A stretch of 39,204 bases of DNA from a virus. This document shows, one piece after another, positions 1-39,204 of this stretch (its first letter is position 1; each line of letters starts with the position of its first letter). Under the pieces are notes generated by a model that was not told where the DNA came from, made no database searches, and worked only from the letters and a program-made list of their open reading frames with translations. The position numbers and the translations under genes were made by a program. The stretch spans positions 1 to 39,204 of the IMG/VR virus record IMGVR_UViG_3300022679_000025. One strand, given 5' to 3'.

Positions 1-523
1 TCTGCCCGCCGTACCAGATACGGTTGGCGTGGGGGGCCTTCTCGTTGACGGTGAGGATGCTTGTGCTACCCTCGCCGACATAGTCGCCCTGGTTGCCGAC
101 ACCAGAGAGAGCGTACAGCAGGTCGTTCTCAACCTGCTCCGCGGTCCAGCGTCCCAGCGCGGTCCCGCCGCGCTCGAGGATCTTGAACCCGGTGCGCTGG
201 TCGGTCATCTTACCGGCGCTGCGCACACCGTGTGAGCGCTCGTGGATGACGAGCGGGAAGTTGTAGAACGACATAGCCTCTTCGTTCGATTCGATGTCGC
301 TATCATCGTACCCGCCGGCTCCCGTCAGGGGCATGTCCAGCTGGAACGTGACCTGGTCACCAGGTTGAGAGAGCAGATCGTTCTTGACCACGATCGCCGT
401 GGCTCCACCCTCCTGGCCCATCAATTTGGTCAGCTGCATATTCTGCAGCATGTACTTGAACATTGTGTCCGACCAGCGTTTGCGCGTGAGCGCATTGGCT
501 GACAGAATTTGGGTCGTTGCCAT
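1..523 (-). CDS. Major capsid protein, N4 gp56 type (N-terminal part, runs off window)
   Basis: The reading frame opens with ATG at 523 on the minus strand and stays open for 174 codons to base 1, so only the N-terminal half is present. A Shine-Dalgarno AGGAG lies six bases upstream. The translation has the layout of the N4 gp56/DUF4043 capsid family: a basic N-terminus, LTKLMG, then VKNDLL, GDQVTFQLDMPL, the SNEEAMSFYN stretch, VIHERSHGVR and GKMTDQRT, then a helical segment ending in ENDLLYALSGVG. This family forms the icosahedral shell. Its place directly after an acidic scaffold-like gene and downstream of the portal supports the call. Family members are usually well over 300 residues, so about half is missing. 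Confidence is high for a capsid protein and moderate for the exact family. Confidence 0.88.
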   Translation of the reverse strand, partial: MATTQILSANALTRKRWSDTMFKYMLQNMQLTKLMGQEGGATAIVVKNDLLSQPGDQVTFQLDMPLTGAGGYDDSDIESNEEAMSFYNFPLVIHERSHGVRSAGKMTDQRTGFKILERGGTALGRWTAEQVENDLLYALSGVGNQGDYVGEGSTSILTVNEKAPHANRIWYGGQ

Positions 524-545
524 TGCTAACTCCTACCAAGGAGGG

Positions 546-1427
546 TCAGGCGTTGATCAGTGACACCAAGTCATCGATCTCTTTACCCGCCGTGTACCCG
601 TCCTGGTCATCAATGCCGAGTTTCTCGTCGGTCGCTTCCTCGTCCCTCGAGGCGCCGCCCGTCTTGCCACCCGGCTGGTTTTTGGGTTTCGTTTTGGCAG
701 GAGGATAGAGAGCCAACGCGGCTGCCTTGTCGGCCTCGGACCCCTTGGCCATGATCCGCTCCCAGGAGAGGTTCAGAGCCTTTGTGACGGGGTCAGGGTC
801 GCCCATGATGGCCGCCTGGTCCTCTTGGGCAAGGTAAGGTGCACCCATGGTCGCCAGAGCGCGTTCGCGCCCCTCCATGGCTTGGAGCTGCTGCAGCCGG
901 ATCTTCTGAGTGATCTGCGCTGCGTCAGGGGGTGCGGCCTGCTGCTGACGTTTCTCCTCCCACTTGCGCTGCGCCAGCTGTACCTTAACTGGAACATCGT
1001 TCATGGTGACGTCTTCGTCATCCTGGGCCGCCATCCACTCTTCAAGCGGGGCGGTGCCTGCTTCCTTGCCGGCTTTCGCTTCTGCCAGTTCCAACTCCTT
1101 GTCGACGAGCTGCTGCTCGAGCATCTCTGCCCGGCGGCGTTCTTCCTTCTCGCCCTTCTTCCACGCGAGCGCAACAGGTTCAGGAATCGAGCGGTCCTCG
1201 CTCTCGTCCTTCTTCTCTGCAGGCTCTTGATCTTCTGCCGGCTGCGCTTCGCCCTCGGGCTGCGCTGCGGGGCCGGCTGCGGGGCCGGCGGCTTGCTGAT
1301 CGCTGGACTGCGTGTCGTCATCCTGACCATCGGAGGCAGCCTCGATCTGTCGATCAAGTTTGTCTTCGGCTTCGTCAGGCTCAAGGGGTTGGCCTTCTTC
1401 GTTAATCAGTTCATCCAGACTTGCCAT
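546..1427 (-). CDS. Putative scaffolding protein
   Basis: This 293-residue protein is strongly acidic and almost entirely helical or disordered. The first 90 residues are Asp/Glu/Gln/Pro rich with repeated AAGPAAGPAAQPEGEAQPAE-type low complexity. Residues 90-215 are charged helix with coiled-coil character (EKEERRRAEMLEQQLVDKELELAEAK). The C-terminus has a basic patch (KTKPKNQPGGK) followed by an acidic tail. No enzymatic motif is visible. An acidic coiled-coil protein immediately upstream of the capsid gene is the usual position and composition of a phage scaffold, which shapes the procapsid and then leaves. The start is supported by AAAGGAG seven bases upstream. The call rests on composition and synteny, not on a recognised domain. 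Confidence 0.72.
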   Translation of the reverse strand: MASLDELINEEGQPLEPDEAEDKLDRQIEAASDGQDDDTQSSDQQAAGPAAGPAAQPEGEAQPAEDQEPAEKKDESEDRSIPEPVALAWKKGEKEERRRAEMLEQQLVDKELELAEAKAGKEAGTAPLEEWMAAQDDEDVTMNDVPVKVQLAQRKWEEKRQQQAAPPDAAQITQKIRLQQLQAMEGRERALATMGAPYLAQEDQAAIMGDPDPVTKALNLSWERIMAKGSEADKAAALALYPPAKTKPKNQPGGKTGGASRDEEATDEKLGIDDQDGYTAGKEIDDLVSLINA

Positions 1428-1444
1428 ATCATGATCTCCTTTTC

Positions 1445-1503
1445 ACTCCGGTGGAGTACACCGTGACACCGCAGTTTACCCCCTGCGGCATGGGTGACAC
1501 CGC
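1445..1503 (-). other. Small inverted and direct repeats between the 148-aa gene and the scaffold gene
   Basis: The 103-base gap upstream of the scaffold gene holds a 6-bp inverted repeat (ccgcag 1479-1484 / ctgcgg 1493-1498) nested between two copies of gtgacaccgc (1473-1482 and 1494-1503). A second short stem lies at 1445-1457 (actcc/ggagt) just before the Shine-Dalgarno. None is followed by a U-tract on the minus strand, so a terminator is unlikely. An mRNA-processing or translational structure is possible but unproven. Confidence 0.3.
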
Positions 1504-1530
1504 TGCACCCCAGCGGCCAGGGCAGAGCAC

Positions 1531-1977
1531 CTACATCATGATGCCCTTCAGGGTTGCCTGCTTCGGATTCGCCGGGATGGCGATGCTTGGATACCAGACA
1601 CCGGCCTTGATCGCATTGATTTCATACTTCCAGGTCCAGTACTGCCCCTCGGTGTATTGCGTCGAGGAGTTGCAGCGCGTCGTGAGCAGGTCAAGGCGCG
1701 CCTCCATTTGTTTGATGTCGTCAGCCGTCAAAGTATGCGGCTTGTCTACGGTCTTAGCATTCAGACCGATCAGGGTCTGGTTGGCTTTTTCCTGGATCCG
1801 CGCCAGAGCCTCCGCGTCGGGGCCCTCGAGGATCTCGGCGGCTTCGTCCAGCTCTGTGGTCACATCTTCGGGATCCATTGGGGGCGGGACAAAGGGTTCG
1901 GCGGCCTTGGGCAGCCGTACAGTTTTCTCTTCCTGGGCCACCACTTCGGAGGCCTTCTTCTCAGTTTTACGCGCCAT
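1531..1977 (-). CDS. Hypothetical protein between portal and scaffold
   Basis: I do not recognise this 148-residue protein. The N-terminal 45 residues are Lys/Glu/Pro rich and probably disordered. Residues 45-105 look helical and charged (TTELDEAAEILEGPDAEALARIQEKANQ). The last 40 residues carry several aromatics in QYWTWKYE and GVWYPSIAIP. GGAGACAATCC places a Shine-Dalgarno correctly before ATG 1977. It lies twelve bases downstream of the portal stop, so it is co-transcribed with the head genes. A head-associated or capsid-assembly accessory role is inferred only from that position. Confidence 0.6.
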   Translation of the reverse strand: MARKTEKKASEVVAQEEKTVRLPKAAEPFVPPPMDPEDVTTELDEAAEILEGPDAEALARIQEKANQTLIGLNAKTVDKPHTLTADDIKQMEARLDLLTTRCNSSTQYTEGQYWTWKYEINAIKAGVWYPSIAIPANPKQATLKGIMM

Positions 1978-1989
1978 GGATTGTCTCCT

Positions 1990-4068
1990 TTACGCTGCGC
2001 CTGCTGGTGCAGGCTGTTGTTCCTGGAGGGCCCTACCGTCGCCCACCTGGGCGGCGATGATCCTCTCCTTGCCGGGTACGTCTGTTGCGTTGATCAGGTC
2101 CTCACGCGGCACTGGCTGGTACTGCGAGGCCAGCAGCATGTTGTTCAGGTCGATCATCTCGGCGGCCTTGCGTTCGCGGAAGGTGGCGGCAGCCTCGGCG
2201 ACCGATGCGCGGGCAGCCAGTTTGCCGTACTTCAGGCGAGGCAGCTCGTCGAGCAGCATGTCGATCGCCAGTTCCTTGGTGGCCTCGTCAATGTCGTCCA
2301 TCATTTTGTGCCACGCCCGCTTGTGGACGCTGTACTGCTCCAGGGCGTCCTGTTGGGTCCGCAGGTCCTGCTCGATCATCAGGGACGGTTCAGGGGGCGT
2401 AGGTTGCTCCAGGGCGTCCTGTGGCAACGTGGCGATGATCAGCTCGCGCGCCTGCTCGAACATCTCGGGATCGATCAGATCCTCCTCGTCGACCAGGCTG
2501 CGGATCTCGTCCTCAGAATACATGTTGGCCTGCAGGATCATCTTGGTTGTCAGGACCGCAAACTGCTCGCTGGTGGCGTCGTAGTTCCCGAACGGAGAAG
2601 CGCTGCCAGTCATCGCGGCGTTCTGCTTGGCCAGGATGGCGCGCCCGCTCATGTCCTTGGAGTCGAACGTCGGCATCTCGCGCCGGACGTTGGCGATCTC
2701 GGCGATATGCTGGGTGCTCCGCTCCGCGGCACCATCCGCTGCTACCGGGTACGGGTTGGGCTCCATGCGCTCGACCACGCCGCCGAACTTGTCCAGCGGG
2801 ATGACCACGCCATCGTTGCCCCCGTTCTGCTCCAGCCAGTCCAGCCACAGTTTGTGAGACTCGCCGACCTTGTAGCCGGTGTTGGCCAGCTGCTTGAGCA
2901 GGTTCATGCCCATCGACCAGGAGGCGTTCAAGGTCTGCTGCGGGCCGATCAGGTTGTCGACCAGGCCGAACTCCTTGCCGTCGAAAAAGTAGGGGGAGAA
3001 CCGGACATACGGGTAGTCGTGGATCCCGTCGTAGGGATCCTCCCAGGCAGCCAGCGGGACGTTGCCAACCAGCAGGGCCTTGTTCAGAATCGGCACCATC
3101 AAGGGCCTACCCAGGCGATCCTTCTTGATCAGGACCGCCGGCGTCTGGGGGTTTGCCTCCAGGCGCTCTTCGGCGTACTTGATTGCGCTGCGGGTCGTCA
3201 GGATCTGGAACCGGCTCGGCTGGTCGAGGCGCCGCAGCATCGCGCCCGGCTTGTATGTCTTCCAGAAGTAGGTGCTGACGCGGTAGTCATCCTTCCAGCG
3301 ATTGAACTCTTCCTTCTCGGTATTCTTGAAGCGGTTCCGCTGCTGGCGGTAGTCGTTCTTGGTGTCCCACTGCCGGCCAGCACCAAAGATCATGCTGTGC
3401 AGCCGCTCGACAAAGTTGGAAAACCCGGTCGTCCGGTTGGCGTCGTAGTTGGTCGCGCCCAGGGCCCGCTGCCGTTTCGGCCACCAGCCGTGGATCAGGT
3501 CCTTGGGCATCCACTCATCAACGATCAGTCCCCGGGCACCATTGCCAACGGCGTTCATGTTGTACTGCTGGCAGGAGGGATCCGGCAGGACCATAAAGGT
3601 CGACGCGGTCTTGACCTCAAGGTCACCGCGTTCGGGATCCATCTCGTAGTCAACGTCCATGCCCATGTACGCACGCCCGTTGGTCACGCCGGCCTGGAAC
3701 ATCTTGCTCTTCTTCCTGGTGGCCTGGTTGCGGTCCAGGGCGGCTTTCGCCAGCGCCGTGATCAGTCGGGTCTTGGTGGCCTCTTTGGCCGTCAGGTTCA
3801 TCACCTCGATGTCACGCGGGTTCTGGACCTCGTTGCCGATGATCTGCATTACGGTCGGCAGGATCTGGTTGATGGTCAACGAGTGCCGGCGCTTGGCCTC
3901 GTTGTAAGCAAAGTCGTCGGGATCCCACTGCTCACCGATCGTAAAGTCCTCACACAGTGACATCTGCTCGAACGCTGGCATGTTGCCATCCTCGTAGCGT
4001 CCGCGCATCTCCAGCAGCCGGGTGACCAGCTGCTCGCCTTTGTGTCCTGTTACCGATAGGTTTTTCAT
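1990..4068 (-). CDS. Portal protein, P22-like
   Basis: This protein forms the dodecameric ring at one capsid vertex through which TerL packages DNA. With the start at ATG 4068 it has 692 residues, typical of the P22-like portal family. The N-terminal region carries the usual FxxGEQW pattern (DFTIGEQWDPDDFAYNEAKR) followed by SLTINQILPTVMQIIGNEVQNP. The central part contains the ATP/DNA-packaging-type pattern SPYFFDGKEFGLVDNLIGPQ, and the C-terminal 150 residues are long helices. ATG 4068 is preferred over the upstream in-frame ATG at 4152 for two reasons: GAAGGG sits nine bases before it, and the 28-residue extension would run through a terminator hairpin. It follows the terminase genes, as expected. 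Confidence 0.9.
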   Translation of the reverse strand: MKNLSVTGHKGEQLVTRLLEMRGRYEDGNMPAFEQMSLCEDFTIGEQWDPDDFAYNEAKRRHSLTINQILPTVMQIIGNEVQNPRDIEVMNLTAKEATKTRLITALAKAALDRNQATRKKSKMFQAGVTNGRAYMGMDVDYEMDPERGDLEVKTASTFMVLPDPSCQQYNMNAVGNGARGLIVDEWMPKDLIHGWWPKRQRALGATNYDANRTTGFSNFVERLHSMIFGAGRQWDTKNDYRQQRNRFKNTEKEEFNRWKDDYRVSTYFWKTYKPGAMLRRLDQPSRFQILTTRSAIKYAEERLEANPQTPAVLIKKDRLGRPLMVPILNKALLVGNVPLAAWEDPYDGIHDYPYVRFSPYFFDGKEFGLVDNLIGPQQTLNASWSMGMNLLKQLANTGYKVGESHKLWLDWLEQNGGNDGVVIPLDKFGGVVERMEPNPYPVAADGAAERSTQHIAEIANVRREMPTFDSKDMSGRAILAKQNAAMTGSASPFGNYDATSEQFAVLTTKMILQANMYSEDEIRSLVDEEDLIDPEMFEQARELIIATLPQDALEQPTPPEPSLMIEQDLRTQQDALEQYSVHKRAWHKMMDDIDEATKELAIDMLLDELPRLKYGKLAARASVAEAAATFRERKAAEMIDLNNMLLASQYQPVPREDLINATDVPGKERIIAAQVGDGRALQEQQPAPAGAA

Positions 4069-4084
4069 GGTTTCCCTTCTGGCC

Positions 4085-4129
4085 AAAAAGAAACGGGGCC
4101 GCGCTGGTGTTATCCAGTCACGGCCCCGT
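4085..4129 (-). terminator. Rho-independent terminator or attenuator directly before the portal gene
   Basis: On the minus strand a 9-bp GC stem (arms acggggccg 4093-4101 and cggccccgt 4121-4129, with an inner ctgg/ccag extension at 4104-4117) is followed by TTTCTTTTT (4093-4085). The U-tract ends 16 bases before the portal ATG, and those 16 bases hold its Shine-Dalgarno. Transcripts from terS/terL must pass this element to express the portal, so it probably sets the ratio of terminase to head proteins. Confidence 0.75.
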
Positions 4130-4149
4130 ATAGGCTGCGATGTATACGG
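4126..4149 (-). promoter_or_regulatory. Inverted repeat overlapping the portal terminator
   Basis: A 7-bp perfect inverted repeat (ccgtata 4126-4132 / tatacgg 4143-4149, loop of 10) lies just upstream of the terminator in the minus-strand transcript. It shares bases 4126-4129 with the terminator stem, so the two hairpins cannot fully form together. That is the geometry of an anti-terminator/terminator switch. No leader peptide or ligand-binding domain is recognised. Confidence 0.4.
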
Positions 4150-4195
4150 CATCTCGGAGGGGATCAGGCCTCCTATGCCTACTCTCTTTTTGGCA

Positions 4196-4381
4196 CTATT
4201 TCATTGCTTCGTTCACGCAGTTCTTGCAAGTCTCGATCGTGTCAGGGCACGGCTCGCACTGCAGGTCCCAGCCCATGGTGCGCGCCAGGTTCTCCAGCTG
4301 CTGCTTGTGCGTGTCGCACACATACGCAGTCGTCCCAGGCCAGTGGGCCAGCCAGGCTGCAGGGAACAGGTCAGGGCTCAC
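4196..4381 (-). CDS. Small Cys/His protein, putative zinc-binding
   Basis: This 61-residue protein starts with GTG at 4381, overlapping the stop of the upstream gene (GTGA). It reads PAAWLAHWPG, then VCDTHK, then a GWDLQCEPC segment and a terminal CKNCVNEAMK. Cysteines at about residues 22, 42, 45, 52 and 55 and a histidine at 25 form paired C/H sites as in zinc ribbons. Similar short proteins ending in CxNCxNEA occur beside phage terminase and portal genes, but I know of no established role. Its place between packaging genes and portal suggests a packaging or head accessory. Function is not assigned. Confidence 0.6.
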   Translation of the reverse strand: MSPDLFPAAWLAHWPGTTAYVCDTHKQQLENLARTMGWDLQCEPCPDTIETCKNCVNEAMK

Positions 4382-4737
4382 GCCTCGGCTCCCTCCTTGT
4401 CGGCGGTGTCGGACGTCGATACCACGACCTCGCTCGTGTCCAGTAGTCGCTCCAGACGCTCCAGCCGCAGCTGGACGGTCTTGAGGTCCAGATAGACCTG
4501 CTCGACTTCCTTCAGGATGCCGGCCACGTCAATGCCGTTGGGGTGATCCCCAGTAAGCGGGCCCCGCGCGAGTCTCTTGGCGATCGCTGTGCGCGTGGTC
4601 AGGTCGATGCGCAGCCGGGTGATCTCTTCTGCCGTCCCCATCGACTGGCCTTCGGTCGCCAGGTCCTCGAGGGCTTTCTCGGTTTTCAATCCTCTCGCTG
4701 CGTCTGCTTCAGTCATCGGCTCCATACTCGTCTCCAT
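4378..4737 (-). CDS. Hypothetical coiled-coil protein
   Basis: The 119-residue product is charged and mostly helical. A heptad-like stretch from about residue 70 to 100 (VYLDLKTVQLRLERLERLL) predicts a coiled coil, flanked by a Glu/Thr-rich head and an acidic Ser/Thr-rich tail. The start overlaps the stop of the 222-aa gene by one base (TGATG), and the end overlaps the next gene, so it is translationally coupled inside the packaging operon. No family is recognised. Confidence 0.55.
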   Translation of the reverse strand: METSMEPMTEADAARGLKTEKALEDLATEGQSMGTAEEITRLRIDLTTRTAIAKRLARGPLTGDHPNGIDVAGILKEVEQVYLDLKTVQLRLERLERLLDTSEVVVSTSDTADKEGAEA

Positions 4738-5405
4738 CAGTAAGCAAAGGGTGACATGGGTTTCTTCGGGCCCGGGATAAACTCCCGGTCGCCCGTACAG
4801 TGCTCAATATGCTTGGTCATCGCGACCATGGCAAACCCCAGCGCCTCGATAGGCGGGATGTCACCCATTTTGTACGCACTCATCTGCGAGTTCTGGATCC
4901 CTGCCATGTAGTTCGTTACCTCGCCCTTCTTGAGGAACAGCTGCCGGCTGTCGCGGCCCAGCATCTGCTGGATCTGCGGCAAGATATACTGGTACGGCGT
5001 GTCCATGTCAACCACGGGTGAACGGCTGACCATGATGTAGCCCTCGTCATCCTCGGGCGTGGTGTTGCGCATGTTCCACTCGTTCTTGATTTTCACCGCC
5101 GGCAGGTTGTCGGTGTCACCCATCCACCGATCGATCTCGTACTTGACCTGCATGCCGCCCATCTGGGCCACCAGGCTGCGCGTGTCAGGGGACTTGAACT
5201 CATCCAGGAGGAAAATGTTATGCACTCCGCGGTCGCGCATCCTGGAGAGCCCCAGGACCACACAAAAGCCGGGCATCTTGGCCGAGGGCCAGCTGACGCC
5301 CCCAACCATATGCCGGTAGTATTCCCGCAGCAGGCGGGATCCGTAGCCGTGTCCGATGGGCATGCCGGCCAGGCGCTCCATGATGGGTTTGTACGCCTTG
5401 CTCAT
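4737..5405 (-). CDS. Unknown 222-aa protein coupled to the large terminase
   Basis: The start ATG overlaps the terL stop (ATGA), so the protein is made in coupling with TerL. Residues 1-45 contain a Gly-rich stretch (GMPIGHGYGSRLL). Residues 45-100 look like an alpha/beta domain with strand-turn-acid patterns (FCVVLGLSRMRDRG, then NIFLLDEFKSPDTRSL and VKYEIDRWMGD). Residues 120-160 contain another strand (YIMVSRSPVVDMDTPY). The order of strands and acids faintly recalls the RNase H-like terminase nuclease, but the real TerL next door already has an intact nuclease domain and I see no convincing catalytic set here. Treat it as unknown. Confidence 0.65.
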   Translation of the reverse strand: MSKAYKPIMERLAGMPIGHGYGSRLLREYYRHMVGGVSWPSAKMPGFCVVLGLSRMRDRGVHNIFLLDEFKSPDTRSLVAQMGGMQVKYEIDRWMGDTDNLPAVKIKNEWNMRNTTPEDDEGYIMVSRSPVVDMDTPYQYILPQIQQMLGRDSRQLFLKKGEVTNYMAGIQNSQMSAYKMGDIPPIEALGFAMVAMTKHIEHCTGDREFIPGPKKPMSPFAY

Positions 5406-6730
5406 GCCGCCAGATCCTCCGCGCTGAAGTAAGCCTCGCCGGCCACGCCATAGATCCCGTACCGCAGCGCATCGAGGGCGTGGTCGTTGACCTTGAACGG
5501 CTCATCTTTGGGGTCGGACGTCTCGGCCTTGGTTTCGTGCCACTTGTACGCCGGCATCTCCCTTCGCAGCTGCTCGCAGGTGTTGAAGATGTACAGTTTC
5601 GGCTGGCGGTTGGCCTGGACCTTCAGGTGGGCCTGGACGCACTCTATGCCGCGCCTGACGTCCTTCATCGCCGGGATGGTGTCGATGCCCAGGTCCTCGA
5701 ACTCGAAGCGATCCTGGGCGTCGTGGTCGGCCCAGGTGCAGCGGTAGCGCTCGCCCTGGCTGACCTCGTGGATATGCTCGGCGTGGGTGCGCAGCAGCTC
5801 GCGCGCCTTGTGGTATTCGCGGTAGACGAAGAACTGGCCGTCAGGGTTGCGGGCGAGCCACAAGCAGCAGAAGGGGTTGTTGAACCCCCAGTCGATGCAG
5901 CGCCATCTGTCCCAGGTGTTGGGGATCCTGAACGGCTCAATGACATGGACGTCGGAGCGGTAGGAGCGATAGACCGCGCCGGCGAAGGCGGCGAAGTATC
6001 CCTTGATCCGCGTCTCTTGGATTTCTTCCGGCCACTCCGCGATCAGTGCGTCGATTTCTGCATCGTCACAGTAGCCACCACGGCTTCGTCGGTTGTCGTT
6101 CAGATCCGCGTACTGGATCGAATCCGTAGCCGGAAGATTCGTGATGCGGTCTTCGAGCCACTGCTGGTGTATGATCGGTGTCATGCTCTGGCGGCTGAAG
6201 CCGTTTCGATCGATGAGTCGAGCCTGGATCTCCTGCCAGATCGCCTCTGAGTCTCTGGTTGCCTGTTCGTCTCCGTAGAACGCATCGATCGCTCGACCCT
6301 GGAAGGCCTCGCGTCCCTGCTCGTAGGCTTTGAACTCTATCCGGTTGCCATTGATCAATCGTATTTCTCGAGGGATTTCCTCTTGTTTATTGTGCCAGAC
6401 AATCTGCGTGATGTTGGCCGGGTGGATATACCGTGACACTTTCTCGTACCAGAGCAACTTGCCAACCATCTGCCAGTTGATGGTCGCGGCCCAGATGATC
6501 GCCCTCTTGGGCGTGGTACGCCAGGGGTGGCATCCCATCGCATAGGCGCACATATCGTAGCCGATGTTGGACTCGCTCTTGCCCGAGCGGTTTCCTCCCA
6601 TGATCCAGGCGTTCTTGGCTGTGGTCATGTGGTGCTGGTGCGCCGCCGGCAGCGGGGAGTACTCCATCAGCGGCCGACCGAGACGGGCCAGCAGTTTGCG
6701 CTGGTCTGGATCAATCTTTGTCGTCGCCAC
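5402..6730 (-). CDS. Terminase large subunit (TerL)
   Basis: This is the motor ATPase and nuclease that translocates DNA into the procapsid and cuts the concatemer. The 442-residue protein has a Walker A motif GGNRSGKS at 45-52 and a Walker B-like IDAFYGDE ending at D154/E155. The RNase H-fold nuclease follows, with acids in CIDWGF (D280), WADHD (D336, D338) and NDHALDALRYG (D416, D420). Both domains are complete. The start is GTG at 6730 with GGAGG six bases upstream, and it overlaps the TerS frame by 20 bases. Position after TerS and before the portal is standard. Whether packaging is headful or cohesive-end cannot be told from the sequence. Confidence 0.95.
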   Translation of the reverse strand: MATTKIDPDQRKLLARLGRPLMEYSPLPAAHQHHMTTAKNAWIMGGNRSGKSESNIGYDMCAYAMGCHPWRTTPKRAIIWAATINWQMVGKLLWYEKVSRYIHPANITQIVWHNKQEEIPREIRLINGNRIEFKAYEQGREAFQGRAIDAFYGDEQATRDSEAIWQEIQARLIDRNGFSRQSMTPIIHQQWLEDRITNLPATDSIQYADLNDNRRSRGGYCDDAEIDALIAEWPEEIQETRIKGYFAAFAGAVYRSYRSDVHVIEPFRIPNTWDRWRCIDWGFNNPFCCLWLARNPDGQFFVYREYHKARELLRTHAEHIHEVSQGERYRCTWADHDAQDRFEFEDLGIDTIPAMKDVRRGIECVQAHLKVQANRQPKLYIFNTCEQLRREMPAYKWHETKAETSDPKDEPFKVNDHALDALRYGIYGVAGEAYFSAEDLAA

Positions 6731-7265
6731 TTCGAGCCTCCAGGTGCTTTTTCCGCATGTAGCCAGCCACGCCCTCGAGCAGGTCCTCGGGGAAGATGTT
6801 CTCGTCCACGGTCAGGTTGACGTCGTGCCGGTCCTTCCAGGGGTTGGTCATCGCCCGGGTGCGGTTCTTCATCCAGATCGCCAGGGCGCCGGTGTCGGGC
6901 GGGTAGTGCTTGGTGATAGGCGTCACGATCACCTGGCCCTGGTGCTGGCAGATATGGACGTCGGGATGGGAGTAGCCGTAGGCCCGCTGGTAGAGCCGCT
7001 GGCCGATGTTGGCGTCTGCCACTGCGCGCCCGCGTTTTAAGGCCTGGCGTAACGCGGCGTGCGCCTTAATCCTCCGCTGAAAGGTTGAGGCATGGATCCC
7101 CAGGAAACCCGCAATCTCCTCGTTGGTTGCGGAGAGCAGCGCAAAATTCGTGATCATCTCGAGGTCTTTTTCTGAGTAGGGGCACCGGGGAGATCTTTTT
7201 TTCTTGGGGGGCTGGGCTGTGGTAGTCTTGGTCCGCGTTTTGGCTTTCTTGCCCTGCTTGGCCAT
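6711..7265 (-). CDS. Terminase small subunit (TerS)
   Basis: The 184-residue protein starts with a Lys-rich tail (KKAKTRTKTT..PPKKKR). It is followed by a DNA-binding helix-turn-helix at about 45-67 (ATNEEIAGFLGIHASTFQRRI), then an oligomerisation region with YQRAYGY and a terminal PDTGALAIWMKNRTR..WKDRHDV motif common in phage small terminases. It recognises the packaging site and stimulates TerL. ATG 7265 is chosen because TTTTGGAG lies eight bases before it. The longer in-frame ATG at 7451 would translate through the divergent promoter region. It is the first gene of the leftward packaging operon. Confidence 0.85.
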   Translation of the reverse strand: MAKQGKKAKTRTKTTTAQPPKKKRSPRCPYSEKDLEMITNFALLSATNEEIAGFLGIHASTFQRRIKAHAALRQALKRGRAVADANIGQRLYQRAYGYSHPDVHICQHQGQVIVTPITKHYPPDTGALAIWMKNRTRAMTNPWKDRHDVNLTVDENIFPEDLLEGVAGYMRKKHLEARSGDDKD

Positions 7266-7287
7266 CCATAGCTCCAAAAGTGCCCCT

Positions 7288-7316
7288 CCTGTACCATAAA
7301 TGGGGGTTTTTGTCAA
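7288..7316 (-). promoter_or_regulatory. Sigma70-type promoter for terS
   Basis: On the minus strand there is a perfect -35 TTGACA (7316-7311), a 17-base spacer, and a TACAGG -10 (7293-7288) preceded by TGG, which gives an extended -10 TGn. Transcription would start near 7281, about 16 bases before the terS ATG, leaving room for its GGAG. This is the best promoter visible in the divergent region. Confidence 0.65.
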
Positions 7317-7350
7317 GCCTAATCCCCTGGGCCTGGTTGGTGATCTCCCT

Positions 7351-7388
7351 GGGAAGCCCGACTTCCCGGATGGGAAGCGCCACTTCCC
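7351..7388. promoter_or_regulatory. Tandem palindromic operators in the divergent intergenic region
   Basis: Two 17-bp palindromes share the same arms: gggaag-cccga-cttccc (7351-7367) and gggaag-cgcca-cttccc (7372-7388). Their starts are exactly 21 bp apart, two turns of B-DNA, so both would face the same side of the helix. The spacer sequences differ while the arms are identical, which is the signature of a protein-binding site. They lie about 70-107 bp upstream of both predicted transcription starts, so one regulator could act on both operons. Confidence 0.6.
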
Positions 7389-7444
7389 GAGCCCCCCTGG
7401 AATTATTTTATCATAATGCAGATATTTTTCTGTTATGTCTCCCC

Positions 7445-7457
7445 CGTACAATGTACG
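7445..7457 (+). promoter_or_regulatory. 13-bp palindrome over a candidate rightward -10
   Basis: The sequence cgtaca-a-tgtacg is a perfect palindrome around a central A. It contains TACAAT (7447-7452), the best -10 candidate before the rightward operon. No good -35 is present 16-18 bases upstream (attttt), so this promoter would be weak or need an activator, and a protein bound to the palindrome would block it. Confidence 0.4.
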
Positions 7458-7507
7458 ATATGGTTGGTATGAGAAACGAACAACAACATTCAGACAAGGA
7501 GACAGAC

Positions 7508-7900
7508 ATGGCAGCCACCAAAATGCAACTAAGCGACACCGTCACCCTGCAGCTGAGACGCGACACCGAATGGGATCAGTGGATCGTTGAGTACCGCGTC
7601 AGCGGCCAGGTCGACGAGCCCAAGAGCTACTACACCGACGACAAGCAGGATGCTCTGCAGACCATGGGAGCCATGGCAGCCGAGTACCACAAGCAGCAGA
7701 ACCCCACCCATCACTACTCCGTCATCATCCGCGACTACGATGGCGGCGTTCAACTCGAGGCCGGCCTGTGGGCCCACACTTACCGCGAGGCAGCCGTCAT
7801 GGTTGCCGGCACCACCGACCTGATGAACTGCGGCGAGGACCAGGGCACCAGCTACTGGGTCGACGCAGCCGCCCGCAAAATCGAAGTGAGAAGGAGCTAA
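7508..7900 (+). CDS. Hypothetical protein, first gene of the rightward operon
   Basis: The 130-residue protein begins at ATG 7508, nine bases after AAGGAG. It has alternating strand and helix character: LSDTVTLQLRRDTEWDQWIVEYRV at the start, a Tyr/Asp/Lys-rich middle containing a helix (QDALQTMGAMAAEYHKQQ), then HYSVIIRDYDGG and a final YWVDAAARKIEV strand. The pattern suggests a small alpha/beta fold. No family or catalytic motif is recognised. As the first gene after the divergent control region it is probably expressed early and may act on the host or on regulation; that is inference from position only. Confidence 0.6.
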   Translation: MAATKMQLSDTVTLQLRRDTEWDQWIVEYRVSGQVDEPKSYYTDDKQDALQTMGAMAAEYHKQQNPTHHYSVIIRDYDGGVQLEAGLWAHTYREAAVMVAGTTDLMNCGEDQGTSYWVDAAARKIEVRRS

Positions 7901-7902
7901 CC

Positions 7903-8100
7903 ATGAGAACCAAAGACATCACCATCAACCTGGGTACCTGGAGCAACGCCGCCGACTACCGCCTCGCCCTGCGCCTGGCCCTGGCCGACATGCCCATCAG
8001 CGTCAAGAATTGCAAGCGCGGGTCCATCCCACGGATCAGCGTCGCCAGGGACATGCGGACACTCCGCAGCCTCTACCGCCTCATTGCCAACGCCTGCTAA
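7903..8100 (+). CDS. Small basic hypothetical protein
   Basis: ATG 7903 follows AAGGAG and sits two bases after the previous stop. The 65-residue product is basic, with a helix (YRLALRLALADMPI) followed by an Arg/Lys-rich segment containing RGSIPRISVARD and a second helix (LRSLYRLIANAC). A nucleic-acid-binding role would fit the charge, but no fold is recognised. Confidence 0.5.
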   Translation: MRTKDITINLGTWSNAADYRLALRLALADMPISVKNCKRGSIPRISVARDMRTLRSLYRLIANAC

Positions 8101-8113
8101 CAAGGAGAACACC

Positions 8114-8854
8114 ATGGAACTGAAAGAAGCCACCCGCATTGCCAGCCTGTTCCTCCACGCCGCCACTAGCGATCACGAGGAGATGGAACTAACCCTCCGC
8201 GACCTGGCCTACATGATCGACGCCACGACCTTCGTCGCCCGCAAGCAGGTCGACAAGATGATCGACCCCTCCACCCACGCCTATATGGACATGATGACCA
8301 CCGCCAGCCGGGCCGTCTGCGAGGGCCTGCACTCCCTCGCCGCCTTGTCTGAGCCCAAGCAGTCTGAGCCCAAACAGGCCTCGCCCATCATCACCGGCGA
8401 CCCCACCGCACCTAAGCCTGGCGAGGAGGTTACTTTTTACCGCCTGAGCGTCTACGCGGGGCGGGACGCAGATGGGGACCCTGTGACCACTTCCGTCGAC
8501 TTCACGGGCGTAGCGGCCCTCCAGGACGCCCGCACGTTCGCCGAACTCCTCGGAACCCGTGTCTACAGCCTCGAGATGCTCCAGTCGGTCGACGGCTGCT
8601 GCGTCCGTACCCTGGACTGCAACGACGACGACGAGTGGGATTCCATCCACGAGGTCCCCATGGACGAGTCCCCCCGGCTGCTGGCAAAATGCAAGGACCA
8701 CGCCCTGCAGTGCCCATCCTGTGGCTGCGAGGACGCGATGGAGAGGACCTTCTACCGTTACGAGCAGCAGCTGGTCAAGTCCATCACCGACACCGAGGAC
8801 GACTACCAGTGCCGCCACTGCAGCCACTTCGTCTTCGACGCCGTCATCGAGTAG
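8114..8854 (+). CDS. Hypothetical protein with C-terminal zinc ribbon
   Basis: ATG 8114 is preceded by CAAGGAG. The 246-residue protein has a helical N-terminus (1-80), a short Pro/Lys/Ser linker containing a repeated SEPKQ, and a middle alpha/beta region (104-190). The C-terminal zinc ribbon is made of CPSC (C200, C203) and CRHC (C233, C236) spaced about 30 residues apart. Such ribbons bind nucleic acid or mediate protein contacts. The combination is not one I recognise. It belongs to the rightward operon with other Cys-rich proteins. Confidence 0.6.
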   Translation: MELKEATRIASLFLHAATSDHEEMELTLRDLAYMIDATTFVARKQVDKMIDPSTHAYMDMMTTASRAVCEGLHSLAALSEPKQSEPKQASPIITGDPTAPKPGEEVTFYRLSVYAGRDADGDPVTTSVDFTGVAALQDARTFAELLGTRVYSLEMLQSVDGCCVRTLDCNDDDEWDSIHEVPMDESPRLLAKCKDHALQCPSCGCEDAMERTFYRYEQQLVKSITDTEDDYQCRHCSHFVFDAVIE

Positions 8855-8868
8855 CAACCAACCAACGT

Positions 8869-8882
8869 GGCCCTGCGGGGCC
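8869..8882 (+). other. Short GC hairpin before the metallopeptidase gene
   Basis: A 5-bp stem (ggccc 8869-8873 / gggcc 8878-8882, loop of four) lies in the 52-base gap after the zinc-ribbon gene, just upstream of the next Shine-Dalgarno. There is no U-tract, so it is not a normal terminator. It may modulate translation or mRNA stability, or be chance in GC-rich DNA. Confidence 0.25.
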
Positions 8883-8906
8883 CCAGACCCCAACAGGAGA
8901 CACACA

Positions 8907-9356
8907 ATGGGATGCAAACGATTCAAAGGCACGAGACTCGAGCACCAAAACGGCGCGTCCAGGATCCCGGAATACGGACGCAAGCCCATCCTGCGGGCGT
9001 ACAAGACTCGCCTCAATGTTCGCCAGGCGCGTCCACTGAGCGCCCTGATCGGGATGCGACTGTCGCACCAGATCCAGGTGAGGCCTGAAACCCGCAACAC
9101 CCGCTGTTTATGCGGTCGTATCCGGCCTCTGTTGTCCAACCGCTGCGAGATCCAGTTGTACCCCGCCGGCATGAACGCCGGCACCCTGCTACACGAGGTT
9201 GCCCACCTGATGCATCATAAACTGACCGGGTCCTGGGGCGCTCACAGCCCTCTGTGGGGCCGCCTGTTCGCCGTTGCATGCGAGGAGTACTGGGGCCTGG
9301 TCCAAGAAGTGAAACGCGGCCAGGCGCGCCTGGACGCAGCTGAGAGGAGAGTCTAA
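8907..9356 (+). CDS. SprT-like zinc metallopeptidase
   Basis: The 149-residue protein carries a clear zincin motif HEVAH (H96, E97, H100) followed by a third candidate ligand in GAHSPLW (H113). This short-spacer arrangement resembles SprT-like and related phage peptidases. Residues 65-85 contain two Cys (CLCG) and a further Cys that may bind metal. The start ATG 8907 has AGGAG eight bases upstream. The stop overlaps the next gene (TAATG). Such enzymes are thought to cut DNA-bound or host regulatory proteins, but the substrate here is unknown. Unlike SprT itself there is no C-terminal zinc ribbon; neighbouring genes encode separate ones. Confidence 0.7.
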   Translation: MGCKRFKGTRLEHQNGASRIPEYGRKPILRAYKTRLNVRQARPLSALIGMRLSHQIQVRPETRNTRCLCGRIRPLLSNRCEIQLYPAGMNAGTLLHEVAHLMHHKLTGSWGAHSPLWGRLFAVACEEYWGLVQEVKRGQARLDAAERRV

Positions 9357-9559
9357 TGCCAGACATCAAGGACGTCGTAAAAGCGCTACACCGCGAATTC
9401 CCGGGAGCCAACGCCTACGAGCGCAAAGTCGCCCTGGCTGATCGCCTGATGGTTTCCCCGTACACAATCGAAGAGTGGGAGGCAGGCCGCCGCAACCCGT
9501 CGCGCCTGGCTGCCGCCGTAATCATGGACCTGTTCAACAAGATGGAGATCCAGCTATGA
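9356..9559 (+). CDS. Small helix-turn-helix DNA-binding protein
   Basis: This 67-residue protein reads as a compact XRE-like helix-turn-helix: KVALADRLMVSPYTIEEWEAGRR at about 24-46, with the typical helix-turn-recognition-helix-WExGRRxPS pattern. It starts one base inside the previous stop (TAATG) and its own stop overlaps the next ATG, so it is tightly coupled. A regulator of the divergent control region at 7266-7507 is an attractive role but is not demonstrated. It is too short for a lambda-type repressor with a dimerisation domain. Confidence 0.65.
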   Translation: MPDIKDVVKALHREFPGANAYERKVALADRLMVSPYTIEEWEAGRRNPSRLAAAVIMDLFNKMEIQL

Positions 9560-9960
9560 CTACACGCGAGTACATCGAGCGCAGCATCAAGACCGCCAAA
9601 GTCGAAGAGTCCGGCGGCAAGCGGGATCACCCCGCGATCACCGTCACCCTGAACCCCGGCTACCGCTGCGGGATCCAGAATACCCGGCACTCCTTCAGTG
9701 TCGAGTCCATGGCTGAGGCCCGCCGGCAAGTGCAGCGAGCGGTGCCATGCGGCTGCAAAAGGTGCTACGTTAAAATGCTCTGCAACCGTTGCGAGGGGGA
9801 GCCCCGGGACCTGGTGTTCAACCAGGGATTCTGGAAGTGCCGCAGCTGCGGGGAATACTTCACCCCAGAGCAGTACACCCGGGCGGCCCTGGACTTGACC
9901 TCCAAGGGGCATGCATCCCTGGGGGGATTCAAGAAGCCGATCGTGCGAGCGGGGGACTGA
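9556..9960 (+). CDS. Cys-rich protein with two zinc-ribbon-like sites
   Basis: The 134-residue protein begins at ATG 9556, overlapping the previous stop by four bases. The N-terminal 60 residues form a helix and strand region. The middle has CGCKRC (C65, C67, C70) and CNRC (C76, C79), and a separate CRSC (C95, C98) is followed by GEYFTPEQY. The last two pairs could form one zinc ribbon of about 20 residues. This may be a nucleic-acid or protein adaptor. No family is recognised. Confidence 0.55.
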   Translation: MTTREYIERSIKTAKVEESGGKRDHPAITVTLNPGYRCGIQNTRHSFSVESMAEARRQVQRAVPCGCKRCYVKMLCNRCEGEPRDLVFNQGFWKCRSCGEYFTPEQYTRAALDLTSKGHASLGGFKKPIVRAGD

Positions 9961-9961
9961 C

Positions 9962-10156
9962 ATGGCCTGGGGCGGGAACTACAACTGCGACCTATGTGAC
10001 AAGCACGAGATCGTCAAGGGCCGGGACCGCTGCACTCTGCACGGTCGCCGGCTGCGGCGCGGGCGTGTACCTGGCGTCTGGATCCTCCCGTGTCGGGAGT
10101 GTCACCAACAGAAAACATACGGCGGGAGGCCGCCAGATCAGAAAGTCAAAGCATGA
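9962..10156 (+). CDS. Small zinc-finger-like protein, last gene of rightward operon
   Basis: ATG 9962 follows the previous stop by one base. The 64-residue product has CDLC (C9, C12), CTLH (C24, H27) and CRECH (C44, C47, H48), enough ligands for one or two zinc sites, plus a basic middle (HGRRLRRGRV). It is directly followed by the operon terminator. Function is unknown; HNH-like nucleases can have similar Cys pairs, but the histidine-asparagine-histidine core is missing. Confidence 0.5.
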   Translation: MAWGGNYNCDLCDKHEIVKGRDRCTLHGRRLRRGRVPGVWILPCRECHQQKTYGGRPPDQKVKA

Positions 10157-10160
10157 AACC

Positions 10161-10190
10161 AAAGGGCCCCATTGCGGGGCCCTTTTTTTT
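10161..10190 (+). terminator. Rho-independent terminator of the rightward operon
   Basis: A 10-bp stem (aaagggcccc 10161-10170 / ggggcccttt 10176-10185, loop attgc) runs into eight T residues (10183-10190). It sits five bases after the last plus-strand stop and just before the stop of the converging minus-strand operon. Read leftwards it ends in only TTTGGTTT, so it may work more weakly in that direction too. Confidence 0.9.
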
Positions 10191-10192
10191 GC

Positions 10193-10405
10193 TCAATTCG
10201 CATGGACTTTGATCTGCTTCAGCCTGTTGTGCACCCCGCGAAGCCAATGCTTTGTGACATCTGCCGGCTCAAGTCGGAAGCGATCCAGGGCGAACCCAGC
10301 TATCCTGCCCACCATGCCCAGGCGCCTGCGGTAATCATCCAGCCGCCTCTGCAGCCGCCGGTTTTCTTCTAAGGCTTCGATGTACTTCTCTTCACTAATC
10401 GCCAT
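10193..10405 (-). CDS. Small coiled-coil/basic hypothetical protein, last gene of the leftward middle operon
   Basis: The 70-residue product starts with an acidic-basic helix (EEKYIEALEENRRLQRRLDDY), likely a short coiled coil. A GRIAGFALDRFRLEP segment and a basic C-terminus (LRGVHNRLKQIKVHAN) follow. ATG 10405 is preferred because GGGAG lies nine bases upstream; the ORF is open further but without a good start. It overlaps the stop of the upstream gene region closely. No family is recognised. Confidence 0.5.
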   Translation of the reverse strand: MAISEEKYIEALEENRRLQRRLDDYRRRLGMVGRIAGFALDRFRLEPADVTKHWLRGVHNRLKQIKVHAN

Positions 10406-10407
10406 AA

Positions 10408-10602
10408 TTATTGCTCCCGCGCCGCCAGCTCGCACAGCGCCTCGAACGGCGGGACATTGTCCAGCCAGGTTTCGTAGTGGTCCTCTTTTTCTCCAACCAA
10501 CGGCAACGCCCCCTTGTCCTCGGCCATGGCACATAAGACATCCCACCATGCATCAAACGAGTTGAGAGTGTCACCCATGTAGCGATACTCATTCTGGTCC
10601 AT
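10408..10602 (-). CDS. Small acidic hypothetical protein
   Basis: The 64-residue product is acidic and aromatic (NSFDAWWDVLCAMAEDKG, then YETWLDNVPPFEALCELA). The start overlaps the stop of the upstream gene by one base (TAATG) with GGGGATCC ahead of it. Its small size, charge and position in a cluster of short genes fit an accessory or host-interaction protein, but nothing identifies a function. Confidence 0.5.
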   Translation of the reverse strand: MDQNEYRYMGDTLNSFDAWWDVLCAMAEDKGALPLVGEKEDHYETWLDNVPPFEALCELAAREQ

Positions 10603-10916
10603 TATGGATCCCCTACTCGTTTTGTTGGATTGCCGCCTACGTGCCAGTGGTCGATGCCCTCGGCGTCACAGCCGCATCTATCACTTGCTTTGTACTCCCG
10701 TCTATATCCTGGCTTGCACTCATGGCATGGCCCGTCACACGGAACGAGGTCTGTTATCAGACACCCGCACGGCACGTCGGGATTCCACAGGCCGTCGTAG
10801 TTATTGAGCAGCAGAAACTGCTTGAGTATGTCCCCTGCGGTTTCTATTGTTGGCAGTGCGTTGGATTCGCAATCATACTCGCCATTAAAGTAGTTTTCTG
10901 TTTCTGGACTCCCCAT
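10602..10916 (-). CDS. Cys-rich hypothetical protein
   Basis: The 104-residue product begins at ATG 10916 with GGAG eight bases upstream; a GTG four codons earlier is less well placed. The N-terminal half is acidic (NYFNGEYDCESNALP). The C-terminal half contains paired cysteines in CGC, CDGPCHEC and CGCDAEG, followed by HWHVGG, a likely metal-binding arrangement. It is not a family I recognise. It lies in a run of tightly coupled small genes. Confidence 0.5.
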   Translation of the reverse strand: MGSPETENYFNGEYDCESNALPTIETAGDILKQFLLLNNYDGLWNPDVPCGCLITDLVPCDGPCHECKPGYRREYKASDRCGCDAEGIDHWHVGGNPTKRVGDP

Positions 10917-10921
10917 AATTA

Positions 10922-11212
10922 TCACTCCGGCCTCTTCTTGGGATTGATCAATGTCACAACCCCAGCAGCAACCAACAAAACTAGATTTGATATCCCGCTG
11001 GCCATTCCCTGCCTGAAAGCATCGAACTGCTCCTGACTATAACCCCGGTTGGCGGCCTCTTCCTTGATCTTCTCGTCGTACCGTTTCATCAGGTATTCTG
11101 CCAGACGAAACGCCTCTTCGTTACAGTCGTCTGCCCCTGACACCGATCGCATAATTATGTGGTCCGCGGAGTTTTCTTCCTCGTTACAGTTGTCTTTGTA
11201 GGGAGCCACCAT
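10922..11212 (-). CDS. Small protein with C-terminal membrane segment
   Basis: The 96-residue protein has a charged, acidic N-terminal 65 residues (EEENSADH; EYLMKRYDEKIKEEAANRG). A hydrophobic segment (ISNLVLLVAAGVVTLI, about 75-90) ends in NPKKRPE, predicting a C-terminal anchor with a basic flank. Start ATG 11212 is supported by GGAG seven bases upstream and lies one base after the previous stop. Membrane proteins of this shape occur in phage lysis or exclusion modules. A holin or spanin role is possible given the hydrolase nearby, but the single terminal anchor is not diagnostic. Confidence 0.5.
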   Translation of the reverse strand: MVAPYKDNCNEEENSADHIIMRSVSGADDCNEEAFRLAEYLMKRYDEKIKEEAANRGYSQEQFDAFRQGMASGISNLVLLVAAGVVTLINPKKRPE

Positions 11213-11213
11213 G

Positions 11214-11495
11214 TCATATCTCCAGGTTCTCTACCTGGTATCGCACCTGGTAGATGATCGCTCGGATCATGTCATTGTTGTTTTCCAAGAGGCTCGCAAA
11301 AGGCGATCCAGGCTGCGGCTTCGAGTCTTGACTGCTGGGAGCCTCCGGCTGATCCAGCCGAACAGGTCCCAGACGATTGCACAGTGCCGACACAGCCGCC
11401 TCCAGCTCGCCAATTATACAAGTCTGCTCCTCGAGCACACTAGGGATCCGTCGGGATCTGCTTTCACAATCCACATCTCCTGATGTCATACTCAT
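11214..11495 (-). CDS. Hypothetical helical protein
   Basis: ATG 11495 with GGAG nine bases upstream gives a 93-residue protein; the frame is open further upstream but without a ribosome-binding site. A central helix (SVLEEQTCIIGELEAAVSALCNRL) and a C-terminal helix (LENNNDMIRAIIYQVRYQVENLE) flank a Pro/Ser/Gln-rich linker. This helix-linker-helix shape suggests an oligomeric accessory protein. No function is assigned. Confidence 0.5.
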   Translation of the reverse strand: MSMTSGDVDCESRSRRIPSVLEEQTCIIGELEAAVSALCNRLGPVRLDQPEAPSSQDSKPQPGSPFASLLENNNDMIRAIIYQVRYQVENLEI

Positions 11496-11527
11496 ACGTT
11501 TGTCTCCTAAAGTTTCAGTTGTTAGAT

Positions 11528-12016
11528 TCACCCACCGAACCGATGGGTCATTAACGGGCTCATGTACAGCAGGCCCGGTGACACCTTGTAGGCATCCACC
11601 CGCTCCAGGAGGGCGAGGCCTCCCTCGAGGACAGTCTGAAACACAATCTCTGAGCAAAACCAGAGGCCCTTGCTAATGCGCGTTTCTTTTGCCCGAAAGA
11701 GAAACCCGAACGCCGCCGGATAGTCATACTTCTTGCCCTTCTGCTTTCGCATGAAATCTATCATAGCCTGACCGTCGAGCAGCTCTGCGAGCTCTGGCCG
11801 CAACGTCAAGACATAAGCCTCCTGGATCTGGTTGTATATCTCCTGGACGTCACCCGTGACCGTCACGCCGCCAGGGTTTGACTCCAGCAGCAGCGTGGTG
11901 TCGCCATGACTGACCAGGATCGCAACGTGCGACCACTTCGACCAAGTGCGGAACCGTATGATCCGAGAGACGACGCTGCGCCCACTGAAAAATAATAGAC
12001 GAACCTCAGTTTGCAT
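11528..12016 (-). CDS. Papain-like cysteine hydrolase, YiiX / permuted NlpC-P60 type
   Basis: With the start at ATG 12016 the protein has 162 residues. It shows the circularly permuted papain-like order: the histidine comes first in WSHVAILV (H30), an acidic residue follows in LLLESNPGG (E45), and the nucleophile comes last in WFCSEIVFQ (C121). YiiX and related permuted NlpC/P60 proteins have this layout and act on peptides, amides or lipids. In a phage the likely substrates are cell-wall peptide bonds, so a lysis or entry role fits. It overlaps the 54-aa membrane protein upstream by 11 bases. No signal peptide is visible. Confidence 0.7.
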   Translation of the reverse strand: MQTEVRLLFFSGRSVVSRIIRFRTWSKWSHVAILVSHGDTTLLLESNPGGVTVTGDVQEIYNQIQEAYVLTLRPELAELLDGQAMIDFMRKQKGKKYDYPAAFGFLFRAKETRISKGLWFCSEIVFQTVLEGGLALLERVDAYKVSPGLLYMSPLMTHRFGG

Positions 12017-12170
12017 TCTTTGGCCCCCGATCCAAGTAGGCCTGCACGGTGATAGCAAAGCAGCCAATACAAGCCACGCAGACTTTCGTCCAGTTGTCCG
12101 GCGCCGCGATGATCTTGTCCACGCAATAGATCGCGATCGCCAGTTTTTTGCTGATTCCATTCGTTGTCAT
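12006..12170 (-). CDS. Small membrane protein, possible holin-like
   Basis: This 54-residue gene runs from ATG 12170 to the TGA at 12006, inside the start of the hydrolase gene. A Shine-Dalgarno AAGGAAGGA lies nine bases upstream. It has a basic N-terminus (NGISKKLAIAIYCVDKII) and a hydrophobic stretch (VCVACIGCFAITVQAYL, about 30-46) followed by a short basic tail (DRGPKNAN). Size, a probable membrane helix and overlap with a hydrolase suggest a holin or a membrane partner of that enzyme. This is inference; one clear helix only, so a class III-like topology would be needed. Confidence 0.5.
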   Translation of the reverse strand: MTTNGISKKLAIAIYCVDKIIAAPDNWTKVCVACIGCFAITVQAYLDRGPKNAN

Positions 12171-12188
12171 ACTTAGATCCTTCCTTTG

Positions 12189-12395
12189 TCACTCGTCAGC
12201 CAACTGTGACACGTACCCGGCTTTCGTTCGGCCCAGTTGCCCGCAGGCCTGACAGTAAACGGTGGAGTAGTCAGAGTACGTTCTCCGATACCCATTAAAA
12301 GCCGACGTATTGTGGCGACGCTTGAGGACAACCCAGCGGCGATCCCTAACCGGCTTCTTCCGTTCCTCGCATTGGCACCCAAAAGATGTACTCAC
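12189..12395 (-). CDS. Small zinc-ribbon-like protein, GTG start
   Basis: The frame is open to 12500, but GTG at 12395 has GGAG eight bases upstream and gives a 68-residue protein that reads well throughout: CQCEERKKPV, RRWVVLKRRHNTSAF, GYRRTYSDYSTVYCQACG, then RTKAGYVSQL. The Cys pairs (C7, C9 and C48, C51) fit a small zinc ribbon, and the wide Arg/Lys content fits RNA or DNA binding. Similar short proteins with a GYRRTxSxYS core appear in phage genomes without known function. Its ribosome-binding site directly follows the U-tract of a terminator. Confidence 0.6.
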   Translation of the reverse strand: MSTSFGCQCEERKKPVRDRRWVVLKRRHNTSAFNGYRRTYSDYSTVYCQACGQLGRTKAGYVSQLADE

Positions 12396-12407
12396 AGGAT
12401 TATCTCC

Positions 12408-12443
12408 AAAAAGGACGGACGCCCCGCAACGAGCGGGACGCCC
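12408..12443 (-). terminator. Terminator after the outer-membrane protein gene
   Basis: On the minus strand an 11-bp stem with two G-U pairs (arms 12433-12443 and 12417-12427, loop of five) is followed after four bases by TTTTT (12412-12408). It terminates the outer-membrane barrel gene. The U-tract ends only 12 bases before the GTG of the next gene, and these 12 bases include the GGAG. Confidence 0.65.
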
Positions 12444-12465
12444 TACTCGAACAAAAACGTGCCGT

Positions 12466-13083
12466 CTAGTTGAACCGCTGCACGATCCCCAATTTGGCAA
12501 TGAACCCCTCGGCGAATCGCCCGTGGTTGTAAGCGTTCAGCTGCCACTGGTAGCCGCCGCCTAAGGACAAGAGAGTCGTCTCGGCACCCAGAGGGACGGT
12601 GACGTAAAGGAGCGCCGGCGCGGTCCAAATGTTGCCAGCGTTGTAGTCGTTATTCGAGGCAACCGTGCGGGTCCACTCACCTGACCGTTGAGTCGCATGT
12701 GCGTGGATGTCGTAGTCCATGTGGTTGTACGCAACCCCAATCTGGCCCAGGATACTGATACCGGCACCGACTTCAGTCCCCCAGAGAACAGAGGCCGTGA
12801 GCGGTATCGCCTTGACGTTCCCTGAAACAGCGGTCGACACATTCCCGTTCGTCGCTGGATCGGTTGCGCGAAGATTCCACAGCTGACCCCCGACACCGAA
12901 CCCGGCTTGAAACCCAGATCCGATCGGGATCCTGGCCTCCGCTTCTCCACCCCAGGCGTCGCGTGTCGGCGACTCGGTTTTCGCGTCGATGTACGTGCCA
13001 CCCACGTACAGGTCCACGGCCATGGCCGGAACAACCAGCATCAGGATCGTGGCGATAAACAGTACTGCTTTGCTCGTCTTCAT
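12466..13083 (-). CDS. Outer-membrane beta-barrel protein with signal peptide
   Basis: ATG 13083, with GAAAGGG upstream, gives a 205-residue protein. Residues 1-22 are a textbook Sec signal peptide (Lys-rich start, hydrophobic core, AMA cleavage site). The rest alternates polar and hydrophobic residues in strands joined by polar loops (DLYVGGTYIDAK; FQAGFGVGGQLWNL; GAGISILGQIGVAYNHMDYD; LLYVTVPLGAETTLLSLGGGYQWQL), ending in LGIVQRF close to the terminus as barrels do. An eight-strand Ail/OmpX or opacity-type barrel is likely. In lambdoid phages such proteins (Lom) are exported to the host surface and change adhesion or phage resistance. It has its own flanking terminators, consistent with a separately expressed gene. 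Confidence 0.75.
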   Translation of the reverse strand: MKTSKAVLFIATILMLVVPAMAVDLYVGGTYIDAKTESPTRDAWGGEAEARIPIGSGFQAGFGVGGQLWNLRATDPATNGNVSTAVSGNVKAIPLTASVLWGTEVGAGISILGQIGVAYNHMDYDIHAHATQRSGEWTRTVASNNDYNAGNIWTAPALLYVTVPLGAETTLLSLGGGYQWQLNAYNHGRFAEGFIAKLGIVQRFN

Positions 13084-13099
13084 GTGAAACCCTTTCAAG

Positions 13100-13125
13100 A
13101 AAAAGTGGAGGGGCATCCTAGCCCC
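13100..13125 (-). terminator. Short terminator before the outer-membrane protein gene
   Basis: A 5-bp GC stem (gcccc 13121-13125 / ggggc 13110-13114, loop of six) is followed on the minus strand by TCCAC and TTTTT (13104-13100). The stop codon of the upstream nuclease-like gene lies in the loop. The U-tract ends 16 bases before the barrel gene ATG. The stem is short, so partial termination is more likely than complete. Confidence 0.5.
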
Positions 13126-13627
13126 GTTTCGGTAGATCGTAACAGTAGGCCGGCGTGTAACGCAACTGGCGTTTGCCCCAGCTCGTAACGACGTCGTGCG
13201 CGACCAGGTAGAGGTCGGCAACACCGCACGGCCCGAGAAAATGGACGAACAGGTACATGTCGATCCCCTTTTGTTTTTCGTGCGCCTGATCGTTCACTGA
13301 GAGGTAATTCTTGCCCGGGGGCACCCCTTTGACATCGACCGCGGTCTGGCCCACGTAGAGGTCAGGACCGGGCACGGGACGCTCGTCGACCAGGCGCGGC
13401 GCGTCGTACTGGATCCCCTCGCGGTAGAGCGCGTACCGAGCGACCAGTTCCGCTCGCACTCCGAGGATGTTGACCTCGACGTTTTGCTTTGGCCGGCTGT
13501 ACTGCGGGTGCGCCGCCATCAGCTGCAGATTGGTGTCGTTGCGCATTTTGCCCAGGTGCTGCGCGACCTCGTCGTAGAAGCCCGGGAAGTTTACCCTGGT
13601 CGGCTTATTGAGACTTGCGAACGCCAT
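13118..13627 (-). CDS. PD-(D/E)XK nuclease-like protein
   Basis: The 169-residue protein contains the catalytic pattern of this superfamily: an early acid on a helix (RAELVARYALY, E60), then GPDLYVG (D89) and AVDVKGV (D98-x-K100), followed by YLSVN and a later strand MYLFVHFLG. These enzymes cut or resolve DNA. The N-terminal 50 residues mention no other domain. It may be a Holliday-junction or restriction-like nuclease serving recombination, or it may be a DNA-binding relative. ATG 13627 has GGAG eight bases upstream. The gene overlaps its neighbour, so it is part of the replication-recombination operon. Confidence 0.6.
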   Translation of the reverse strand: MAFASLNKPTRVNFPGFYDEVAQHLGKMRNDTNLQLMAAHPQYSRPKQNVEVNILGVRAELVARYALYREGIQYDAPRLVDERPVPGPDLYVGQTAVDVKGVPPGKNYLSVNDQAHEKQKGIDMYLFVHFLGPCGVADLYLVAHDVVTSWGKRQLRYTPAYCYDLPKRG

Positions 13628-13925
13628 CTTTCTGCTCCAGAATATAATCCGCGCAGCCCTCGATTAGAGCGTCCCAATCATGACCGCTCAGACCTTCCTT
13701 GCTCATCTGCGTCAGTGAAGCGTATAGCGTGTCCTGGCCGTACTTCTCGTGGTGCAGGATCAATTCGCCACGCCTGACGACCAGGTAGTACTTCGCCGGC
13801 AGCCTCTCCCGCGGCATCCCCTTCAGGGTCATCACAGGCCTGCTGGCCGCATCGGCAAACAGCCTCTCCGCGAGCTCTCGGGCCTCCTTGAGAACAAGCA
13901 CGATCTCAGCTCTTGTTTCCACCAT
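13605..13925 (-). CDS. Hypothetical protein
   Basis: The 106-residue protein has an N-terminal helix (IVLVLKEARELAERLFADAA), a short strand pair (KYYLVVRRGELILHHE) and a C-terminal helix (WDALIEGCADYILEQKDG). ATG 13925 has GGAG eight bases upstream and overlaps the end of the upstream gene. No motif identifies its function; an accessory role in replication or recombination is suggested by its operon. Confidence 0.55.
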   Translation of the reverse strand: MVETRAEIVLVLKEARELAERLFADAASRPVMTLKGMPRERLPAKYYLVVRRGELILHHEKYGQDTLYASLTQMSKEGLSGHDWDALIEGCADYILEQKDGVRKSQ

Positions 13926-14118
13926 GATCTATCTCCTTGTCGGGCGGCGGTGTCCATCCCAGAGAGATCAAGGCCGCCCTGACCTGAGCCTCCCGGGTAT
14001 CGAGGATTGAGCGGTGGAACGCCCGCCGGATCCCCACAGAATCGTCTGATGCGATGTCCTGGAGGATCTTGTCGTCCAGGACGTAGGTGTCAACATGGAT
14101 ATGCCCCTGCCCGGTCAT
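13906..14118 (-). CDS. Small hypothetical protein
   Basis: The 70-residue product starts at ATG 14118, overlapping the previous stop (ATGA). It contains HIHVDTYVLDD, a helix around IRRAFHRSILDTREAQVRAALISLGW and an acidic-basic tail. A winged-helix or other small fold is possible, but nothing is recognised. Tight coupling suggests it works with the replication genes on either side. Confidence 0.5.
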   Translation of the reverse strand: MTGQGHIHVDTYVLDDKILQDIASDDSVGIRRAFHRSILDTREAQVRAALISLGWTPPPDKEIDHGGNKS

Positions 14119-14831
14119 ACGCCCGCCCCCAGTTGTTTCATGACCTGTTGCTTGCGGAGCTGGCGCTGCTCAGCGCTGGGCTCCTGGTAATCTGCGCCCA
14201 GCATGTCGCCGAGGGCGACGGAGCGCTGTTCGCTCGCCTTCTTCCGGTAGACCTTCTCCAGGAACCGGCGGGCCGGAGAGTCGTCCCCGGCGGCGATTAT
14301 CGCCTCTGCCTCTCTGAGGGCCTGTGCGCCCCGTAGAGCCGTTTGGTCAAAAGGGGGTGCTGCGGGAGCCCCCTGGTCGAGATCGCCGCTCTCCGTCAAT
14401 ACCAGGCCCCATGTGATGCCTTCTACCTCGCTCAGCTGAGCGCATTTGTCGGTCGCGTACTGCATGGCCCGCTGCGGATCCGGCACGGCTTTGGCGTTCG
14501 GGGCCCAGAAAATCAGGCGCTGACCGACCTTGAAGGGCCGGAAGCGGTCCTCGAGGCATACGCACTTGAAAACGACCTGCGCCTCGGCGGGCGTATTGAC
14601 CCCTCCCTCGGCGGGCATTTCCTTGATCGCCTTGAAGACGCCCTTCATGTCGGGCTGCCGGTAGGCTTTGCCCTGGTCGCAATAGGCGGCCTCGACCGCA
14701 GCCGTCACAGCCTCGTACTCCCGGTGCTGCAGCCGGCGGGCCCAGATGTCGAGTTCATCGTCCGAGGGCGTCCAGAGGGGCCACAGGCTCCTCAGCTGGC
14801 CTTTGATCCTATCCCAGTCAGTGTCAAGCAT
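14115..14831 (-). CDS. Possible helicase-loader-like replication protein
   Basis: ATG 14831 gives 238 residues. The N-terminal part (IKGQLRSLWPLWTPSDDELDIWARRLQHREYEAV and AAYCDQGKAYRQPDMKGVFKAIKE) matches the overall shape of small helical domains such as SPP1 G39P and other loaders: a Trp-rich helical bundle that counts on a pro-helicase partner. The rest is charged helix with no Walker motif, so it is not an AAA+ loader. It follows the replisome organizer with an 8-base overlap, as loaders usually do. The helicase itself is not in the window and may be the host's. The assignment is an inference from pattern and synteny. Confidence 0.5.
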   Translation of the reverse strand: MLDTDWDRIKGQLRSLWPLWTPSDDELDIWARRLQHREYEAVTAAVEAAYCDQGKAYRQPDMKGVFKAIKEMPAEGGVNTPAEAQVVFKCVCLEDRFRPFKVGQRLIFWAPNAKAVPDPQRAMQYATDKCAQLSEVEGITWGLVLTESGDLDQGAPAAPPFDQTALRGAQALREAEAIIAAGDDSPARRFLEKVYRKKASEQRSVALGDMLGADYQEPSAEQRQLRKQQVMKQLGAGV

Positions 14832-15672
14832 TGTTCGACCTCTTTCTGCGGGCTTCGGCCCTGGCTTTGAGCCGGGCATCCTGCGCCGCGATTTCTTTTT
14901 CCCGCTGTTGTTTCTTCAGGTCCACCAGGCTCAGGGTGTTGTCGTACTTGCCCTCCAGGACCTTGACGTAGTTTTCGTCGTTGGTCACCAACCAGCCGAA
15001 GTCGGCCTTCCACCCACGATCGTTGATCCCGGTCAGGAAGTCGGACTCGTTCATCCGGTGGATGATCTCTCTCCAGCCCTCGGCGAACTCCGGCTCCCTG
15101 AACCTAGCCGCCAGTTTGGCTGCTCGGGACTTGCTTATCGTGCGACACGCCGGCAGTCGGTCCATGGAGTTCCAGTACTCCTGGATCGCCTGGTGTCGCG
15201 TCCCAGCAGTCGGAGCGGATTCCTTACGGCACTCTCCTCTTAGGGATACTTTAGTATCCCTTGGTTTAACTGGTTTCCTTTGTGGTCGCGGGGTGGTCGC
15301 GGGATGGTCGGATTGGTGGTCGCCGCGTGGTCGCATGTCTTGATAAGTATCGTAATTGACTACCGTTAAGGTGGTCGTATTCCCGGTCCCCACATGGTCG
15401 ATCATTTCGTCACCCCTCAATAACGCGAAGAAACGGCGGGTTCTCGACCGATCCCACTCAGGGCCAAAAAGGGCGGCCCAGGAAGCCATAGAACGGAGGG
15501 ATTGTCCCCGCTTACACAGAAACAACTGGCCGCCAATCAGGACCTTTTGATCCTCATAGTTGACGTTCAGCAGGATCGTGAGCCAGGCCCGCAAATACTC
15601 GGGATCCTTCCAGATCCAGTGGTTCAAGATTTTGCGCTCTAACACTATAAAACCGCCGGTCATCACTTCCAT
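14824..15672 (-). CDS. Phage replisome organizer-like protein
   Basis: ATG 15672 gives 282 residues. The N-terminal domain (VLERKILNHWIWKDPEYLRAW, LLNVNYEDQKVLIG, GQSLRSMASWAALFGP, TLTVVNYDTYQDM) is the winged-helix layout of phage replisome organizers/DnaD-like initiators. It is followed by a basic disordered linker (residues 125-160) and a C-terminal helical domain with WREIIHRMNESDFLTG and GWKADFGWLVTNDENYVKVLEGKY, the typical DnaD C-terminal pattern. It binds the phage origin and recruits the helicase-loading machinery. The start overlaps the end of the YbcO-like gene by ten bases. Confidence 0.8.
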   Translation of the reverse strand: MEVMTGGFIVLERKILNHWIWKDPEYLRAWLTILLNVNYEDQKVLIGGQLFLCKRGQSLRSMASWAALFGPEWDRSRTRRFFALLRGDEMIDHVGTGNTTTLTVVNYDTYQDMRPRGDHQSDHPATTPRPQRKPVKPRDTKVSLRGECRKESAPTAGTRHQAIQEYWNSMDRLPACRTISKSRAAKLAARFREPEFAEGWREIIHRMNESDFLTGINDRGWKADFGWLVTNDENYVKVLEGKYDNTLSLVDLKKQQREKEIAAQDARLKARAEARRKRSNNA

Positions 15673-16040
15673 GAGAGGACCCCCTGAGTGAAGGCCTCCT
15701 GTAAAACCGCACGGAAGGCTATGAGGCTTTTGGGGTCGAAGTCGATGATTCCCTCGGCCATGGCCAGTTGCAGCGTCAGGCGCAATGCTATGACCTGCAG
15801 GAACTCGAATTCCGACGGGTGGGGCCGGACGGAGTTTTCCTCGTCGTTGTGACACTCTGCATGGCAGTTCGAGCAGACCAGGATCCCGAACCAGTCGGGG
15901 CATTTGAGCCCGGTGCCGTCGACCTTGATGTGGTGCAAAACGGTTGTCTCCCGGTCCTGGTTGCAGCCGGCGAGCATGAGGGTGCAGGCGTGGCCTTTGG
16001 CCCATGACCTGTACTTGTCGTTGCGGTCTGTTTTTGGCAT
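15663..16040 (-). CDS. YbcO/Rap-like recombination nuclease (DUF1364 type)
   Basis: With ATG 16040 (AAGGATCC upstream) the protein has 125 residues. It shows the family pattern: a basic start, GHACTLMLAGCNQDRETTVLHHIK (C19, C26, H36, H37), then GLKCPDWFGILVCSNCHAECH (C56, C59, H60), an HNH-type metal site. The C-terminal helix (LQVIALRLTLQLAMAEGII) is also usual. These enzymes are Rap/YbcO nucleases that cut recombination intermediates in lambdoid-type phages. Its place beside SSB and Erf fits. The upstream open frame to 16235 has no ribosome-binding site. Confidence 0.8.
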   Translation of the reverse strand: MPKTDRNDKYRSWAKGHACTLMLAGCNQDRETTVLHHIKVDGTGLKCPDWFGILVCSNCHAECHNDEENSVRPHPSEFEFLQVIALRLTLQLAMAEGIIDFDPKSLIAFRAVLQEAFTQGVLSWK

Positions 16041-16065
16041 GCGCGGATCCTTCCTGAAATATGCC

Positions 16066-16104
16066 CCCCCAGGGGGCCCACGGCGGGCTGTTGGTCCCTG
16101 GGGG
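16066..16104 (-). other. Long GC stem before the YbcO-like gene
   Basis: A 9-bp inverted repeat (cccccaggg 16066-16074 / ccctggggg 16096-16104, loop of 21) lies in the 82-base gap between the HNH gene and the YbcO-like gene. It is not followed by a clear U-tract (ATATTTC only). It may be a weak terminator or a border of the HNH insertion. Confidence 0.4.
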
Positions 16105-16122
16105 AGCCGGAGATAGGCGACA

Positions 16123-16593
16123 TTAGGCCGCTTGTTTATCTTCAATCCATTTAGTCTGCCCATGACAAGATGAACAAAGGAAACGGATGTCAAGCGGCTT
16201 TTCGTAATCATCGTGATGGGCTTCAACGGGCCCAATTAACCCACAGCAAGAGCACCAGTCAGGACGAACAATCTCCCCACGTTGAATCGCTCGCCGCACG
16301 GCCCCCCCTGCGCGGGTTTTGTGCTGATATTTCTTTCTGTATTTCCGGTTGTATTCAACTGCCTTGCCGGGATGGTCCTTTCGCCATTGCCTCATGCGGG
16401 AAACGTGCTTCTTGTCCCTGCCGCCTCGCCTGCGTTCACGATCGCGCTGTCGGACCTCCGGTCGCTGGTTATTCTTACGCGCACGCTCGCGGCAACAAAC
16501 CTTGCAGGCCCCTAGACGCCCATCAGCCATTCCTGGGTGCTTGTAGTATTCGCCCAATGGCTTCTCTTGGTGGCAATGAATACAAATCTTCAT
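16123..16593 (-). CDS. HNH endonuclease-like protein, possible mobile insertion
   Basis: The 156-residue protein opens with a zinc-finger-like CIHCHQEKPLGEYY (C4, C7) and CKVCC (C30, C33), followed by a very basic middle (RQRDRERRRGGRDKK). It ends in a free-standing HNH motif: CSCCGL, then VEAHHDDYEKPLDI (H126, H127, D128) and FLCSSCHG (C140, C143, H144). This is the pattern of phage HNH proteins that behave as homing-type endonucleases. The gene is visibly lower in GC than the SSB and replisome genes around it and sits as a self-contained unit with an 18-base gap on one side and an 82-base gap on the other, suggesting later acquisition. AGGAGGTCC precedes ATG 16593. Confidence 0.75.
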   Translation of the reverse strand: MKICIHCHQEKPLGEYYKHPGMADGRLGACKVCCRERARKNNQRPEVRQRDRERRRGGRDKKHVSRMRQWRKDHPGKAVEYNRKYRKKYQHKTRAGGAVRRAIQRGEIVRPDWCSCCGLIGPVEAHHDDYEKPLDIRFLCSSCHGQTKWIEDKQAA

Positions 16594-16611
16594 TCTGGAC
16601 CTCCTTTGTCC

Positions 16612-17256
16612 TCAAAAGGGAATTTCATCACAAGGCACATGGGACTCCGGCTGATGTGGAGCCACGTTGGCCTGCTGCGGGCCGTCATCCTGCGGGAAAG
16701 CATCGCGCAGCGCGTTGTTCGTTGCGCTGGCTCCCATGCCACCCATGCTACCCATCACCGCGTCCACGCGGGCCCGCTCCTCCGGCGACATCTGGGCATA
16801 CTTCTGCTCGAACGTCATCTGTTGCGGCGCCGGCGCAGGAGCGGACTGGGTCGGGGCCGCTGCCTGCTGCTGGGGTGCCGGCTGCCGATACTGATTCTGC
16901 GGGGGGCGGTCAGGGTTCGGCGGCGCCGAGTGCAGGAACTGGCACAGGAAGACCCGCACCTTTAGGCGAGATCGCTTCTGGCCAGTGGCTTGGTCGTTCC
17001 ACTGGTCCAGCTCCAGCTCGCCCTCGACGAAGACGGGCTTGCCCTTGGAGCAATATTTGTTGATGTTCTCCGCGGTTTTGCCGAACGCGGCGCACTCGGC
17101 GAAGCAGACCTTCTCGCGTTTAGACCCGTCGGTCGCCGTCCAGGTCTTGTTGGTGGCCACGGCAAAATTGACCACCGGGGTTTGGTCGGGCAAGTAGCTC
17201 AGCTGCGGATCCCGCGTGAGGTTACCCATCAAAAGTACTTTATTGTACGATGCCAT
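16612..17256 (-). CDS. ssb: Single-stranded DNA-binding protein
   Basis: The 214-residue protein has the OB-fold pattern of bacterial-type SSB: YNKVLLMGNLTRDPQLSYLP, VVNFAVATNKTW, KVCFAECAAFGKTAENINKYCSKG, VFVEGELELDQW and SRLKVRVFLCQFL, residues 1-110. A Gln/Pro/Ala-rich linker and the conserved acidic tip CDEIPF at the C-terminus follow; the tip recruits partner proteins. It coats single-stranded DNA during replication and annealing. The start ATG 17256 has GAGGAG nine bases upstream. Neighbouring Erf and YqaJ genes complete a recombination module. Confidence 0.95.
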   Translation of the reverse strand: MASYNKVLLMGNLTRDPQLSYLPDQTPVVNFAVATNKTWTATDGSKREKVCFAECAAFGKTAENINKYCSKGKPVFVEGELELDQWNDQATGQKRSRLKVRVFLCQFLHSAPPNPDRPPQNQYRQPAPQQQAAAPTQSAPAPAPQQMTFEQKYAQMSPEERARVDAVMGSMGGMGASATNNALRDAFPQDDGPQQANVAPHQPESHVPCDEIPF

Positions 17257-17260
17257 TCCG

Positions 17261-17671
17261 TTAGCTCCTCAGGTCAGGATCTGGAGGAGTCAGCTGCCAG
17301 TCTTGCGTGATGGCTTCCTCGATGATCCGGTTGATAAATGCGGTCATATTCTTTTTGCCCACGCCCACGATCGTGAGCCGGGTACAGGGTTTGCCACCCT
17401 CGTCCAGGAAGGTGTCGCGCTTGAGCAGTTTGTCCCCGTCGCAAGTGGCCTTGAGTTTCCGGTCCCAGTACTCTCGCGAGTCGCCGGTCCAGTCGGACAG
17501 ACCATTCAGGCAGGGGCCCTTGTACCAGGCCCTCTGGCGGGTCGTATGGTACTCAAGCGGGGTCAGGACCTTGATGGCCCCGCCGATCTTCAAGTCCCCC
17601 AGGATCTCCTGCAGCGGCTTGTCGAACGTTGGCTGGTCGTCGATAATCTCTCTAACTTGGTAGGTTGCCAT
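17261..17671 (-). CDS. NinB/Orf-like recombination protein (tentative)
   Basis: The 136-residue protein reads EYHTTRQRAWYKGPCLNGLSD, TGDSREYWDRKLKATC, then GVGKKNMTAFINRIIEEA. The order (Arg-aromatic helix, a W..K stretch, then a T/S-G..K..M..F helix) resembles NinB, a lambda recombination mediator that binds ssDNA and SSB, although I cannot confirm it by eye. It sits immediately upstream of ssb, the usual place. GGAGG precedes the ATG at 17671. An alternative is an unrelated phage protein of the same size. Confidence 0.5.
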   Translation of the reverse strand: MATYQVREIIDDQPTFDKPLQEILGDLKIGGAIKVLTPLEYHTTRQRAWYKGPCLNGLSDWTGDSREYWDRKLKATCDGDKLLKRDTFLDEGGKPCTRLTIVGVGKKNMTAFINRIIEEAITQDWQLTPPDPDLRS

Positions 17672-17900
17672 TGTGGTCCTCCAGTTTTAAGCGTCCACTC
17701 TCCACCAGGGCGACACGAGCCAGCAGCATTGACTCTTTCAAGACCTTGGCGGCGTCGTCAAGCGTCTTGGCAGCGGCTCGCCTACCCATGTCCGTCTTGG
17801 CCTCCAGGTAAACCTGCTGACTCGCCATGAACTCCATCATGGCGAGATAATTTGCATGGAGCAATGTCCCCATCGTCAGTTCTTCTTGCGTGTTAGCCAC
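17652..17900 (-). CDS. Small helical hypothetical protein
   Basis: The 82-residue product starts at GTG 17900 with GGAGG seven bases upstream; a second start at 17873 is possible. It is one long amphipathic helix pair (LLHANYLAMMEFMASQQVYL; AAAKTLDDAAKVLKESMLL) with a basic-acidic tail. It overlaps YqaJ by 25 bases and the NinB-like gene by 20, so it is coupled to the recombination genes. No function is assigned. Confidence 0.55.
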   Translation of the reverse strand: MANTQEELTMGTLLHANYLAMMEFMASQQVYLEAKTDMGRRAAAKTLDDAAKVLKESMLLARVALVESGRLKLEDHNGNLPS

Positions 17901-18529
17901 GGGTGATCCTCCGGCAGTAGGTGCTCAGCAGCGGCCTTCTCTTTGGCCAGCGCCTGGTTGAATAGATTCACGCCCGCTGCGATATAACTGATTAGTTGGG
18001 CGTCACGGGCGATGCGTTTGATGAACAAGGGGAAGCCCGGGCAGTAGCAGCAGAAGTCCCACCAGGGCCGGCCTGTGATCCAGAGCGACGCCTGGACCTG
18101 GACCTTGTAGCAGGTCGGCAGTTTGTCGGCCATGGCGTACTCGTACATCGTGGCCGGAATCGGGCACTTGATTTCCAGGCCGCCCTCCTCGCCTACCAGG
18201 CCGTCTGGACTGCAGGAAACAACCCGCTGCTCGTCCGCGTAGACCACAGCCACTTGCTGGACCTTGCTGCCGGTCACAATCTGGTATGCGGCGCGGGCCG
18301 TGGGCTCCTTCTCCCGCCCCTCCTGCATGAACCGAAACGATTTGTTCTCGGTCGGCTTCTGCGTGACAAATTCACCCATCAGGACCTGCATATACTTCCC
18401 GGCCTGCGTGGATCGTTTGCCCTGAGAGGTCACGATCTTATCGATATTAGAGGCCGTGGGAATTGCAAGCCGCAGCCGGTGCCACTCAGGGGTTCCTTGT
18501 TCGATATCCGTGATGATGACTGGTGGCAC
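17876..18529 (-). CDS. YqaJ-type (lambda Exo-like) exonuclease
   Basis: The 217-residue protein has the family layout: an early helix and GTPEWHRLRLAIPTASNIDKIV (the RxxxxTASN motif), RFMQEGREKEPTARAAY, then CSPDGLVGEEGGLEIKCP with D109 and E119-x-K121, and a later QVQASLWITG. It resects double-stranded ends 5' to 3', giving the single strands that Erf anneals. The start is GTG at 18529 overlapping the Erf stop by one base, with GGAGG upstream. Confidence 0.88.
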   Translation of the reverse strand: MPPVIITDIEQGTPEWHRLRLAIPTASNIDKIVTSQGKRSTQAGKYMQVLMGEFVTQKPTENKSFRFMQEGREKEPTARAAYQIVTGSKVQQVAVVYADEQRVVSCSPDGLVGEEGGLEIKCPIPATMYEYAMADKLPTCYKVQVQASLWITGRPWWDFCCYCPGFPLFIKRIARDAQLISYIAAGVNLFNQALAKEKAAAEHLLPEDHPWLTRKKN

Positions 18530-19296
18530 TAGGCACCTCCATTCTGTTTGGCCTTCATTTCCAGCAGGCCGACGACGTCCTTGTACTGCGCCATGGTCAT
18601 CTCATCCATGGCCTTGACCTGGGCGTACTCCATAATGTCAGCCAGGTCAGACTTGGTGTTTTTGGCCAACAGCTCTATACGCTCGATCTGCATGTCGCCG
18701 ACGTACAGCGCGTCCGGTTCCCCGGTGCCGCTGTTGCCGTCGTCGTTGCAGGAGAACAGCCCCGAGGTCATGCCCAGGATCGACTCCAGGGTGCCGACGC
18801 GCAAGTACGTGTTGGAGCTGCGGATCATCTGCAGCGGGTTCTTCTTGCCGCTGTTGTCAGGGGGGCCCACCATTGTGGTGGATTCCTTGTGCCCGTTCTG
18901 GTGGGTCACAGTGCAAGTCACGCTGATCTGAGACGTCTGCGGGTCCTGCGTCTGATCCCAGGACACAAACAGCTGCAGCGCAGCCAGCGCCGGCGTGACG
19001 GCACTGAGCCAGGCCTCCAGGGAGGCGTAGTTAGAATTGTACTGCAGGTTGTGCTTGTCCTTGGCAACGGCCGGCGGGTCCTTCTTGAATGTCGCCATGG
19101 CCTCCAGGAAGTCGAGGCGGGCCTGCTTGGCCTCCTCGCGATCGCGCAGGTCCATGAACTCTTTGACCATGTCCAGGTTGCCCTGCTCGACGGCCTTGGC
19201 CATCAGCTGCTCAGTCGGCGAAAGTGCCAACGGAGCGGGGGCCGCCTTATCGATGGCGGCCCCGGTTTTCTTGGATGTGGTTTTCTTTGCGGGCAT
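18529..19296 (-). CDS. erf: ERF-family single-strand annealing recombinase
   Basis: With ATG 19296 the protein has 255 residues. After a basic linker, residues 60-175 show the ERF pattern: FLEAMATFKKDPPAVAKDK, NSNYASLEAWLSAVTPAL, ISVTCTVTHQNGHKEST, then GKKNPLQMIRSSNTYLRVGTL. ERF proteins anneal complementary single strands and form concatemers or circularise phage DNA. The C-terminal domain (180-255) is charged helix that may contact SSB. GGAG lies seven bases upstream. It is followed directly by the exonuclease. Confidence 0.88.
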   Translation of the reverse strand: MPAKKTTSKKTGAAIDKAAPAPLALSPTEQLMAKAVEQGNLDMVKEFMDLRDREEAKQARLDFLEAMATFKKDPPAVAKDKHNLQYNSNYASLEAWLSAVTPALAALQLFVSWDQTQDPQTSQISVTCTVTHQNGHKESTTMVGPPDNSGKKNPLQMIRSSNTYLRVGTLESILGMTSGLFSCNDDGNSGTGEPDALYVGDMQIERIELLAKNTKSDLADIMEYAQVKAMDEMTMAQYKDVVGLLEMKAKQNGGA

Positions 19297-19306
19297 GTCC
19301 CATCTC

Positions 19307-20194
19307 CTAAGAAAAATCAACGCGGATATTCTTGACCGCGCCCTGCGCGATCGAATTGACGATATGCTCGGCGATCAGGTCGACGCTGTCCACGTCCAAC
19401 GTCCCGCCGTCTTTGATCTGCTGCACTACGGCCTCCATGCTCTTGGTGGCCTCGCGCAGGACCTTGGCACGGTGGCGGGCGTGATTGGCCTTGCGCTCGG
19501 CTGCGGCCTTCTCGGCGGCTTCCTTCTCGCGCAGCTCGCGGGCGGCGTTTTCCTTGGCCAGGTTGGCCGCGATCTCAGCGTCCCTCTTGTCCTGCTCGGC
19601 CTTCTCGCGGGCGGCCTGCTCGCGGGCGATCTTCTCATTGGCGATGCGCTCGGCCTCTTCCTTGGCGGCCTTGGCTGCGGCCTCGCTGGCGGCCTTGATC
19701 TCGGCCTGACGCTGGGCCTCGGCTTTCTCGGCGGCCTCTTTCTCCAGGCGGGCCTTCTCGGCGGCCTCCATGTCGAACAGTTTGTTCAGCTGGTGCGCGT
19801 CATCCCACAGCGCCGCGATCTCTTCCTTGAGAGCCTCTGCGTCCAGGATGGCCTGCTGCTCGGCCTCCCAAGCCGTCAGCGGGGCCCGTACTTCCTTCTG
19901 GAGAGCCTCCAGGGTGTCGCGGGCATTCTTGCGGGCAGCGTCGACGATCTTGGCCTGGCGCTTCCAGTCGGCGACAAGGTCCTTGCCCTTATTGTCGATG
20001 ATGGTTCGGGCGCGGGCGATGTTGTACGCTCCGCTCTTGATGAGTTTGCGATCGCCTGGATTGTCGGCGGTCTTGGGGAGGTCTGCTACCTGCTCCTGGA
20101 TCCAGCCGATGACCTGGTCGATCCCGCCCTCGGTGAAGGCTTGCAGTTCGCGGTTGTCACTGAGTTCAACGAGTTGGATTTCTGTGAGTGCCAT
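19307..20194 (-). CDS. Coiled-coil protein of the recombination operon
   Basis: The 295-residue protein has an N-terminal helical domain (1-110) with KTADNPGDRKLIKSGAYNIARARTIIDNKGKDL and a following AALWDDAHQLNK stretch. Then comes a very long Ala/Glu/Lys/Arg coiled coil (140-250) built of EAAEKA/AREKAEQ repeats, and a C-terminal strand-helix region (LDVDSVDLIAEHIVNSIAQ). The opening pattern recurs in phage recombination operons next to Erf/RecT genes, usually annotated only as coiled-coil. A structural partner of the annealing complex is likely, without proof. GGGAG precedes ATG 20194. Confidence 0.6.
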   Translation of the reverse strand: MALTEIQLVELSDNRELQAFTEGGIDQVIGWIQEQVADLPKTADNPGDRKLIKSGAYNIARARTIIDNKGKDLVADWKRQAKIVDAARKNARDTLEALQKEVRAPLTAWEAEQQAILDAEALKEEIAALWDDAHQLNKLFDMEAAEKARLEKEAAEKAEAQRQAEIKAASEAAAKAAKEEAERIANEKIAREQAAREKAEQDKRDAEIAANLAKENAARELREKEAAEKAAAERKANHARHRAKVLREATKSMEAVVQQIKDGGTLDVDSVDLIAEHIVNSIAQGAVKNIRVDFS

Positions 20195-20218
20195 GTCCTA
20201 TCTCCCAATAGTAAGGCG

Positions 20219-20356
20219 TTAGTTTTTGCCGGTCTTGACTGCACCGGACTCTTTGGCCTGCTCGTAGGCATCGCAAAAACGCGCGATCACCAGGGTGCCA
20301 GCCAAGAAAGCGGTAATCACAACAAGGATCCCGCACAAAATAATTAGCGTCTTCAC
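20219..20356 (-). CDS. Small single-span membrane protein, GTG start
   Basis: GTG 20356 with GGAAGG eight bases upstream gives a 45-residue protein: a Lys, then a strongly hydrophobic helix (LIILCGILVVITAFLAGTLV) and a basic-acidic tail. It is probably anchored in the inner membrane with a cytoplasmic C-terminus. Its ribosome-binding site directly follows a terminator U-tract. Superinfection exclusion or a lysis-timing role would fit such a protein, but it is only a guess. Confidence 0.55.
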   Translation of the reverse strand: MKTLIILCGILVVITAFLAGTLVIARFCDAYEQAKESGAVKTGKN

Positions 20357-20372
20357 AATGGTTCCTTCCTGC

Positions 20373-20406
20373 AAAAACAGCGCAGCCCCCTTGGGAAGAC
20401 TGCGCT
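20373..20406 (-). terminator. Internal terminator before the small membrane protein gene
   Basis: On the minus strand a 7-bp stem (agcgcag 20379-20385 / ctgcgct 20400-20406) extended inward by C-G pairs is followed by GTTTTT (20377-20373). The U-tract ends 16 bases before the GTG 20356 start, and the space holds GGAAGG. Confidence 0.7.
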
Positions 20407-20444
20407 TGTTTGGTAAAGTCCTTAATGGTAATGCGCGTTTGGTC

Positions 20445-20607
20445 TTAGTGCATGCGGTGGCCTCCAAAGTAAGCACAAAAAATGGCATCCTTGCCGTTCC
20501 AGTCGTCCATGATAACAACGCGAGTGACGTTGCGGGTGTCAAAAACAAATCCCCCACCCGCCGGCTGCCACCGAGAGCGGATGAGGGATTAGCGGATTCC
20601 GTTCCAT
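20445..20607 (-). CDS. Candidate small gene interrupted by a frameshift
   Basis: Between the ribbon-helix-helix gene and the terminator there is a short open frame that starts at ATG 20607, with GGAG eight bases upstream, and stops after 22 codons at TGA (20541-20539). Reading on in the +1 frame from that point gives a protein-like stretch with TRVVIMDDWNGKDAIF and FGGHRMH, ending at TAA 20445. The stop sits in TTT TGA C, the type of slippery site used for +1 frameshifting in release factor 2, and a GGGGGA stretch lies just upstream. The fused product would be 53 residues. Alternatives: two unrelated fragments, a decayed gene, or a sequencing error. Confidence 0.3.
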
Positions 20608-20669
20608 TAGGAGTACTCCGTTGTATCGTATAGGCGGCAGCCGTCAACATTGTGACCTCGTAGTTTACG

Positions 20670-20840
20670 TTACTTCGATTGCTCCTCTGCAGCCATCGCA
20701 GCCCGCAAAGCATCAACGACAATGTCTGAGACAAAAGCGCCCTTGCGGACCTTCCGTCTCAGCCACTTAAACACGTCCTGATTCTTGCGGTTCGGTCTGA
20801 CTGATACTTGCTCAACTTTTAATCTGGTTGCTAGTGCCAT
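20670..20840 (-). CDS. Ribbon-helix-helix-like regulator (first gene of the operon)
   Basis: With ATG 20840 the protein has 56 residues: a short basic strand-like start (LKVEQVSVRPNRKNQDV), then helices with WLRRKVRKGAFVSDIVVDALRAAM. A strand followed by two helices, with conserved positions like xxVRPxxKNxD...FVSDIVVDAL, resembles MetJ/Arc-type DNA-binding proteins, which act as dimers. No Shine-Dalgarno is visible, and the promoter would place the 5' end at or next to the ATG, so translation is probably leaderless. As first gene of the recombination operon it may control its own promoter. Confidence 0.5.
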   Translation of the reverse strand: MALATRLKVEQVSVRPNRKNQDVFKWLRRKVRKGAFVSDIVVDALRAAMAAEEQSK

Positions 20841-20847
20841 GTGTTCT

Positions 20848-20875
20848 ATCATACAGGCGCTTATCGGCACGTCAA
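20848..20875 (-). promoter_or_regulatory. Near-consensus sigma70 promoter for the leftward middle operon
   Basis: On the minus strand TTGACG (20875-20870), a 16-base spacer and TATGAT (20853-20848) match sigma70 consensus at 5 of 6 positions in each box. Transcription would start 6-7 bases downstream, at 20841-20840, i.e. at the ATG of the ribbon-helix-helix-like gene. The spacer is one base short of optimal, which often makes a promoter strong but tunable. It lies in the gap after the 639-aa protein and separates virion genes from the recombination operon. Confidence 0.7.
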
Positions 20876-20913
20876 GCGGATTCCATAAATTTTTCTGCAT
20901 TGCGCAGAGCGTG

Positions 20914-22833
20914 CTACTGGCTGGACTTACGCTCTTTCGCCCTCCGCTCCTTCTCTTTTTTTACGGCAGCATACAGCTCGCGGCCCGATTTCGTGGGAAA
21001 ACCAACCCGACCTAACTTGCGATTCTGTTCAGTGTCCTTGTAGACGGTCTTGCGGTACATAGCCTGCAGCTCGGCGTCCGAGATTGTCGAGATGTGCTCC
21101 CCGTAGGTCTGCATGCCGATCCCCAGAAGCGCCACGGCGTTCAGGGCAACCCCCTTGGCGACCCCTTGCTCCTCGGCGACATCAAGCAGGTCAGAGAGTG
21201 CCAGCGGGGCAAACTGAGACATGAGGTATTTGCTGGCGACCCAGGCGTCCAGGTTGCCTTCCTCGTCGCGCATGATCTCGTCACCGACAACGTTTTTCTG
21301 CTCCCAGAAAACATCCACGGCGAACGAGGCCGCCGGCGAAAACTTGGTCCGCAGGAAACGGGCTGCCGTCTGGTACGGACCGTCTCGCCCATACTTCCTG
21401 TCGGGCCCGCGCAGGTTCGTGACCGCCCCGGTGGAGCTGCTCTTGGTTTGACCGACGAACGTCCGCGTGATAATCGTGGCCGTCTGCGCCATGCCGGACA
21501 GAAGGTCCAGGCGCGTATTGCCGATGCGCAGTTTGCCGAAGTCACTGCTGCGCGTATCCCACTCCCAGTCAGCGCCGGCCAGGACACCCAGAGAGATGAT
21601 CGTCGACAAGCCCAGCCCGTACCGGACATATTCTGCTGCGACCTGCTTGCGGATCCCAGAACCCTTGCGCAGCGGGTTCATGGTCAATAGCTGAAACCGG
21701 GACGTCGTGAACCGGGCCGCGAAGAAGACGGTGTTTAGCGCCTCGGCAGCTCCGGCAAACTTACCGAGGTCGCCGCGACCCGTGGCAATGTTCACGTAGT
21801 TTGCAATCGCCTGGGCCTGTTCCTTGGTCACGCCGGCGGGCCCGCCCAGGGCATCGACCATCGAGTCGAACGAGTCAGCCCGCAGTTTGTTCAAGACCGT
21901 GATGTACGCCCGCTCGCTACCGGCCAGGCCGGGCAGGAACTTCTCGAGCGTCGGCAGCATCCGGGAGGAGTAGGCTTCCTCCCGCTTGTTCATGCTGGCT
22001 CCCTCGAGGGGCGCCAGGTACAATTTGGCCTTGGCGTACAGCGGCGCATTTCGCCGGTTGAGAATCTTGTCGTTGATCTTGTAGGCCTTCTCGTCCGAGC
22101 TGAAAGCAGCCAACATGGCGGGGACCGCTCTGGCGCCGCGCACCGGGTGAGCGATCGCAATGAAGCCACCCTGCCGCAGGAGGCCTGAAAGGTCATAGGA
22201 GGTTTTGATGGCTCGCACTACGCCGGCGACATCTTCAGCCGTCGACCAGAGCCCCCTGGGTTCCAGGGCCCGCTGCTCCTGCCGAATCTCTTTCGCCAGG
22301 CGGTTGCGCTGATACTCCAGCCGCTCCAGCTCTGCATCTCCCGTGATATGATCCTCGCGAGTCTTGGGCGCAATCTCCCCAGTGCGGATCCGTTCCTGCA
22401 GCCGGTTGATGTTCTTTTCGAGCCGCTCCCTTACTGCCGGCTTTGAGATGTGCAGATGCTTCTTGAGCTGGTTGCGGATGGCCCGCAGTTCCGCGATCGC
22501 GTCCGGCGGCGCTGCTCCCTTTTTGCGATTCTTGCGGGGCAGTTTGCCGCTCTTGAGGTAGGCCTCCAGCTCGGTGATCTGCTTGCGCAGCGCGGCGTCC
22601 TGGCCCATCTCTTTGCGGACGGCCTGCAGAACGTCCAGGACTCCCTGCGTAGTTTTCTGGGTACTGCTGTGTGCCTCGATGACCAGGTCGACCAGGCCCT
22701 CGCGACTGACGCCAGGGATCAGGACCTGCATGCGTGTCACGACGTCGTCGAGATTCTTGACCCCGTCCTCGCTGGCCAGGTTCATTGCCAGCTGGTACAT
22801 CTTCTGCGCGTATGGATCACAATTTATCGCCAT
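20914..22833 (-). CDS. Large virion-associated protein with LPD-type C-terminal region
   Basis: The 639-residue protein is mostly helical. Residues 1-180 are charged helix with coiled-coil segments (ERLEKNINRLQERIRTGE). Residues 215-260 are more hydrophobic (IAIAHPVRGARAVPAMLAAF). Later come FAGAAEALNTVFFAARFTTSRFQLLTMNP and GLSTIISLGVLAGADW, then YQTAARFLRTKFSPAASFAVDVFW and a basic Lys/Arg tail. The C-terminal R..K.SP..S stretch recalls the large polyvalent protein-associated domain found in phage ejection-type proteins (LPD38-like); this is by eye. The start overlaps the 1934-aa gene stop by one base (TGATG), so the two proteins are coupled and may assemble together inside the virion. Confidence 0.6.
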   Translation of the reverse strand: MAINCDPYAQKMYQLAMNLASEDGVKNLDDVVTRMQVLIPGVSREGLVDLVIEAHSSTQKTTQGVLDVLQAVRKEMGQDAALRKQITELEAYLKSGKLPRKNRKKGAAPPDAIAELRAIRNQLKKHLHISKPAVRERLEKNINRLQERIRTGEIAPKTREDHITGDAELERLEYQRNRLAKEIRQEQRALEPRGLWSTAEDVAGVVRAIKTSYDLSGLLRQGGFIAIAHPVRGARAVPAMLAAFSSDEKAYKINDKILNRRNAPLYAKAKLYLAPLEGASMNKREEAYSSRMLPTLEKFLPGLAGSERAYITVLNKLRADSFDSMVDALGGPAGVTKEQAQAIANYVNIATGRGDLGKFAGAAEALNTVFFAARFTTSRFQLLTMNPLRKGSGIRKQVAAEYVRYGLGLSTIISLGVLAGADWEWDTRSSDFGKLRIGNTRLDLLSGMAQTATIITRTFVGQTKSSSTGAVTNLRGPDRKYGRDGPYQTAARFLRTKFSPAASFAVDVFWEQKNVVGDEIMRDEEGNLDAWVASKYLMSQFAPLALSDLLDVAEEQGVAKGVALNAVALLGIGMQTYGEHISTISDAELQAMYRKTVYKDTEQNRKLGRVGFPTKSGRELYAAVKKEKERRAKERKSSQ

Positions 22834-25800
22834 CAGCAGCCGCCCTCATTCATTGCCGTTATTTCCGCGACCAGGGCGTTACGCTCCTTGGCCTTTGCGG
22901 CTTTGTCCATTTTGGTGTAGCGCTTCATGGACCCGCGCATCACAGCTCGCTCAGCTCGTGCCTGCGTCGTCGACTGCCGCAGCGCTTCGTATTCGCGCTC
23001 CATCTTCTCGAATTTGTCGGTCAGCTCCTTGAACTTGAGCCGCTCATCCTCGGTCAGGGCCTCGCCCTTTTTGGCCTTGGCCAGGTTCAACGTCGTTGCC
23101 AGGTCGTACTGCTCGGTGACCATCACCTTTTGGCTGTTCAGGGCTCGTCCGCGCTCGGTGCCGGAAACCCGCAGCGCGACGGAAATCTCCTCGATCTCCG
23201 TCTCCGCTTCCAGGAGTTCCTTGGACGTCATGAGCAGCTCGCCAGTGTCGGTCTGTCCCTCCGCGGCAGCCACCATGGAATTGTACTCGTTGATCAGCTG
23301 GGCCTTGCGCATCACCAGGGCCGCGCTCTCGACGCTCGTAAGACCCCTGGGGTCGTCGTAAATCTTGCGAGCGATCTTGATCGCGTTGGCAACCTTGCCG
23401 GTTCGCATCGCCTCCTCCATGTCCTGCTCCCAGCTGCGCCGGCCTGGGCTCGAGGCCGACGTCAAGCCGACCTGCTTCAGGAAGTGGTCGAGGTTCGCCG
23501 CCAGGGCTGATGCCTCGAACTTCATGCGCAGCCGGGCCTTCTCTTCCGGCTCTACGCGGTTCGGGAAATACTCTTCGATCTGGTAGTCCTCGCCCTTGGC
23601 GGGCAGCGCCGCCTGGAATACCGGCTCCTGCTTGGTGCCGCCGATCCTGACGACGGTCTTGTACCGCTGCCGCAGCATGTCCTCCAGCTGCACCGGCGAG
23701 ATGTCACTCTTGCGGGGGCTCTTGGGATAGTTCACGATCGCCCGCCCGCCGGGCGAGGTGCTGGCCGCGATCTGGTTGAGCGTGCTGCCCATCATCGCCA
23801 GGTTGCTCTGGACGTTCAATACATTGGAGGCGATCACCAGATCGTACTGCCGGTACAGGGCGTCGGGATCGTGTACGCCTTTGGTCCTGTTCGCGGGGAA
23901 GTCGTAGTTAGTGACCTTGCCGCCGGCCTTCTTGAGCAGCTCGGCGTGGGGGATGGTGCCGGCCTTGTTGACCTTGCCGGCTCCGTAGTTCAGGACCGAT
24001 TCACCTTTCTGGACCCGCTCGAGGGCCGCCTGGATCACCCGGGGGACGCGACCGCCGACGCCACCAGGTCGGGAGGTCTTGGTCGCGGTGTCCTGCTCGG
24101 CCTGGGAGGGGATGTACTCCTCGACCTGCAGGTCCTCGCCCATGATGTCTGTAGACTCTCTCTCGAAATCGTCCATACGCTTGTTGACTGTTTCGAGCAG
24201 AACCTTGTTCATCGCTGTCGGCTTGTTGATGCGCCAGTCACCGCCGCCGTGGAATTCCCGCTCAGCAAACCGCTCGCGGATCAGCTGCAGCATGGCCGGG
24301 TTGGCCTTGGTGACGATCGCGTCATCACCGCTCTTGATCCATTTGTCCAGGTAGCGCTGCGCAGCTCGCCAGTTGATCTTGCTGGAGTCCAGGACCCGGG
24401 AGTCTTCGGGGTTGCGGGCGATGTCGTTGACGACCTTCATATAGCCGGCTTTGTTTTTCCACTCCTTGAAGCGCGGATCGATGCCCAGCCGGTCAACCAG
24501 TTTCAGGTACGTGCGCCGGTCAGACTTATGATGCTCCCGCGTGATGTCAAACTTGTAGTCGGACGGCTTCAGGGATCCCTCGAGGACCTTGTCCCGCTGC
24601 GCGTCGGTGAGTTTTTCCCACGGGCCCTTGACGTCGTCGCCCAGGTGCTTCTTGATGTTCTTGGCGCTCTTGATCTCTTTCTTTTGTGGGCTGGTCCGAT
24701 TGTCCAGGGCGAACTTCCGCAGCTCCGGCATGGTGACACCGAGCACCTTGGCGATCTCCGGCACGTTGGCGTTGTCCCAGTGCTCGTGCTGCTGCTTGGT
24801 GAAATCGGTCGCCTTGTTGGCCAGTGTCACGCCGGCTTTGACGCTGCCGCGGTGGAACGGAATTACCATATCGATCTGCGGATCCTTCAGGGCGTAAAGC
24901 ACCTGCTCGTCGTTATACGCTACCAGCATAGTCCCAACGTCGCGGCTGTTACGCCGACGATACTTCAGGGCCTCGGCCTTTGGGAACCCGTTCATGTCGT
25001 TCCAGAGCGGCTTGCCGTCAGTGTCAAATACCATGTCCCCGTTCTCGTCCTGGGCGTACTCCACTGACAGATTGAATTTCATGCCGGTCTTGCCGAATAT
25101 CTCGACGAACTCCGGCACCCGGGTAAAGACATGCGCCTTGCTGTTGATCGCCTGGGCCGCGCCGACGAACTGCGCGGTGTCGATCACGTACCAGGGCCGG
25201 AAGTCGGACTGGCTGTTCATCCGCATACCGCCCATCTTGTTGGCCTTGTCGATCGCGGCGCGACCGGAGGCATTGGCGTACTTGGCAAACAGCTGCATCT
25301 GGAAGGGGGCGTACCCCTTGGGTTTGTTACTCTTGGCTGCGGCCTGGACAATGCCGGCCACGGTCTTGGCCATGGCGGCCTGGTCGGGGCTCGTGGGCGT
25401 TGTCCGGCCCTTGGAGATGTCCAGCATTACCTTGCCGTCCACCAGCCCCATCTCGTTGAAGTTGTTGGCCACATACGTGGCGGCCTGGCCGTCGTTACTC
25501 CACTTGCCCCAGATCGAACCCTTGAGCTGCGCCTTGGTCGGCGTTTTGCCGGGCTCGATCTTGCCGGCGCGATACTGTTCGGCCAGCCAGTTCATCCGGC
25601 GGGCCGTCTCGTGGAATGTCCACTCGTACAGGTCGCGCCCGGTCTGCCCGTAGCAATACCAGCAGGAGGGGACCTCGCCGGACTCGTTCATCATGGCGCC
25701 AACCAGGAACCGCTCAGAGGGCGAGAGGATCCTGCCGACCTCGTCCTCGTAGGCCTTGATATTGGCCACGTAGGCGTCCTGCTGCGGACACAGAGTCGTC

Positions 25801-28637
25801 AGGTCAAATGTGAACCCGTACAGGTCGTCGTTCGATCGCAGGGGGTTCACCGGGCTGCCGGTCTTGGCGTCGACCTCGGCCATGGGCAGCCGGGAAAAGT
25901 CGTCCTGGAATATCTCGCGGGTTTTCCGCAGGCCTCGGACAAAGTCGTCAATCTCGGCCTCGGTGAAGTTGTCCTTGACGAATTTGCTACTGCGGAACTT
26001 GGCCTCCCAGGCGTCCATCTCGACGACCTCGTAGTCGACGATCACCTCTGGGGCGTTGATGTTTCCGTGGGAGTCGTCACCAGTAACCTTCACTTTGTCC
26101 AGGGCCACGGCTTGCGCAGGAGTTGGGCCGCTCGACTTTCCCGAGGTCGTCACGCCTGCCGGAGCAGGTTGGATCGGACTGGCGTTCCTGGCCGAGCGGC
26201 CCGTTTGTGTACTGACTGTACCATCGGCACCCTCGGGAGTCAACTGTAAATTTTCTGCATTTTTCTGCGGGGTCCCAACGGCGGCCTGCAGGTACAGTTC
26301 CTCGATCTTGGGGTCGATGGTCGCGCCGCGCAATTTGCGGATCCTGCCGATTAAGGCGCGGAGGCGCTGGCGGGCCTTGCCGAACAGTTTGCGGATGCTG
26401 CCGGCGTCCTCGTGGAATTTGTTGCTGTAGAACCAGTCGCGGCCCTCGTTGGCGAACAGCTCGCGGACGTCGGCCTCTTTGGCGATCCCTCGCTCCTTGG
26501 CGTACATCTGGAACAGTTTCTGCTCTACGGAACTGAGACGGTTGAACCCTCGATGGAACCACTCATGGACGACGGTGTCAGCGTCCGCACCTCGATATAA
26601 CTTGATGACGGTTTCAAGCACTCCTGTACTTGGATCGAGTTCGCTACGAGTAGAGCCCTTGGCTTGCCATTGTCGACGTATACCATCGTCTGTGAGAGTT
26701 GGCAGGCCTCGGGCTTCGGCTTCTTCGTTGGCGAGGACATGGAGTTCTCCTGAGACTTCTAGGGCGGTGTCTTGGTCGACGTCGTACTGTTGAACCAGGA
26801 CCGTTCCGACCGCGTGGGCCCCTGGGTCAATGGCCCCTGCTTTCAGGGCCGTATCCAGTGTGCGCGTCGTCTTGGGGCTGGTTACAGGCTTTAAAGCCTC
26901 GCTACTTGGCGGTTGGGCCGGTTCACTTGGCGGTTGGGCCGGTTTACTTGGCGGTACGGCGGGCTCCTGTACGGCCTCCTGAGCCGTTTGGGGGGTCGAC
27001 CCCTCCGGTAGGACCTCCGCGCCGGGTTTGGCTACTGTGTCCTCCAGGGGGACCGTTCCCGGGGCGTCTACGACCTCTTCCACGGGCTGGCCCACGCCTT
27101 GGTCGGGCTTGATCAGCTCCACCTGGCCGCCCACGGTCAGGATATTGCCCTCCAGAACGGCGTTCAGCTCGCGGCCAGCCTCGTCTGCCCGGCGCACTGA
27201 CTCCTCGTACACGGCCTCGGCGGCCACTGGGTCGCGGAATGTGTAGGTCGTGGAGCCATCCTCGTTGGTCTGGGTCGTCATGACCGGGGCCTGGCCTTCC
27301 ATCTGGCTGAAGGCCTGGCGCATAGACTCGTACTTGTCGGTCAGAATCTTCTGGGTGGACTCGGCCTGCAGGTTGCCGGCCAGAGCCTTGGCACCGCCTA
27401 CGCCGGCCAGGAAGGGGCTCACAGCAGCGCCACCGACAAACTCCATCGGCAGGGTGTCCAGGGTCCATTCGGCCCCGTGGCCCCAGTGAGCGGCCCCCTG
27501 CTTGGTCAGAGACTGCAGGACCTCCTCGACGCCATTCCACATGGATTCCTTGAACTGATCCTTCGTAATCTCGGCGCCGGCCTCGAATACCTCGATCGCG
27601 CTGCGGCGGGTAATGCCCTTGGCCAGCAGCCGGCCAGCATTTTGCCCGGCCTTCTTACCGATTTTCAGGGCGCCGCCGACCTGGGCGACCTCGATCAGGG
27701 CCGAGATGGGCCCGGCAACCATCTGCTCGATCCTGGCGATTTTCTCGGCCTCCACCTCGGAGTAACCCATCTCCAGCAGCTCCGCACGGGACGACTGGTA
27801 GACCTCATTACCCTCGATGGCGTTGGATACCACAAAGGCGCCGGCGGGCCCCAGGAGGGCAGCGGACGCGCCTGAGAGGCTCATCATGGGGGCCGTCTCA
27901 AAGATGGCCTGTGTCAGGTATTTAAGGGGGCCAAAACTGCCCCCTTTTCCGGCGGCGATCTCGGGGCGCTGTGCGTCCTCAAAGAGCAGCGTCGCCAGGT
28001 GATCCATGTCGATCGCGGTTTCCTTGTTGGCCTGCTCGATCTCGGTCTGGCTCATGGCCGCGGCGCCGCCGCCCGGCTGGTAGTAGAACGGGTTGGGCCC
28101 GTCGTCAGGTCCCGACTTGAGTAAGGTGGCCACGGTATCGGCCAGGCCAGAAAATGCCTTCAGGCCGCCGCGCTCGAGGGCCTTGGCGGCTTCCTTGATG
28201 TGCCCCTCGTAGGATCCTTCATCGAACGGGTGGACCGGCGCGCCGGCGGGATCCACCACGGCCACAGACTTGGGGCCCAGGGACTCGACGTCAGGGTTGA
28301 ACGGCTGGTCACCCTCGAGGGTGCCGGGTGTCTGGATCGGCTTGGTCCTGGGCTCTGCGACGGCCGCCGCGGCCTCTTCTGTAAATCTCCCCTGGAATCC
28401 GCCCTGGAATCCTCCCTGGAATCCTACCTTTTTGGATGGCACTAAGTCACTGAACCGGCCCGTTTTACGTGCGGACGATCCGGGGGGATCCGGCCTGGAA
28501 TCCTCCCTGGAATCCGACCTTTTTTCTCCCCCCTTTTCTCCCCTGGAGGGTTTGGTAGGGTTTGGTAGGGTTTGTCCCTGTTTGGTAGGGTTTCGTCCTG
28601 ACGTTTTGCCTGGGATCAGATCGTCAAAATATGCCAT
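22833..28637 (-). CDS. Giant multidomain polyvalent protein (metallopeptidase, CxxC domain, methyltransferase-like)
   Basis: This 1934-residue protein spans 5.8 kb. Residues 1-90 are low complexity with internal repeats. Residues about 225-280 are hydrophobic Ala/Gly-rich (SLSGASAALLGPAGAFVVSN). Around 680-760 lies a zincin motif in VVHEWFHRGF (H691, E692, H695), followed by a helical region. A domain at about 880-1250 contains LTTLCPQQD (C950) and SCWYCYG (C992, C995), then SDFRPWYVIDTAQF and TGMKFNLS. A Rossmann methyltransferase-like domain spans about 1545-1680 (VLNYGAGK, NYDFP, YDLVIASNVLNVQ). The last 150 residues are coiled coil. Multidomain phage proteins of this kind, called polyvalent proteins, are thought to be ejected with the DNA and to neutralise host defences. 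Domain calls are by motif only. Confidence 0.75.
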   Translation of the reverse strand: MAYFDDLIPGKTSGRNPTKQGQTLPNPTKPSRGEKGGEKRSDSREDSRPDPPGSSARKTGRFSDLVPSKKVGFQGGFQGGFQGRFTEEAAAAVAEPRTKPIQTPGTLEGDQPFNPDVESLGPKSVAVVDPAGAPVHPFDEGSYEGHIKEAAKALERGGLKAFSGLADTVATLLKSGPDDGPNPFYYQPGGGAAAMSQTEIEQANKETAIDMDHLATLLFEDAQRPEIAAGKGGSFGPLKYLTQAIFETAPMMSLSGASAALLGPAGAFVVSNAIEGNEVYQSSRAELLEMGYSEVEAEKIARIEQMVAGPISALIEVAQVGGALKIGKKAGQNAGRLLAKGITRRSAIEVFEAGAEITKDQFKESMWNGVEEVLQSLTKQGAAHWGHGAEWTLDTLPMEFVGGAAVSPFLAGVGGAKALAGNLQAESTQKILTDKYESMRQAFSQMEGQAPVMTTQTNEDGSTTYTFRDPVAAEAVYEESVRRADEAGRELNAVLEGNILTVGGQVELIKPDQGVGQPVEEVVDAPGTVPLEDTVAKPGAEVLPEGSTPQTAQEAVQEPAVPPSKPAQPPSEPAQPPSSEALKPVTSPKTTRTLDTALKAGAIDPGAHAVGTVLVQQYDVDQDTALEVSGELHVLANEEAEARGLPTLTDDGIRRQWQAKGSTRSELDPSTGVLETVIKLYRGADADTVVHEWFHRGFNRLSSVEQKLFQMYAKERGIAKEADVRELFANEGRDWFYSNKFHEDAGSIRKLFGKARQRLRALIGRIRKLRGATIDPKIEELYLQAAVGTPQKNAENLQLTPEGADGTVSTQTGRSARNASPIQPAPAGVTTSGKSSGPTPAQAVALDKVKVTGDDSHGNINAPEVIVDYEVVEMDAWEAKFRSSKFVKDNFTEAEIDDFVRGLRKTREIFQDDFSRLPMAEVDAKTGSPVNPLRSNDDLYGFTFDLTTLCPQQDAYVANIKAYEDEVGRILSPSERFLVGAMMNESGEVPSCWYCYGQTGRDLYEWTFHETARRMNWLAEQYRAGKIEPGKTPTKAQLKGSIWGKWSNDGQAATYVANNFNEMGLVDGKVMLDISKGRTTPTSPDQAAMAKTVAGIVQAAAKSNKPKGYAPFQMQLFAKYANASGRAAIDKANKMGGMRMNSQSDFRPWYVIDTAQFVGAAQAINSKAHVFTRVPEFVEIFGKTGMKFNLSVEYAQDENGDMVFDTDGKPLWNDMNGFPKAEALKYRRRNSRDVGTMLVAYNDEQVLYALKDPQIDMVIPFHRGSVKAGVTLANKATDFTKQQHEHWDNANVPEIAKVLGVTMPELRKFALDNRTSPQKKEIKSAKNIKKHLGDDVKGPWEKLTDAQRDKVLEGSLKPSDYKFDITREHHKSDRRTYLKLVDRLGIDPRFKEWKNKAGYMKVVNDIARNPEDSRVLDSSKINWRAAQRYLDKWIKSGDDAIVTKANPAMLQLIRERFAEREFHGGGDWRINKPTAMNKVLLETVNKRMDDFERESTDIMGEDLQVEEYIPSQAEQDTATKTSRPGGVGGRVPRVIQAALERVQKGESVLNYGAGKVNKAGTIPHAELLKKAGGKVTNYDFPANRTKGVHDPDALYRQYDLVIASNVLNVQSNLAMMGSTLNQIAASTSPGGRAIVNYPKSPRKSDISPVQLEDMLRQRYKTVVRIGGTKQEPVFQAALPAKGEDYQIEEYFPNRVEPEEKARLRMKFEASALAANLDHFLKQVGLTSASSPGRRSWEQDMEEAMRTGKVANAIKIARKIYDDPRGLTSVESAALVMRKAQLINEYNSMVAAAEGQTDTGELLMTSKELLEAETEIEEISVALRVSGTERGRALNSQKVMVTEQYDLATTLNLAKAKKGEALTEDERLKFKELTDKFEKMEREYEALRQSTTQARAERAVMRGSMKRYTKMDKAAKAKERNALVAEITAMNEGGC
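28390..28516 (-). repeat. Tandem GGATTCCAGGGA repeats read in two frames
   Basis: Three near-identical 12-base units (cctggaatcc.. on the plus strand) lie at about 28390-28425 and two at about 28494-28516, both followed by acctttttt-like sequence. The two blocks are 91 bases apart, which is not a multiple of three. In the first block the unit encodes GFQG repeats, in the second block the same bases encode DSRE. The DNA, not the peptide, is what is repeated. Confidence 0.75.
28549..28600 (-). repeat. 10-base tandem repeat (AAACCCTACC type)
   Basis: Near the N-terminus of the giant protein the plus strand has ggtttggtag repeated with interruptions. The unit AAACCCTACC has a period of 10, so successive copies fall in different frames, giving NPTK and TLPN in turn. 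Such a repeat can expand or contract by slippage and so vary the N-terminal tail. Confidence 0.6.
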
Positions 28638-28640
28638 CGG

Positions 28641-29792
28641 TTATCCATCCAGAAGTGCTGCGGCGGCTTCTCTCTCGCTCGGGGTGCGGATAGCCGACAA
28701 AATCTCTCGGATCTCGCTAGCCCTGTCTGGCCCGTAAGATGAGATCATCTGCAGGATCGCTTTGTCGCGCCCCAGCTGGCCGGAGTCCACCTGGGACATG
28801 AACCCGTTGAGATCGCGGCGGTATTGCAGGTACATCTGCGCAGTCTGCTGCAGGCGTGGATCAAACTCGTTACTGATAACCTCGTCCAATCGGACGCGCA
28901 GATCGTCGTAGTCCGCGCCCTGGGCCAGTGCGTTGCCGGCCTCCTGCAGGACACTCTCAAAGCGCGGATCATTCTCGTTCGGCGGTTTGGATGCATCGAA
29001 CGTCTGGGTCGGACTGTAGCCGGCCTCCTTGAGCTGCTCGCGGGCAATGATCTGCTGGTCCTGCGGGACGTAGAACGTAACCTTCTCACCGTCCGGTCCA
29101 TAGGCCTCCAGGGGGACCTTCCGCTGCGTCTCTCGATTGTCTGTCGGCAGCAGGCGGTCCATGGTCGACAGTTCGGCCTGGCTCATAGCCTGGCCGCGCA
29201 TCGATCGGTCGGCGCTCATCTTGTCGACCTGGCGCTCCCGCTTGTACATGGCCGGCGAGATGTGCTGGTCGCGCTCGGCTCGTTTCATCAGCGCCGAGGA
29301 GGTAAACCAATCGATCTCTTCCTGGCTCGCGCCGGCGGCGCCCATCTTCATGGCCTCGGCATCGAGTGATCTGCGGAAGTTGATGTTCCCAACCATGGCA
29401 GCCAGTTTCGGGATCCGGCCCATTGCCCCGTTGTAGTTGCTCTGCTTGTACGCCTGCATCTGACGCTCCATCGGAGACGTCGGAGGCGCGAGCTGCCCGC
29501 CGTTGGACATGCCGGATCCGTCAGTCGGGGCCATGTCGGCGCCGACCTGCTGCGGCGCCGCCTGCGGAGGCGTCCATTCTGGCCGGTTCATGGCCATCTC
29601 GGGCGGCGGCGCCGGTCCGTAGACCGGAGGTGGCGGTGCCGGTCCGTAGACAGGGGGCTCCTCGTCAAGAGTGGCCGTCCTGGTTGGGCCATCCGACCTG
29701 AAAGTTTCCGGCTCTGTCGTAAGGGCCCCCTGCTGACGCAGTTTGTCCAAAAGCGTCTTGTACCGGGCGCTCCGTTTGCTTTCTCGTGACAT
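28641..29792 (-). CDS. Putative internal virion/tail protein with PPVYGPAPPP repeats
   Basis: ATG 29792 with AGGGGAAA upstream gives 383 residues. Residues 30-90 are Pro-rich with two tandem PPVYGPAPPP units followed by a Gln/Pro linker. Then come helical segments, SLDAEAMKMGAAGASQEEIDWFTSSALM, a mixed region with VTFYVPQDQQIIAREQLKEAGY, and a long C-terminal helical domain (FESVLQEAGNALAQGADYDDLRVRLDEV). No enzymatic motif is seen. Position between another helical protein and the giant protein suggests an internal or ejection protein. Confidence 0.5.
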   Translation of the reverse strand: MSRESKRSARYKTLLDKLRQQGALTTEPETFRSDGPTRTATLDEEPPVYGPAPPPPVYGPAPPPEMAMNRPEWTPPQAAPQQVGADMAPTDGSGMSNGGQLAPPTSPMERQMQAYKQSNYNGAMGRIPKLAAMVGNINFRRSLDAEAMKMGAAGASQEEIDWFTSSALMKRAERDQHISPAMYKRERQVDKMSADRSMRGQAMSQAELSTMDRLLPTDNRETQRKVPLEAYGPDGEKVTFYVPQDQQIIAREQLKEAGYSPTQTFDASKPPNENDPRFESVLQEAGNALAQGADYDDLRVRLDEVISNEFDPRLQQTAQMYLQYRRDLNGFMSQVDSGQLGRDKAILQMISSYGPDRASEIREILSAIRTPSEREAAAALLDG

Positions 29793-29802
29793 CAAGTTTC
29801 CC

Positions 29803-30699
29803 CTAACTGGCCCCCGTCGAACCGCCCTTGCCGAAGGTTCCGAAGTAGCCACTGATTGTGGACTGTACCGTTTTGCCACCGTTCAGGACATCCTGGACGC
29901 GATCGCTGAAGCCCTTCTGGTACATAGTGCCGCCGGGGTTGGTCCCGAGCAGGCTCATCAGCCAGTTGCCCTTGGCCTCCAGGTTTGCCATCTGTTGATT
30001 GTAGGACTCGTCCAGAACCTGCTGCTTCATGCCGCGCAGTTTTGCGCCGGCGCGATCGCCGACCTCGATGCGCTGGAGTTTCTCGTTGTTCTCCATGGTG
30101 GCCAGCTGGTCAAGAAAAGTCACTGCCGCCCACTGGCGCCCGCGCTCGGCCTCCAGGAAAGGCGTGGCCGCTGCAACCATCTTGGCCTGCTCGTCCGCGT
30201 TGCGTCGATCGATTGCCTCAGCCCCTTTGCGTGAGGATAGGACGTCGTTGCCCTGGGTGCGCAGCCCGCGGCCCGCGTTGCGCAGGTTCTGGTCGCCGGC
30301 CTGCTGGACCAGGTCCATGATCGCCTTGAACTCCGGCAGCTGCGTCGGATCGGAGCCCTCGGCAAATTCGCGCGCCTTTTCGCCGGCCAGCTGCCGGTTC
30401 TGGTTGGGCTCGCCCTGAGCGAACTGTTTCATGTAATTCGTCATCAGCTGCTCAAAGGGATCGAAGTCCGCGACCCCTCGACGCGGCGCCTGCGGGTTCA
30501 TCGCCATGTTGTACAGCTCGCCGCGGGCTGCGGAAACTTCCGGCGGCTCGATCAGTTCGTTACCGCCAAAGAAGTTGCCCTCGAACAGATTAAACCCTTT
30601 GCCAAACGCGCCGCCATCCTCGGCTTTTTTAGCAAAAGCCTTTGTAATCGGGTTGTTGTGCCCGCTCTGATCTTCTGCGTCGCCAAGAAAATTAGGCAT
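29803..30699 (-). CDS. Putative internal virion/ejection protein
   Basis: The 298-residue protein is helical and rich in Gln/Ala/Lys. It contains AMNPQAPRRGVADFDPFEQLMTNYMKQFAQGEPNQNRQ, then IMDLVQQAGDQNLRNAGRGLRTQGNDVLSSRKGAEAID, and an end with NWLMSLLGTNPGGTMYQKGF and ISGYFGTFGKGG. The middle helix-turn-helix layout with RGLRTQG and a Gly-rich tail resembles phage pilot or ejection proteins in other podoviruses, by impression only. AGGAGGCTATC precedes ATG 30699. Confidence 0.5.
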   Translation of the reverse strand: MPNFLGDAEDQSGHNNPITKAFAKKAEDGGAFGKGFNLFEGNFFGGNELIEPPEVSAARGELYNMAMNPQAPRRGVADFDPFEQLMTNYMKQFAQGEPNQNRQLAGEKAREFAEGSDPTQLPEFKAIMDLVQQAGDQNLRNAGRGLRTQGNDVLSSRKGAEAIDRRNADEQAKMVAAATPFLEAERGRQWAAVTFLDQLATMENNEKLQRIEVGDRAGAKLRGMKQQVLDESYNQQMANLEAKGNWLMSLLGTNPGGTMYQKGFSDRVQDVLNGGKTVQSTISGYFGTFGKGGSTGAS

Positions 30700-30708
30700 G
30701 ATAGCCTC

Positions 30709-31011
30709 CTAACCTACAATGTCATCGCCGATATCGTCCACCGGCTTGGGTACTGCATTGATGGCATCCAGATACGCCTGCTGCCGTTGGTTCATCCGAA
30801 CGAGTCTGCAGTCGGCTCGGATGCTATCATACAGGTAGCGCCGCACAAACTCGACCACAGACTCAGACTGCTGCTTTTTTGGCACCTTGAACGGGTGCTG
30901 ATAATGGCTGCCCTGGTATTCGCGAGCCTGCCGCTTGCCCGCCAGGAACCGCAGGCTCTCGACGACCTGGTCGACATGCTCGTCGGGTATGGTCAGTGTG
31001 ATCTTTGCCAT
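30709..31011 (-). CDS. Small tail-region hypothetical protein
   Basis: ATG 31011 overlaps the previous stop (TAATG) and gives a 100-residue protein. It begins with MAKITLTIPDEHVDQVVESLRFLAG, a strand-helix that looks ribbon-helix-like. Its middle holds a basic run (HPFKVPKKQQSE) and helices (VVEFVRRYLYDSIRADC). It could be a small structural protein or a regulator carried among tail genes. No family is recognised. Confidence 0.5.
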   Translation of the reverse strand: MAKITLTIPDEHVDQVVESLRFLAGKRQAREYQGSHYQHPFKVPKKQQSESVVEFVRRYLYDSIRADCRLVRMNQRQQAYLDAINAVPKPVDDIGDDIVG

Positions 31012-31631
31012 TATGTTTCTCCCAGATAGATGACCGACACGTTCCCGTATTCGATCGTCAGATCGACCGCGCCGCCGTTGTCGTGACGCGCACGTATGTC
31101 CAGATCCCACGGCGCGGTTGCGACATCAATGACACCCACCATGGCCGCGGAAACGAGGTCCCCGGCAGTGCCGAGTTTTTGTTTAACATGAATCGTGTCA
31201 ACCTCCACCGCATTTAAATACGGGGCAAGCCACCACTCTACGCTGTTTGTCCCGCACGAAAATTGGAGCGCCACGGTCACCTGGTAGAGTCCCGCGCGCG
31301 TCAGCGTGATTTTGTCGTTCGATGCGTCGGGCGTTACCTCGTTGGCTGGGCCGTTATTCGCGAAGCCTGTGCATTTCGTATACGTCGTGCCTGTGGGGAT
31401 CGATTGCGCTGCAGCAGAATCATTATGTACATCGATCCCGCCAAAAATCCCATCCTGGGTCAGATGCCCGTTCGGGATGTCCACGTCGCCGTTCTCATCG
31501 AACGTGACCGACGCCACCATCTCCTTGAGCAGGACCTCGTAGAAGAACTCCAGGCGATCGATCAAGTGCTCGAGCTGTTCCTCAGGCGGCAGCCCGCGCC
31601 GGATCCCGAGTGATTTTGGCAGCTGGCTCAT
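31011..31631 (-). CDS. Tail or fibre protein with C1q/TNF-like domain
   Basis: The 206-residue protein has a charged helical N-terminus (LEHLIDRLEFFYEVLLKEM) followed by a beta-rich domain typical of C1q/TNF-like jelly rolls: SIPTGTTYTKCTGF, ITLTRAGLYQVTVALQFSCG, WWLAPYLNAVEVDTIHVKQ, VSAAMVGVIDV and LTIEYGNVSVIYLGE. Such domains trimerise and bind sugars or surface proteins, fitting a fibre or decoration protein. The first gene after the beta-propeller protein, overlapped by one base. Confidence 0.6.
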   Translation of the reverse strand: MSQLPKSLGIRRGLPPEEQLEHLIDRLEFFYEVLLKEMVASVTFDENGDVDIPNGHLTQDGIFGGIDVHNDSAAAQSIPTGTTYTKCTGFANNGPANEVTPDASNDKITLTRAGLYQVTVALQFSCGTNSVEWWLAPYLNAVEVDTIHVKQKLGTAGDLVSAAMVGVIDVATAPWDLDIRARHDNGGAVDLTIEYGNVSVIYLGET

Positions 31632-33442
31632 TAGCGCACCCCGTCCACGGCTCTGAAGCGCCGGAAAATCACCGAGATGATCTCGATGTAGGAGTCAGAC
31701 TCTATCTTGAACCGGAAGTGCTTTGCTCGGATGTCGGTCGAGATCCAGACGCGCACGTACTCTGGCGCTGCAGCGTCCGCGTAGCTGCCGGACCCAACCA
31801 GGGAGTAGCCGGCCTCGCCGTCCCTTTTGACCTTGACAGTCACGGTGCCGGCGCTGGCTCGATTGATCAGCAGCTCCATGCCGCCGTTGAGTCGCTTGTA
31901 CTGGTTCCAGTCACCCATCGTGGTGTCAAACACCAGGGAGGCCGTCTGGCTGGATCCTGAGTCGTAGGAGCCCGGGCGCAGCTCGTAGCTGTTGCCGCTC
32001 GAGTCGGAAACCAGGATCAGTTTTGAGCCCTCGCGCGCCAGGTCCTGGTTGTAGGTCGCCCAGGCAGCGCCCCACTCGTTGTACGTTGCATACTGCTTGC
32101 CGATCGAGGTGTAGGTCGGAGTCGCCTGGCCGTACCATCCACCAAAATTCACCACACTGATGTCGTGCAGGTAGACCTGCTGGTCATCGATGCGGTACTC
32201 GATCAACAGATCGTTCTCGGTTGCGTCCAGGTAAGGGATCGCGACCAGGATAGTGTCCTCGTCGCCCATGAAGGCAGCCGCCACGCCGCCTGCGTACTTA
32301 CGGTTCATCTTCCGCAGCAGGGAGGAAATCTGAGGCATCACGGCCTGGCCGGTCAGTTTCGACCGGAACGTCAGGTCGTCGGCCAGGTAGTAGAGGTCCC
32401 CGCTCTTTACGTTGACGATCGACTCCGGCGCGACGCAGCCCAGGGACTGCTGAGTGTCGTACCAAGAGAAGACCGTACTGTCCGTATTGAGGTAGGCAAT
32501 AACAGCGCGCCCCTCGGTCCGAAAGAAAACCATCTCATGGCCGAGGATCCCGAGCCCATTGATCGGGTAGGGGTTCGACACCATGGCCTTCTCGCCGGCG
32601 TCGCCCGTGTCAAAGGTGTCGGCGCCGGTGCCATCGTCCCAGATCGCGTTCTGCGGGTAGGCCGTTGAGTCGATCGTGATATTGGCGGCGAATAGGAAGC
32701 CCTCAAAGGATCCCAGGAATTTAGCCTTTGTGCAATACGAACCGCCGCCCAGGTCCAGGCCGCTAGCAGTGTCACAGTCACCAAAAGCAGAGCCCGGCGA
32801 CGAGTCGGCGTCCCAGACCTGGACCAGGTCCACGTTATTGGTCGCGTAGACGTCACCGCGGTGCGTAATGATCGACCATCCCTCTACGCTCGCCGGCGTC
32901 CCGCAGGTAAATTTGACAGTCAGCGTCTTGGCCGACTCGTTCCAGAGCAGGATATGATACGCCGTGGCCAGCAGCAGATACTCGTTGCCGGTCGCTGCGT
33001 TCTTGTACAGGTGATAGCGTAGGATCTGTGTCGCACCTACGTGCAAATTGCCGTCGACGGTCGCGTCGGAGATCGTCTCGGAGACGGTGACCTCCGTGTC
33101 CGCGGCAACGTCGCTGGCGTCAGTCACGGTGTAGACCTGGTCATTCCCGGTCGAGCCATTGATGCGGATCGTCGAGCCCACTTCGCTAGCATGATTGCCC
33201 GCGATCGTAAAGACGCCCGTCCCGGTATTCACGCCGGTGATAGCATAGACTGCGGTCGGAGCAACAAATGCTTCCCCGTCATCGTCGATCAGGACGCCAG
33301 ACTGCTTGTGGAATGAGCGGTAGACCCCGTTGTACTCGTGGACGTTCCGTGACTCCGTATTGATGAAGGCCTCCGACATCAATATGGACGGCATATGATT
33401 GGCCGCGCCCTGCTTCTGCGCGAGTATTCCATAGTCAGCCAT
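31631..33442 (-). CDS. Beta-propeller-like tail protein (gp10/tail-tube type)
   Basis: The 603-residue protein is a series of beta strands with recurring patterns: EYLLLATAYHILLWN, SIITHRGDVYATNNVDLVQVWD, FLGSFEGFLFAANITI, MVFFRTEGRAVIAYL, GDLYYLADDLTF, DTILVAIPYL, LIEYRIDDQQVYLHD. Such repeated blades are typical of the tail hub or tube proteins of podoviruses (P22 gp10 or T7 gp12 roles). The C-terminal domain (AGTVTVKVKRDGEAGYSL..YVRVWISTDIRAKHFRFKIES) is also beta. Sits next to the adaptor and fibre genes. The identification is from pattern and synteny. Confidence 0.65.
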   Translation of the reverse strand: MADYGILAQKQGAANHMPSILMSEAFINTESRNVHEYNGVYRSFHKQSGVLIDDDGEAFVAPTAVYAITGVNTGTGVFTIAGNHASEVGSTIRINGSTGNDQVYTVTDASDVAADTEVTVSETISDATVDGNLHVGATQILRYHLYKNAATGNEYLLLATAYHILLWNESAKTLTVKFTCGTPASVEGWSIITHRGDVYATNNVDLVQVWDADSSPGSAFGDCDTASGLDLGGGSYCTKAKFLGSFEGFLFAANITIDSTAYPQNAIWDDGTGADTFDTGDAGEKAMVSNPYPINGLGILGHEMVFFRTEGRAVIAYLNTDSTVFSWYDTQQSLGCVAPESIVNVKSGDLYYLADDLTFRSKLTGQAVMPQISSLLRKMNRKYAGGVAAAFMGDEDTILVAIPYLDATENDLLIEYRIDDQQVYLHDISVVNFGGWYGQATPTYTSIGKQYATYNEWGAAWATYNQDLAREGSKLILVSDSSGNSYELRPGSYDSGSSQTASLVFDTTMGDWNQYKRLNGGMELLINRASAGTVTVKVKRDGEAGYSLVGSGSYADAAAPEYVRVWISTDIRAKHFRFKIESDSYIEIISVIFRRFRAVDGVR

Positions 33443-34296
33443 CAGTTTTTCACCAGTTTAGACCCGTTGATGCCCTTCCAGCGGTACATATAGAACGGAC
33501 TGCCGGCAAACGTAAGGACCTCGCCTGCGGATATCGGGATCGACACGTTTTTGGTTCCTGCAGCTCCGTTGCCGTAAAAGAACTCGGTGCCATCGATATA
33601 GATTCTCGCAGTGCCACTCGAGCCCATCGTGCAGTAGAAAAATCCATCCCCGTTCGCCGTGTAGCCGTAGGCTGAATCGATCGCGCCGCCGACGCTGTCG
33701 TTAGCTGTCCAAGCATCGAATTGGTATCGATCATCGACATATTTCTTATTCGCCACGTCGGGGTCCAGGACCGGCGCAGCATCTGTTGCCAGCATGGTCT
33801 TGTCCGGCAGAATAGCGCACTCCTCGTCGCTCCCGTTTTTGTATGCCTTGATCAGGCTGGTGTCACCGTCACCGGCAATGTTCGCCGCCACCAGGTAGTT
33901 GTTGTTCTGCAGCTCGATCGCGTCCTCGTTGATCTGGTCGTCGGGCAGGTTGCCTACCAGCAGGTTGAATTTGCCGCCTTTGGTGATCTGCAGCGTCTCT
34001 TCGTCCTCGTCGGTCCAGGCCAGCTCGAGGTTACCAGAAGTGGCGTCTGCTGCGGCATGCATAACACCCTCGCCGGCGGCGACGGCGCCTGGGGTGTTGT
34101 CCGCGATCAGAGTGACCTGGTCGTGCTTACCGTTGTCGGCGCCATCGTAGACGTCTGTTGCGGAGGTCACCATGACATGATCCACCGCCAGGCGCTCGAT
34201 TATAGCGTTCTTGATAAGCCGCATTTCGTCGTCGGCCTGGGCCGGATTGTCGGTGTCACCATCCGGCGTGTCCACTCTCAGGGTATAGGTTGCCAT
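33442..34296 (-). CDS. Tail fibre-like protein
   Basis: The 284-residue protein begins with MATYTLRVDTPDGDTDNPAQADDEMRLIKNAIIER, the usual N-terminus of phage fibre proteins that start with a short beta strand and a helix. Later there are repeated beta-rich modules with GYTANGDGFFYCTMGSS, RIYIDGTEFFYGNG and VSIPISAGEVLTFAGSPFYMYRW. A trimeric fibre that binds the host surface is probable. The start overlaps neither gene, with GGAGG 8 bases upstream. Confidence 0.55.
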   Translation of the reverse strand: MATYTLRVDTPDGDTDNPAQADDEMRLIKNAIIERLAVDHVMVTSATDVYDGADNGKHDQVTLIADNTPGAVAAGEGVMHAAADATSGNLELAWTDEDEETLQITKGGKFNLLVGNLPDDQINEDAIELQNNNYLVAANIAGDGDTSLIKAYKNGSDEECAILPDKTMLATDAAPVLDPDVANKKYVDDRYQFDAWTANDSVGGAIDSAYGYTANGDGFFYCTMGSSGTARIYIDGTEFFYGNGAAGTKNVSIPISAGEVLTFAGSPFYMYRWKGINGSKLVKN

Positions 34297-34299
34297 CTG

Positions 34300-35193
34300 C
34301 TAAACCTCCACGATCGAGGGTTCATATACGATTGACTTTTTAACAGACGCCAGTCGAGTGAAGAAAAGCGGCTGCCACAATTTGACGTACTCGTCGTTCG
34401 CGATCTGCATGGCATAGTAGAACTTGATGCCCAGACTGATCACCGACTTGAAGCGCAGCGGATAGTAGATCGTCCCGTCATAGCTCGGATGGCCGCGATA
34501 GTAGAACAGGGTATACGGATAGGCTGCGTCCGGGACTTTGTACAGGTAGAAGTTGCCGTAATTATACGTCCACCATTCCGGCAGGCCCGTGCCTCCAGCG
34601 CTATCGCCCACCGCCTCCTGATATGCGCGGAAACCGCCCTTTATGGGAGTCAGGGGAGGCTTCTGGTTCCCGCTCATATCGAAGAGGTTTAAGGCCGACA
34701 TGCCCATGTACTCGTTGGGCGCCTTCTCGTACTGTTGACTGGCCGTCAAGGTTCCCGTGGCGACATCCACAAACAGGATCCCCTCATCGGTCATATGCTG
34801 CAGCGTCGAGGTCAGCGGGTCGACCAGGTCGTCCGCGACCAGGCCCTCGTTCAGGAAGGACTTCTGGACGGTAGCAAGGAAGTCACTGATCTCCAGGGCC
34901 GAGGGGTACGGGTCATATTTGACCGACGCAATCCGGCGTGTCACACCGCCGGCAACGATCTCGATGTAATAAAAATACGTCAGCCCGCGCTGCACCGGCG
35001 TGAACGAGTACCGATAGGTCCCGGTCGCGATCTTCGCCATGTCCGTACCATCGGCCACAATCACTTCCCCGGTATCCACCCGCTTAACCCCAAAGGATCC
35101 GGTGGCGTCGGAGAGTTTAGCGCTGGTGACGTCGGTCAGGACGCCTGCTACTTTCCACTCAAACTGGATGTCTATCTGGGCGGCGGTTGTCAT
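34300..35193 (-). CDS. Head-tail adaptor protein
   Basis: The 297-residue protein has an N-terminal beta domain (FEWKVAGVLTDVTSAKLSD; GTYRYSFTPVQRGLTYFYYIEIV) and a C-terminal helical domain with YTLFYYRGHP, LRFKSVISLGIKFYYAMQIANDEYVKLWQPLFFTRLASVKKS. The tail of the sequence (aromatic strand, then two helices ending in W..lff..L) matches the shape of podoviral connector/adaptor proteins such as P22 gp4 or T7 gp11. They link the portal to the tail. The start overlaps the stop of the upstream gene (ATGA). Confidence 0.6.
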   Translation of the reverse strand: MTTAAQIDIQFEWKVAGVLTDVTSAKLSDATGSFGVKRVDTGEVIVADGTDMAKIATGTYRYSFTPVQRGLTYFYYIEIVAGGVTRRIASVKYDPYPSALEISDFLATVQKSFLNEGLVADDLVDPLTSTLQHMTDEGILFVDVATGTLTASQQYEKAPNEYMGMSALNLFDMSGNQKPPLTPIKGGFRAYQEAVGDSAGGTGLPEWWTYNYGNFYLYKVPDAAYPYTLFYYRGHPSYDGTIYYPLRFKSVISLGIKFYYAMQIANDEYVKLWQPLFFTRLASVKKSIVYEPSIVEV

Positions 35194-36389
35194 GGGTTTA
35201 CAATGACCTCCAGGTCGGAAGCACCGCCGGCAGCAGACCCAACATCGTCAACCGTCTTGGTCGTCGCGGCGTCGCCGTTATCCCAGAAGGTTGAGTTGTT
35301 GTCGGCGATATTGCCTGCGGTCGATTCAGTTAGCAGCGTATTCATGTAGCCCTGCACCAGGACATCCGCGGCGCCGGCTGCAGAGATCACCATGCTGGCC
35401 CAGTTGCTCGGGAAGCCCACAAACTCAGTCCCGACAGTGATGGCGTTGGAGGCGATCTCAGAGGCCCCTATGGCATCGGCTGCAATCTTGGCTGCCGTGA
35501 TGCCGTCGTTGACAATCGCCACGCCTGTGGTCGTCAGGTAGTCCAGGATGATGACGTCGTTGGCGTCAGCCTCGGCCAGTTCGGCCAGGACGGTGATGTT
35601 GTTGGCGTCAGCCTCAGCCAACTCGGCCAGGATCAGGACCTGGTTGGCTGCCGTGGCATCCCCACCGCCACCGCCGACTACCAATTTTTCGAGCGAATCT
35701 GTAGTCGCGTCGAAATCTGCCCCGCCGTTATCGTCTGCGATCTTGGTCAGCATGGAGCCAAGGGTCGCAGAGCCGCCGTCCAGGGCGATGGGAGTCCCAA
35801 CGTACGTGACCAGGGTGTTGATGTCTGCCCCCTGGTCGTTGGCCGTCTGAGCCGTCCCAGCCTGTTCCATGACGTTGACATGGAAGCCGGTCGGGTCGGC
35901 CTGGCTCTGCGTCTCCCACTCGTTCACGATGTCGCTGGCCGAGTCGGGGGCCGCGCCGCGTATCGTTTCGACATCGATCCCACCGTTGGCCGCATCGACG
36001 GTTTGGCCCTCGGTGATCTTGGTACGATAGATCGTTACCGCCCGCGTCACCGGATCCATGCCCGCATGGGTGATATGCACCGTCAACTCGTGGGTGTCCT
36101 CCCCTGCCACCAGGGTAGTCATGCCAGCCTCATCGATAAGCAGGTCATATACGCCCGGCATATTGGACGCGTCCGTCTCTGCTACAGTCGGGGTTGTCAT
36201 GGCCGTACCGGCCCCGCTGTCGATGCTGTAATAAACGGTGAACGAGGACAGGCCCGTTTCGCGGGTATGGAAATCTGTGGAGTCCACCGCCACGAAGTAG
36301 ATGTACTGGTCGGTCGAACCTGCCGGGATCTTGTGGGCCGACGCAGTGGTCGCCAGGGTCAAAATCAAAAGTAGGATTAGCCGTCTCAT
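35190..36389 (-). CDS. Beta-rich virion-region protein with signal peptide
   Basis: ATG 36389 gives a 399-residue protein that opens with a clear Sec signal peptide (MRRLILLLILTLATTASAHK, cleavage near the ASA-H). Then come beta-rich stretches (YIYFVAVDSTDF; FTVYYSIDSG; HELTVHITHAGMDPVTRAVTIYRT), a Thr/Asn/Asp-rich middle with a tandem LAELAEADAN repeat and an Ala/Asp-rich end. Fibre-like proteins with these patterns are common in metagenomic phages. A signal peptide in a virion gene is unusual and suggests export to the host envelope. GGAG ten bases upstream supports the start. Confidence 0.6.
   Translation of the reverse strand: MRRLILLLILTLATTASAHKIPAGSTDQYIYFVAVDSTDFHTRETGLSSFTVYYSIDSGAGTAMTTPTVAETDASNMPGVYDLLIDEAGMTTLVAGEDTHELTVHITHAGMDPVTRAVTIYRTKITEGQTVDAANGGIDVETIRGAAPDSASDIVNEWETQSQADPTGFHVNVMEQAGTAQTANDQGADINTLVTYVGTPIALDGGSATLGSMLTKIADDNGGADFDATTDSLEKLVVGGGGGDATAANQVLILAELAEADANNITVLAELAEADANDVIILDYLTTTGVAIVNDGITAAKIAADAIGASEIASNAITVGTEFVGFPSNWASMVISAAGAADVLVQGYMNTLLTESTAGNIADNNSTFWDNGDAATTKTVDDVGSAAGGASDLEVIVNP
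35546..35640 (-). repeat. Tandem repeat encoding LAELAEADAN
   Basis: Two near-identical 42-base units on the minus strand encode [VI]LAELAEADAN[ND]. The plus-strand bases repeat gcgtcagcctc.gcca.ttcggccagga, so the duplication is at DNA level and in frame. It likely arose by recent duplication and lengthens a linker in the protein. Confidence 0.6.
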
Positions 36390-37534
36390 GTTTGTAGTTC
36401 TCCACCTAAAGTTGCGCTCGCGGGTTTGCCATTGCTGCCGCCGGCGCCCGCGCCATCGTCGATCTGGTCCAGCACAGGGATCAGCAGCAGCGACTGCCAT
36501 GCAGTCTCGGTCCAGCCGGTCGGGGCACCGCCCGATTCGCCGGAAGATTCGGTATGTTCAAGTGGCCCGCAGACCGCAATGCGAATTGCCTCCGATTGAA
36601 ACGCAAACGCCAGCCAGTCGGTGAACGCCGTCGCTGCGGTCGGGATGATCGTGAAACGATACCCCGTGTCTGCCGTCAGTTCCTGCGGTTCGATGGGGTA
36701 GAAGTGATAGGCCCCCGCGGCATTGGTCCCAGCAGTCTCGCTAGAATCCACTGTCGTGACGGTTGTCTCCGTGGTGCCGGTGAACATGGCGACCTCGAAG
36801 TCGACCAGGGAGGCGTTACGGATCGCCGCCATAACGCCAATCACCCGGCAATCCATAGGAGGCGTATAGAGAACGCCCTTCCAGGTCGTTGTCGAACTGT
36901 GAGCCTCTTCCACGCCATCTGCGATAGGCAGGGCCTGCCTCAGTATCGTGCCGTCCGAGTATTCGACTGCCATACTGGGGACGTAATAGGCCCCAGCCGC
37001 CGCCCAGGAGCCGGTGTAGCCAATCCCAAAGGGGGACGCAGGCGATCCGTGGATCATTGCGGAGTTGCTGCCGATCCGCACCTCAATGAAATTGGACGCA
37101 TCTGCGGTCCCGCTGGAATGCCGTATAGTGGCCGCCAGCAGTTCGCCTGCCGTGGCGACATAGCCGTAGTCCAGGGTCTGCAGGTATCCGTTATTGGCCG
37201 TGAAAGACGAAACCGTAGCCGTACAGTTATTGCCTCCGTTCTGCTTGTAGGTGCCGTCCGGTTCTGCGCCGGTGACGCCCTCGATGCCGACGATGTACGT
37301 TGGTGGCGTGCCGGTCACCCCCTGAACGGAGTAGTGGATCTTGGTAATGGTCCCGGCCTTGGGGGCCAAGAAGACCACCGCCGCCGCGTCCGTGGCGCTG
37401 TCAAGGGCTACGGTCGCCGCATCGTCGATATACTGGAGGAACGTCGGGTTCGCCGCCGGCATGAACCCAACATCCTGCAAGGTGCCGAAGCAGGTCGTGA
37501 CACTCAGTAGAAATGGTATAATTAGCCGCTGCAT
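36386..37534 (-). CDS. Beta-rich protein with signal peptide
   Basis: ATG 37534 with GGGAGG upstream gives 382 residues beginning MQRLIIPFLLSVTTCFG, a signal peptide; the Cys at about 15 hints at a lipoprotein but the lipobox is imperfect. The rest is beta-rich with Gly/Thr/Ala and repeated short strands (AAVVFLAPKAGTITKIHYSV; TPPTYIVGIEGVTGA; YRFTIIPTAATAF) and an acidic/Gly-rich end. It overlaps the next gene by four bases (ATGA). It may be a fibre, surface or exported host-modifying protein. No family is recognised. Confidence 0.55.
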   Translation of the reverse strand: MQRLIIPFLLSVTTCFGTLQDVGFMPAANPTFLQYIDDAATVALDSATDAAAVVFLAPKAGTITKIHYSVQGVTGTPPTYIVGIEGVTGAEPDGTYKQNGGNNCTATVSSFTANNGYLQTLDYGYVATAGELLAATIRHSSGTADASNFIEVRIGSNSAMIHGSPASPFGIGYTGSWAAAGAYYVPSMAVEYSDGTILRQALPIADGVEEAHSSTTTWKGVLYTPPMDCRVIGVMAAIRNASLVDFEVAMFTGTTETTVTTVDSSETAGTNAAGAYHFYPIEPQELTADTGYRFTIIPTAATAFTDWLAFAFQSEAIRIAVCGPLEHTESSGESGGAPTGWTETAWQSLLLIPVLDQIDDGAGAGGSNGKPASATLGGELQT

Positions 37535-37535
37535 A

Positions 37536-39204
37536 TTAGCCGCCTCCCAAAAAGTAGGTTGTTCCCCCGCCGCCGCTCTCGTACTCGTAGGCCCCCAAGT
37601 CCACGTAGGTGCCCTGGGGCCTGGACACGCCGTCGATGTCATCGCTCTCGGCGTAGGTGTTGTTGCCAGCGTCTATCGGGTCCTGCGTTCCCGAGGCCCA
37701 GGTGTAGTCACTGTATCGAGTCGTCCAGTACCCGCTGAAATCCTGATTGACCTCGCTATTGGCGCCCTTGGTCCAGGTGTCCAGAGAGCCGCCCCAGTAG
37801 TTGTAGTCACGGTAGGTAAAGTCTCCAGTCTCGACTCCTGGGCCGCTCATGATGTTGTTCGCCAGCACCGTGTTGGACCCCAAAACCCCGCTGTTTACCC
37901 TCAACGAACGTCCGGCCGGGTAGGCCTCATCGATGATATTATGGGCAAAAGTCAGATCTGTTATGGTCTGGCCGCCGCTGCCCAACAAAAATGCAATGAC
38001 ATACCCGGTGGCCCGATAGTTACCGCCATCGACGTAGAACAGATTATTCACAATGTCGATATGGTTGGTGTACGCCGTCGAACTACTGGACGAAACCTTC
38101 ATGCCTTGCCATTCCCAGGTATGCTCCAGTTTGAACACGTTTTTCTCGACCGTGACGTAGCGGCCACCCTCCAAAGAAACGTAGTCGATATGGGAATAGT
38201 CCCCATCTGCCGAAGCGGGGCACGTCCAATAGTTGTTATCCGGGTCACTGTCAAGTTTGATCGTGTAGCTATCCCAGTTTGCAGGCCAATTACTGGTTGG
38301 GGTACTTGTTGAATCGTCGGCAACAAGCCATAGATCGCCACCGGAGTCCACGCCGATCACCATGAACGAGGAGTCCGGGGTGGCTCCATTATACAGCGTG
38401 ACTTGATCGGCCGACGAAAAAGATCCCGCTGTCATGGTGCCATCGACGTAGTAGTAGCCATGAAGAAAATGCTGCTCTTGAAACGTGTTTCCCGATATTT
38501 CAATGTGGGCCTGATGGGTCGAATTGTTGTTGGCTGCAATCTTGATACAATCATTCGAGGACCACGAAATCGTATTGCCCTGGATATAGATGTACTGATG
38601 CTCCCCGGTTGAATCAAAACACCGCACCGTCTCACCGCCGTAGCGGATAGTATTATTAGTGATCCAGATGTACTTATTGGTGGTGGTAGATCCAACGCAC
38701 ACCGCCGCCTTGGTCCCGGCATACGGAGCGAAATCACCGCCGCTAAAGGCGCTGGTTGTCCGGTGGCCGTCGATAGTGCAGTTGTCCACCTTGGCGTAGC
38801 TGGCCCCGTAGAAAAGAACCGCCGCCCCATCCTCAGAGCCGCCGACCGTCCAGGTGGCAATGTCGTCGTCAGTCCCTACGTCAAGATCCCATCCGTCAAC
38901 TTCAATGTAGTATTCCGTGCTAGTGCCGTTGCCGAACGTGATCGACTGCGCCGCTGGCTGCGTCTCTCCGCTCCATGCCGCGTAGGTGATCCAACTCCCT
39001 GTCGAGCCCTTGGCGTTGGTCGGGGCAAACGTGTAGTCCGTGGTCGTGGCCGCACCACGCACGTAGACGATATCCCCGGCGCTAACATTCCCCGAGTCAA
39101 TCGCCTGGCTCCACTGCCAGGGGTCCACGTCCGTGCCGGATCCGTTGACGGCCAGCGTCAGGTCGCAATAGTGCGTGTCAGCAATGGCCCAAAAAGCCAA
39201 CGCC
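37536..39204 (-). CDS. Right-handed beta-helix protein, tailspike-like (5' end outside window)
   Basis: The open frame runs into the right edge. The visible 555 codons include repeated N-containing turns of a parallel beta-helix: KVDNCTIDGH, YIWITNNTIRYGG, YIYIQGNTISWS, HIEISGNTFQE, YVTVEKNVFKLEH, HIDIVNNLFYVDGG, NTVLANNIMSG. The end (DDIDGVSRPQGTYVDLGAYEYE) is the common cap motif of secreted beta-helix polysaccharide-binding proteins. Such folds are used by tailspikes that bind or cut surface sugars. The first visible residues look like the end of a signal peptide (ALAFWAIADTHY), so the true start is probably outside; TTG at 39200 is not a convincing start. Confidence 0.7.
   Translation of the reverse strand, partial: ALAFWAIADTHYCDLTLAVNGSGTDVDPWQWSQAIDSGNVSAGDIVYVRGAATTTDYTFAPTNAKGSTGSWITYAAWSGETQPAAQSITFGNGTSTEYYIEVDGWDLDVGTDDDIATWTVGGSEDGAAVLFYGASYAKVDNCTIDGHRTTSAFSGGDFAPYAGTKAAVCVGSTTTNKYIWITNNTIRYGGETVRCFDSTGEHQYIYIQGNTISWSSNDCIKIAANNNSTHQAHIEISGNTFQEQHFLHGYYYVDGTMTAGSFSSADQVTLYNGATPDSSFMVIGVDSGGDLWLVADDSTSTPTSNWPANWDSYTIKLDSDPDNNYWTCPASADGDYSHIDYVSLEGGRYVTVEKNVFKLEHTWEWQGMKVSSSSSTAYTNHIDIVNNLFYVDGGNYRATGYVIAFLLGSGGQTITDLTFAHNIIDEAYPAGRSLRVNSGVLGSNTVLANNIMSGPGVETGDFTYRDYNYWGGSLDTWTKGANSEVNQDFSGYWTTRYSDYTWASGTQDPIDAGNNTYAESDDIDGVSRPQGTYVDLGAYEYESGGGGTTYFLGGG

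Follow-up and report, generated by a model that had tools for sequence, protein, structure and literature searches.

A conserved, unnamed three-cysteine domain recurs in giant polyvalent phage proteins

The window that we analyzed (all 39,204 nucleotides of IMG/VR record IMGVR_UViG_3300022679_000025) belongs to a tailed phage. In this 39.2-kb virus record, PHROGs recognized a portal protein (phrog_156, E = 8e-42) as well as the large terminase. At about 24% identity, the portal has distant counterparts in Pseudomonas phage KPP25 and Acidovorax phage AP1, and the portal and terminase genes share a strand with the gene for a 1934-aa protein. On this minus strand, the tail-region genes are followed by ORFs encoding 298 (29803–30699), 412 (28641–29879, directly upstream of the giant gene), 1934 (22833–28637) and then 639 amino acids (20914–22833). 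The 639-aa protein, which is helical and has no assigned function, matched no family and showed no relation to the proteins of the relatives described below. The stop codon of the 1934-aa ORF overlaps the start of the 639-aa ORF as TGATG, which makes the translational coupling that had been predicted for the two genes plausible. Elsewhere in the window, a plus-strand frame (8559–9356) containing LLHEVAHLMHHKLTG...WG, a SprT-like zinc motif, sits in a divergently oriented stretch (about 7300–10150) of small ORFs.

The 1934-aa protein (P0001; minus strand, as are all of its features) is encoded by an intact ORF with an ATG start, and it carries HEWFH at residue 691, LCP at 949 (placing a cysteine at 950), CWYC at 992 and VLNYGAGK at 1548, as originally predicted. 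Near its N terminus lie two copies of a short motif, FDDLIPGKT (residues 4–12; 28602–28628) and FSDLVPSKK (residues 62–70; 28428–28454), and beyond them a hydrophobic, Ala/Gly-rich helical region (residues ~240–420; 27378–27920), which is possibly membrane-inserting, as in ejection proteins. The same chain then joins a zincin-like metallopeptidase domain (residues ~650–790; 26268–26690), a domain with three conserved cysteines (residues ~856–1465; 24243–26072) and a Rossmann methyltransferase-like domain (residues 1517–1680; 23598–24089), and it ends in a charged, coiled-coil-like region (residues ~1700–1934; 22836–23540). Only four cysteines occur in the entire protein, at positions 950, 992, 995 and 1934. 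The first of these (Cys1; 25788–25790) falls at the C-terminal end of predicted strand 1 of the three-Cys domain, the next two (Cys2-x-x-Cys3; 25653–25664) precede predicted helix 1, and the conserved segment R-M-N-S-Q-S-D-F-R-P-W-Y (residues 1139–1150; 25188–25223) spans strand 2 and its end.

Six further giant proteins, each distinct and each encoded on an IMG/VR virus contig (uncultured phages), contain the three-Cys domain. A degenerate DNA pattern for the Cys motif retrieved one of these relatives and a fixed-spacing pattern two more; an alignment-based scan added four records, representing three further distinct proteins (the ORFs of L010 and L011 are identical in length and in Cys positions), and a last scan returned the same set again. 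The spacing C-x41-C-x2-C is exact in seven of seven distinct proteins; it was imposed in the patterns that fetched three of the six relatives and was not imposed for L010, L013 and L014. Its retention in all six relatives shows that the motif is not a chance occurrence. Two contigs matched by the first pattern, L004 and L005, were discarded as chance matches in which we saw no relative of the domain. In an all-against-all BLAST comparison, residues ~856–1465 were the sole part of the window protein with significant similarity to the other six (E = 3e-43 to 2e-93), and the seven-protein alignment revealed further invariant blocks, DxTxCPxQD, CYGQxxR and RxNSQxDxRxW. Cysteines are nearly absent elsewhere in several of the giants (totals of three in 2477 amino acids, three in 1260, four in 2069 and four in 1934), and the retention of these three in otherwise almost Cys-free proteins is as expected if they are needed.

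The original prediction could match this set of domains to no named system, and none of the libraries that we searched names the three-Cys domain: the region had no family match in Pfam, NCBIfam, PHROGs, PADLOC or PDB sequences. Two motif scans of ~85,000 genomes, in which exact motif matches were the only ones detectable, found zero relatives; within the reach of exact-match scans, the domain therefore seems to be viral and uncommon. A whole-protein tblastn search against phages produced no match, and scanning viral contigs for motifs of single sequences, with peptides picked automatically, was likewise unsuccessful. GP88 (PF17338), considered as a related family, gave no profile match, and we put matches to UvrA_DNA-bind (E = 0.003), myoglobin and ribosomal proteins down to chance. 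Residues ~856–1465 constitute a real, conserved and as yet unnamed family of ~600-residue domains in polyvalent phage proteins, which probably acts as a metal- or cluster-binding enzyme.

The only relative that we saw in a cultured phage is the hypothetical protein WPA89565.1 (231 aa) from Moorella phage MTATph1 (L002, 5803–6498). It aligns with the three-Cys domain over strands 2–4 (BLAST, 2e-8; hhalign, 94.9%). When the insert of the giants was removed, the alignment also covered the Cys motif (HMM, 3e-16 among 5000 shuffles); removing the insert was our choice and favours a match at the Cys motif, whereas the match over strands 2–4 is independent of it. MAFFT placed the Moorella Cys motif incorrectly when given the uncut sequences; the insert-free alignment was consistent. 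The Moorella protein shares a homologous core with the giants (DLTTICP, CPYCY and GGLRLFSFGDYKPW) but differs in standing alone outside any polyvalent protein, in having extra C-terminal cysteines, and in the spacing of its motif, C-x8-C-x2-C, which reads DLTTICP-x7-C-x2-CY. This compact form suggests that, in the giants, a loop of the cluster type is interrupted by an insertion. The extra cysteines (CGATGTCKDCSLKCG) possibly form a second metal site. The gene for WPA89565.1 adjoins integrase, tRNA-Phe and DNA polymerase genes. The Moorella phage has, in addition, a gene (OR602862.1, 105387–105896; L017) for a canonical radical SAM protein (PF04055, E = 2e-9) of RlmN/Cfr-like appearance.

The three cysteines had originally been described as close to radical SAM spacing without the canonical CxxxCxxC, a description that can now be sharpened to a ~600-residue family with an invariant stretch of 41 residues between the first two cysteines, against eight in the short Moorella phage homologue, although membership in the superfamily is unproven. 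We generated AlphaFold2 models of the domains from the window protein and from L013, both at low confidence (pLDDT 59–60, pTM 0.43–0.52). Both gave the same order of elements, in which strand 1 is followed by Cys1, the insert, Cys2-x2-Cys3, helix 1 and five more helix-separated strands, making a predicted (beta/alpha)6 arrangement that was clearer in one model and had strands 1 and 2 short or unresolved in the other. Foldseek comparison with the PDB returned mainly TIM barrels (E about 0.06 to 1), with no match at E <= 0.001 and no radical SAM enzyme among the matches listed, and comparison with BFVD returned one uncharacterised phage protein (E = 2e-11). The domain had no match to the Pfam Radical_SAM profile PF04055, hhalign comparisons with two radical SAM proteins were not significant, and we could recognize no GGE motif. 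In QueE, the radical SAM cluster loop is stretched to CX14CX2C within one extended loop, and motif variants are known to evade bioinformatic detection (PMC4389238). What the three-Cys domain has in common with the radical SAM superfamily is the placement of three cysteines in a loop after predicted strand 1, a CxxC beside aromatic residues, and the (beta/alpha)6 order predicted at low confidence; it differs from known members, QueE included, in its C-x41-C-x2-C spacing, which we did not find described as a radical SAM variant, and in lacking a PF04055, GGE or structural match. The 41-residue stretch is compatible with an insertion into a cluster loop of the radical SAM type, without proving membership. 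We consider a radical-SAM-like nature for the domain slightly favoured, and we do not file it as a superfamily member.

The assignments of the two flanking domains are plausible, at moderate confidence. For the proposed zincin, the HExxH motif (H691, E692 and H695) is followed by an Asn-Glu whose glutamate, E731, is the putative third ligand and aligns with the HExxH segment of sister proteins; these features fit the original proposal, but the region matched no library profile. The methyltransferase-like segment, with GAGK, YD and NVLNV in order, did match Methyltransf_23 in Pfam (E = 4e-5, 23.9 bits), but below the cut-off of 27. L009 has a segment with the same order of methyltransferase motifs on the other side of its Cys domain; a BLAST comparison of the two segments was not significant (0.04). 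Zincins are the commonest domain of polyvalent proteins and may self-process the protein in which they lie (PMC5512222).

Domains curated as polyvalent, or found in such proteins, recur in the relatives. Profile searches identified LPD22 in L013 and L014 (E = 7e-11 and 1e-14) and ART-PolyVal in L010 (E = 4e-13), together with GGDEF in L006 and L013 and GNAT in L012, and HExxH motifs are present in L006, L009, L010 and L013. In L006 (ORF 5960–16624), FTHNHPGGSIFSVDDI lies between the HExxH region and the three-Cys region and is similar to a metalloprotease motif of the JAB/RadC type; the segment had no Pfam match. The window protein itself contains no catalogued polyvalent domain (LPD, ART-PolyVal and the like) by profile, these being a usual and not an obligatory mark of the class. 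Like the polyvalent proteins of phages (Iyer et al., 2017; PMC5512222), it is a giant, multidomain protein with a putative HExxH zincin and a putative methyltransferase-like domain in a virion gene context, and its relatives carry LPD22, ART-PolyVal, GGDEF and GNAT; it departs from them in its three-Cys domain, which matches no Pfam family, LPDs included. The main text of that survey does not contain the words 'radical' or 'cysteine' (PMC5512222).

Gene order points the same way. In both L006 and L013, a tail protein (phrog_376) is followed by an internal virion protein of the T7 gp14 type (phrog_418, E = 1e-26 to 2e-30), a ~620-aa protein and then the giant, which places phrog_418 two genes upstream of it; the ORFs of L014 follow a similar size order, and in L010 a portal/MuF-type protein is encoded immediately upstream. 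The arrangement in L006 and L013 matches the gp14–gp15–gp16 order of an ejection operon described earlier (PMC8954989), and the 298-, 412- and 1934-aa ORFs of the window reproduce the size order of that cluster, the first two occupying gp14- and gp15-like slots by position only. Neither neighbour shows detectable homology to known ejection proteins or to the proteins in the corresponding slots of the relatives, so here the ejection slot is read from order and size. As with ejection proteins of the T7 gp16 type (PMC8954989), the giant gene is the largest ORF after two smaller ones, lies downstream of tail genes, and encodes a hydrophobic helical region; it differs in having no demonstrated sequence similarity to them and no detected transglycosylase, and in carrying several enzyme-like domains. 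By its position, the 639-aa ORF could represent the C-terminal portion of the ejection protein, split off as a separate gene. The original placement of the 1934-aa protein in the polyvalent, virion-delivered class is well supported by the curated domains of its sisters and by gene position; we regard that placement as very likely, and we infer packaging.

Short duplicated motifs near the N terminus are not confined to the window protein (FDDLIPGK/FSDLVPSK). They are of the FDVTK type in L009 (three copies), FLDGS in L006 (two copies), YLGLFE/YMGLFE in L013, YDRLFEP/YDKAFAD in L014 and W.E..HPR..DGKFA.KG in L010 (two copies). Shuffling gave them modest support (0–8 of 300 in the window, L006, L009 and L014), and for L013 a Pro/Ala-rich stretch scored better than the YLGLFE/YMGLFE pair. 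It is possible that such motifs serve as packaging or docking peptides.

Several other explanations have to be weighed against a radical-SAM-like enzyme delivered from the virion. The three cysteines might instead hold a structural or catalytic zinc in a Zn-binding or Zn-dependent (beta/alpha) barrel enzyme, possibly together with a conserved histidine (in AHVYT or IPYH). The occurrence of a conserved His alongside the cysteines would suit such a site, as would the negative PF04055 search and fold matches that resemble TIM barrels with no radical SAM enzyme among them. However, a cysteine directly after strand 1 and, ahead of helix 1, a CxxC with an aromatic residue resemble a radical SAM cluster loop, as does the short Moorella form, and the His of AHVYT is missing from the Moorella homologue, though the strand-6 His is kept. 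We judge the zinc enzyme rather unlikely.

Less probable still are two further readings. In the product of an ejection-protein slot (PMC8954989), the three-Cys domain could be a non-catalytic, structural or tape-like part of the ejection machinery, its cysteines forming redox or disulfide switches, but the motifs are enzyme-like, with invariant D, R, N, S, Q and W residues, and the stand-alone 231-aa MTATph1 homologue has integrase, tRNA and DNA polymerase genes as its neighbours, not structural genes; we think this improbable. It seems equally improbable that the giant is a large intracellular enzyme, made early or late and never packaged. The absence of a clear family for its neighbours in the window would allow this, yet the gene follows tail-region genes, two relatives encode the internal virion protein two genes upstream, and the sisters carry polyvalent domains.

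We marginally favour, on balance, an ejection protein of a short-tailed phage in a gp16-like slot, combining a radical-SAM-like [4Fe-4S] module with a zincin and a methyltransferase-like domain. Such a protein would be packaged in the capsid as the largest ejection protein and threaded into the host with the DNA, and its hydrophobic N-terminal part may cross the membrane. The zincin may then release the domains or cleave a host protein. In the three-Cys (beta/alpha)6 domain, C950, C992 and C995 would most likely hold a [4Fe-4S] cluster, either gained from the host Isc/Suf system or kept in the capsid, and the domain would carry out a SAM-dependent modification of a host or phage macromolecule early in infection, presumably to the benefit of the phage, while the methyltransferase-like domain would act in parallel on a second target. 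The fullest version of this proposal, a radical-SAM-type Fe-S enzyme with a conserved 41-residue Cys1–Cys2 insertion that the virion carries as a polyvalent ejection module for use at the onset of infection, we advance tentatively, as somewhat short of an even bet. Literature searches found no description of a virion-injected radical SAM enzyme, and we know of none.

With an alignment of seven sequences and a compact homologue from the Moorella phage, the hypothesis can be tested. If the cluster and the SAM chemistry are confirmed, it becomes a question how a cofactor sensitive to oxygen comes to be packaged or acquired, and which macromolecule is altered as infection begins. With this family, the arsenal that phages may inject gains a strongly conserved enzyme-like domain not described before, and the radical SAM superfamily may gain a branch that current profiles miss.
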